A DNA stretch of 41,939 nt. Origin: Verrucomicrobiales bacterium. Lineage in GTDB: Bacteria; Verrucomicrobiota; Verrucomicrobiia; Verrucomicrobiales; DEV007. Position 1 is the stretch's first letter. Every line of letters starts with the position of its first letter. The translations under genes and the position numbers were made by a program. Below are positions 1-41,939 of the stretch, piece by piece. A model generated the notes under the pieces. It was not told where the DNA came from, did no database searches, and was given only the letters and a program-made list of their open reading frames with translations. The stretch covers positions 1 to 41,939 of the forward strand of contig PAAG01000044.1 in assembly GCA_002698785.1 (NCBI GenBank). The letters are read 5' to 3'.

Positions 1-330
1 TACGTTGGTCGTGCCTCCGGCACTCCCCACCACTGCTGCCTGGGTCTGGGTCCCGTCTCCGATGTTGACCACGGCAGTTGCGTTGCCGTAGACAGCGGGA
101 TCGGCGAGGACACTTGCCGCATCCAGATCCAGGGTCGTAAAGACCGGGCAACTGTTGTAGTCGCTCACTTCGATCAGACCGGTCACTCCGTCCCAACCTG
201 CTATCGCACTCACTGAACCGTTTCCACCGTTCAGGATCGTTGTCAGCACGTTCACGTCTCCACCTGCAAACAGATCCACGTCAAAGGCGTGGTTAAGAAA
301 CGCTCCGCTTCCCCCATCTATCGTCAAATC
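1..330 (-). repeat. Type-B passenger block, partial copy (B3) cut by window edge
   Basis: Encodes GNGSVSAIAGWDG, then a cysteine-containing stretch, then VVGSAGGTTNV. The same order (GNGSVTLVAGWDG, then VIVGSAGGTTTV) occurs in the block at 3805-4590. The copy runs out of the window, so its length is unknown. Confidence 0.6.
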
Positions 331-3300
331 GCCATTGAGCACTCCGATGTCCACGGCTCCACCCGGTCCCATCCGGCCAATCGCTCCGCCTAGGCCATCG
401 CTCGCAGAAGACACATCCAGCGTACCCGTAATCAGCGCAAAATCAGACTGTGGAATCACGTCTCCAAGGTGCCCCAAACGCGCCAATCCAGAGGATCCAT
501 CGACCAATGTGACCGTTCCAGCAGAAACCCCGAGAAGCACATCCCCTTGCTGGGTTCCAGTAATGTCGGATGCGCCGTGACCGATAGTGGCATCAGCATA
601 AGTCCCGGAGCCCCCGGTTAAAGATAGGTTCCCGGATGCAATGCCGACTTGGATATCTCCTGACATATCACCCGTGACACCATCTCCCCCAGAACCTATC
701 TGGGCATACCCTCGACTACCAGCACCTCCCTCGAGCACGACATCACCTGTGCTTGTAACAATGCAGATATCTCCATCAAAATCTCCTTCACTCAGATACC
801 CAACGTGGCCAATCTGAGCAAAATTTGCAGTGTTAGAATCTCCACCATCCACAAGAACACCCGTTCCCGCTTGGATATGAATATCGCCGGAATGATCTCC
901 ATTGCTGAAAGCACCGCCATTTCCGATAGTGGCATAATTGTAGTCGTCTCCACCCCCGGCAAGAACGGATACACTGCCGGTAGCCGTCACGGAAATATTA
1001 CCGGCATATCCCCGCCCTGAACCCGCACTAACAGGGACAGCGTCGTCCATCGTCCCTGGGGTCTCGATAAAGTCGGCGTTGTATCCTCCGTGGCCCAGTT
1101 GAGCATACGCCTGCTGGCTCAACGTATTCCCCGTCATATTCCCGGGCCCACCTATAAAAGCCACATCTCCACCAACATTCAGCGTGATATCACTCTCGAT
1201 AAAAGTTCCCATGTAATGGCTGCTGCCACCGTGGCCCAACTGCGCGTATGCATAGTATCCCTGCCCAGCCTGAAACGTTACGTTGCCCCCTGCATCGACT
1301 AGAATTTCACCTCCTAACATGGCATTGTTCGTCCCATCGTTATCGTCAGGGTTGTCGTAGCCACCGTGCCCAATCCTCGCATGGTTATTGATTGTCTGCC
1401 CACCAGTCACACGAACATCTCCGCCCGCTTCAACGATGATGTCACCTGTAAGCGTCATGTCGTGAACCGACGTACGCTCACCGCCGTGCCCGATCTGTGC
1501 GAATGAAGCCTGCCCGGTGCGGTCCTGATCCGTCCACCCACCATATCCAACTGTGCCAACTGCGTAGTGGTTCGCTTCTACATATACCTCATCGACAGCC
1601 TGGACTCGGATCCGACCCGTGGCATCAAGAGTTTCTCCTGTACCACCATCGATGCGGTTGTAACCGATTTGAGAATAGTATCGGTGCCCGGTATTCAAAC
1701 CACCTGTGACTGCACCTCCCCACACATTCACATCCTGCCCGACAACGTTGGTCTGCCCTAACCGACTGGCTACAACTACCCCTGTATCGGCTCCACTCAG
1801 ATCGGCGTTCGCACCGATCCAGACACCAGCGCCACCGTTGGCATAAGCTCCTGCCACATCGAAGACCTGAGTATCCATGTCGATATCTCGAATCCAGTAG
1901 TAGCGAAAAGAAGAATCAACCGGTGCACTGGAGAAATCTTCCACCGCAGGATCCCACCCTGCCACAATGTTTACGTCCCCACTTCCTCGGTTGATGGCAT
2001 CATTCGAGATGAACACGTCCGTTTCAGAGAGAAGATTCAAATCGTAGCTGGAATCTCCCACTGTCGACGAATTGAACCAGATACCACCACTCCCTGTGTC
2101 GATCAGCGTGACATGACCACCGCTCATGTTCTGCGCAATTACAGAGCCCGATGCTCCACTCAATTCAAAAACATCACTGCCAGACACTCCCGTAACAGTA
2201 TCGAACGAACTCGCGCGTATGGTCACATCAGCATTGGAAATTCCTCCAGCCGTGTCCGTTCTGTGCCCGAGCCAGACTGGTGTTCCATCCTGTGCCGTCG
2301 AAATCTCTCCAGCAACATCTATCAGGATATCGCCCATGCGGGTTCCTGAACCTCCAGTCGAGGAACCATTTCCTATCATCACGATGTTATTGGCAACGGA
2401 ACCATTCGTGCGCAACTCAAGGTTACCCTCCCGCGAAATTACTACAATCTCATCTCCCTCTTTTCCGATCGCCCCATCAGCACTGTATCCTCCATGACCT
2501 ATGTAAACGGGAGAAGTTGGGCCACTGTTCCCTTCCAACAGAATATCCCCCTGCGCGCTTACCCTGACAGAACCATGTATCCCTTCCCCCACACTGGTAA
2601 CATTGTATCCCCCATGCCCGATCTGAGCAGGATGAAGGCGGATATCTGAAGGTGTATCTCCTGACGTCGTTCCCGAGACTCCCGTCCCTCCGATGACGTT
2701 GATTCCACCTCTTACTACATCCACATCGATGTCTCCGGTAAGAGAAAAATTGCCGCCGTGCCCTTGGTGACCGATCGCCGCATAGCTGTAGTAACCATTA
2801 CTGAGATTGACCGCACCATTGTAATCACCACTGCTTGCAATCACATTCAATCCGTATTCGGCAAGCCCCTCCTGAGTGCCGGCAACCACATCGATATCGC
2901 CAGAATGAATTCCCGGCGTATTGAAATAAGTCACGTGCCCGATCTGGGAGTAATTGTAAGTCCTCGCATTTCGCGAAGCAATCACATCAATCTTTCCTCC
3001 AGCGCTCACATCGATATCGCCGGAGTAGCCAGAATCCCCTTCGTCTACTGATGCCCTGACACCGCCATGTCCTATCTGGGTATTGGAGTAAGAGTTAGAG
3101 GTAAACGTTTCATACTGCGGAGAAATCAGTTGGATATTTCGCCCAGCAGAAACAGAAATATCACTCTCCTCAAACGAGGACACGATTGTGAGCGACGCGC
3201 TGTGGCCAATTTTCGCATGCGTATAGCTACTGTCTCCGCCCATCAAAATAACGTCCTCTCCAGCGTCGACGTGAATATCGGCAGATCCAAAGGACGAAGG

Positions 3301-6300
3301 AGCTGTGGAAGTCACATTTCTCCCACCGTGGCCAATCTGAATGTAGGCTCCATCACTGGACCCACCGGTCCCGGTGATGCTACCTCCCGCAGCAACCGAG
3401 ACGTTTCCTGCAAAGTACCCGCTGCTTCTCACCCCACCGTGACCAATCTGTGAGTACGAATTCCCGGCGTTTCCTCCAGTCATCGTGACGTCTCCCGCTA
3501 TATCTAAAAACTCAATCGATCCACTGGACTCACCCGTGCCATAGGCACCGGAGACACCGGCCCCACCATGCCCGACCTGAGCGTAGCTGTTTGCTCCTCC
3601 ACCGCTCATGACAACGTCGTTGGCTCCATCAATCAGAATCGCGCCTTGCTTGTCTCCGCTCCAAGCATTCCCTCCATGACCAATGTGAGCATAAGAACCT
3701 GTTCCCGAGCTGGCGAGCAACGAAACATCTCCCACTTCGTCATCACAGAACGTGATGGAAATAGGTGCGGCTATTAGACCTCCTCCTGTGCCACCGGTTC
3801 CACCATGCCCGATCTGTGTAAACGAACCATTCGCCGCTCCTGCATCCAGAGTTACGCCACCAGACTTAACATGAATGTCAATCGCACCGGTTGCGTTTGG
3901 CTCTGTTGCAGTGGGTCGATATCCGAGTTGGGCAAAAGAATCAGTCGAACTATCACTACCATGCAGATTCAGACCGTGGGCCGCTACCGTAGTTGTCCCG
4001 CCCGCGCTTCCGACTATGACAGGCGCAGTCTCCGTCGCACTTCCCAGAGTTACTGTAGCTCCACCGTTCCCGAAGGTATCGCAGTTGTTAAAATCAATCG
4101 CCAGACCCGGATTAGAAACGACTGGATCACAGAAACTTCCCCCTGTGTAGCTCACACTCCCAGGGGTGGCTGTTCCACTCCCATCCCAGCCAGCAACCAA
4201 AGTGACCGAGCCATTTCCTTCATTCTGGTAGCTGTCCAGCATCGTAATATTGCCGCCTGTCACGATGTAAAAATCATCCGAAGTGGAAACAAACGTGTCG
4301 CCACCATTAATCACATAATCAGTGTTGCTCGTGTCAAAGATCGTAACACCTGCACCGATGTTTCCGTTGATCATGGTAGTCTCATCAACCAAGGCAGAAC
4401 CCGGAAGGTTCGTCCCGCCGTTGGCAACTTTCTGATAGCCATCACCGCCGAGGTAGTCCCCTGGCTGCAGCCCACTGGAGTTTTGGTGGAAAATGAATAC
4501 ATCACTTCCCGTACCGCTACCATTCGTTCCATTCAATTGACCACTCGCGAACAAATGAACGCCACCCTCTCGCGTGCCACCAGAAGTCTTCGCTCCATCA
4601 CCATGCCCGATCATCGCATAGGAGTTATCCGCAGCGCCACCGGTAAGAACCATATCACCGTCACCCGCGACCACATTGACATCTCCTGACAAAGAACCAT
4701 TAGAATTCACTCCACCGTGCCCAATCTGAGCATACTCACCCTCGGCTCCTCCGCTTCCTCCGGTAATAGTCACGGAACCATCTGGAGCCACCACAGTGAT
4801 ATCACCGTCGAAATCACCAGTCAGATTGTAACCACCATGACCGATCTGCGAATACGCCTTGTCCCCATCTCTCTCAGAAGACAGCTCCACACCATTTAAC
4901 CCAACGACGCAGATTTCACCGCTCAGTGTGACAGCCGCTAGTGTATCGCTCGGCCCACCATGTCCAATCTGACCAGAACTGAAACTGTGGTCACCAACCG
5001 TGAAATGACCAAGATCACCGTCATCATCTCCACCGCCATTTTTAATGGTCACAGTTCCTGCATGCGCATGAACTTCAATTGCACCCATGGCAGAACCTGA
5101 TCTGAACCCGCCGTGCCCAATCTGCCCGACAGAAAGCTCCTGAAGAAGCCCGCCTTCGACATCAATATCCCCTCCAGTTGTCTCTACGAAAATATCACCA
5201 ACCCGCATTCCACTAGCCCGATCACCTCCGTGGCCGATCATCGCATAATTATGGTCTCGCCCGCCACCGATCACGTCAATGCCGTCCGTAGCTGAAAGAT
5301 AAATATCTCCCGTCACATCCCCAGACGACTGAACTCCGCCCAAACCTATCTGCGCATAAGCATTCCTACCGTCTGCTCCGGCATTACCAGCCCTTCCCCC
5401 GACAACACGAATATCACCATTCGTTGTTATGACCCTGATTCCGTCTGTCGCTCCGATGGTACCAACAGCAGTCACGGTGTGATCCCCTGAGGAGGTTCCA
5501 CCTCCGTGACCAACCTGCGCAAAGGTCCAGTCGTTCGTTCCTGCAATCAAATCGACGTCTCCCGCCGCTGTCACATTAATAGCACCAGACGCAGTCCCAT
5601 TTGTGTTACGCCCTCCATGACCGACCAGTTTGTAGTTCAAATCACGATTTCCACCTGAGAGGCTGAAGCCACCAGCAGTGTCGATCACGATATCCCCGGA
5701 ATGGGTGCCATGCGCTTGGTAACCGCCATGCCCGATATGCGCGCTCGATAGAGTGTTGCTACCAACCGTCGACGAACCAGAAACAAGACTAACACCCGCA
5801 CCAGAATCGCTCGTGGTAATATGAATATCACCACTGTTCGCACCTCCGTTTTCGTAATGTCCACCATGCCCGATCTGGACTGATGCTCTCACACCAAAAC
5901 CACCTGTCATTGCCACCGAATTGATTGCGTCGATGGATATCGAACCGGAATGAGTTCCGTCCGCATCATATCCGCCAAAACCGATTTGCGAATAAGCTCT
6001 CTCCCCGTCACCACCTGACATTGTTACATTCGCAACATTGGATATGGAAAGATCTCCTGAATTCGACTGGGCCAGAACTGCTCCCCCATGTCCCAGCATC
6101 GAGTAGGCGTAAAGACCTCCACCCGAGTTCAACGTTAGGTCACCCGGCTCGCAGAACGAAACTGTTACATCTGCTTCGACGACATCCCCAGCAACAGAGC
6201 CATAGCCGCCATGACCGATTTGGGTAAAAGCACCATCAGCATCTCCGCTATTGAATGTCAATCCACTGCCCTTCACATGAACTTCGATATCTCCAGTGCC

Positions 6301-9300
6301 GCCCATTCCACCAGCGGTCGGTCGGTAGCCAAGTTGCGAAAAGCTATCCGTGCCTGAATCACCAGCAGATAGCATAATTCCCGCTCCAGCAAAAGTGTTC
6401 AATCCGTCCTTCGACCCGATAGCAACTCCATCAACTTGTGATTCAGAACCGATGGTCAGAACTCCGCCACTGTTCCCAAAGGAATCACAGGTAAATGACA
6501 CATTCAGCGTACCATTAGGAGAGATCACCGGATCGCACGGATCTGTAAAATCAACAGAGCCAGTCGAAGTCAATCCAGTTCCATCCCATCCCGCTACGAG
6601 AGTCACATCTCCTGAGCCACTATTCTGATAGCTACTCAACATCGTCAGGCTACCTCCTGTCAGAACATAGAATCCGTCCGATGAATTCACGGCAATGTCC
6701 GGTCCACCAATCGTGATGTCTACGTCATTCGCGATCGCCAGCGAAATCGGACCACTTCCGATATTTCCACCGATCATCGTTTGCACATCTGCAACCGCAG
6801 CATCTTCAAGTGAAATACCGCCATTACCGACGAGCTGAAATCCTAACCCACCCAGATAATCACCCGTTTGCAAACCAGTGCTGTTCTGGTGAAACACAAA
6901 AGCACCAGCCCCAGTTCCCGATCCGCTTGAGGCAGACAACGCTCCGCTTGAGAAAAGCTGAACTCCTCCACCCCGTTGACCACTTGAAGTCCCCGCACCA
7001 TCACCATGCCCCACCATGGCATATGCCTCGTCTCCGGCTCCGCCCGTCAAAGTCAGGTCTCCGTTGCCGGCAGCCACCTTGATCTCCCCTGTCATTTCCC
7101 CGCTCGATCCAGATCCTCCATGTCCAATCTGAGTGAAACGCCCCAGATCATTTCCCGAACTCAATGTAACTGCCCCGTTGCTCGAAGTAACAGTGATATC
7201 TCCTGTGAAATCTCCCGAGGTATCGTTCCCACCATGGCCGATCTGCACGAAAGAATCATCACCCGTGCCAACCGTAGCGATCAGGCTGACCCCACCAACG
7301 CCGACAACACAGATATCACCCTCGTGGTTCCCCGAACTGGTGTAACCTCCGTGACCAATCTGAGCAAAAGTCCAAGCGTCCACACCAGAGGTCATGACAA
7401 CCGTGCCATCAGCGTGGACATCGATATTTCCGACATATCCCTCGCCAGCGGTCTGAACATCAGCCTGGTACCCACCGTGACCGATCTTTGCGTAGGATCC
7501 TCGATTATTACCGGACGCAGATTGTACACCTGTCAGGTGGATATCTCCTCCCGCAGTGACTGAAATATCACTGTCCACAAAATCCGCGACCGTGTGCCTC
7601 ACTCCAACATGCCCGATCTGCGCTTGAGCGTATAATCCCTGACCTGCCTCGAAATCGAAATCGTTGCCAGCAGTGACCGTGATATCCCCTCCCACTCGCG
7701 CCGAAGTCGACTGAATATTATCGTACCCACCATGCCCAATCATCGCATAGTTCTCGCGGGTCTGCCCACCCCTGGCGATGATGTCATTTCCTACCTCAAC
7801 CACAATGTCCCCGGTCAAATCCATATCCTGAACTGATCCTCGCTCTCCTCCGTGACCTATCTGGGCGTACGAGGCATAGCCTGTTCGATCGGCATTCGTC
7901 CAACCACCGTATCCGAGCGTTCCCACCGCGTAATGATTCGCTTCCACAAATAAATCATTCATCGTAGCCACGCGAATTCTCCCTGTCACCGCGAGATCGG
8001 TTCCAGTCTGCGCGTCGACCCTGTTGTATCCAATTTGCGAATACTTTTCGCTCCCGTCATTGATTCCTCCGGTCAAAGCACCTCCCCACACATTCACATC
8101 GTATCCGGCAACATTTGTCCCTCCAGTTCTACTGCCAAGAACGACACCAGTATCCGCAGCGCTTAGATCTGCATTCGCCCCCACCCAAACACTACCTTCA
8201 CCATTTCCATGAGATCCCGGAACGCCGAAGATTTGCGTGTCCATGTCCACATCGCGAATCCAGTAGTACCGGAAAGGCGAAACTTCAACATCTGGAGACA
8301 GGTCCGCACTCGAAGGATCCCAACCAGCAACAACGTTGATATCGCCGCTCCCCTGATTAATCACATCCTCTGACACGTAAACATCACTAAAAGACAGCAA
8401 ATTAAGATCAAAACCAGAATCCTGTAGAATTCGATCATCAACCCAGAGTCCGCCGGAGCCCATTCCCACCAAGCTAACATGACCACCAAGCAGGTTATCT
8501 TCCATCATGCTTCCAAAGATTCCTGCCACCGCAAAAACATCTCCTCCGGAATCCCCAGACGAATAATCAAGAGACCTCGCACGAATCGTCACATCAGCGT
8601 CAGATATCGCACCCGCAGTCGCTGTTCGATGACCAATTCTTACCAGATTCGCATTCCCGGCCACCGAGATTTCTCCCGCCACATCAACGAGAATGTCTCC
8701 CTTTCTCTCTCCTGTGTTCGATATGTCTCCATTACCAATGGAAGATGTGGAAACGCCACCGAACATCTCGAGACCACCAGAATGAGAAATCACTTCGATA
8801 GTATCGTCTGCATCCCCGATTGATCCGGTCACCCCTTGCCCACCATGACCGACCCGGGCATAGGTGGCACCGGCATCTCCTCCCAGTAAGGAAATGTCAT
8901 TCATCGCCTCGACGCGTATTGATCCAGAGGCATCGCCATTGATGGCATCGATTCCCCCAAAACCCCCATGGCCAATTTGCGCGTATACTCCATACCCGAC
9001 TCCCCCTTCCACAGCTATCGCTCCATCAGAAGCCAAGACCGAAATATCCCCGCTGTATGTCTTTGTCAGTCCATTCCCGTAACCGCCGTGGCCAATCTGG
9101 GCGGAGTTGTAATTCGAAGCAGTATTCTCAAGCCCCCCAATTACCAGGATGTCTCCAGAATCAGAGGAGACAGTGATCATTCCTGACATATCACCGTCAA
9201 CATCCCGTCCCCCGTGTCCTATCATTCCGGTAGAGAAATATCCATACGTCCCTCCCTGCACAAGAATGTCTCCTGCGGCTGAATGGACGGTCGTATCTCC

Positions 9301-12300
9301 AGTCAGAGTCATGCTGGGGTGTCCACCAGTCCCCCCGGTGCTTCGAGTCGCCCCGTGCCCAATGGCTGCATACGAGTGACTCCCTTCACCACCCAACACA
9401 GTGATTCCATCAGTCACCGCATTCGTCCCCAGGGAATTGACGGTAGTCGCGCCACCGATGACAGTTCCATCCAGGATCTGAGTTCCACCGTTTCCTATAA
9501 GGGCATAGGAAGATCCTCGTGCTCCGCCCAGCACTTGCACGCCTCCTGTAGTAGCAGTCACCTCGACATCACCGGAGACCACCCCTTCGCTCGAATACAT
9601 GACGTGTCCGATCTGAGCAAAATTGCCGGAACCTCCCGAGCTGTCAGTTGTCCCCTGAACAGTGACTCCCGTCCCTCCAGTAACCGAAATCATTCCAGAA
9701 TGATCGCCGTGCGTGGAAACACCTCCGTGACCTACAACGGCATAATTATAGTCATCGCCACCACCAGCTGTCACTGCAATGCTCCCATCCGCAGCGACCG
9801 TGATGTTTCCAGTATATCCTCGACCACTTCCGGCACTCACAGGAACAGGATCGTCCATTGTCCCCGGAATCTCGATAAAATCAGCGTTGTATCCTCCATG
9901 TCCGATCTGCGCCATGCCACGCTCACTTGAGCTGTTCCCCGTTCCAGGTCCTCCCGTCAGAGAAACATTCCCACCTGCCATTATCGAAATATCACTCTCT
10001 ACGAATTCACCAAGAAAATGATTGTAGCCACCGTGTCCAATTTTCGAGTGAGCAAAGAAACCGCTGCCACTTTGCAGGGAAACGTTTCCATCTACGTCCA
10101 CCGTAATATCACCACCCAGTCGGGCGAGGTTGTTCCCGTCGTTATCATCCGGATTATCGTATCCACCATGCCCAACCATCGCATGGTTGTTGAAAGTAAT
10201 TCCCCCCACGACATTCAGGTCTCCACCCGCTTCGACCATTATGTCTCCGGTAAGATCTTTGTCCTTAATAGACGTTCTTTCCCCGCCATGACCGATCTGC
10301 GCGTGAGAGGCATAACCGGTCTGATCTTGGTTGGTCCAACCAAGAGCCCCATCAACTCCGACAGCAAAGAAGTTTGCACGCACGTCTACATCGTTCTCTG
10401 CACCTACACGAATCCTGCCACTGGCAGAAGTTCCTCCACCCTGCTGAGCGTTAAATCCAATCTGAGAATATTTTCTTGCCCCAGAGTTTGTTCCTCCCGT
10501 CACAGCACCACCCCACACATTCACATCGTAACCCGCTACATTTGTCTGACCGTCCCGGCTGGCAACAACCACCGCACGATCCGCTCCCGACATGTCCGGA
10601 TTCACCCCTACAAAAACACTACCTCCTCCGCTTCCGAAAGCTCCAGCGACATCGAAGATCTCCGTATCCATGTCGATATCGCTTATCGTGTAGTAGCGGA
10701 AAGGAGACATCTCGCTTCCGGAAGATAAATCTGAAACAGAAGGATCCCATCCCGCTACGAGATTCACATTTCCTTCACCACGATTGATTATCTCGTCCGC
10801 AACAAAGATATCCGAGTGGGACAAAATGTTCAGATCAAAAGACGAAGTCGTATCAATCGACTCCTGCATCGAAATTCCCCCAGTGCCCATATCGACAAGA
10901 GTTACATCTCCACCAGCAAGATTTCCGATCACCATGCTGTCGAAGGTTTCAATCACCTGAAAAGTATCTCCCCCCGAAACCCCGGAAGTGAAATCAAGAG
11001 ATCCCGCGCGAATCGTCACGTTGGAGTCCGAAAGTCCCCCTGCATCCGTCGTTCGGTGACCAATCCAAACAGGATTGGGATTATAGACCAGAGAAATCTC
11101 ACCAGCCACATCGACAAGTATGTCACCTTGTCTCGTTCCATCCGAATCGTTTAAGTCGCCATGCCCAATGTGAGCTATTGAATCCCCCCCGCTGATGCCT
11201 TCGAGTTCAAGATTTCCAGTTTCCGAAATTACCCGAATGCTCTCACCGGCAAGCCCCATGTTGCCGTCTGTATCTCGCCCGCCGTGTCCTATCCTCGCAA
11301 AAGTATAAGGCTGATCCCCCGACCGAATCTCGATGTCCCCACTCGCAGTGACCGCAATATTTCCATTGAAATCACCTTCGATTCCCGTTCCCGCACCAAA
11401 ACCTCCGTGGCCAATCTGAGCGTAGGCACCATAGTTCTCTCCCGCATCAATCGATATGGCTCCGTTCGAAGCGGTCACAAAAATATCGGCACTAGCGTTT
11501 CCTGTCACTCCGTTTCCATATCCGCCATGGCCGATTTGAGCGGAATTATATCGGCTGGAGCCAAACGCCTCGCCCCCGATGAGCGAGATATCCCCATCCA
11601 TTACAGTGACTTCGATGGTGCCAGATTTATTCCCACTATTGTCACGACCCAGATGCCCAATCCCTGCGCCTGCGAAATATCCCGCTGTAGAAGCATTCGC
11701 GGTAATTCCTCCCGCAGCGACAGTCACTGTTACGTCTCCTGAAGTCACAGTAGTCGATCCATAAAAATTACCGTGACCAATAACGGCCTGGGCATTACTA
11801 CCGTCTCCCCCTTGCAATAATATCCCGTCCGCACCAGTTGTCTCCACTATGGTATCGCCGGATAGATCTCCTTCGAAATTGTAACCTCCACTGCCGATCT
11901 GAACGAAAGAATTCGTGGAACTTCCCCCGGTAAGCATGATCCCCCCATTGCCGGCGGTCACATCGACGGCTCCTCCCGCATTCCCATCGATATTCAGGCC
12001 CCCGTTGCCGATCATGGCATAGTTATTATTCTGATCACCGCCCTGCAGTAGAACCTGCCCGCCTACGAGGACCGAGATATCCCCCATGTAGCCTTGCCCG
12101 GCCACATCAAAATCAGAGTCATTCCCTCCATGCCCGAGAAGTGCATAAGAAGAAGTGGAACCACTAGAGACCGATCCACTACCACCGTAGAAAGACAGAT
12201 CACCACCGGCAGATACGTTGATCGCGCTTTCAGTGAAGGAAGCCAGGTCATGCGTCGCACCACCATGCCCCAGCTGGGCAAACGCTGTGCCGCCTCGACC

Positions 12301-14745
12301 TGCGGCAAAAGAAATATCGCGACCAGCCGTCACATTGATTTCCGCAGCACCAATCACTGCGGTCGCGTCGGCTTGCTTATTATCGTATCCACCATGTCCA
12401 ACAATAGCGTAGTTCTCCCGACTCAAACCTGCCTGCGCAGTGATATCACGACCGGCAACAAGGGTAATGTCGCCGCTCATATTTGACGTCCTCAACGCCT
12501 CACGGCCTCCATGCCCGATCTGGGCGTATGCGTTATACCCCTGATTGCCCGCACCTGGCGTCGGTGAATTCCCCCAACTGGGATACCCCTCTGCCCCTAC
12601 CGCAAAACGGTTGGCTATCAGGCTGATATCATTGACCGCCTCAACATGTATCTCACCCGAAATTGGATCAGCCCCGGATGTTCCCGCTGTCGTTCGCGCG
12701 TAACCGATTTGGGAAAACTTTCGAGGATTGTAATCTGTATCGAGCGGGCTCGACCATACGTTCACGTCGTAACCCGCCACATTCGTCTGTCCGAGACGGC
12801 TACCAACCATGACTTCATTGTCAGCACCAATTTCAGGAGCATCTCGCGATCCCACGTACACGCTCCCCATGTCATTTCCAAAAGCACCATCGACACCGAA
12901 AATCTGAGTCTCCATGTCAATATCCGATCCGACTGAATAAAACGAAGCATCGCCAACTCCCAGTGGAGCCACTGAAGAATCCCAACCCGCAACGATGTTA
13001 ATATTACCGGCACCTCTGTTAGCAATGTTGTCTGCCAGATACACATCCCCTTCAGCGAGCAGAGTGAGACTGAAAGCCGAATCCCAGATCACCTGATCAT
13101 TCACACTCAGGTTTCCCGCATCCATTGTCCCACCATCGAGAGTAGAAACGATCACGTTGTTGGATGCCAGAGCTGTTTGAAGAGTGCCGTTATTGATATT
13201 GAACGGACTGCCAGAAGGATCGTGAGCGGCGGAGCTGATTTCACCATTCCTCGGATCGAGAAGCAATATCCCAGCCGTTCCGTTCGCAGCCAGCGTAGAT
13301 ACCTCTCCGTGAAAACCGAGCACATCTTTTCCTGACACTTCAACAAAACCACCACTAGCAATCCCCCGCGCCGAAATTTTACCTTCGAAGAGAGCATTTT
13401 CATCCGCCCACACGATCACGGTTCCACCGTTCCCTGTAGAAGTTGCATCAGCAACAATCTCGCTCCCCGCCTCAACAACCGTGCTGGTAGCATTGACCAC
13501 ACTTTCATCCTGCCCTTGAAATCCTCCTCCAATTTTGACACTGCCTCCACCTTGCGTGCCGCTCACATCGATACTCGCTGAGGCACCCACCGTAACGGTT
13601 TCTGCTTCGACGACTACGGATCCTCCAATCCCATCCGAACCCGCAGCTTCAATCTCCCCATTAACTACCGCTTCCCTGGAAGCGTTGACCTCGATAAGTC
13701 CACCGGTTCTTCCGCTTGCATAAATTTCACCATCCACTTTGGCATATGCTGCCGCAATCAAAGCTGAGGCAGAGTTCCCCACAGAAGGCGCGCTCACTCG
13801 AATACTGCCGCTGCTCGATACAGATCCGCCGATCCCTGACAAACGAACACTCCCTCCGGAACCGCTGACCTCCGTCGCCCGAACCGATCCTTTATTGTTG
13901 ATCGCCAAAGCATACAGGTTCCCATGTGCCTTCAGTTCCACTGCAGCTCCTTCGATTGTTCCATCGTTAAAAACTCCTGTACCACTCACTCCAGAGCCGG
14001 TGGCGCGAACAAACACCCGGTCTCCCATCGAGCTGTCCGTTTCTTTCAGCAACACCTCTTCGCCTGCGGCCAACCCTACCGTTCCATTTCTTGCTGAAAT
14101 CGTCCCGCTGTTGCTCACAGTTTTCCCTATCAAAAACACATCACCTCCGATAGCATTGACTCGCCCCAGGTTTGTGACACCAGCGCCAGAAGAACCAGCA
14201 AAGACCATATCCCCCCCGGCGAGAAACTCCCCGTTGGATACATCGAGAGTGGAAAGGACCAGTCCGTGCACGTCAATCGTTCCTCCCGCTCCGACCAGGA
14301 TTCCATTTGGGTTAATCACAAATACATTTCCGTTCGCACGTAGCGCTCCATGAATCGCCGTAGGATTCCCTCCTGTCACCCGGTTGAGTACAGCTGCATT
14401 GGCGCTGGGTTGCTGAAATCGAGTTAACTCATCGGAATCGATCGAGAATTCCTCCCAGTTGATGATGGCGTTCGCAGTTCGTTGCTCGATATCGAGAATA
14501 TTACCGCCTCTCGAATGTATCGACACATCGCCGTGAACAACTTGCCCTCCTCTCGGATTCGCGTGGCCTGTTCCCGTCCAAAGTAGCAGCCCGGGGAAGA
14601 GGAATGCCAAGACATAGAGACGAGCAAAAACTCGCTTTCGGTAGGAATGAAGTGAAAAGAAAGCACCTAACCAGTCCGTAGTCGGCCCGGAAAACTCAGC
14701 AGATGAGATGGAGAGGCGATTGCCGCCCATCGGTTTGTGTTTCAT
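1..14745 (-). CDS. Giant TpsA / filamentous-haemagglutinin-like adhesin (C-terminus outside window)
   Basis: One reading frame stays open from the ATG at 14745 to the window edge (4915 codons, no stop), so the protein is larger still. The first ~60 residues are a basic segment plus a hydrophobic stretch ending near GTGHA, an extended Sec signal of the TpsA type; the mature protein starts near NPRGG. The TPS (haemagglutination activity) domain follows, with FQQP, LNRVTGG and VFVINPNGI, the motifs by which TpsA proteins engage an outer-membrane TpsB pore. Next is a conserved FHA-type segment (GNGGTVIVWAD, GFVEVSGKD, LLLDP). From about residue 540 the passenger consists of ~40-residue units around AQIGHGG alternating with GD(I)xVxAGGD strands, predicted to form a beta-helix. 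The units sit inside larger duplicated blocks listed separately. A weak GGAAG lies ~8 nt before the ATG. No TpsB gene is in the window. Family call is firm; adhesion is inferred. Confidence 0.9.
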   Translation of the reverse strand, partial: MKHKPMGGNRLSISSAEFSGPTTDWLGAFFSLHSYRKRVFARLYVLAFLFPGLLLWTGTGHANPRGGQVVHGDVSIHSRGGNILDIEQRTANAIINWEEFSIDSDELTRFQQPSANAAVLNRVTGGNPTAIHGALRANGNVFVINPNGILVGAGGTIDVHGLVLSTLDVSNGEFLAGGDMVFAGSSGAGVTNLGRVNAIGGDVFLIGKTVSNSGTISARNGTVGLAAGEEVLLKETDSSMGDRVFVRATGSGVSGTGVFNDGTIEGAAVELKAHGNLYALAINNKGSVRATEVSGSGGSVRLSGIGGSVSSSGSIRVSAPSVGNSASALIAAAYAKVDGEIYASGRTGGLIEVNASREAVVNGEIEAAGSDGIGGSVVVEAETVTVGASASIDVSGTQGGGSVKIGGGFQGQDESVVNATSTVVEAGSEIVADATSTGNGGTVIVWADENALFEGKISARGIASGGFVEVSGKDVLGFHGEVSTLAANGTAGILLLDPRNGEISSAAHDPSGSPFNINNGTLQTALASNNVIVSTLDGGTMDAGNLSVNDQVIWDSAFSLTLLAEGDVYLADNIANRGAGNINIVAGWDSSVAPLGVGDASFYSVGSDIDMETQIFGVDGAFGNDMGSVYVGSRDAPEIGADNEVMVGSRLGQTNVAGYDVNVWSSPLDTDYNPRKFSQIGYARTTAGTSGADPISGEIHVEAVNDISLIANRFAVGAEGYPSWGNSPTPGAGNQGYNAYAQIGHGGREALRTSNMSGDITLVAGRDITAQAGLSRENYAIVGHGGYDNKQADATAVIGAAEINVTAGRDISFAAGRGGTAFAQLGHGGATHDLASFTESAINVSAGGDLSFYGGSGSVSSGSTSSYALLGHGGNDSDFDVAGQGYMGDISVLVGGQVLLQGGDQNNNYAMIGNGGLNIDGNAGGAVDVTAGNGGIMLTGGSSTNSFVQIGSGGYNFEGDLSGDTIVETTGADGILLQGGDGSNAQAVIGHGNFYGSTTVTSGDVTVTVAAGGITANASTAGYFAGAGIGHLGRDNSGNKSGTIEVTVMDGDISLIGGEAFGSSRYNSAQIGHGGYGNGVTGNASADIFVTASNGAISIDAGENYGAYAQIGHGGFGAGTGIEGDFNGNIAVTASGDIEIRSGDQPYTFARIGHGGRDTDGNMGLAGESIRVISETGNLELEGISGGDSIAHIGHGDLNDSDGTRQGDILVDVAGEISLVYNPNPVWIGHRTTDAGGLSDSNVTIRAGSLDFTSGVSGGDTFQVIETFDSMVIGNLAGGDVTLVDMGTGGISMQESIDTTSSFDLNILSHSDIFVADEIINRGEGNVNLVAGWDPSVSDLSSGSEMSPFRYYTISDIDMDTEIFDVAGAFGSGGGSVFVGVNPDMSGADRAVVVASRDGQTNVAGYDVNVWGGAVTGGTNSGARKYSQIGFNAQQGGGTSASGRIRVGAENDVDVRANFFAVGVDGALGWTNQDQTGYASHAQIGHGGERTSIKDKDLTGDIMVEAGGDLNVVGGITFNNHAMVGHGGYDNPDDNDGNNLARLGGDITVDVDGNVSLQSGSGFFAHSKIGHGGYNHFLGEFVESDISIMAGGNVSLTGGPGTGNSSSERGMAQIGHGGYNADFIEIPGTMDDPVPVSAGSGRGYTGNITVAADGSIAVTAGGGDDYNYAVVGHGGVSTHGDHSGMISVTGGTGVTVQGTTDSSGGSGNFAQIGHVMYSSEGVVSGDVEVTATTGGVQVLGGARGSSYALIGNGGTQILDGTVIGGATTVNSLGTNAVTDGITVLGGEGSHSYAAIGHGATRSTGGTGGHPSMTLTGDTTVHSAAGDILVQGGTYGYFSTGMIGHGGRDVDGDMSGMITVSSDSGDILVIGGLENTASNYNSAQIGHGGYGNGLTKTYSGDISVLASDGAIAVEGGVGYGVYAQIGHGGFGGIDAINGDASGSIRVEAMNDISLLGGDAGATYARVGHGGQGVTGSIGDADDTIEVISHSGGLEMFGGVSTSSIGNGDISNTGERKGDILVDVAGEISVAGNANLVRIGHRTATAGAISDADVTIRARSLDYSSGDSGGDVFAVAGIFGSMMEDNLLGGHVSLVGMGSGGLWVDDRILQDSGFDLNLLSFSDVYVSEDVINQGSGDINVVAGWDPSSADLSPDVEVSPFRYYWIRDVDMDTQIFGVPGSHGNGEGSVWVGANADLSAADTGVVLGSRTGGTNVAGYDVNVWGGALTGGINDGSEKYSQIGYNRVDAQTGTDLAVTGRIRVATMNDLFVEANHYAVGTLGYGGWTNADRTGYASYAQIGHGGERGSVQDMDLTGDIVVEVGNDIIARGGQTRENYAMIGHGGYDNIQSTSARVGGDITVTAGNDFDFEAGQGLYAQAQIGHVGVRHTVADFVDSDISVTAGGDIHLTGVQSASGNNRGSYAKIGHGGYQADVQTAGEGYVGNIDVHADGTVVMTSGVDAWTFAQIGHGGYTSSGNHEGDICVVGVGGVSLIATVGTGDDSFVQIGHGGNDTSGDFTGDITVTSSNGAVTLSSGNDLGRFTQIGHGGSGSSGEMTGEIKVAAGNGDLTLTGGAGDEAYAMVGHGDGAGTSSGQRGGGVQLFSSGALSASSGSGTGAGAFVFHQNSTGLQTGDYLGGLGFQLVGNGGISLEDAAVADVQTMIGGNIGSGPISLAIANDVDITIGGPDIAVNSSDGFYVLTGGSLTMLSSYQNSGSGDVTLVAGWDGTGLTSTGSVDFTDPCDPVISPNGTLNVSFTCDSFGNSGGVLTIGSESQVDGVAIGSKDGLNTFAGAGIMLSAGDSGTDSFSQLGYRPTAGGMGGTGDIEVHVKGSGLTFNSGDADGAFTQIGHGGYGSVAGDVVEADVTVSFCEPGDLTLNSGGGLYAYSMLGHGGAVLAQSNSGDLSISNVANVTMSGGDGERAYSQIGFGGYDADGTHSGSISIDAINSVAMTGGFGVRASVQIGHGGHYENGGANSGDIHITTSDSGAGVSLVSGSSTVGSNTLSSAHIGHGGYQAHGTHSGDIVIDTAGGFSLSGGNRDLNYKLVGHGGRNTNGTASGAINVTAAGDVDLIAGTNDWTFAQVGHGGGTSSGDHTVTAVGTIGATDGIRVITTNGDIRVVGGRAGNAGADGRNAYAQIGLGGVQSSGDVTGDIYLSATDGIDVIGGGRDHNYAMIGHGGDRASGMRVGDIFVETTGGDIDVEGGLLQELSVGQIGHGGFRSGSAMGAIEVHAHAGTVTIKNGGGDDDGDLGHFTVGDHSFSSGQIGHGGPSDTLAAVTLSGEICVVGLNGVELSSERDGDKAYSQIGHGGYNLTGDFDGDITVVAPDGSVTITGGSGGAEGEYAQIGHGGVNSNGSLSGDVNVVAGDGDMVLTGGAADNSYAMIGHGDGAKTSGGTREGGVHLFASGQLNGTNGSGTGSDVFIFHQNSSGLQPGDYLGGDGYQKVANGGTNLPGSALVDETTMINGNIGAGVTIFDTSNTDYVINGGDTFVSTSDDFYIVTGGNITMLDSYQNEGNGSVTLVAGWDGSGTATPGSVSYTGGSFCDPVVSNPGLAIDFNNCDTFGNGGATVTLGSATETAPVIVGSAGGTTTVAAHGLNLHGSDSSTDSFAQLGYRPTATEPNATGAIDIHVKSGGVTLDAGAANGSFTQIGHGGTGGTGGGLIAAPISITFCDDEVGDVSLLASSGTGSYAHIGHGGNAWSGDKQGAILIDGANDVVMSGGGANSYAQVGHGGAGVSGAYGTGESSGSIEFLDIAGDVTMTGGNAGNSYSQIGHGGVRSSGYFAGNVSVAAGGSITGTGGSSDGAYIQIGHGGRNVTSTAPSSFGSADIHVDAGEDVILMGGDSSYTHAKIGHSASLTIVSSFEESDISVSAGRNIQLISPQYETFTSNSYSNTQIGHGGVRASVDEGDSGYSGDIDVSAGGKIDVIASRNARTYNYSQIGHVTYFNTPGIHSGDIDVVAGTQEGLAEYGLNVIASSGDYNGAVNLSNGYYSYAAIGHQGHGGNFSLTGDIDVDVVRGGINVIGGTGVSGTTSGDTPSDIRLHPAQIGHGGYNVTSVGEGIHGSVRVSAQGDILLEGNSGPTSPVYIGHGGYSADGAIGKEGDEIVVISREGNLELRTNGSVANNIVMIGNGSSTGGSGTRMGDILIDVAGEISTAQDGTPVWLGHRTDTAGGISNADVTIRASSFDTVTGVSGSDVFELSGASGSVIAQNMSGGHVTLIDTGSGGIWFNSSTVGDSSYDLNLLSETDVFISNDAINRGSGDVNIVAGWDPAVEDFSSAPVDSSFRYYWIRDIDMDTQVFDVAGAYANGGAGVWIGANADLSGADTGVVVASRLGQTNVVGQDVNVWGGAVTGGLNTGHRYYSQIGYNRIDGGTGETLDATGRIRVQAVDEVYVEANHYAVGTVGYGGWTDQDRTGQASFAQIGHGGERTSVHDMTLTGDIIVEAGGDVRVTGGQTINNHARIGHGGYDNPDDNDGTNNAMLGGEILVDAGGNVTFQAGQGYYAYAQLGHGGSSHYMGTFIESDITLNVGGDVAFIGGPGNMTGNTLSQQAYAQLGHGGYNADFIETPGTMDDAVPVSAGSGRGYAGNISVTATGSVSVLAGGGDDYNYATIGNGGAFSNGDHSGDIHIQAGTGVLVDGGDSNTANFAQIGHVGYLSEGDFDGDICIVTSTGDVVLEGGAGSRGYAQIGSGGDGVTGDMSGDIQVGIASGNLSLTGGSGTYADATIGHGASDITGTQQGDVLLGVSAGTVTLVDGSSGLARLGHLGDVIPQSDFALITGTLDVSSASDGLGGAIGRMGPGGAVDIGVLNGDLTIDGGSGAFLNHAFDVDLFAGGDVNVLTTILNGGNGSVSAIAGWDGVTGLIEVSDYNSCPVFTTLDLDAASVLADPAVYGNATAVVNIGDGTQTQAAVVGSAGGTTNV
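1465..1981 (-). repeat. Type-A passenger block, copy A4
   Basis: Encodes, in reading order, AGWDPAVEDF, FRYYWIRDIDMDTQVF, VWIGANADLSGADTGVV, NVWGGAVTGG, YSQIGYN, VEANHYAVGTVGYGGW and QIGHGGERTSVHD. The same order recurs in A1-A3 at protein level, so this is a segmental duplication inside the adhesin gene. Edges are approximate. Confidence 0.75.
3805..4590 (-). repeat. Type-B passenger block, copy B2
   Basis: Encodes GGVHLFASG, VFIFHQNSSGLQPGDYLGG, TMINGNIGAG, FYIVTGGNITMLDSYQN, VTLVAGWDG and SFAQLGYRPT. The block at 6208-6985 has the same elements in the same order with many substitutions, which points to an old duplication under constraint. Confidence 0.75.
6208..6985 (-). repeat. Type-B passenger block, copy B1
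   Basis: Encodes GGVQLFSSG, FVFHQNSTGLQTGDYLGG, TMIGGNIGSG, FYVLTGGSLTMLSSYQN, VTLVAGWDG and SFSQLGYRPT, parallel to the block at 3805-4590. Edges are approximate. Confidence 0.75.
7828..8347 (-). repeat. Type-A passenger block, copy A3
   Basis: Encodes VVAGWDPSSADL, FRYYWIRDVDMDTQIF, VWVGANADLSAADTGVV, NVWGGALTGG, YSQIGYNRVD and VEANHYAVGTLGYGGW. By eye it is closest to the copy at 1465-1981. Confidence 0.75.
10262..10773 (-). repeat. Type-A passenger block, copy A2
   Basis: Encodes VAGWDPSVSDL, FRYYTISDIDMDTEIF, VFVGVNPDMSGADRAVV, NVWGGAVTGG, YSQIGFN, VRANFFAVGVDG and QIGHGGERTSIKD. Same element order as the other A copies, with moderate divergence. Confidence 0.75.
12489..13008 (-). repeat. 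Type-A passenger block, copy A1 (first and most divergent)
   Basis: Encodes VAGWDSSVAPL, SVGSDIDMETQIF, NVAGYDVNVWSSPL, FSQIGYARTT, LIANRFAVGAEGY and QIGHGGREALRTSN. It is the most N-terminal copy, directly after the FHA-type LLLDP segment, and differs most from the rest. Confidence 0.7.
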
Positions 14746-14960
14746 ATAAACGCTTCTTCCAAGGTGTTTTTACCCTCCTGAAGAAGCGACTGAGCACAAA
14801 GCGCACCACTAAAAGCGATATTGTCTGTTTTTTTGCGACGCAGAGTTGCAACACCAGCGCGGTATTATCCGCACTGCGCGACGGGACGATCAGCTTAAAA
14901 ATTTCGAGTGGCTCACTTAAACCGCTGAATCTGAATCACCCTCAAGGGAAATCTCTACTC
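14746..14960 (-). promoter_or_regulatory. Leader and upstream region of the giant adhesin gene, with hairpin and possible leader mini-ORF
   Basis: This 215-nt gap separates the M28 peptidase stop from the adhesin ATG. On the minus strand an 8-bp hairpin (CAGTGCGG, loop ATAATA, CCGCGCTG; 14855-14876) has no following T-run, so it is not an obvious terminator. An AGGAGGG lies ~30 nt before the adhesin ATG, too far to serve it. It is ~11 nt before a TTG that would open a six-codon ORF whose TGA overlaps the adhesin ATG (ATATGA). Whether this is a coupled leader peptide is speculative. I could not place a convincing -35/-10 pair. Confidence 0.3.
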
Positions 14961-17909
14961 TTAATCACGCGACCCGGGAGTAAGGGAAAGCTCGATTTCC
15001 TCACCGTCGCGAAGTACTACGATTTTTGTTTCTTCTCCTACTTTCAGGCTCCCCAACACCTCAGTGTAATCGTAGATGTTGAGAATCTTTTTGTCGGCCA
15101 AACCAACAATCACGTCTCCGCCCTTCACACCAGCTTCTCCAGCAGGGCCATTTTCCGCCACACCGCTCAACATGACCCCTTTGACATCACCTTGGCTGTA
15201 GTCGGGAATAGTTCCGAGATAGACGCGGAACCCACGAGCTCCCCGGTTCTTCGGAGGGTCTACTTTTACATATTTGGGAGCATTCGAATCAATAGCGAGT
15301 CCTCGCGCGATTAGCCCCATCAGCTTCGAAATATCCCTTGCCCCCTCGTAGTTAATCTTATCGGGAGTATCTCGCGGTGTGTGATAATCCTCATGAGCCC
15401 CAGTGAAGGCACTGAGAATGGGCACCTTTCGCAGGTAAAAATTCGTCGCGTCAGTTGGAAGGTAAGTATCGTTTTGGGCATTGATGGGTAGTCCAATCGG
15501 AGCATTCCGCTGCTCAATAGCACTCTTCCAGTAGTCGCTCGATCCGATTCCCTGAAGAACCAGCTTTTCATTCAACCGACCAATCATGTCCATATTCAGG
15601 TAGGAAGAAATCAGCAGGCCCAATGGAGCGCTCTCATCACCCATCGTGTCCTTGGCGAGTTTACGGACAAAGTGGGACGATCCCAGTAAACCGATCTCCT
15701 CACCTGACCAGGCCGCAAAAACAATATCTCTCTGCAGATCGAGCTTGCCTCTTTCCCTCATGTCAGAAAGATACTCTGCAATCTCTAACAAACCAGCCAC
15801 CCCCGAAGCATTGTCGTCAGCTCCGTAGTGAATCATATCTTTCTCATCATCTCTCGCCAGAGATCCAGGACCAGCCTCAGCTCCCAAGTGATCGATATGT
15901 GCGCCAATCACCACCGCAGGATTCGGATGCGGTCCAGTCTGACCTGCCGAAAGCACACCTATCACGTTCCGACCGATACGCTTCTCTTGGTCCACATCGA
16001 TACTCACCTCCATGGATGTGTCAGGAATCTCAAAACCCTGAACCATCTCACCAGTATCCAATGTCTTTTGAATCTCGGTGAGATCTTTACCGGCCTTCGA
16101 CACCAACTTCTTGGCGAGGTCAGTCGAAATCGAAATCGCAGGAATCCCTGAATCCGCGAGCGAAGCATCGAACTGCATCGGGACCAACTCATCCTTCACC
16201 TCCGTTTCAGGACCAGTCACAAAAATAATACCGGCAGCAAACTTCCGGCGAGCGAGCGTCGCCTTGTGACGAAGTCTTGAGTATCGCTGCATCTCCTCCC
16301 TCTGCTCTTTTGGGACATCGTCAGGGATGTAACGCATCACCATCACCCACTTCCCTTTCACATCTGAGTGGAAGTAGCTTGAGTATGATTCCCCACCCTC
16401 CCCGTCTGGAATTTCCAAACCGTAGCCAACGAAAACAATACCTGCTTTATTGATGTCGCCATTCTTCGAGAAAGAAACAGGCCGCCATTCTTCGTCGACC
16501 TTCGGGTTCATCTTTTCCTCCCCCAAGGAGAGAGACAGATTGTTGTCCTCTCCCACAGCGACACCTGCCGTGAACTCAAACTCTTCAAAATACGAAGCAC
16601 CATCTCCGCCGGGTTCCAGTCCCCACTTTTTAAAGGCATCAGCCACGTGAGCCGTCGCTGCAATTTCACCGGGAGTCCCCGTCAATCGTCCATTCAACTC
16701 ATCGGAGGCCAGATATTCCAGATGCTGCCTCAAGTCAGCCACCGTAATCTCAGGAGTTGTTTCAAAGGTGACCTTCTTTTCCGCCTCTTCTTCTTTCTCC
16801 AGCTTTGCAGGACCTTTCGCCGCCGAGCTCTTATCCAAAAGCTCCATCGCCTTTTCATGATTCCACTTCGCGAGGAAAATCTGCGACTGCTTCGATGATG
16901 TCCGGTTCGAGGTCCAGGACATGGTTTCCCCATCTGGAGTGAATGTGGGCAAGCCATCAAATCCCGGAGTGTAGGTAACCCGAACTGGCTCTTTTTCTCC
17001 CGCAGCATCGACCAGGTAGAGTTCAAAATTATCGAACCCATGCTTGTTCGTCGCAAAAATCAGATACTCCCCACTAGGGTGAAAGAACGGCGCCCACGAC
17101 ATCGCGCCCAGCTTCGTGAGCTGCTTCTGGTCGCTGCCATCAATGTTCATCGTGAAGATCTCAGCAGTCAGCCCTTTCCGATCAAAACGGCGCCAGCAGA
17201 TTTTCTCTCCATCCTGACTGAAGAAAGGACCACCATCATAACCATCCACATCAGTCAGGCGCTTCACATTGCTGCCATCAGCATCCGCGATGTAGATTTC
17301 CATCGGGAATTTCTTATCGAGCTTGAACGCCTTCTGGTCCTCCTCGCTCATCGAACCGTCGTAGGCCTGTCGGTTCGATCCAAAAACGATCTTCGACCCA
17401 TCCGGGGAATAGGCACCCTCAGCATCATATCCCAGGGTGTTTGTCAGATTCTTATACTCCTTGGTGTTTAGGTCGTACTCGTAGATCTCAAAATCCTCAT
17501 CATAGTCCCACGAATACTTGCGAGCCTTTCCAGACTCACGCAGTTCATATTCTTCCTTCTGCAGCTTCTCAGAATCAGGATCAGAATGTGTCGAGGCAAA
17601 CAGCACCTTGTCACCTTCCGGATGAATCCAGGCACAGGTCGTTTTCCCCATCCCCGGCGACACTCGCTCCACATCCCCAGTCTCCAGGTCCATCAGGTAG
17701 ATTTGGTAGAAAGGATTGCCCTCCTCCCTTTCACTCTGGAAGATCATCTTCGATCCATCAGCAGAAAAATACCCTTCTCCCGCACGAAGCCCTTCAAATG
17801 TGAGTTGCCGAGTTCCATCCAGAAGAATCGATTCCATCTTCGCCGGATCCTCCTCAGCGAAAACCAAACTGACAAAACAAAGACAAAAAGCAGCAAACCT
17901 TGTTTTCAT
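14961..17909 (-). CDS. Secreted PD40 propeller-M28 aminopeptidase-PDZ fusion protein
   Basis: The ATG at 17909 gives 982 residues with a clean signal peptide (MKTRFAAFCLCFVSLVFA, then EEDP). An ATG 30 nt upstream would only add a hydrophobic extension. Residues ~30-365 hold TolB-type PD40 propeller repeats (FSADGSKMIF, YSPDGSKIVFGSNR, FHPSGEYLIFATN, FTPDGETMSW). A charged linker leads to an M28 zinc peptidase interrupted by a PA-like insertion. The expected metal and catalytic residues are present: H671 (GAHIDHLG), D699 (ADDNASG), E737-E738 (WSGEEIG), D774 (MDMIGR) and H843 (HEDYHTP). A PDZ domain (~895-980) ends the protein. It should remove N-terminal residues from peptides in the periplasm or outside; the propeller and PDZ probably select substrates. 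It is divergent from gluQ. Confidence 0.9.
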   Translation of the reverse strand: MKTRFAAFCLCFVSLVFAEEDPAKMESILLDGTRQLTFEGLRAGEGYFSADGSKMIFQSEREEGNPFYQIYLMDLETGDVERVSPGMGKTTCAWIHPEGDKVLFASTHSDPDSEKLQKEEYELRESGKARKYSWDYDEDFEIYEYDLNTKEYKNLTNTLGYDAEGAYSPDGSKIVFGSNRQAYDGSMSEEDQKAFKLDKKFPMEIYIADADGSNVKRLTDVDGYDGGPFFSQDGEKICWRRFDRKGLTAEIFTMNIDGSDQKQLTKLGAMSWAPFFHPSGEYLIFATNKHGFDNFELYLVDAAGEKEPVRVTYTPGFDGLPTFTPDGETMSWTSNRTSSKQSQIFLAKWNHEKAMELLDKSSAAKGPAKLEKEEEAEKKVTFETTPEITVADLRQHLEYLASDELNGRLTGTPGEIAATAHVADAFKKWGLEPGGDGASYFEEFEFTAGVAVGEDNNLSLSLGEEKMNPKVDEEWRPVSFSKNGDINKAGIVFVGYGLEIPDGEGGESYSSYFHSDVKGKWVMVMRYIPDDVPKEQREEMQRYSRLRHKATLARRKFAAGIIFVTGPETEVKDELVPMQFDASLADSGIPAISISTDLAKKLVSKAGKDLTEIQKTLDTGEMVQGFEIPDTSMEVSIDVDQEKRIGRNVIGVLSAGQTGPHPNPAVVIGAHIDHLGAEAGPGSLARDDEKDMIHYGADDNASGVAGLLEIAEYLSDMRERGKLDLQRDIVFAAWSGEEIGLLGSSHFVRKLAKDTMGDESAPLGLLISSYLNMDMIGRLNEKLVLQGIGSSDYWKSAIEQRNAPIGLPINAQNDTYLPTDATNFYLRKVPILSAFTGAHEDYHTPRDTPDKINYEGARDISKLMGLIARGLAIDSNAPKYVKVDPPKNRGARGFRVYLGTIPDYSQGDVKGVMLSGVAENGPAGEAGVKGGDVIVGLADKKILNIYDYTEVLGSLKVGEETKIVVLRDGEEIELSLTPGSRD

Positions 17910-18043
17910 AAGGGAAAAAAATACGGGGGTAATCTGCATAAGCCGAAACGATCCAATCAGGAAATAAGAAGGTCAATCAGGATACGACACGTATGCATGG
18001 TAGATTGGCAAAACTCCATTAAAGTTCAAAATTTCTCGAAGCA
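17910..18043. promoter_or_regulatory. Divergent intergenic region between the M28 peptidase and gluQ
   Basis: The 134 nt must hold promoters for both directions. Toward gluQ, TTGGCA (18005-18010), a 16-nt spacer and CAAAAT (18027-18032) is a fair sigma-70-like match that would leave a leader of only a few nucleotides. Neither start codon has a good Shine-Dalgarno sequence. Confidence 0.3.
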
Positions 18044-18880
18044 ATGTTCGTAACCCGGTTTGCCCCCAGCCCCACCGGCCACCTCCACCTCGGCCACGCC
18101 TACTCGGCCCTACTCGCGTGGAACATGGCAAAAGAAGAAAACGGGCGGTTCATCCTTCGAATCGAAGACATCGATTTCAATCGCTGCACCCCGGAAAATA
18201 CCGATCAAATCTACGAAGATCTCGCATGGCTGGGCATCGAGTGGGAAACTCCCGTCCGGATCCAGAGCGAGCACAGACAGGAGTATACAGAAAAGGCCGA
18301 TGAACTCCGATCACGCGGCCTCCTTTACCCCTGCTTCTGCACCCGAAAAGACATCCTGAGGGAAATCGAAGCCGCAGGCGGGGCTCCCCACGGCAGTGAT
18401 GGCCCACTCTACCCCGGCACCTGCCGACGACTCAGCACAGACGAGCAAAACTCCCGAATAGCAGCCGGAGAAGACTACGCCCTCCGACTCGACCTCTCGA
18501 AATCCCTGAAAACAATCGGGCACACCCTCACCTGGCAGGACGCCATAAACGGCACTCAGCAGGCAAAACCCGAATTGTTGGGCGATGCCGTAATCGTCAG
18601 GAAAGACATCGGCACCAGCTATCATCTTGCCGTCGTGATAGACGACGGACTTCAGGGAATCACAGACATTGTCCGCGGAGTCGACCTTTTTGACTCCACC
18701 CACCTGCATTGCGTGTTGCAGGCGCTCCTCGGAATCACCCCGCCTACCTACCATCACCATAAGCTGCTGACCGACGACTCCGGACGCCGACTCGCCAAAC
18801 GAGACAATTCCATCACACTGAAAAGCCTTCGGGAAACCGGCAAAAGCGCCAATCAAATCAGGCAGGAACTCGGATTCTAA
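18044..18880 (+). CDS. gluQ: Glutamyl-Q tRNA(Asp) synthetase (GluQRS)
   Basis: At 278 residues the protein matches the short GluRS paralogue that lacks the anticodon-binding domain. It activates glutamate and attaches it to queuosine at position 34 of tRNA(Asp). Visible features are the N-terminal TRFAPSPTG, the HIGH-type HLGH (residues 15-18), LRIEDID, and the zinc motif C97-x-C99...Y123-x3-C127 typical of GluQRS. Also present are DDGLQGITDIVRG and the KMSKS-like RRLAKRD (248-254). The start is fixed by alignment of TRFAPSPTG to the extreme N-terminus. The Rieske gene follows after 13 nt and is probably co-transcribed. The Zn ligands and the missing C-terminal domain argue against a full glutamyl-tRNA synthetase. 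Confidence 0.93.
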   Translation: MFVTRFAPSPTGHLHLGHAYSALLAWNMAKEENGRFILRIEDIDFNRCTPENTDQIYEDLAWLGIEWETPVRIQSEHRQEYTEKADELRSRGLLYPCFCTRKDILREIEAAGGAPHGSDGPLYPGTCRRLSTDEQNSRIAAGEDYALRLDLSKSLKTIGHTLTWQDAINGTQQAKPELLGDAVIVRKDIGTSYHLAVVIDDGLQGITDIVRGVDLFDSTHLHCVLQALLGITPPTYHHHKLLTDDSGRRLAKRDNSITLKSLRETGKSANQIRQELGF

Positions 18881-18893
18881 GGTATCTTTCCCC

Positions 18894-19232
18894 ATGGCCG
18901 ACGACACCACCTTCCAGCGCATCGCCTCCTCAACCGAACTCGAAGAAGGAAAAGGAAAACCCTTCGAGCTTGAAGGACACCGCATCGCCCTCATCCGCCA
19001 TCAGGGAGAAATCTACGCCATAGACGACCTCTGCCCCCACGCCGACGCATCCATCGCATTCGGCCCCGTCGAAAACGGATGTATCGCTTGCCCCTGGCAC
19101 TTCGCCGAGTTCGACCTCGCTACCGGAGACGTCCTCAGCGGACCCGCCGCACGTGGAATCCGCACCTACGCAGTGAGAGAGCAGGGCGGAGAAGTCGAAA
19201 TCTGTCTAGAGAAAACACGCCCAACCACCTGA
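18894..19232 (+). CDS. Small Rieske [2Fe-2S] ferredoxin
   Basis: This 112-residue soluble protein has both Rieske cluster motifs, C47-P-H49 (LCPHADA) and C66-P-W-H69 (CPWHFAEFD), separated as in NirD-like and dioxygenase-type Rieske ferredoxins. No signal peptide or membrane helix is visible, so it should carry one electron in the cytoplasm. It begins 13 nt after gluQ, implying a shared transcript, although no metabolic link to tRNA modification is known to me. The redox partner is not in the window. The whole protein is one Rieske domain, so it is not an oxygenase catalytic subunit. Confidence 0.88.
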   Translation: MADDTTFQRIASSTELEEGKGKPFELEGHRIALIRHQGEIYAIDDLCPHADASIAFGPVENGCIACPWHFAEFDLATGDVLSGPAARGIRTYAVREQGGEVEICLEKTRPTT

Positions 19233-19326
19233 TAAATTGCGTAAAAATCGTTGACTCAGAGCCTCTTCACTGGCAACTTCCGCCCCCGCTTCTGTTTGGC
19301 AGGAGCAACCGATTTATTTCGACTAA

Positions 19327-19416
19327 GGTTCGGTGGCTGAGTGGTCGAAAGCGCTTCTTTGCTAAAGAAGTGAACCCGTGAGGGTTCCGTGGGTTCGAAT
19401 CCCACCCGGACCGCCA
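19327..19416 (+). tRNA. tRNA-Ser (anticodon GCT)
   Basis: The acceptor stem GGTTCGG/CCGGACC pairs fully with one T-G wobble. The anticodon arm is CTTCT-TTGCTAA-AGAAG with GCT in the middle of the loop. A long variable arm (AACCC...GGGTT) gives the class II shape of tRNA-Ser. The T-loop is TTCGAAT, the discriminator base is G and CCA is encoded (19414-19416). It lies 94 nt after the Rieske gene on the same strand. Confidence 0.96.
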
Positions 19417-19464
19417 TCAAATGGCCCGAGCCTCAGCGTAGCGAGGCTCGGGCCATTTGATTTT
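19417..19464 (+). terminator. Strong hairpin terminator directly after tRNA-Ser
   Basis: A perfect 18-bp inverted repeat (arms 19417-19434 and 19443-19460, loop AGCGTAGC) starts at the base after CCA and is followed by TTTTGGGG. It could stop transcription from both sides and would define the tRNA 3' end. The stem is unusually long and flush with the tRNA, so it may also be a mobile palindrome. Confidence 0.75.
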
Positions 19465-19633
19465 GGGGACCAGGATTCGAACTTCAGTTCGACTCGGAGC
19501 GTAGCGGAGAGAGCCGACAAAGCGAAGGGCTTCGCCCGTAGCGACTCGGATAATCCCACCCGGACAACCCGAAGTCACCCGGCCAAACCCGGCACGCATC
19601 CACAGCAAACGGCCCCCCTCTTTCATTCCCCCA
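19465..19633. repeat. tRNA-3'-end-like remnants and a palindrome next to tRNA-Ser
   Basis: No gene is visible here. On the minus strand, GTTCGAATCCTGGTCCCCA (~19466-19484) looks like a T-arm plus acceptor end of another tRNA and runs into the same hairpin. On the plus strand, 19552-19565 repeats 14 bases of the tRNA-Ser 3' part (AATCCCACCCGGAC, also 19398-19411). A small palindrome GCGAAGGGCTTCGC lies between them. Possible explanations are failed integrations at the tRNA 3' end or tRNA-derived repeats. Confidence 0.5.
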
Positions 19634-21808
19634 TCAAGAAATAAAAGAAGGCGGACGCGAGTCCTTCGCCCAGTCAGACGGCTCAGGTCCCATCTCCAGC
19701 GTCAGTTCCGCCTCAGCCGCAAACTCGCTCAATTTCAGGTAACACCGATCCAGAGGCCGTGAATTCAACCACGCCCGCTGCACATAATAGTGATCCTCCG
19801 CCTGGTTCAGCGCCTTCACCGTAAAATCGCCGCCATAGAGCTTCAGTTTCGCTTCTTCAAAAATCGGACTCCCGATTAGCATCACCGGCATCGCCGTCAC
19901 TGGGAAAAGTCCCACCGCATTCCACACATACCAGGACGACAACCCACCCGAGTCATCATTCCCAGGCAGCCCGCCCTTTCCAGTCGTGAACTGATAGCGC
20001 ATCACGCTCCGGACAATCTCCGCCGTCCTGTCATGACGCCCTGCATACAGATATGCAAAAGGCGTCTCCATATCCGGCTCGTTGTTCAAGCCTTCAAAAT
20101 TGTGCACCTCCTGCCCCTCAGCCGGCTCTTTGAATCCAAAAAACAAATCCAAGAGCTCAATAAACCTCTCTTCGCCCCCGGCGAAATTGATCCTCCCTAC
20201 CATGTCATGGAAAAAGCGGAAAGAGTAGTTCCAGTTTTCCCCCTCATAGTAATCCGACTCTTTCTTCATCAACCCCGTTTCAGGATCGAAAGCATTCGTC
20301 CAGAAATGCCCTAACGGAATACTCTTGTCGTAAATGATCTGGTCCCCCTGCCGCTTCGCCATCTGCGCGATACACCAGTTCGCAAAAGCAATATCCAGCG
20401 TGTGCGTCAGCGGCTCCACTACATGATTCCGCGCGAATTCTGCAAACTTACCACGGCGTCCCTTACCACTCAGCGAAGTCTTCCAGAGCAATCGCAGGAC
20501 ACCGTCCCAATTCCCTTCGATCCCGCGCATTTGTGCATCAGTCAGGATCATGTGGCACAACCCCGTCGCCTGTTTTGTAAAGCGATCCGGCGCGATATCC
20601 ATCAAATAACTGATCGGAAAGCCCCCCTCTCGATTTGCCACCTCCGAAAGAAACGCCACGAAATCCCTCCCGAACTCTGGCCACAGCGACATCACCAGCG
20701 GCAACTGCGTTTTATAGAGATCCCACAACGTCGATAGGTCAAAAAAGAACGGTCCCTCTTTCCCCGTGAACGGATTCTCATCCATGAAGTCGCCCGGCTT
20801 CAACGTCGTGTGATACAGCGACGTGTAAAAAATCTCCTTCAGCTCATCCGTTCCACCCTTCACTTCGATCTTCCCGAGCACCGAGTCCCACAGCGCCTGG
20901 GCCTCCCCCGCAATCGTATCGAACGACCTATCCTCCCCCCTGCCAATCGCCTCCGCCGACCGATCCGTGCAATGCAGCGAAAAACCAATCCGCACCTCCA
21001 TCGTCTCCCCCGGATTCTCCGCCTCGAACCAGATCCCAAACGGCGTCTCCGACTTCAACAAATCCTTATCCGCGACAAACTCTCCCTCACACTCGACCTG
21101 CTCGCCATCCTTCCAGATTCCCCACGCACGAATCGGCGTCATGCACCGGACATGGAAATAAAACGGAATCCCCTCCTGCAGAACCCTTCCGACACAGATC
21201 CCATCCTCATTAAAAGAAGCCCGCGCCTTCGTAGGATAACTTCGGGCACCACCGATTAACAAACCTCCCGACGTCAGATCAATTGCCACCTTTCCCGTTT
21301 TCCCTTCCGGGAAATGATACCGATGCAAGGCCGTCCGCTTCGTGCACGTCACCTCGAACTTCACATCCGATTCCACCAACTTCCCTGCATAATAGCCAGG
21401 CTTCGCCGCCTCATCCTCCAGCAAATACCTATCACCCAGCCCCGCCAAGCCATCACCACATAAAGGAGTCGTCAGGAGATAATTGTAATACATCCGGATC
21501 CGCCCCGTCCCCGACTGCTGAAAATGAGCCAACCCGAGCGCCTCGTGTCGCTCATAGAAAATCTCCGGAGGATCCCCACTCAGCGACACATCATACCTGC
21601 CGTAACCCGTCACATACGCCCCCGAATACGCACACACCGACACCATACCAAACGGCAACGTCGCCCCCGGATGAGTATTCCCCACAGGCGGCTTCGCACA
21701 CCACCATCGTTCAGCGATTCCCTTAGGTTCCGGGAGATCAGCGGCATCACACCCAAGAAACGGATCGACCCACTGTGAATTTCCAATATCAGACAAACTC
21801 TCTGGCAT
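19634..21808 (-). CDS. GH92 family glycosidase (alpha-1,2-mannosidase type)
   Basis: About 724 residues, the usual GH92 size. Family motifs in order are VDPFLG, PVGNTHPGATLPFGMV, LWDLYKTQLPL, YYEGENWNYSF, NNEPDMETPFAY and GGLPGNDDSGGLSSWYVW. GH92 enzymes are calcium-dependent inverting exo-mannosidases; the acid glutamate should be in YYEG (near residue 522) and the basic aspartates in GNDD (618-619). Most GH92 proteins have a Sec signal or lipobox, but none is visible here, so this one would act in the cytoplasm unless exported otherwise. I chose ATG 21808; the frame also allows GTG 21820 and TTG 21817, and none has a well-placed Shine-Dalgarno. No transporter or other glycosidase is adjacent. 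Exact linkage specificity cannot be read from sequence. Confidence 0.88.
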   Translation of the reverse strand: MPESLSDIGNSQWVDPFLGCDAADLPEPKGIAERWWCAKPPVGNTHPGATLPFGMVSVCAYSGAYVTGYGRYDVSLSGDPPEIFYERHEALGLAHFQQSGTGRIRMYYNYLLTTPLCGDGLAGLGDRYLLEDEAAKPGYYAGKLVESDVKFEVTCTKRTALHRYHFPEGKTGKVAIDLTSGGLLIGGARSYPTKARASFNEDGICVGRVLQEGIPFYFHVRCMTPIRAWGIWKDGEQVECEGEFVADKDLLKSETPFGIWFEAENPGETMEVRIGFSLHCTDRSAEAIGRGEDRSFDTIAGEAQALWDSVLGKIEVKGGTDELKEIFYTSLYHTTLKPGDFMDENPFTGKEGPFFFDLSTLWDLYKTQLPLVMSLWPEFGRDFVAFLSEVANREGGFPISYLMDIAPDRFTKQATGLCHMILTDAQMRGIEGNWDGVLRLLWKTSLSGKGRRGKFAEFARNHVVEPLTHTLDIAFANWCIAQMAKRQGDQIIYDKSIPLGHFWTNAFDPETGLMKKESDYYEGENWNYSFRFFHDMVGRINFAGGEERFIELLDLFFGFKEPAEGQEVHNFEGLNNEPDMETPFAYLYAGRHDRTAEIVRSVMRYQFTTGKGGLPGNDDSGGLSSWYVWNAVGLFPVTAMPVMLIGSPIFEEAKLKLYGGDFTVKALNQAEDHYYVQRAWLNSRPLDRCYLKLSEFAAEAELTLEMGPEPSDWAKDSRPPSFIS

Positions 21809-21938
21809 TTCCTGCAACACGTAAAAAACCCTAACCGAGCATAAGCGGTGCCAGAAAGGAAGTAAATGTCACGAACACCTCAGATTCAGGCGGTGGCGAA
21901 GACAGAAAGTAGGGCTCCAAATCCAAAGCGAAGAAGCT
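21809..21938. other. Upstream region of the GH92 gene, bounded by IS30
   Basis: This 130-nt stretch lies between the GH92 start and the left end of the insertion sequence. I see no gene and no clear promoter. The insertion may have separated the GH92 gene from its original upstream sequence. Confidence 0.35.
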
Positions 21939-21966
21939 GCTGATTTTCAACTGAAGCGCAACAGGG
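21939..21966 (+). repeat. IS30 left terminal inverted repeat
   Basis: Imperfect 28-nt end containing CTGAAGCGCAACAGGG, 22 nt before the transposase ATG. Confidence 0.6.
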
Positions 21967-21988
21967 CGACTGTTCGGAAGACATCGCC

Positions 21989-22951
21989 ATGAGGAAATAC
22001 ACCCACCTAACCGTAACAGAAAGAAGGCTCATCGGAATGTGGAAAAAGGAGCGCTTAGCGCTCCGGGAGATCGCAAGGAGGCTGGGACGCTCTCCGTCTA
22101 CCATATCGCGTGAGGTGAGACGCAACTATTCTGGTTGCGGCTATTGCTGCTATATTGCCGACGACCAAGCCAGGTGGCGAAGAGCTTCCGCTAGCCGCGT
22201 CCGGAAGAAGATCCGCCCCGGGAACGCCCACATTATCAGGGATGGTCTTGAGAAGCGGTTCAGTCCTGAACAGATCACATCGGTCTTCTACCGGGAAACC
22301 GGCAAATCGATCTCGGCGGTATCCATCTATCGCTGGATCTACAAATACCGTGGCGGAGGCCGACTGGGCCTCCGCAAGAAGCTAAGGAGAAAAGGAAAAG
22401 CATATCGGAAATACAGACCTCGCACCGCACTTCTCGAAAATCGAACCATGATCGACGAGAGGCCCGAATCCATAGCGGAAAAGCGCTACTACGGCGACTG
22501 GGAGGCGGACTTGATGCTCGGACCTTATCGGTCCAGACGTGCCCTCCTCGTACTCGTTGAGCGGAAAACCAAATTCACAGTGATCAAGACACTGAAGGAT
22601 CGGAAGGCAGAAACCGTCTCTCAAGCAATCGTAAAGGCACTGTCGCCCTATCAGGTTCGGTCTATCACCTATGACAACGGAAGCGAGTTCGCTCGCTTCG
22701 GGGAGGTTGCGATGCAGACCGACTCGAAGGCCTACTTCTGCCTACCCTACCATGCCTGGCAGAAAGGCCTGGTGGAGAACACCATAGGCCTGCTACGGGA
22801 ATACTTCCCAAAAGCAGCGAAGCGGCCTCTCTCTGCCCATTACCTGACCTACCGCAAAGTCGCCTCAGAGCTCAATCAGAGGCCCCGAAAAACGCTCTCG
22901 TTCGCTGCTCCGTGCGAGCTCGAACACCACCTTCTCGAAGCAAACAAATAA
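21989..22951 (+). CDS. IS30-family DDE transposase
   Basis: A full-length 320-residue protein. An N-terminal helix-turn-helix (LREIARRLGRSPSTISREV) is characteristic of IS30 and binds the element ends. The RNase H-like core carries GDWEAD (D170-D174), YDNGSEF (D229) and KGLVENTIG (E263); the 33-residue spacing from D229 to E263 fits IS30. The C-terminal segment LNQRPRKTLSFAAPCE is also typical. No stop or frameshift interrupts it, so the element may still be active. The ATG at 21989 is the first in frame after the left inverted repeat. Confidence 0.93.
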   Translation: MRKYTHLTVTERRLIGMWKKERLALREIARRLGRSPSTISREVRRNYSGCGYCCYIADDQARWRRASASRVRKKIRPGNAHIIRDGLEKRFSPEQITSVFYRETGKSISAVSIYRWIYKYRGGGRLGLRKKLRRKGKAYRKYRPRTALLENRTMIDERPESIAEKRYYGDWEADLMLGPYRSRRALLVLVERKTKFTVIKTLKDRKAETVSQAIVKALSPYQVRSITYDNGSEFARFGEVAMQTDSKAYFCLPYHAWQKGLVENTIGLLREYFPKAAKRPLSAHYLTYRKVASELNQRPRKTLSFAAPCELEHHLLEANK

Positions 22952-22991
22952 CTCGCCACCTGAATACACTATTCCTACACTCAAAACAGGA

Positions 22992-23019
22992 CCCCGTTGC
23001 ACTTCAATGTTCAATCTGC
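22992..23019 (-). repeat. IS30 right terminal inverted repeat
   Basis: Its reverse complement contains TTGAAGTGCAACGGGG, matching the core of the left end. It lies 40 nt after the transposase stop. Confidence 0.6.
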
Positions 23020-23091
23020 ATTCGCAAGCAAAATTCAACTGTATGTCCGTCCCTTTAAACTTTCGCTTTAAACTTTAAACTTTGGTCGCCT

Positions 23092-23264
23092 AGAGTTGCC
23101 TAGGGACAGCACTTTCAGTGGGCGGAGTTTGTGTTGAGGCGTTCGGAGATAAGTGAAAGCCAGCCAGATCCCGGAATGTCGGGCTCTCTGGGCCGTTACT
23201 AGCGAGAAGCTGCATCCGGTTTCAATTCTTCAAACAGATGGCATTTCGCCTGCTGTTGGTTGCT
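23092..23264 (-). repeat. Cassette-boundary spacer repeat, copy 2
   Basis: Apparently non-coding DNA immediately downstream of the SMI1/KNR4-like gene. It resembles 25936-26103: both start with AGAGTTGCC, continue with a GGACAGC...AGTGGG...GGA...GCGTTCG string, and end in GCTGTTGGTTGCT near the stop of an immunity gene. This copy also holds a hairpin (CCAGATCCCG / CGGGCTCTCTGG, 23164-23191). Just outside it, 23051-23083 has three to four iterations of CTTTAAACTT. Confidence 0.6.
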
Positions 23265-23270
23265 ACTTAT

Positions 23271-23915
23271 CTACCTACAATCAAGCCAACCAGACACTGA
23301 TACCTCCTCACCATCAGATGCAGTTTTGATGCTATTGTATAATGTTGCCCAGTTTCTCATGCCGCACTCAGCTTCTATGGCGATAAGGTTATCCACTTCG
23401 AATTCTCCCCCCAATATAAATGGCTGCTTTGGAAGCAACCGTTCATGAGGTAGAAGCTGCCCGTTTGCAATTTGCCATTCGTGAGCAAGAGGCCATCCGG
23501 TGTCTGCCTGATAATTCTCTAGTAGCACACTTGCCCATTCATCGAATGAGTTTGCATAAGTGGTTAATTCCCCTGTTTCCGGATTAAACTGAACGACTCG
23601 ATCACCCTCTATCCCGAATTGGACTCCAAACAGATCGTGCGCAAAGAAAATGGTTTCTGGATCTAAACAATCAGCATATCCGTTACGCCAACCCGATTGC
23701 AAATTCCAAGATTCGATTCCCTTGGTCTGTCCGATATCGCATGAGGGAAAGACAACAAGTGCTGCTTCGAACGCCACAAACCCGTTTTTGCCCTCCAACA
23801 AATCCTTCAGCGACTTCGAGAGTTCGCTTTTTTCTGAAAGTAATTGCGTCGATTGAGGGCTCTCGTTTGTGAGTGCCTTAGAACCGATTTCGATCAATTT
23901 GTCAATGCTACTCAT
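23271..23915 (-). CDS. SMI1/KNR4 (SUKH)-like probable immunity protein for the NucA/NucB-type tip
   Basis: 214 residues, no signal peptide. Its ATG overlaps the stop of the upstream orphan Rhs tip by four bases (ATGA), so the two are translationally coupled. The C-terminal half has the pattern FFAHDLFGVQFG, VVQFNPETGE, GWPLAHEWQ, RLLPKQPFILGGEFEVDNL, which I recognise from SMI1/KNR4-family proteins often found beside polymorphic toxins. Such proteins neutralise cognate toxins in the cytoplasm by direct binding. Pairing with the DNase tip is inferred from position only. A spacer repeat follows directly on the 3' side. Confidence 0.75.
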   Translation of the reverse strand: MSSIDKLIEIGSKALTNESPQSTQLLSEKSELSKSLKDLLEGKNGFVAFEAALVVFPSCDIGQTKGIESWNLQSGWRNGYADCLDPETIFFAHDLFGVQFGIEGDRVVQFNPETGELTTYANSFDEWASVLLENYQADTGWPLAHEWQIANGQLLPHERLLPKQPFILGGEFEVDNLIAIEAECGMRNWATLYNSIKTASDGEEVSVSGWLDCR

Positions 23916-25765
23916 GGGTCAATTTCAACTGGTGTACCATCAGGCGGTAATTCATCTCTCAATCGCCGACCGCTTCGGCGGTTATGTGATCGGTCAATTG
24001 GTTTTACGGAAATCTTTGATGGATCATCCGGCTTGATAGTAGCTGGTGGGAACTCGTCTCTGTCTTTTTCTGGGACTGTTGTCCTATTTTTCATCCTTTC
24101 CTTTCTCCTCGCTTTCGCACCTGCACGATCGACAACTCCAGTGACTCTTCCAACTTCCTTTGCGTGGTCGCGCGCTTCAGCAACATCATCGCCTTCTAAA
24201 AATTTCCCAATTTTTTCTCTTTTTTGACCATTGCCATCAGCATTATCCTTTACCGAGCCTTCTGGAGACGATCTTCCATCTGTCCTTGGGCTTTCAGCGG
24301 TGCCAATATTATCCCCCGATGTTTGGGTCCACCCTCCATCTTCATTCGACTCATAGGAACCTGCCTCGGTATGTACTGAGACCTCACCGCTTTTACCGGA
24401 GTTCGCAATATCTTGGGTCATTGCGAAGTGGTCGACTGACTCGGACTCTTTGGGAGTATAGCCCGTCATGCACGGTTTTGAAGAATCGAAACTACCAGGT
24501 GGTTGTTGAGAGACTTCGTAAATCTTATACCCAATTGCTACAGCCGCTGCTCCACCCACGACAAGCACCGTTGCAGGACCGCCTAATGCTGCTGCTCCTC
24601 CTCCTGCTGTAGCGCCTCCGCCACCTGTGAGCGGCAAAAGCATGGGTTCAAAGCCGGTAGTGAGCCCCAGCGGATCGAACTTGGTCCAGGGGTTTTGATT
24701 GACGTAGCAGTAGAGATTCGGTCCGTCGACGAAACCGGCCGGATCTTTAGACAGCCACGTCATCGTTTCGAGATCTCGGTAACGAAAGCCTTCACACAAC
24801 AACCCGGTCGGATCTTCGTCTTTGGTGTTGCCGCGCTGACGGTCTTTGTTTTCTCCGACTTCGTGGGTGCGGGTGCCGTCGGCTTGGTATTCGCCTTGCC
24901 AGGTGAAGGCGCCCGTATCGTCTGTCTTGGCGATGACGTCGCCTCGGCTGTTGTAGAAGTTGAAGCCGGCACTGTAGTTCGTGGTACCGACATCAGCACG
25001 CAAGCTGTAGAGCACTCCACCAACTCCCCCGCCCCAGTCGCTGCCGCGCACGAAGGTGACATCGGGCCGAGCGCTACCGCTAATATTTCCGGCGGTCGCT
25101 GCGGTTCCGAGTTGGCTGCTTTCCCATTCTTGCGTGCTCGTGCCTCCACTGAACACCAGTGAAGTCGATACTCCGGGATTGCCCTGGTTATCGACTCCCG
25201 CGCTTTCGTCGCGGACGATTCGGCGAGTTCGATAATCGTAGGCATACGTATACGTGTTGCTCGATCCACCTATGTCGTCGATGACTCCGGTGAGCCGGTT
25301 TTCTTTGTCCCAACTGTAGACGTCGTTTTCGGTGGTGGTCGATGCTACGCTGTTGTCGGGATTATAGGTCTTGAGGATGGCGTTGCGCTCGCTCCGGTTG
25401 CCATTCGCGTCGTATAAGAAGTTCACCGCTCGCAATACATTCCCGTTGGCGTCTTCTTCGGTGTAGTACTGGAGCTGGTTCCAACCGCCGGTGTAATCGT
25501 ATGTTGCCACCTCGTCGTCGGTGCCGTCGCCGTCGGTGTCTTTGCGGCGATCTGTCCGGTTGTTCGCGTCGTCGTAATCGTATTCGGTTAGGCTGACGGC
25601 TCCGGCGTCGCCGATGGTTTCCGCCTGGAGGCGGTAGAGGTTATCGTACTCGTTGAACACGGTCCGGGTGCGGAAGGTGCCGGGCGTGGCGAAGTCTTCG
25701 ATCTGTTCTTTCTGGTAGATCAGGTTGCCCGCCTTGTCCCAGGCGTAGTCCTGACGATACATCAT
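23912..25765 (-). CDS. Displaced (orphan) Rhs tip: partial Rhs shell with NucA/NucB-like DNase C-terminus
   Basis: 617 residues from ATG 25765. Residues 1-368 copy the end of the neighbouring giant Rhs protein (YD repeats, RPDVTFVRGSDWGGGVGG, FRYRDLETMTWLSKDP, FDPLGL) but lack its signal peptide and stalk. Homology extends ~60 nt upstream of the ATG and then stops abruptly; a TAG lies just beyond, so this is a cassette, not a full gene. After FDPLGL the tail is unrelated to the other tip: a Gly/Ala-rich hydrophobic segment, a polar region, then KDRDEFPPAT, HNRRSGRRL and LPPDGT near residues 566-612. These resemble the DRDE(W/F)P...NRGAG...PDGT signature of NucA/NucB nucleases. It may be silent until recombined into the main gene, or expressed at low level for coupling with its immunity gene. 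Confidence 0.82.
   Translation of the reverse strand: MMYRQDYAWDKAGNLIYQKEQIEDFATPGTFRTRTVFNEYDNLYRLQAETIGDAGAVSLTEYDYDDANNRTDRRKDTDGDGTDDEVATYDYTGGWNQLQYYTEEDANGNVLRAVNFLYDANGNRSERNAILKTYNPDNSVASTTTENDVYSWDKENRLTGVIDDIGGSSNTYTYAYDYRTRRIVRDESAGVDNQGNPGVSTSLVFSGGTSTQEWESSQLGTAATAGNISGSARPDVTFVRGSDWGGGVGGVLYSLRADVGTTNYSAGFNFYNSRGDVIAKTDDTGAFTWQGEYQADGTRTHEVGENKDRQRGNTKDEDPTGLLCEGFRYRDLETMTWLSKDPAGFVDGPNLYCYVNQNPWTKFDPLGLTTGFEPMLLPLTGGGGATAGGGAAALGGPATVLVVGGAAAVAIGYKIYEVSQQPPGSFDSSKPCMTGYTPKESESVDHFAMTQDIANSGKSGEVSVHTEAGSYESNEDGGWTQTSGDNIGTAESPRTDGRSSPEGSVKDNADGNGQKREKIGKFLEGDDVAEARDHAKEVGRVTGVVDRAGAKARRKERMKNRTTVPEKDRDEFPPATIKPDDPSKISVKPIDRSHNRRSGRRLRDELPPDGTPVEIDP
23915..24661 (-). other. NucA/NucB-like nuclease tip region of the orphan cassette
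   Basis: This is the variable part after FDPLGL, where autoproteolytic release is expected in Rhs proteins. It appears richer in A+T than the shell upstream, as is usual for horizontally exchanged tips. The hydrophobic stretch GGPATVLVVGGAAAVAIGY may help membrane passage. The DRDEFP aspartates/glutamate and the downstream NR pair are the candidate catalytic residues. Confidence 0.65.
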
Positions 25766-25825
25766 CGCTCCGGGGGCAGCGAGGGTACCGGGCTTGTGCG
25801 TGATGTTGGCGGTGCGGCGGCCCTT
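24662..25825 (-). repeat. Duplicated Rhs shell segment, orphan copy
   Basis: About 1164 nt homologous to 27547-28677 in the giant Rhs gene, from the RRTAN(V/I)THKPGT region to the last L of FDPLGL. Similarity is high at both ends and lower in the middle (GGWNQLQYY versus EKWNQLEGF). Some stretches are identical over tens of bases and could support homologous recombination. Confidence 0.85.
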
Positions 25826-25935
25826 GACTACACGCTCTCTCTACGCAAACTTCCCCGTGACATATCCCTGACAGGTCGCGTTTCTTACTCGTTTGTTTGT
25901 TGGAAGGTCGGATGAAGAAGTCCAATTGACCTTTC

Positions 25936-26103
25936 AGAGTTGCCGAGGACAGCGGTTGGAGTGGGTGGACTTATCGTTGGAGCGTTCGAATGAATATCAG
26001 CATCGGCACCTGCCATCAAGTGCAAGGCCCGATCGAAGAAGCTTGGAAGGGAAATCTGTTTTTCTCATACAGCAGCTTGGCACAAGATTGGCTGTTGGTT
26101 GCT
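25936..26103 (-). repeat. Cassette-boundary spacer repeat, copy 1
   Basis: Apparently non-coding DNA between the DUF7832-like gene and the orphan Rhs tip, similar in sequence and in position to 23092-23264. The shared landmarks are AGAGTTGCC at one end and GCTGTTGGTTGCT at the other. I see no hairpin like that of copy 2. Confidence 0.6.
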
Positions 26104-26126
26104 AACGTACGTTCCCGGTTCGTTTG

Positions 26127-26555
26127 TTACCCTTGTCCTCGGTTCATACCGGAAAAGCGCTCCCCGATCATTTGCTTAACACGCTCATAATTCTCCCAAT
26201 TGTTTTCCACGCCATACATGCTCAAAACTTCACCGTCAAACAACTCGGCATAATCATCAAAATAGGTTCCCGAGTCGTAGTAACGTTTTGCAAATTCATT
26301 TCCGATTGGACTTAGCATATCTGAGGCCAGCGTTCCCCCAAGCACCCTCAATAAATCAGGCCCTGTAATTTCCCGCCTCCTAAAGGCTGCAATCTCATCT
26401 GCAAATTCATTTCCGACAGAGTCACTCTCCAAATTCGAGTCACACACCCACCCAAAAAAGAACCCAATGTGATTCAGCCCTTTGGAACCGGGTAGCACTT
26501 CTTCTGCATCTGCCTCATGATAAATGCCTTTGTCATATACAAAAATTTCGTTCAT
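26127..26555 (-). CDS. DUF7832-like probable second immunity protein
   Basis: 142 residues, soluble. The pattern YDKGIYHEADAEEVLPG, NHIGFFFGW, TGPDLLRVLGG, LSPIGNEFAKRYY and NNWENYERVKQMIGERF matches a family of small cytoplasmic proteins (DUF7832 in my memory) often encoded beside toxins. Its ATG overlaps the stop of the preceding gene by four bases (ATGA), so the two are coupled and follow the Rhs gene as a three-gene unit. It could be the true antidote, a co-immunity factor, or immunity left over from an earlier tip. Function is inferred from position and family pattern only. Confidence 0.65.
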   Translation of the reverse strand: MNEIFVYDKGIYHEADAEEVLPGSKGLNHIGFFFGWVCDSNLESDSVGNEFADEIAAFRRREITGPDLLRVLGGTLASDMLSPIGNEFAKRYYDSGTYFDDYAELFDGEVLSMYGVENNWENYERVKQMIGERFSGMNRGQG

Positions 26556-26887
26556 TTTGGACTGTTACGCACCCGTTTTAGCGTCAATTCTAACAAACGA
26601 ACATCCCCAGAGCCAGTATCCGCGCTCGACCACTTCTCATACGATTTACGAATTACATTCATTCCTTCCTCATTCAGATCTTCTGATGTAATTGCAAATT
26701 CGTCGGTTATTTCAGAGGGACTCTCGATTCCAAATTTTCTCGAAAGGCCGTTCCCTTCCAAAAACGAAATCAACGAAAAAATCTTCGTTGCAATTTGCTC
26801 GTCACTCTCCCCAGAGAGTCCCGCCTCACATAATTTTTTTGACACCTGTCGGCGCGCCTGTACCGATGTTATCGTCCACGGTTTCAT
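26552..26887 (-). CDS. Small putative immunity protein next to the PD-(D/E)XK Rhs tip
   Basis: 111 residues from ATG 26887; a TTG two codons upstream (26893) lies only 2 nt after the Rhs stop and could also serve. The protein is soluble, mostly helical in look and acidic in the middle (FLEGNGLSRKFGI, FAITSEDLNEEGMNVIRKSYEKW). I do not recognise a named family with certainty. Its position directly after the tip, coupling with the next gene, and small acidic nature are typical of cognate immunity proteins, so it is the first candidate for neutralising the adjacent nuclease. Confidence 0.6.
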   Translation of the reverse strand: MKPWTITSVQARRQVSKKLCEAGLSGESDEQIATKIFSLISFLEGNGLSRKFGIESPSEITDEFAITSEDLNEEGMNVIRKSYEKWSSADTGSGDVRLLELTLKRVRNSPK

Positions 26888-26895
26888 CTTCAAGA

Positions 26896-29800
26896 TTAGT
26901 CGAGCTTACGAACTTCGGAGACATCTTTAACTGGCACAACATCTCTTGTTTCCCGGTCCCTGACATATGTTCCTCCTTGTTCCCGAATACGTTGCTCTTT
27001 TTCCAATTGCTTGGTTTTATCAACATTCGTTCCTGTTGTTTCTACTGTCTGCGCAGAAGCTTTCTCCTTGTCAATGACAGCATGATCAACCCGCCGCGCT
27101 TCTCCTGTCAATGGATCTTTAACGATCTGTCCATTCTCATCTCTCAAATATTGCTCCCTTTGAACAGATGCATCGGGATTCTCATTTTTAAGGTCGTTTT
27201 GAACTTGCTCCTCACGGCGTTTTCCATCCGCTTGGTTCTTCTTCATCTGATCCTTCGCTGAAATAGGAGTTGGGTCCCCATCCCGCGGGGTCAGGTTGGT
27301 CCCATTGTTAGAGTCTACGGAATTCTTGTTGTGTTTCGAATTCAGTGTCCGCTTCTTGCCGGTAAGCCGATTCAAGGGATTGATACGGCTCATGGCTTCC
27401 ATCTTCATGCCGTTCTTGAAAGCCTCTTTCCCTTCTTCACTCGTTGCCGTTTCCACGAATATCTCGGGATTCTTTGCCAGGTGAACTACTCCGACGGTGA
27501 GATGGTCATAAATATTCTTCCAATACTCGCGGCTAAACCTCTCCGCCAACCCAAGCGGATCGAACTTGGTCCAAGGGTTTTGATTTACATACGCATACAA
27601 GTTGGGGCCATCCACAAATCCGGCGGGATCTCGACTTAACCATGAACCTGTCTCCAAATCCCGATAACGGAAGCCTTCGCACAACAACCCGGTCGGATCT
27701 TCGTCTTTCGTGTTCCCTCGCTGGCGGTCTTTGTTTTCTCCGATCTCATGGGTGCGCTGACCGTCGGCTTGGTACTCGCCTTGCCAGGTGAAGTCTCCCG
27801 ATTCGTCGGTCTTGGCGATGACATCGCCCCGGCTGTTATAGAAGTTGAAGCCTGCCGAGTAGTTCGTCGTGCCCACATCGGCACGCAGGCTGTAGAGAAC
27901 GCCTCCAACTCCTCCACCCCAATCGCTACCTCTCACGAAAGTTACATCCGGCCGTGACGTTCCGCTGATGCTTCCGGCAGTGGCTGCGGTTCCGAGTTGG
28001 CCGCTCTCCCATTCCTGATTGCTGGTGCCTCCACTGAAGACCAATGAGGTCGAGACTCCGGGGTTGCCCTGGTTATCGATTCCCGCGCTTTCGTCGCGGA
28101 CGATTCGGCGGGTGCGATAGTCGTAGGTATACGAGTAGGAATCAGTCCCCTGCGTAACTCCAGTCAGGCGGTTTTCTCTGTCCCACGAATAGGTGTGGGT
28201 CGTTGTTCCATCCTCGATTCGAGAGGTCCGGTTGCCATTCGCATCATACCCGAAATCAACCTCTTTCAGCAGGGTTCGCCCCGGTCCTTCAGGTCCATCA
28301 TACTCATCGAAGCCTTCCAACTGGTTCCATTTTTCAGCGTGATCATATTGGTACTCGGCAACGGATTCCCACTGGCCATTGTTATCAGCGTCTATTCTCC
28401 TCTTAGTGCGGTTACTGAGGTTATCGTAATCGTATTCGGTGACGCTCACCGCTCCGTCGTCGTCGATGGTTTCGGCTTGGAGGCGATAGTTGAGGTCGTA
28501 TTCGTTGAGTACAGTTCGAGTACGGAAGGTCCCGGGAGTGGCGAAGTCTTCGATCTGTTCTTTCTGGTAGATCAGGTTCCCGGCTTTGTCCCAGGCGTAG
28601 TCCTGACGGTACATCATTGCCCCCGGGGTCAATAGGGTGCCGGGCTTGTGGGTGACGTTGGCAGTGCGGCGCCCCTGAGCGTCGTATTCGCTCACAAGAA
28701 CCTGTCCGTTGGGGAAGAGCTTGCGGGTCACGCGACCAAGCTTGTCGTAGCCGTAGGTGGTCGTGCGCCCGTTCTCAGTCATTGTCTCGAGGCGGTTCCA
28801 GGCATCGTAGGTGGACTCGATGGTCTGGCCAGTGAGGCCGTAAACAACTTCTATCCGGTTGCCGCCCACGTCGTGGGTGTAAGCGTGGGTGACGCCGTTG
28901 CTCGTCTCCCGGTCCATGTTCCCGAGGGTGTCGTAGGCGTAGGAGACGTTAGCACGGGCGTCGGTGCTTTCGGTCACGGTGAGGATGCGACCGGCTTTGT
29001 CATAGCTATAGACGCGGGTGTCATTGTTGTCGTAGGTGACGGTCTTGAGTCGGTTGTAGCTGTCGTAAGAGTAACTGGTGACGCCGTTTCCGTCATTTCG
29101 GCTGCGGAGGTTGGTGGCATCGTAGGTGTTGATGACGGCCTGCACGCCGGCGGGGTAGTCGGTCTTTGTATTCCGGTTGAGTCCGTCGTAGGTGAAGGTG
29201 GTCACCTGGTGGAGACCACCGACGTCGGCGATGACTTTGGTCTTGTTCCCTGCGCTGTCGTATTCGAACTGCGTGGTAATGTTCTCAGCGTCCAGGGTGG
29301 TTTCAAGGCGATTGAGTGGATCGTAGGTGTTGGAAATGACGGTCCCGTTTGCATCGGTCACCTCGACGGCATTTCCATTCTGATCGTAGTCGGTCTGAAC
29401 ATGGGTGACGACTGCATTGTCTAGAGCAATATCACCGTTGCCATCAATAGTCACATCTCCGTTCGGGTCAAAGCTGACGACGTCAATCGGCGCGCCATAG
29501 ACGTCAGTGGCGCGATTGGCACTGTCGTAGACGGTGGTGGTGACGAACAGATCAGGGTCGGTGGCTTTCACCACGTTGTCCCGGCTGTCGTAGGTCGTCA
29601 GGGTGGAAGCGACCACTTCGGCGCCCTGTCCGTGGACTTTCTCCGGAGGAGCGGTCACGATGATGGGGCGATTCCGCGAATCGTAGGTGGTGGTAACGGT
29701 ATTCCCGAGCGGATCGGTAACGGTCAGGGCATTGCCTGCGGCATCGTAGGTCGTGTGGGTGACAGCCTGCTGGGGATCTTGCAAATTGTCGAGGATGTCG

Positions 29801-32800
29801 TTTCCATCGGAGTCTCGCAGCACTGGCGAGGTAACGGAGGTGGGACGCCCGACGGTGTCATAGGCGGTGGTGGTCACTCGCCCGAACACGTCAGTCTGCT
29901 CGTAGGGCAGGCCAGCGGGAGTGTAGCTGGTGGAGGTAACGAGGGGGCCCTCCGGAGTTCCCACGCCAACCCGGGTCTCCACGACCTGGTTGAGGCCGTC
30001 GTAATCCATTTCGGTCACGAGCCCGGAGGGATCGACTGTTCGGTAGACATTGTTGTGGACGTCGTATTTGTAGGTCTCCGTTGCGCTGCCGGTGCCACCT
30101 AATCCGGTGGGGAAGACGGTCTTCTGCGCGGTCATACGGTAGGAACCGTCGTAGGCGTGGTAGACCGTCGCCTTGGGCGTGACGGTCTTGAGGGGCTTGA
30201 AGCCGGTGAAGAGTCCTCCAGTGTAGGCATCACCATTGAACCCGGTCTCCTGCCAGGCATCGTCGCCGTCCTGCTCGTAGAAATACTGGACCGCATATTC
30301 TTCGTCTTCTCCAACGGCGAAGCGCTCTTCTTCTTTGCGATGGAGTTGGTCGTAATCGATCTCGGTGACGAAGCCTCTAGGGTCTGTGCTCGACGTAACC
30401 TGCCCAACATCGTTGTATTGATTTTCAGTAACGATGTCGCCTGCGGGCCCGGTGCGAATGAGGTCGCTATCGAGGTCGACATCGATTCCCGAACGTCGCA
30501 AACGTCTCCGCTTGTCGTATTCCTTGATGGAACGGGAAACGACGGCTCCGTTTTCGACGTGCTCCTGGACAATTTCGTCTCCGCCGAATTCGTCCGATTT
30601 CCCATACGAAACCCGGTTTTCCGACGTGACGACAGGGTCGCCCGGCGCGGGACCCTGGAACGGTGGTTGGACGGTCTTGATGAGGCGGTTCCAACCGTCG
30701 TATTCGAAATTGGTCACGAATCCTCTCGGGTCGGTCACGGAAAGTTTGTTGCCGTTTCCGTCGTAGGTGTATTCTGTGATTAGTTCCGTAGCGCCATCGT
30801 AGGCGATTTCCTGCTTTACGCGGAGTTGGTCGTCGGGCTCGTAGGTGGTAACCAAGTCGACTCCCCCATCTACATCGACTCCGTCGGTCACGGTTTTCCC
30901 GGACATGAATCCCCGGCTGTTGTCAAAATTCTTAACGGGATCATAAGCGAAGAATGTTTCCCTGACCAAAGCGTTATTTTTGGAAATGGTTTCCCGGATT
31001 CTATTGCCCTCGTCGTCGAACTCGTATTCCGTCACCAACGTTCCTCTTTGGATTTTCTCCAAGCGGCGACTGTCGGGCTCGTAGAAATTATAGGTCGTAC
31101 CTGCCGGATCTATCACAGACGTCGGATCGTCAAACCTCAGGAAGACCCGAGTATCATTGAGAAACGTGTTAACGCCGAGGGAGAACCCTTCGTCGTAATT
31201 GTAGGTCGTTGTAGCACCACTCAGATCGGTATGACGGGACAGTGCGTTTCCTGCTTCGAGATTGAATAGGAAGGATTCGGAACCCCCGGCGTGGGTGATC
31301 TCCATCATTTGATACGCGATGATTACCTGCTCCGCTTCCGGGTCGATGTATGCACCAGGCAAGTTTTCCGTATCGATGAAGCTAGGGGCGTAAAATCTGT
31401 AGGTCCAATTTTCCCCTTCCGCATCGGTAATCGAAGACTCGGCACGATACCCCACTATCTCGGGCATCTCTTCGCCAAACGCTGGACCGATCTTCAGTCT
31501 TCCACGATACTCAAAATGGGACGTCACTCCATCTGGAGCGATCACTTTCGATACAATTCGCGGCAGTCCGATCTGCGTCCGATAATCGGAGACATCATTG
31601 TCCCAGAATTGTACGTTGCCATTGTTCTCGTAGTGAAACCGGTACTCGTTCCCGTGCCGGTCAGTGATTGAGGCCAAGTCATAGGTTGTGACAAATCGTC
31701 CCGTGACCTCAGGTTTATCCCCTGAGGCAAACATTTTCCAATCTTCCTGCTTACCTATGGTATAAGAATATTTGATCGTATCGCCATTCGGTCGGTGCAC
31801 TGCAATCAGTTGTTCGTAATTGGGCGAGTATTCGTAGCGGGTCACTTTGCCGCGACAATCGCGGACTGCGGTCACCCTGCCGGTTGCGGATTGCGCAATC
31901 GCAACATCCAGTCCCCGATCCGGGTTCGAAATACGAGAGGGAATCACGGTATTGGGCCCTGGATACGTGTATATCAGTGTGTTCTCGTTGCGATCAGTTA
32001 CTGACTCCAGCCGGTAGTAGAAAACCTTTGTATGTGGAGTTTCTTCAGGCACAAGGGTCTTGCGATTCCCAACATATTGCTGCTCGTAACCAATTTTCTG
32101 ATACAACAATGTCGTTCCAAACTTCTTCGTAAAGACAATCGCTCCACCACCGCCGGCAACGACATTCATGTAACTTTTGGCAGAACCGCCAGCCCCAGGC
32201 TGCGGAAACCACGCACCATTTACGATGTTGAACGAATGCACTGACCCGTTCTCATCGATCAGTGTTCCCAGCGAACTCTCCGTCGCTCCGGTTTCTCCGA
32301 TGTTTTCTACAACTTTCGCGTGTGCTCCGATGTTGCTAGACCACCCCAGACCGAACGGGAGATCGAGGCGCTCGGATGTCCTGAGCCCCTGATCACGCAC
32401 TACAAAACCATCACTGAGGCTGGTTCCCTTCCAGCTCTGATCACCCCGACTGTTGCGTCTCACTTCCAATGAGAAATCGGCTCCCTGCATGGGAACGTAT
32501 ACATCCGTGGTGGAGTGACTGAGACTCAGGTTGAATGCATCGATGTAGGTTTCTTCTTTTTCGCCATCGTTTTCAGCCGATTCGTCCGGCATTTCATCCG
32601 GTATCGGTCTCCCGTCCAAACTGATTTTCCGATAGCGTGAGCCGGTGAGATCGTTTGCAGAGACATTGGGGCGAGTCCATTTGGAGGTGGGACGGTCTTC
32701 TTCTTCCTCCTCTTCCCCATCATCGTTCGTCAGAACCTCTACACAATTGCATGCTTCCCAGTCGAACTCGAATCCCTCGCCACATTCGGGTACACCAACC

Positions 32801-35800
32801 CACGATGGCAAGTCCGAGCAATCCATGAATTCACCGAGGTCGCAAAAATCGGGATTTGCCTCTCGAAATTCCGGGTCGTCACAGCCGCCGTAGCTCGGAT
32901 TATTGCCTACGTCCGTGTAAAATTGAAGGGTGAGCGGAGGAGGAGAGAAACTCTCAGTGTACAATCCGTTATGGGAGACAGTTCCTGTGTATTGGTCCTG
33001 AACGGGCTGATTGTTCTCAATCACGTTGGGACGAAGAGGGTCAGTCCCCCAAATCGTTATCTCATCGAAATCGCTAATTCCATCACCGTCTGTATCTTCC
33101 AACCACGGATCTGTCCCATATTCGATGACCTCTTCATAATCGGTGAGCTCATCGAATTCTGAGTCTGGTTCTCCGGGGTTTGTTCGATAGATTTTTACCT
33201 CTTCAAAATCAGTGAGGTCATCGTTGTCAGAATCCGGTTCCGTTGGGTCGGTCTCCGCTCGAAACTCTTCGAGGTTCGACAATCCGTCATTATCCAGGTC
33301 GTCTTTCGCATCGGCAGCAAGGAAGGGGTTCAGCCCATAGGCTCTTTCCCAGTTATCATCGATTTCGTCCTGATCATAGTCCTGGCTGGGGTTGCGCGGA
33401 TTCGTGCCTACAAGAACTTCGAGACCGTCTCCTGCTCCGTCGCCATCCGTATCAGGATTCAATATCACGGTGCGATAACGATACTCCCAGAGGTTGGTGA
33501 GATCGTCGTCATCGGGATCTCCTGTCGGGTCGATATCTCCATCATTGGTACCATCCACCTCAACTGAGTCAAGAAAGGCCTCCCAGAGGTCAGGAATGTC
33601 GTCGCTGTCACTATCCAGGTCAGCGAGGGTCAGGACATTCGGATCGACGGGGAACGGCGGAGCAGGATCGTCAGCGGGATTGGTTACATAGGTATGGTAC
33701 TCATCTCCGTCGGACACCCCATCTTCATCGGTATCCGTGTCGAGGGGATCTGTTTTCAATGCATATTCGTCTGCATTCGACAATCCATCCCCATCAAAGT
33801 CTTGAACCTGAAATAGAGGGTTTGGATCTACATACCCTTGTGGCACGTCATACCACTCTCCGGCCCAAACAAGAACGCCATTGATATCATACTCCCATTC
33901 GGTTCCCGTATACACCAAAATGCCGTTCACATCATAATCCCAATTGGGACCATCGTACAGCATGGTTGCCGTCGCTGTATCGTAGTACCAGTACTGAGAA
34001 GACTCGCTATCTTCCGGATCGTAATGGGGCTCTGCAGGAGGATCATTCGTATTCGAAGGTACGGGAGCATATCCAAAGTATGCTTCCCAAACATCAGGAA
34101 CTCCATCTTCGTCTCGGTCGGTGGACGTGCCATCGCTGTACTGATTGACATCTGCGGGCCACCCCCGAATTACTTCTATCCAAGTTGGGATTCCGTCACC
34201 GTCCGGATCTGCCAAGCCATCCTTAGGATCAGTTTCATTGATGTGCTCCTGTAGGTTAGGTACACCATCGTTGTCCGTATCAACTAATGCGTCCTGCCAA
34301 TAATTCGAATCGAGTCCATATTGGTCCTCCCAACTGTCCGGCATACCATCATTGTCGGTGTCGACGATTAGGAAAATCGATCCGTCGGTTTTGCTATTGG
34401 GATCGTCGGGGTCTGTTCCTCGATCCAACTCGAACCCGTCGGGTTGACCGTCGTCATCGAAGTCAGGATCTTCGTCGGACAAGTTCAGGGCCCACTCCCG
34501 GCCACGCCCTACTCCGTCACCATCGCCGTCGACCAGACCATCCGCCGGATCGTGTGGATTCCAACCGTTCGTAATCTCATATCCATCAGTCCAGTCGTCC
34601 CCGTCGGAATCGGAGTCATTCGGGTCGAGACCCCAGTATTGCTCGTCCTTGTTCAAGAGCAAGTCCAGGTCGGGGTCACCACTTCCCGTCTGGGCGGTAG
34701 TATTCCCAAAGTATTCTATTTCCCATAGGTCTGCCAGATCGTCGCCATCGGAATCAACCGGTTTGACCCCCGGATGATCCGGATTTCCTCCATAGTGGTA
34801 TTCCGTCCAGTCGCTCCATCCATCGCCATCAGAGTCCGAACTGTTTGGATCCGTTCCGGCATACATTTCTTCCTCGTTCGATACCCCATCATTGTCAGGG
34901 TCGTCATCGTAGCTGTTCGTCATCACGCTTCCGAAATGCTCCTCCTCCCAGGAATCTTGAAGGAAGTCTCCGTCGACATTGATGTCCGAGGGTGTGTGCA
35001 GCACCTTCCGCAGGGAGTCTTCGGCGAGAGGAGTATCTGGAACGCTGGCTGCGGAAGAAGGATCAGTTCCGTAGATAACAATCTCGTCTCCGTCGAGGTA
35101 GCCATCGTCGTCGAAATCCCAATCCTCATCGTCGAGCGAATAAATCAACTCAACCGCGTACGACAATCCATCGACATCCCAATCTCTGATCTCATATGTC
35201 AAAGGACTGAAATCCTCCAAGTCATCGATATGATCTCGGTCCGAATCGTAGCTATCTGGATCAGTTTCGATGTGCCCCTCAGGGGTCTCGGTCGCGGGAT
35301 CAGCGAACGCACCAGTCTCGTATCTTGTAGTAAGACCATCGCCATCATAGTCATATTCCAGAAGGGACGGATAGAGTCCCTGCTCGGGCGTTTGATAGAA
35401 TGCAACCATGGCATTATAAGCGTCTACAGAAGACTGATCATTTGGATCCGTTACCACGAAACCGCCCGTCTCGTGTGAAGCAATATTTTCTACAACCACT
35501 CCCATACACCCACCAACCGCGTCAACGCCAGGGGTTGCCCCAGTAAGCTCAATGATGGGATCTGCACCAGAATCGTTCGCCGAAATCGATGAGATAAAAA
35601 ACTCTCCAAGATAAGTTAATTCAGAGTTTTCATCAGGCACCTCAACTACAATGTCCGACTGGGCAACCACGAAAGAGTCATCGTAATGATTTACTCTAAC
35701 CACGACCGAATCGCCACTATCAGGTACCAGAACAAGGTCTTTGATCCAAAGATGGGCTCGTTTCAACCATGACGGCGCGGGGTTGCTTCCCCCGTCCATT

Positions 35801-38800
35801 ACTAGCGGAAACTTGATTTCTCCATTGGCTCCAGAAGTCCCACTAAAAGCATAAAGGTCTTGGTATGACGCTTCGAGATCATATCTGCCACGAGATAGCT
35901 GTAAATCTTCGAACCGTGCGATCCCCTGATCTTGACGGTCCTCACCCGAAGACACATATCCCCCTGAAAACACACTCTCAAAAGAGGTCTTAATCGGATT
36001 GGTCAACAGTGCCCAGTCCGCGGAATGCGCCTTCCCATAAAGCAATGCTTGACCACCGACTCGCAGGATTCGCAGAAAAGCTATATCATTAGCATTTCCA
36101 CAATCGATTGACACTACCTCTGCACCTTGGCTCTCACGATACTTCGCCAAAAGGTTCCCTGTTGCTGTTACTTCCACAGCCACAAAGGGTGCATCGGCTC
36201 GCAACCCTCCACGAATCATTACTCCGCCTGAAGAAGATGAGGCACTGGAAGGAGCAAACATCGGTCTCCGACTTTCAATCATCTCACGATCTTGAGGATT
36301 CGAAGAGCGAAAGAAGAAAGATACCCCATCCCAACGGTCCTTCAGTCCCCAACCTTGGGAACTTGCCAAAATCTTCCCATTATCGTCATTCCAGTCTTCG
36401 AACTGTCCTCCCAAATCGGCTCCGAGTACCATCGTATGCCAGTCGTCGGCTTCTTCCATTGTTCCGGTCGATTGGTAGGTGAAGCCATCCACATCCGAAA
36501 CGTCCCATTGAACCGTTACCGACACTGGATCGGAAATGGGCCCGGGAACATTGAATTCATCGACTGCAACCGCTGTAAACTCGATCACCGTGCCGTCAGC
36601 TTCCGTAACGTCGTAGATCACTTGGTAAGGAGCTTCGTAATCCGGACTTCCAATCGCAACACCATCGGCATAAAACTGTACACCGGTTATCTCCGCATCA
36701 CTGGGGTGAGTTACTGTCGCCGAAACAGGAACATGGGAAAGGTAATCGACGTTAGTGCCATCCAAGGGAGCATCAATGCTTGTCAGCGGCCCCTGAGAAA
36801 GATACAGAGTTACGGGAATCCGAACCAGCAAATGGTCTTCGCTGTCACGCAGTTCATACGCTCCTTCATACATGTCATTCGGTATGCCGGAAGGATCGAC
36901 AGAAAAAGATAGTGAAGAAGAGCCATACGTTGAGAGGGTTTCCCCTTGAGGCAGTACCGAGAACCATTCGATATCTGGATCTTCTCCTTCACCCAATACA
37001 ACACTGTCGAAACTCGTCCCACTCCACGTAAGTGCAGCACCAGTGAAATTCTCGAATTCCCTTCCAACGATCAATGTATCACCAGATTCGAGAGAAACTT
37101 CAACCGGATCGATCGGATAGCTAAGAGGGTCGGTCGGAGAAGTTCCCGCGAACACTTCGTAACCATCGACTGCTCCGTCCTCATCGCTGTCAGGTTCGAG
37201 CGCATCTGTTTCCCACAGACCTTCGTCCGCATTGCTCAACCAGTCGTGATCGTAATCGCCCGAGGCAGAGACATTGTCTTGAGCGGCATATTCATCGAAC
37301 TCATCTACTCCGATAATGGCAAACTCGACTCCGTCGCTCACCCCGTCTCCGTCACTGTCCCAGTTGTTGGCGTATATTATGTGCCCTCCAACGAAGAGGT
37401 TGTATTCCTCCACGTCAGTAAGACCGTCTGAGTCGGAATCCTCCGTAGTGTTGTCTTCCAGTGGGTCGAGACCGTTATCCAACTCCCATTCGTCAGGAAT
37501 CCCATCGTTATCAGAGTGGGAAGAATTCGGATTTGTCTGGTTCCGGTATTCCTGCAAATTTGAAACCCCGTCATTGTCCGCATCGAGGGAAGGCTCATCT
37601 ACGTCCGTGTAATGTTGCTCCCAGGCATCCGCCATTCCGTCCAGATCGGCATCCGGTTCAATTACGTTGTAACACCTCCCGAACTCTACCGACGCACCTT
37701 CCTCCAACACTTCAACCGCGATCATCAAATCTCCGTCTACTGGTAAAGACGGCGCATTAGTGAAAGGAATGTCTGCGGATTGCTCCACGTTCTCGCTATC
37801 CACCCACAGCAAAATGAGCTTCGGAGTGGAAGCTGACAGGTCCACTTTTAGTTCCAGCACATCAAGCGGCGACAAGACTACGGAAGTACCCAGGGAAACC
37901 TGGCTATCAAAGCTTGACGAAATTTGCAATTCCCCCTGCTCATTCGTGGATACATACAGTTCTGGAGACCTTACGGCTCCCGTAAAGAATGAATCGGCCT
38001 GCACAACACCTATCCGGGCTTCTTTTGAAGGATCACCAAAGCGGAAACGTATCCGGCTCCCATCTTTCAGCCTCTGATGAGATAGAGCCCGCCCCGTCTC
38101 CCCAGCAGAGAGAGAAGACTTGCGGTCAACTGTCGTCGAGTAGTCGACCCCACCTTCATCCGTTTCAGATACAATCACACTTTCTGTTTTCCCAAGCCGG
38201 TCAAACACCAAAGGCTCGAAATGGTCGGCCCCATCAATCGGTGACGTTCCTTCGAAAGACTCCAAACCGTTGCTAACAAGGTCGAAGTCAACATCGTCAT
38301 CCGGCAATGCCGTAAGAAAATTCACAATTCCATCTGAACCGCTACGGTCGATGATCGCCAATTCCATCTCATCTTCGATCCCGTCTCCATCACTATCCCT
38401 TGAAGTTGGATCGAGTTCAATTCCCTCCGAATAATACCGGTCGTGCTCCACCAAGTCCTTCACGCCATCGTTGTCATAGTCGGAGGCGGATGCATCAGAA
38501 TCGGGGATAATGGGATTAAACGCCGTGTTATACTCCCACTCCCAATCATCTCGGAGACCGTCGTAATCCGAGTCTATTAAGTGCCCCTGAGTGCCGATCG
38601 CGAATTCTTCCGAATTGAGCAACCCATCCAAATCGTCATCGAAATCCCGTTTCACATCATCCACAATGGTGTACTCAGCCTTTGCATCGACAATTGCCTG
38701 CTCCCAGCTGTCCAGCAGATAGTCGTTATCGGTATCTGGATCACGAACTAAGCGATACCGCAAATTATAGACTTCCGCGTCTTCTTCCGGAAGCGAAACG

Positions 38801-41634
38801 GCCACTACCATCGGGTGCTCCACAAGATCCAAGTCGGCCCCAGCCAGAGAAATCTCGGCAATCTCCTCAAAATTCTGCTCCACCACCATGCGCTGTGACT
38901 CGGAATTCATCTCAAGACGAAGCTCGATCAAATCCGGATTCTGCGAGTCGGCATTGATAGTAAACTCGCTCGTCCCATCATATAGAACTATAGGTTGACC
39001 AGAGAACAATACCTCGGCCTTTCCACTGGAATTCATCGCCACAGCAACGGCATAGTGAGGTTCGTCTCCCGGAGCCGGCAACCCAGCACTGTCATCCAGG
39101 TGACTAATCCCAACAGTTGCATCGATCGAGTTATCGGTAACTTTGAAGCGAATTCGACTCCCATCCTTCAATCGATGATGGCTCAGCCCTCCCGACACCA
39201 CTCCCCCCGGAAGCGAATCAACCCGTCTGATTCGAGTCGACTCCACGCCATCAGTTGAGACGTCGAGATAGATCTCGCTTTCTACACTCTTCCCAAACGT
39301 CCGTGCGAACTCTACGGCGAAGAAGTAGTCCTCCGGGTCTATCGCTGATGTTCCATCCTGACTCTCAAGGTGGTCAAAAACGTCATCACCGTCAAAGTCA
39401 GTACCATTATGTATGTCAGCAAGACTCTCGAAATCATCTCCGTCATTCGGATTCCCGTTATTGTTTGTTGGATCACCATCATTAAGGGCGTGATTCAAAA
39501 TCTCCCACTCCGTATAGTCTCCCACTTCATCGACATATGCTACGTAGTCGCTGTTTGCTTTTGTCGGATCAAAATAGGAGACAGTACCTCGCTCAAATCC
39601 GTACAGATCATTAAAATCAATCTCCTGCTTATCCGACAAACCATCGCCATCAGTATCAACTTTCGTAGGATCAGTTGCAGGGTCATCGGTCGAAGGATCA
39701 ATTTCGTCACCATCATTAATTCCATCTCCATCTGTGTCAGCAAGAACCGGGCTCGTGCGGTAAGCTCCAGCCCACTCGTCATAATTTGAAATGCCATCCC
39801 CGTCTGGATCGGCAAGTTGCTCCTGAGCTTCATCAAAATCCGTATCTCCCGTTGGGGCCGGGAATTGCCCAAGCACATCATGGACTGATTGGATGTCATC
39901 TTCGGGATCGGCATCAATCACCCAACTCTCGAAAAACGATGTCTCGTAATCACCTTTGTCCAACACAGTATCCGCATCGAGATCGTTAGGGCGCGAATAA
40001 TGCACAAATCGCCCCCTCACTCCCGAACCCGCCACTCTGAAATTTTTGTCGTAGCCGGCCATTCGCATAAAAAGCTGCGCCGTCGATCCCGCTGTCGTGT
40101 GCCCAATGAACTCATTACCCTTCCACAGGCTTATGTAATTCCCGACTCGGCGAACCCAATAAATTGTGGACGAAGTATGATTCAGCGCCGATGAACTGGC
40201 CGCCCCGTTGATGTAAGGCTTAACTTTACTATTAGCATCTTGATCAAATCGGTAGGAAATGTAACCAGGTGACTGACCATATGACAACGTAGACAGTCCA
40301 GCTGAACCGATCTTCGCATTGTCGACAATCCTCATGAAATACTCTCCATCCCCGACAAGAACCTCGGATGAATATGCCATAGCATCCCACCTGGTTACCT
40401 GATTTCCATTATTCCTAACATGCAGTGCATGCTTATAGACGTAATTCGATGAAGTCGCGTCATAACCCGAGCGCACACGAGACGACGGACTCTTGTTCCA
40501 ATGCGGATAAGCAGCCGTCGAATAAGTTGCCGCACGTGTGACCGCAGCAGCGGCGTCACCATATACCGTGCCCGTGACGGATCCATCAGCATACAACCTG
40601 ACTTCAAAGTCACCTGCCAATAGCTCCGCGGCCCCCGCGTAATACCACCCGTTCTCCGAAGACACCGTAGAAATCAAAGCTGTGCTAATACTTTGCCCCC
40701 CTTGCCAAATCTCGGCTGTTAATTCAGACGGATTTCCTGAAGGAAGATGAAGATATGCCTCATAGTCCGAAGGGGTAGAGGTTGTCATCTTAAAGGCGAC
40801 GTAGGAACGCGGTGTCGAGCTTTGAACAGGATGGCTCACCAATTGACCTGAGATACTCTCCTGCCCGCCTGACGGAGAGACAGTCGTCCATCCTCCAGTC
40901 ACTTCCGCATTTGTCAGATCCGACTCCAGCTCCTTCCATATCAGGTCTGAAGTTTGGATCAGAGTTCCGTAGTCCATCTCTCCGTCTTCAAGAAAAATTC
41001 CCGCGAGATCGTTTTTTATTTCCCACGGTTCACCGCCAGAAAGATCGATTGGAAGCATACCGAGGGGCGCCCAAGTGCCCGGGTGATGAGCGTTGACATT
41101 TCCGGCCTCGTAGAGATAGACGCGATCCCTTCCAATCACTATGCGAAACCATGATCGAAAAGGCGTTGCCTCTATCACCTTCTCTTCGATAGGATCACCG
41201 GCCATCTTTCGAAACCGAATCACAATCTCGTCAGCCTCGCTGCTAGCCTTTCTCCCAAGGAAAACAAATGCTGCATTAGCGCTCCCATCATTTCGCACCA
41301 TCAGCCCTCCAACACCCGAGGATTGCGAACTCGTGATTCTTAATCGTAGATCGTCGCCCTCTCCCACCGCTTTGTGATAGAAATATCCCGAATCAGAGGT
41401 AGCACCAACACTTAGATCTCCTCCAGTGGCTGTAATATCAGGATCTGTTGTGTTTGAACTATGATCACCTTGCCCAAGCGGATGACCACTAATGCCACTA
41501 AAATCTTCCCACCCCGCATTTGGAACCAACAACTGACTGTAGCCTGTAAGCCCCCCAACTAACTGGAGAATCCAAAACAGAAAGACAAAGCGAAAAAAGG
41601 TCGAAGTAGATCTCAAGAAGCAAGCACCCAACAT
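26896..41634 (-). CDS. Giant secreted Rhs/YD-repeat polymorphic toxin with calcium-repeat stalk
   Basis: 4912 residues. The signal peptide (1-34) carries a hydrophobic FFRFVFLFWILQLVGG core; AGGGGG lies ~7 nt before the ATG. Residues ~35-560 are beta-sandwich/lectin-like. Between ~600 and ~1500 DxDxDGxxD calcium repeats alternate with a duplicated domain (~775-960, ~1140-1320). An Ig-like domain (~1618-1720) and another beta-sandwich (~1725-1960) follow, then a long calcium-repeat stalk (~2040-2860). Next come a six-cysteine knot (~2916-2963), an acidic run, and the Rhs shell with YD repeats (~3030-4650). The shell closes with FRYRDLETGSWLSRDPAGF and FDPLGL, ending at 4696. The 216-residue tip resembles a PD-(D/E)XK nuclease. 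Likely role: surface-anchored contact toxin whose shell encapsulates the tip. The Sec signal argues against type VI delivery. Confidence 0.92.
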   Translation of the reverse strand: MLGACFLRSTSTFFRFVFLFWILQLVGGLTGYSQLLVPNAGWEDFSGISGHPLGQGDHSSNTTDPDITATGGDLSVGATSDSGYFYHKAVGEGDDLRLRITSSQSSGVGGLMVRNDGSANAAFVFLGRKASSEADEIVIRFRKMAGDPIEEKVIEATPFRSWFRIVIGRDRVYLYEAGNVNAHHPGTWAPLGMLPIDLSGGEPWEIKNDLAGIFLEDGEMDYGTLIQTSDLIWKELESDLTNAEVTGGWTTVSPSGGQESISGQLVSHPVQSSTPRSYVAFKMTTSTPSDYEAYLHLPSGNPSELTAEIWQGGQSISTALISTVSSENGWYYAGAAELLAGDFEVRLYADGSVTGTVYGDAAAAVTRAATYSTAAYPHWNKSPSSRVRSGYDATSSNYVYKHALHVRNNGNQVTRWDAMAYSSEVLVGDGEYFMRIVDNAKIGSAGLSTLSYGQSPGYISYRFDQDANSKVKPYINGAASSSALNHTSSTIYWVRRVGNYISLWKGNEFIGHTTAGSTAQLFMRMAGYDKNFRVAGSGVRGRFVHYSRPNDLDADTVLDKGDYETSFFESWVIDADPEDDIQSVHDVLGQFPAPTGDTDFDEAQEQLADPDGDGISNYDEWAGAYRTSPVLADTDGDGINDGDEIDPSTDDPATDPTKVDTDGDGLSDKQEIDFNDLYGFERGTVSYFDPTKANSDYVAYVDEVGDYTEWEILNHALNDGDPTNNNGNPNDGDDFESLADIHNGTDFDGDDVFDHLESQDGTSAIDPEDYFFAVEFARTFGKSVESEIYLDVSTDGVESTRIRRVDSLPGGVVSGGLSHHRLKDGSRIRFKVTDNSIDATVGISHLDDSAGLPAPGDEPHYAVAVAMNSSGKAEVLFSGQPIVLYDGTSEFTINADSQNPDLIELRLEMNSESQRMVVEQNFEEIAEISLAGADLDLVEHPMVVAVSLPEEDAEVYNLRYRLVRDPDTDNDYLLDSWEQAIVDAKAEYTIVDDVKRDFDDDLDGLLNSEEFAIGTQGHLIDSDYDGLRDDWEWEYNTAFNPIIPDSDASASDYDNDGVKDLVEHDRYYSEGIELDPTSRDSDGDGIEDEMELAIIDRSGSDGIVNFLTALPDDDVDFDLVSNGLESFEGTSPIDGADHFEPLVFDRLGKTESVIVSETDEGGVDYSTTVDRKSSLSAGETGRALSHQRLKDGSRIRFRFGDPSKEARIGVVQADSFFTGAVRSPELYVSTNEQGELQISSSFDSQVSLGTSVVLSPLDVLELKVDLSASTPKLILLWVDSENVEQSADIPFTNAPSLPVDGDLMIAVEVLEEGASVEFGRCYNVIEPDADLDGMADAWEQHYTDVDEPSLDADNDGVSNLQEYRNQTNPNSSHSDNDGIPDEWELDNGLDPLEDNTTEDSDSDGLTDVEEYNLFVGGHIIYANNWDSDGDGVSDGVEFAIIGVDEFDEYAAQDNVSASGDYDHDWLSNADEGLWETDALEPDSDEDGAVDGYEVFAGTSPTDPLSYPIDPVEVSLESGDTLIVGREFENFTGAALTWSGTSFDSVVLGEGEDPDIEWFSVLPQGETLSTYGSSSLSFSVDPSGIPNDMYEGAYELRDSEDHLLVRIPVTLYLSQGPLTSIDAPLDGTNVDYLSHVPVSATVTHPSDAEITGVQFYADGVAIGSPDYEAPYQVIYDVTEADGTVIEFTAVAVDEFNVPGPISDPVSVTVQWDVSDVDGFTYQSTGTMEEADDWHTMVLGADLGGQFEDWNDDNGKILASSQGWGLKDRWDGVSFFFRSSNPQDREMIESRRPMFAPSSASSSSGGVMIRGGLRADAPFVAVEVTATGNLLAKYRESQGAEVVSIDCGNANDIAFLRILRVGGQALLYGKAHSADWALLTNPIKTSFESVFSGGYVSSGEDRQDQGIARFEDLQLSRGRYDLEASYQDLYAFSGTSGANGEIKFPLVMDGGSNPAPSWLKRAHLWIKDLVLVPDSGDSVVVRVNHYDDSFVVAQSDIVVEVPDENSELTYLGEFFISSISANDSGADPIIELTGATPGVDAVGGCMGVVVENIASHETGGFVVTDPNDQSSVDAYNAMVAFYQTPEQGLYPSLLEYDYDGDGLTTRYETGAFADPATETPEGHIETDPDSYDSDRDHIDDLEDFSPLTYEIRDWDVDGLSYAVELIYSLDDEDWDFDDDGYLDGDEIVIYGTDPSSAASVPDTPLAEDSLRKVLHTPSDINVDGDFLQDSWEEEHFGSVMTNSYDDDPDNDGVSNEEEMYAGTDPNSSDSDGDGWSDWTEYHYGGNPDHPGVKPVDSDGDDLADLWEIEYFGNTTAQTGSGDPDLDLLLNKDEQYWGLDPNDSDSDGDDWTDGYEITNGWNPHDPADGLVDGDGDGVGRGREWALNLSDEDPDFDDDGQPDGFELDRGTDPDDPNSKTDGSIFLIVDTDNDGMPDSWEDQYGLDSNYWQDALVDTDNDGVPNLQEHINETDPKDGLADPDGDGIPTWIEVIRGWPADVNQYSDGTSTDRDEDGVPDVWEAYFGYAPVPSNTNDPPAEPHYDPEDSESSQYWYYDTATATMLYDGPNWDYDVNGILVYTGTEWEYDINGVLVWAGEWYDVPQGYVDPNPLFQVQDFDGDGLSNADEYALKTDPLDTDTDEDGVSDGDEYHTYVTNPADDPAPPFPVDPNVLTLADLDSDSDDIPDLWEAFLDSVEVDGTNDGDIDPTGDPDDDDLTNLWEYRYRTVILNPDTDGDGAGDGLEVLVGTNPRNPSQDYDQDEIDDNWERAYGLNPFLAADAKDDLDNDGLSNLEEFRAETDPTEPDSDNDDLTDFEEVKIYRTNPGEPDSEFDELTDYEEVIEYGTDPWLEDTDGDGISDFDEITIWGTDPLRPNVIENNQPVQDQYTGTVSHNGLYTESFSPPPLTLQFYTDVGNNPSYGGCDDPEFREANPDFCDLGEFMDCSDLPSWVGVPECGEGFEFDWEACNCVEVLTNDDGEEEEEEDRPTSKWTRPNVSANDLTGSRYRKISLDGRPIPDEMPDESAENDGEKEETYIDAFNLSLSHSTTDVYVPMQGADFSLEVRRNSRGDQSWKGTSLSDGFVVRDQGLRTSERLDLPFGLGWSSNIGAHAKVVENIGETGATESSLGTLIDENGSVHSFNIVNGAWFPQPGAGGSAKSYMNVVAGGGGAIVFTKKFGTTLLYQKIGYEQQYVGNRKTLVPEETPHTKVFYYRLESVTDRNENTLIYTYPGPNTVIPSRISNPDRGLDVAIAQSATGRVTAVRDCRGKVTRYEYSPNYEQLIAVHRPNGDTIKYSYTIGKQEDWKMFASGDKPEVTGRFVTTYDLASITDRHGNEYRFHYENNGNVQFWDNDVSDYRTQIGLPRIVSKVIAPDGVTSHFEYRGRLKIGPAFGEEMPEIVGYRAESSITDAEGENWTYRFYAPSFIDTENLPGAYIDPEAEQVIIAYQMMEITHAGGSESFLFNLEAGNALSRHTDLSGATTTYNYDEGFSLGVNTFLNDTRVFLRFDDPTSVIDPAGTTYNFYEPDSRRLEKIQRGTLVTEYEFDDEGNRIRETISKNNALVRETFFAYDPVKNFDNSRGFMSGKTVTDGVDVDGGVDLVTTYEPDDQLRVKQEIAYDGATELITEYTYDGNGNKLSVTDPRGFVTNFEYDGWNRLIKTVQPPFQGPAPGDPVVTSENRVSYGKSDEFGGDEIVQEHVENGAVVSRSIKEYDKRRRLRRSGIDVDLDSDLIRTGPAGDIVTENQYNDVGQVTSSTDPRGFVTEIDYDQLHRKEEERFAVGEDEEYAVQYFYEQDGDDAWQETGFNGDAYTGGLFTGFKPLKTVTPKATVYHAYDGSYRMTAQKTVFPTGLGGTGSATETYKYDVHNNVYRTVDPSGLVTEMDYDGLNQVVETRVGVGTPEGPLVTSTSYTPAGLPYEQTDVFGRVTTTAYDTVGRPTSVTSPVLRDSDGNDILDNLQDPQQAVTHTTYDAAGNALTVTDPLGNTVTTTYDSRNRPIIVTAPPEKVHGQGAEVVASTLTTYDSRDNVVKATDPDLFVTTTVYDSANRATDVYGAPIDVVSFDPNGDVTIDGNGDIALDNAVVTHVQTDYDQNGNAVEVTDANGTVISNTYDPLNRLETTLDAENITTQFEYDSAGNKTKVIADVGGLHQVTTFTYDGLNRNTKTDYPAGVQAVINTYDATNLRSRNDGNGVTSYSYDSYNRLKTVTYDNNDTRVYSYDKAGRILTVTESTDARANVSYAYDTLGNMDRETSNGVTHAYTHDVGGNRIEVVYGLTGQTIESTYDAWNRLETMTENGRTTTYGYDKLGRVTRKLFPNGQVLVSEYDAQGRRTANVTHKPGTLLTPGAMMYRQDYAWDKAGNLIYQKEQIEDFATPGTFRTRTVLNEYDLNYRLQAETIDDDGAVSVTEYDYDNLSNRTKRRIDADNNGQWESVAEYQYDHAEKWNQLEGFDEYDGPEGPGRTLLKEVDFGYDANGNRTSRIEDGTTTHTYSWDRENRLTGVTQGTDSYSYTYDYRTRRIVRDESAGIDNQGNPGVSTSLVFSGGTSNQEWESGQLGTAATAGSISGTSRPDVTFVRGSDWGGGVGGVLYSLRADVGTTNYSAGFNFYNSRGDVIAKTDESGDFTWQGEYQADGQRTHEIGENKDRQRGNTKDEDPTGLLCEGFRYRDLETGSWLSRDPAGFVDGPNLYAYVNQNPWTKFDPLGLAERFSREYWKNIYDHLTVGVVHLAKNPEIFVETATSEEGKEAFKNGMKMEAMSRINPLNRLTGKKRTLNSKHNKNSVDSNNGTNLTPRDGDPTPISAKDQMKKNQADGKRREEQVQNDLKNENPDASVQREQYLRDENGQIVKDPLTGEARRVDHAVIDKEKASAQTVETTGTNVDKTKQLEKEQRIREQGGTYVRDRETRDVVPVKDVSEVRKLD
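26899..27546 (-). other. PD-(D/E)XK-like nuclease tip of the giant Rhs protein
   Basis: This is the variable tail after FDPLGL. The C-terminal half carries GKRREEQVQNDL, VQREQYLRD, ARRVDHAVID, VETTGTNVDKTKQLEKEQ and GGTYVRDRET. The order E...D-(x)n-E with strands around VDHAVID and VETTG is that of restriction-endonuclease-like toxin domains; the usual catalytic lysine is not obvious. Known members cut DNA or RNA in the target cytoplasm; the substrate here is unknown. Confidence 0.6.
27547..28677 (-). repeat. Duplicated Rhs shell segment, copy inside the giant Rhs gene
   Basis: About 1131 nt homologous to 24662-25825. It covers the last YD repeats, the conserved RYRDLET...DPAGF closure and FDPLGL. 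It is the template against which the orphan tip could recombine in frame. Confidence 0.85.
32745..32885 (-). other. Six-cysteine segment and acidic linker between stalk and Rhs shell
   Basis: Residues ~2916-2963 contain six cysteines in about 50 positions, ending in PECGEGFEFDWEACNC, followed by a run of glutamates (DGEEEEEEDRP). The CxxG...CxC ending recalls small extracellular disulfide modules. The rest of the 4912-residue protein is cysteine-poor. The segment lies just where the rigid stalk meets the shell. Confidence 0.65.
37650..38200 (-). repeat. Internal domain duplication in the Rhs N-terminal half, copy 2
   Basis: Encodes SLSAGETGRALSHQRLKDGSRIRF and, further on, DLDGMADAWEQ. The same order with substitutions (GLSHHRLKDGSRIRF, then DNDYLLDSWEQ) occurs at 38740-39310. 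Both copies are bounded by calcium-binding repeats. Confidence 0.75.
38740..39310 (-). repeat. Internal domain duplication in the Rhs N-terminal half, copy 1
   Basis: Encodes RRVDSLPGGVVSGGLSHHRL and KDGSRIRFKV, then a beta-rich segment and DNDYLLDSWEQ; it parallels 37650-38200. By the look of its strands it is a beta-sandwich domain, possibly lectin-like; I cannot name the family. Confidence 0.7.
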
Positions 41635-41939
41635 ACCTACCCCCTAAACACAGTCGCAGTGTATTTTTCAATATTTTTATACATTAATAACGAAAAATTC
41701 ACAGATCAGCACATCCCGACAACAATACTGCATAAAACCACCCACTCCAGCAGCAATACTACCCATAAAAACACTCGATAATAAAAATTCTACACGGCGT
41801 CGCGAAAGAGCAAGCAACCATCAATTATCTAAGGAATAGCAAGACAATCTGAGGTGCAAGGGATTATTGGACCGTTGATTGGGTTATTATGTTAAAGATA
41901 GAGTGACCCGTTCGTACTGAGCGGGAGTTCGGTAGTCGA
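41635..41939 (-). promoter_or_regulatory. A+T-rich upstream region of the giant Rhs gene
   Basis: No gene is visible in these 305 nt. On the minus strand TATAAA (41676-41681) lies 16 nt after TGTGAA (41698-41703), a plausible but weak promoter about 40-70 nt before the ATG; the Shine-Dalgarno is TAGGGGG. At 41907-41925 a 7-bp stem (CCCGTTC/GAGCGGG, one wobble, 5-nt loop) is present without a T-run. What lies beyond the window edge is unknown. Confidence 0.35.

What the first reader, a model, noticed from the sequence alone, without database searches (positions are those of the whole stretch)
23092..26103. Matching non-coding spacer after each immunity gene marks the cassette boundaries
About 170 bp at 23092-23264 and 25936-26103 resemble each other and lie in the same place, just 3' of an immunity gene. 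The immunity genes themselves are unrelated. A conserved non-coding boundary could serve as the distal recombination site when tip plus immunity modules are gained or stacked, the counterpart of the shell homology on the other side. I know of no description of such an element.
Basis: partly seen in the sequence, partly recalled or inferred. Interest (0 to 1): 0.65.

Follow-up and report, generated by a model that had tools for sequence, protein, structure and literature searches.

The report
Folded DNA element ending toxin-immunity cassettes
After bacterial toxin and antidote gene pairs in a group of soil and water bacteria sits a non-coding element of about 240 letters, with sharply defined ends and a conserved fold on the opposite strand, which may be the seam where new toxin-antidote pairs are added.

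Summary
Both spacers belong to one family of ~243-bp elements (window 25859-26109, and a degraded copy at 23030-23270) with sharp ends. In Verrucomicrobiota I collected 87 copies in 36 genomes. 58 of 87 lie within 4 kb of an Rhs gene on the same strand, none only beside an opposite-strand one. 55 of 87 begin -20 to +60 bp from a same-strand stop codon, against 107 of 600 random positions; the genes before them are almost all unrelated. Seven copies from other orders refold the same way on their own, and six of eight such loci again have Rhs on the same strand. No Rfam family matched; attC boxes, terminal inverted repeats and target duplications were not found. It is not exclusive to Rhs: a few copies follow other toxins, others lie alone. 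The boundary reading is supported; a recombination role is inferred, and this window shows no recent exchange (A and B ~54% identical).

The parts
25859..26109 (+). Element copy B, full length (251 nt), structured strand = +, i.e. opposite to Rhs; its 3' end lies 17 bp from the stop codon of the upstream immunity-position gene
   Evidence: R2 match 142.1 bits over model 1-247 (B was one of the 22 training sequences); 33 of 38 consensus pairs formed; both edges found
23030..23270 (+). Element copy A, degraded in its distal half (good from about 23092), edge directly at the stop codon of the SUKH-like gene
   Evidence: R2 match 61.6 bits (A was not in the training set); alignment to B
26896..41634 (-). 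Main Rhs/YD-repeat gene, 4912 aa
   Evidence: ORF list; Rhs core hits
26552..26893 (-). Small gene (113 aa) after the main Rhs, no family found
26127..26555 (-). Immunity-position gene, DUF7832, just before element B
   Evidence: Pfam PF25191 3.8e-27
23912..25765 (-). Orphan Rhs shell plus tip, shell ~80% identical to the main gene; shell homology starts at 25824, 34 bp beyond the distal end of element B
23271..23915 (-). Immunity-position gene, weak SUKH-1 match (20.7 bits, under the 25.4 cut-off), just before element A
21989..22951 (+). IS30-like transposase next to the degraded end of element A
   Evidence: HTH_38 and rve domains; the IS30 family name is recalled

Best explanation
Shown: the spacers are copies of one ~243-bp non-coding element with sharply bounded ends, without terminal inverted repeats or target-site duplication by the tests made. 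It has a conserved multi-helix fold on the strand opposite to the toxin and immunity genes. In Verrucomicrobiota it sits just after a same-strand gene, at Rhs toxin-immunity modules above all, far more often than chance. Inferred: it is the distal boundary element of toxin-immunity cassettes. A protein that recognises the folded single strand (or its RNA) joins DNA at the immunity-side edge, so that unrelated immunity genes meet the element at the same base. RecA-type recombination between near-identical copies in one genome then stacks, duplicates or removes whole [shell-tip-immunity-element] modules. In the present window this has stopped: the two copies have diverged and copy A is decayed beside an insertion sequence.
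For: Information content jumps from about 0 to 0.98 bit at the immunity-side edge and falls from 1.0 to 0.1-0.4 bit at the other edge (0.7 at one later position) in 45 copies (near-identical copies included). Of 123 within-genome pairs with a register-matched homology block, 98 start at -9 to 0 and 51 exactly at -5. E-E tandem joins of 140, 162 and 211 bp keep that edge. 55 of 87 copies have a same-strand open stretch of at least 70 codons stopping -20 to +60 bp from the edge, against 107 of 600 random positions and 14 of 87 on the opposite strand; the 63 genes stopping at -60 to +100 fall in 60 clusters. 58 of 87 copies have Rhs within 4 kb on the same strand, 0 only on the opposite one; from the number of Rhs cores about 0.5 of 76 would be expected by position alone. 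Median identity is 0.96 within an array, 0.88 between loci of a genome, 0.53 between genomes. Structure on A3: 80 cells changed on both sides against 28.9 shuffled and at most 32 slid. Seven copies from other orders refold alone, -44.7 against -26.3 kcal/mol, 0 of 100 shuffles. Of eight such loci five have Rhs adjacent on the same strand and a sixth 3.1 kb away.
Against: No recombinase was tied to the element, and no empty site or strain pair caught in the act was found. 29 of 87 copies lack a local-profile Rhs hit within 4 kb; some lie between divergent genes (L136, L137), one of them a pyruvate-carboxylase-like gene. Only part of the Rhs loci carry it: in G209 13 Rhs cores were counted and elements lie at three places. 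25 of 123 within-genome pairs do not start at the common edge, the window pair among them. The window's two copies are ~54% identical. Of the 87 between-locus pairs behind the 0.88 median, 41 come from one genome, G079. Conserved loops look more like a working RNA than a bare recombination site. The immunity-side edge could look fixed because deletions on that side would harm the immunity gene.
Confidence: 0.4

Rival explanations
1. A small non-coding RNA gene transcribed towards the immunity gene, ending in a terminator-like hairpin at its stop codon; it regulates the toxin/immunity transcripts or insulates neighbouring modules from each other's transcription.
For: Fold selected on the strand opposite to Rhs: 131 G.U against 33 A.C cells of 831. 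Covarying helices and conserved loops. A hairpin plus T-run at the immunity-side edge in L165 was listed by the terminator scan, though the two sites found there are no more than the shuffles give (mean 1.0, sd 0.9).
Against: No conserved promoter can travel with it, because conservation stops close to its 5' end. No promoter-like site in window 25700-26250 or L165 8500-9300 (sigma-70 consensus only). The terminator scan found none for window copy B. Tandem and solo copies fit poorly with a dedicated regulator.
Confidence: 0.27
2. A selfish, non-autonomous mobile element with a structured RNA or ssDNA intermediate, mobilised in trans (for example by a Y1/HUH transposase or a reverse transcriptase). 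It accumulates after immunity genes because insertion anywhere else in a toxin module is lethal.
For: Sharp ends, no target duplication (0 of 45), dispersed solo copies, tandem copies. 16 of 87 copies are truncated on the distal side and 1 on the immunity side. A Y1 transposase gene follows the element at L147, and relatives lie in a minority of other loci.
Against: Same-strand placement in all 58 copies with Rhs within 4 kb is more than harmless-site selection predicts, since the opposite orientation should be tolerated too. No Y1 relative was found in most loci scanned. The truncation bias may come from how the copies were found or from selection on the immunity gene.
Confidence: 0.25
3. Nothing but passive homology: remnant 3' flank dragged along when Rhs modules are duplicated or transferred, as in other displaced-tip arrays.
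For: Arrays of core fragments plus tips are explained by recombination in the core in Enterobacteriaceae (passages of PMC2935791). Copies within an array are 96% identical (median).
Against: Covarying structure conserved across orders and one common edge after unrelated genes are not expected of passive flank.
Confidence: 0.06

Closest known systems
Integron attC sites (cassette recombination sites folded on the bottom strand)
   Same: Non-coding, directly after the cassette gene, same orientation along arrays, structure on the strand opposite to the gene, more alike within a genome than between genomes (attC properties recalled)
   Different: No RYYYAAC/GTTRRRY box pair (0 of 45 with both), terminal 12-mers not complementary (runs of at most 5), branched fold with conserved loops, ~243 bp
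Displaced Rhs tip arrays of Enterobacteriaceae (Jackson et al. 2009, PMC2935791, passages read)
   Same: Main rhs gene followed by core fragments with unrelated tips, proposed circular intermediates and homologous recombination
   Different: The passages read propose recombination in the core only; no structured element at the distal side is mentioned in them
esaG immunity-gene clusters of the T7SS (PMC9484751, passages read)
   Same: A downstream intergenic homology block takes part in recombination between immunity genes
   Different: There the genes themselves are paralogues; here the genes are almost all unrelated and the element is structured and shared across genera
Y1-associated REP/REPIN repeats and ORF-less RNA elements such as HEARO (recalled)
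   Same: Short, structured, dispersed, no target duplication, some copies near a Y1 transposase
   Different: No Rfam match (that HEARO is among the Rfam families is recalled); strong link to toxin-immunity modules

Membership tests
Integron attC site | R'' (RYYYAAC) and R' (GTTRRRY) boxes at the two ends | tested here: not met
   RYYYAAC in first 30 nt 0, GTTRRRY in last 60 nt 17, both 0 of 45 copies (the boxes are recalled)
Integron attC site | Ends pair to a long imperfect hairpin on the bottom strand | tested here: not met
   Terminal 12-mers share complementary runs of 2-5; fold is branched with an unpaired 5' end and a separate 3' hairpin
Integron attC site | An integron integrase gene in the genome | not tested
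Known RNA family (Rfam 15) | Match to a curated covariance model | tested here: not met
   No match up to E 5 in window 22900-26900; L165 5800-6400 gave two hits far under their gathering scores, neither over the element; none up to E 1 in L056 and L060
DDE-type MITE | Terminal inverted repeats and target-site duplication | tested here: not met
   Terminal complementarity at most 5 bases; direct repeat of 4 nt or more at the edges in 0 of 45, shuffled pairing mean 1.3
Structured non-coding element (RNA or ssDNA) | Covariation supporting a shared fold | tested here: met
   A3: score 0.326 against 0.175 shuffled and at most 0.128 slid; held-out copies
Rhs polymorphic-toxin array | Main Rhs gene followed by orphan shell-tip-immunity modules | tested here: met
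   Shell copies in window and arrays; TIGR03696 cores interleaved with elements

The most novel reading that the evidence does not exclude
A new class of cassette-boundary element: a folded single strand (DNA or RNA) on the antisense side of toxin-immunity modules is recognised by an unidentified enzyme and acts as the fixed seam at which new toxin-immunity cassettes of any family are added. It would be an integron-like capture system for bacterial weapons that uses neither attC sites nor any known recombination site.
Probability: 0.25. Interest if true: 0.92.

Novelty: new variant of a known kind. Interest (0 to 1): 0.74.

Why it matters
How polymorphic toxin loci gain new toxin-immunity pairs is an open question: homology on the toxin side (Rhs core) is described, and the papers I read name no defined site on the distal side. 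A conserved, end-defined, structured element at exactly that place, in many genera and across orders, gives a handle for testing capture, stacking and loss of modules. It would also be a new structured RNA/ssDNA family, and a marker for finding toxin-immunity modules, including non-Rhs ones, in this phylum.

Tried and rejected
Rejected: chance similarity; a protein-coding remnant (stops or frame-breaking indels in the frames of most copies; single frames are open in some copies; a Pfam scan of open stretches failed on stop codons, and was not pursued); integron attC site and inverted-repeat MITE; a known RNA family. A Rho-dependent-terminator idea (C-rich sense strand) was not tested further.

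Misleading intermediate results: folds of the partial element showed no structure (one strand; both strands of five copies, where one of ten folds, L167 +, had z -2.58). Only after both ends were found did the full-length alignment, on the opposite strand, show the fold. The default alifold (19 sequences) gave only -0.4 (sense) and -10.2 (antisense) kcal/mol, each below all 50 column shuffles; the large energies came with RIBOSUM scoring. The tool's own run gave -11.7 kcal/mol and 16 pairs, 11 with compensatory changes. BLAST with spacer B over 56 genomes gave nothing with E under 0.045 besides itself. The pattern search hit 24 of 386 genomes; most 3-mismatch hits look like chance, since the backward control pattern also hit. 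Searches of viral contigs and plasmids found nothing. The empty-site attempt at L147 showed left and right flank blocks at different places in other genomes, but no clean empty site; it revealed the neighbouring Y1 transposase instead.

Dropped before counts: A3 used 22 sequences (21 of the 45 copies with the distal motif, at most 262 nt long and under 92% identity to one another, plus window B). In two of the 45 (L165_11699, L173_3393) the distal end found is that of a tandem neighbour (lengths). One search used 7 of the 8 out-of-order copies (L228, 31 bits, left out); they come from five genomes, and L221 and L223 are close relatives. The weak out-of-order hits in G465, G683 and G439 were not fetched. 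The Rhs list was cut off (more matches not listed), so one search is a lower bound.

Full report
What was claimed. Two ~170-bp spacers, each just after an unrelated immunity gene in an Rhs locus, were said to resemble each other and to be a possible distal recombination site.

The spacers align better than all of 1000 dinucleotide shuffles in three scorings; the likeness is concentrated in a ~54-bp block and 13 identical terminal bases. A 28-base pattern from both occurs nowhere else in the 7.0-Mb genome at up to 3 mismatches. The immunity-position genes are unrelated.

Relatives. The same pattern hit 24 of 386 genomes of the order, a few of them closely and in clusters 1-2 kb apart. Reading these showed Rhs genes beside several. 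A sequence-only model (R1) found matches in 60 of 386 genomes and 19 of 50 genera at E up to 0.05. Iterated locally over the fetched loci it gave 87 copies in 61 loci and 36 genomes, 70 of them nearly complete for the 150-bp model (31 genomes).

Link to toxin modules. For all 76 copies with E up to 6e-4, in 35 genomes, 39 have a listed Rhs core on the same strand within 8 kb and one has a listed core only on the other strand (the Rhs list was cut off). With a local Rhs profile on fetched flanks, 58 of 87 copies have Rhs within 4 kb on the same strand (28 on the 5' side only, 9 on the 3' side only, 21 on both), 0 only on the opposite strand, 29 none; about 0.5 of 76 would be expected for random positions from the counts of Rhs cores. 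Of the 29, two have an RHS-repeat gene nearby on the same strand by Pfam that the local cut-off missed (L081; L145). One lies within 0.6 kb of an FhaB-like protein with a colicin-type DNase domain (L154) and one follows a PT-HINT/LHH toxin with a small gene between (L155). L140-L145, L152 and L159 have at most 1.4 kb of contig on the 5' side. Others have ordinary neighbours: phosphofructokinase and pyruvate-carboxylase-like genes, an AraC regulator, a transglutaminase-like gene. So the element is strongly enriched at, but not confined to, toxin-immunity modules. Conversely not every Rhs locus has one: G209 has 13 cores, and its elements lie at three places.

Ends. Of 123 pairs of copies within a genome that share a register-matched homology block, 98 start at -9 to 0 of the model and 51 exactly at -5 (after); the terminus reads about AAAWAGTGGCAACCAAC. 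55 of 87 copies have a same-strand open stretch of at least 70 codons that stops -20 to +60 bp from the edge, against 107 of 600 random positions in the same loci and 14 of 87 for the opposite strand; for -60 to +100 the numbers are 63 of 87, 209 of 600 and 38 of 87. The 63 genes form 60 clusters at 1e-4. The distance from the edge to the start of shell homology is 268-299 bp in the window, L056, L165, L175, L176 and L059, and longer in L057, L080, L166 and L167 (the L059 block is weak). That led to the second end, about CGCGACTTGTCCGATGATGTC, found at up to 6 mismatches in 45 of 87 copies (two through a tandem neighbour) against 51 of 2000 random windows from the same loci. In these 45 copies information content changes within one base at each edge. 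No target duplication was seen (0 of 45). Copies truncated on the distal side (16) outnumber those truncated on the immunity side (1) among 87, but the search model covered only the immunity-side 150 bp.

Structure. Earlier folds of the partial element were negative. On full-length copies the strand opposite to Rhs folds with RIBOSUM alifold at -50.6 kcal/mol against -14.3 (sd 3.5) for shuffled columns, 0 of 100 (24 sequences), and at -43.0 against -20.1 (sd 4.0) with gap-class shuffles on alignment A3 (22 sequences). The Rhs-sense strand also beats its shuffles but less so (-36.1 against -16.0, sd 2.9). The tool's own run gives 16 pairs, 11 with compensatory changes. For the named 38-pair structure on A3: 86.5% standard pairs, 80 cells changed on both sides (28.9 shuffled, at most 32 slid), score 0.326 (0.175 shuffled, at most 0.128 slid); the terminal hairpin is the weakest helix (70% paired, no double changes). 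G.U cells are 131 and A.C cells 33 of 831, so the selected strand is the one opposite to Rhs. The architecture is a long-range closing helix, an inner helix enclosing two arms, and a separate 3' hairpin next to the immunity stop codon. Some copies are longer (316-366 bp) through an insert that by eye looks hairpin-rich and lies at one place (not folded). Window copy B forms 33 of 38 pairs; copy A keeps the 3' half and loses helix pairs in the degraded part.

Held-out test. A covariance model from A3 (R2) over 387 genomes of the phylum hit 18 at E up to 0.001, 9 of them outside the order. In eight loci fetched from these, Rhs lies on the same strand next to the element in five (L220, L222, L223, L226, L228) and 3.1 kb away in a sixth (L221); two (L224, L225, one genome) have none; none is on the opposite strand. 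Seven of these copies, from five genomes, aligned and folded without the training set recover the same helices, -44.7 against -26.3 kcal/mol (sd 3.5), 0 of 100 shuffles; the other strand gives -26.6 against -16.9, also 0 of 100. Counts on the model-fitted alignment of all eight agree, 89.6% paired and score 0.445 against 0.197 (this alignment leans towards the structure).

Behaviour. Element identity is 0.96 (median of 28 pairs) within arrays, 0.88 (87 pairs, 41 of them from G079) between loci of a genome, 0.53 between genomes. Tandem element-element joins of 140, 162 and 211 bp keep the immunity-side edge. Both point to repeated local joining or recombination. In the window, however, the pair is at 0.54 while the Rhs shells are ~80% identical, so no recent exchange through the element is visible there.

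Mechanism. I favour a boundary element whose folded antisense strand is recognised when modules are joined downstream of immunity genes, helped by homologous recombination between copies (0.4). An antisense non-coding RNA (0.27) and a selfish mobile element held at harmless sites (0.25) remain open; they are not mutually exclusive. The existence, ends, orientation and fold are shown; every step of mechanism is inference.

Comparison with print. The listings of eight full-text searches (one search returned no paper) showed no description of such an element in the held open-access library; subscription papers are mostly missing, and I read passages of four papers only. Passages of PMC2935791 and PMC3967940 treat core homology as the recombination site, passages of PMC3482391 describe toxin-immunity cassettes without a distal site, and passages of PMC9484751 describe downstream intergenic homology in paralogous immunity genes.

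Noticed in passing
L147:7180-8291: A Y1 (IS200-like, PF01797) transposase gene begins right after an element copy; relatives or fragments lie in L082, L157, L165, L175, L181, L197, L223 and L226. It may be the mobilising enzyme or a chance neighbour; its background frequency was not measured.
   Followed up: partly
L153 (oriented 1446, 5161, 7291, 7413, 9575, 9669): A second repeat of ~70 bp, mostly 100% identical, is sprinkled through this Rhs array.
   Followed up: no
L162:4934-7313: Two element copies in the same direction flank three non-Rhs ORFs without Pfam match, like a cassette of another kind, behind an AraC-family gene.
   Followed up: partly
L061:6617-8045: An element copy split into two parts by about 1.3 kb; that stretch contains a direct repeat of ~210 bp.
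   Followed up: no
L167:5190-5438: A short perfect hairpin (ATCCCGC...GCGGGAT) is inserted within a conserved arm of the element in this genome.
   Followed up: no
window 26896-41634: The main Rhs/YD-repeat protein is very large, 4912 aa; a GH92 glycosidase gene lies beyond the locus at 19634-21820.
   Followed up: no
G000:C9:2326-2520 (L157): A third, weak copy of the element in the window's own genome, near an ORF cut by the contig start and without known family.
   Followed up: partly
L056:269-2609 and 9661-12001: A 2.3-kb stretch of the main Rhs gene region recurs (97%) beyond the Rhs array in G209.
   Followed up: no
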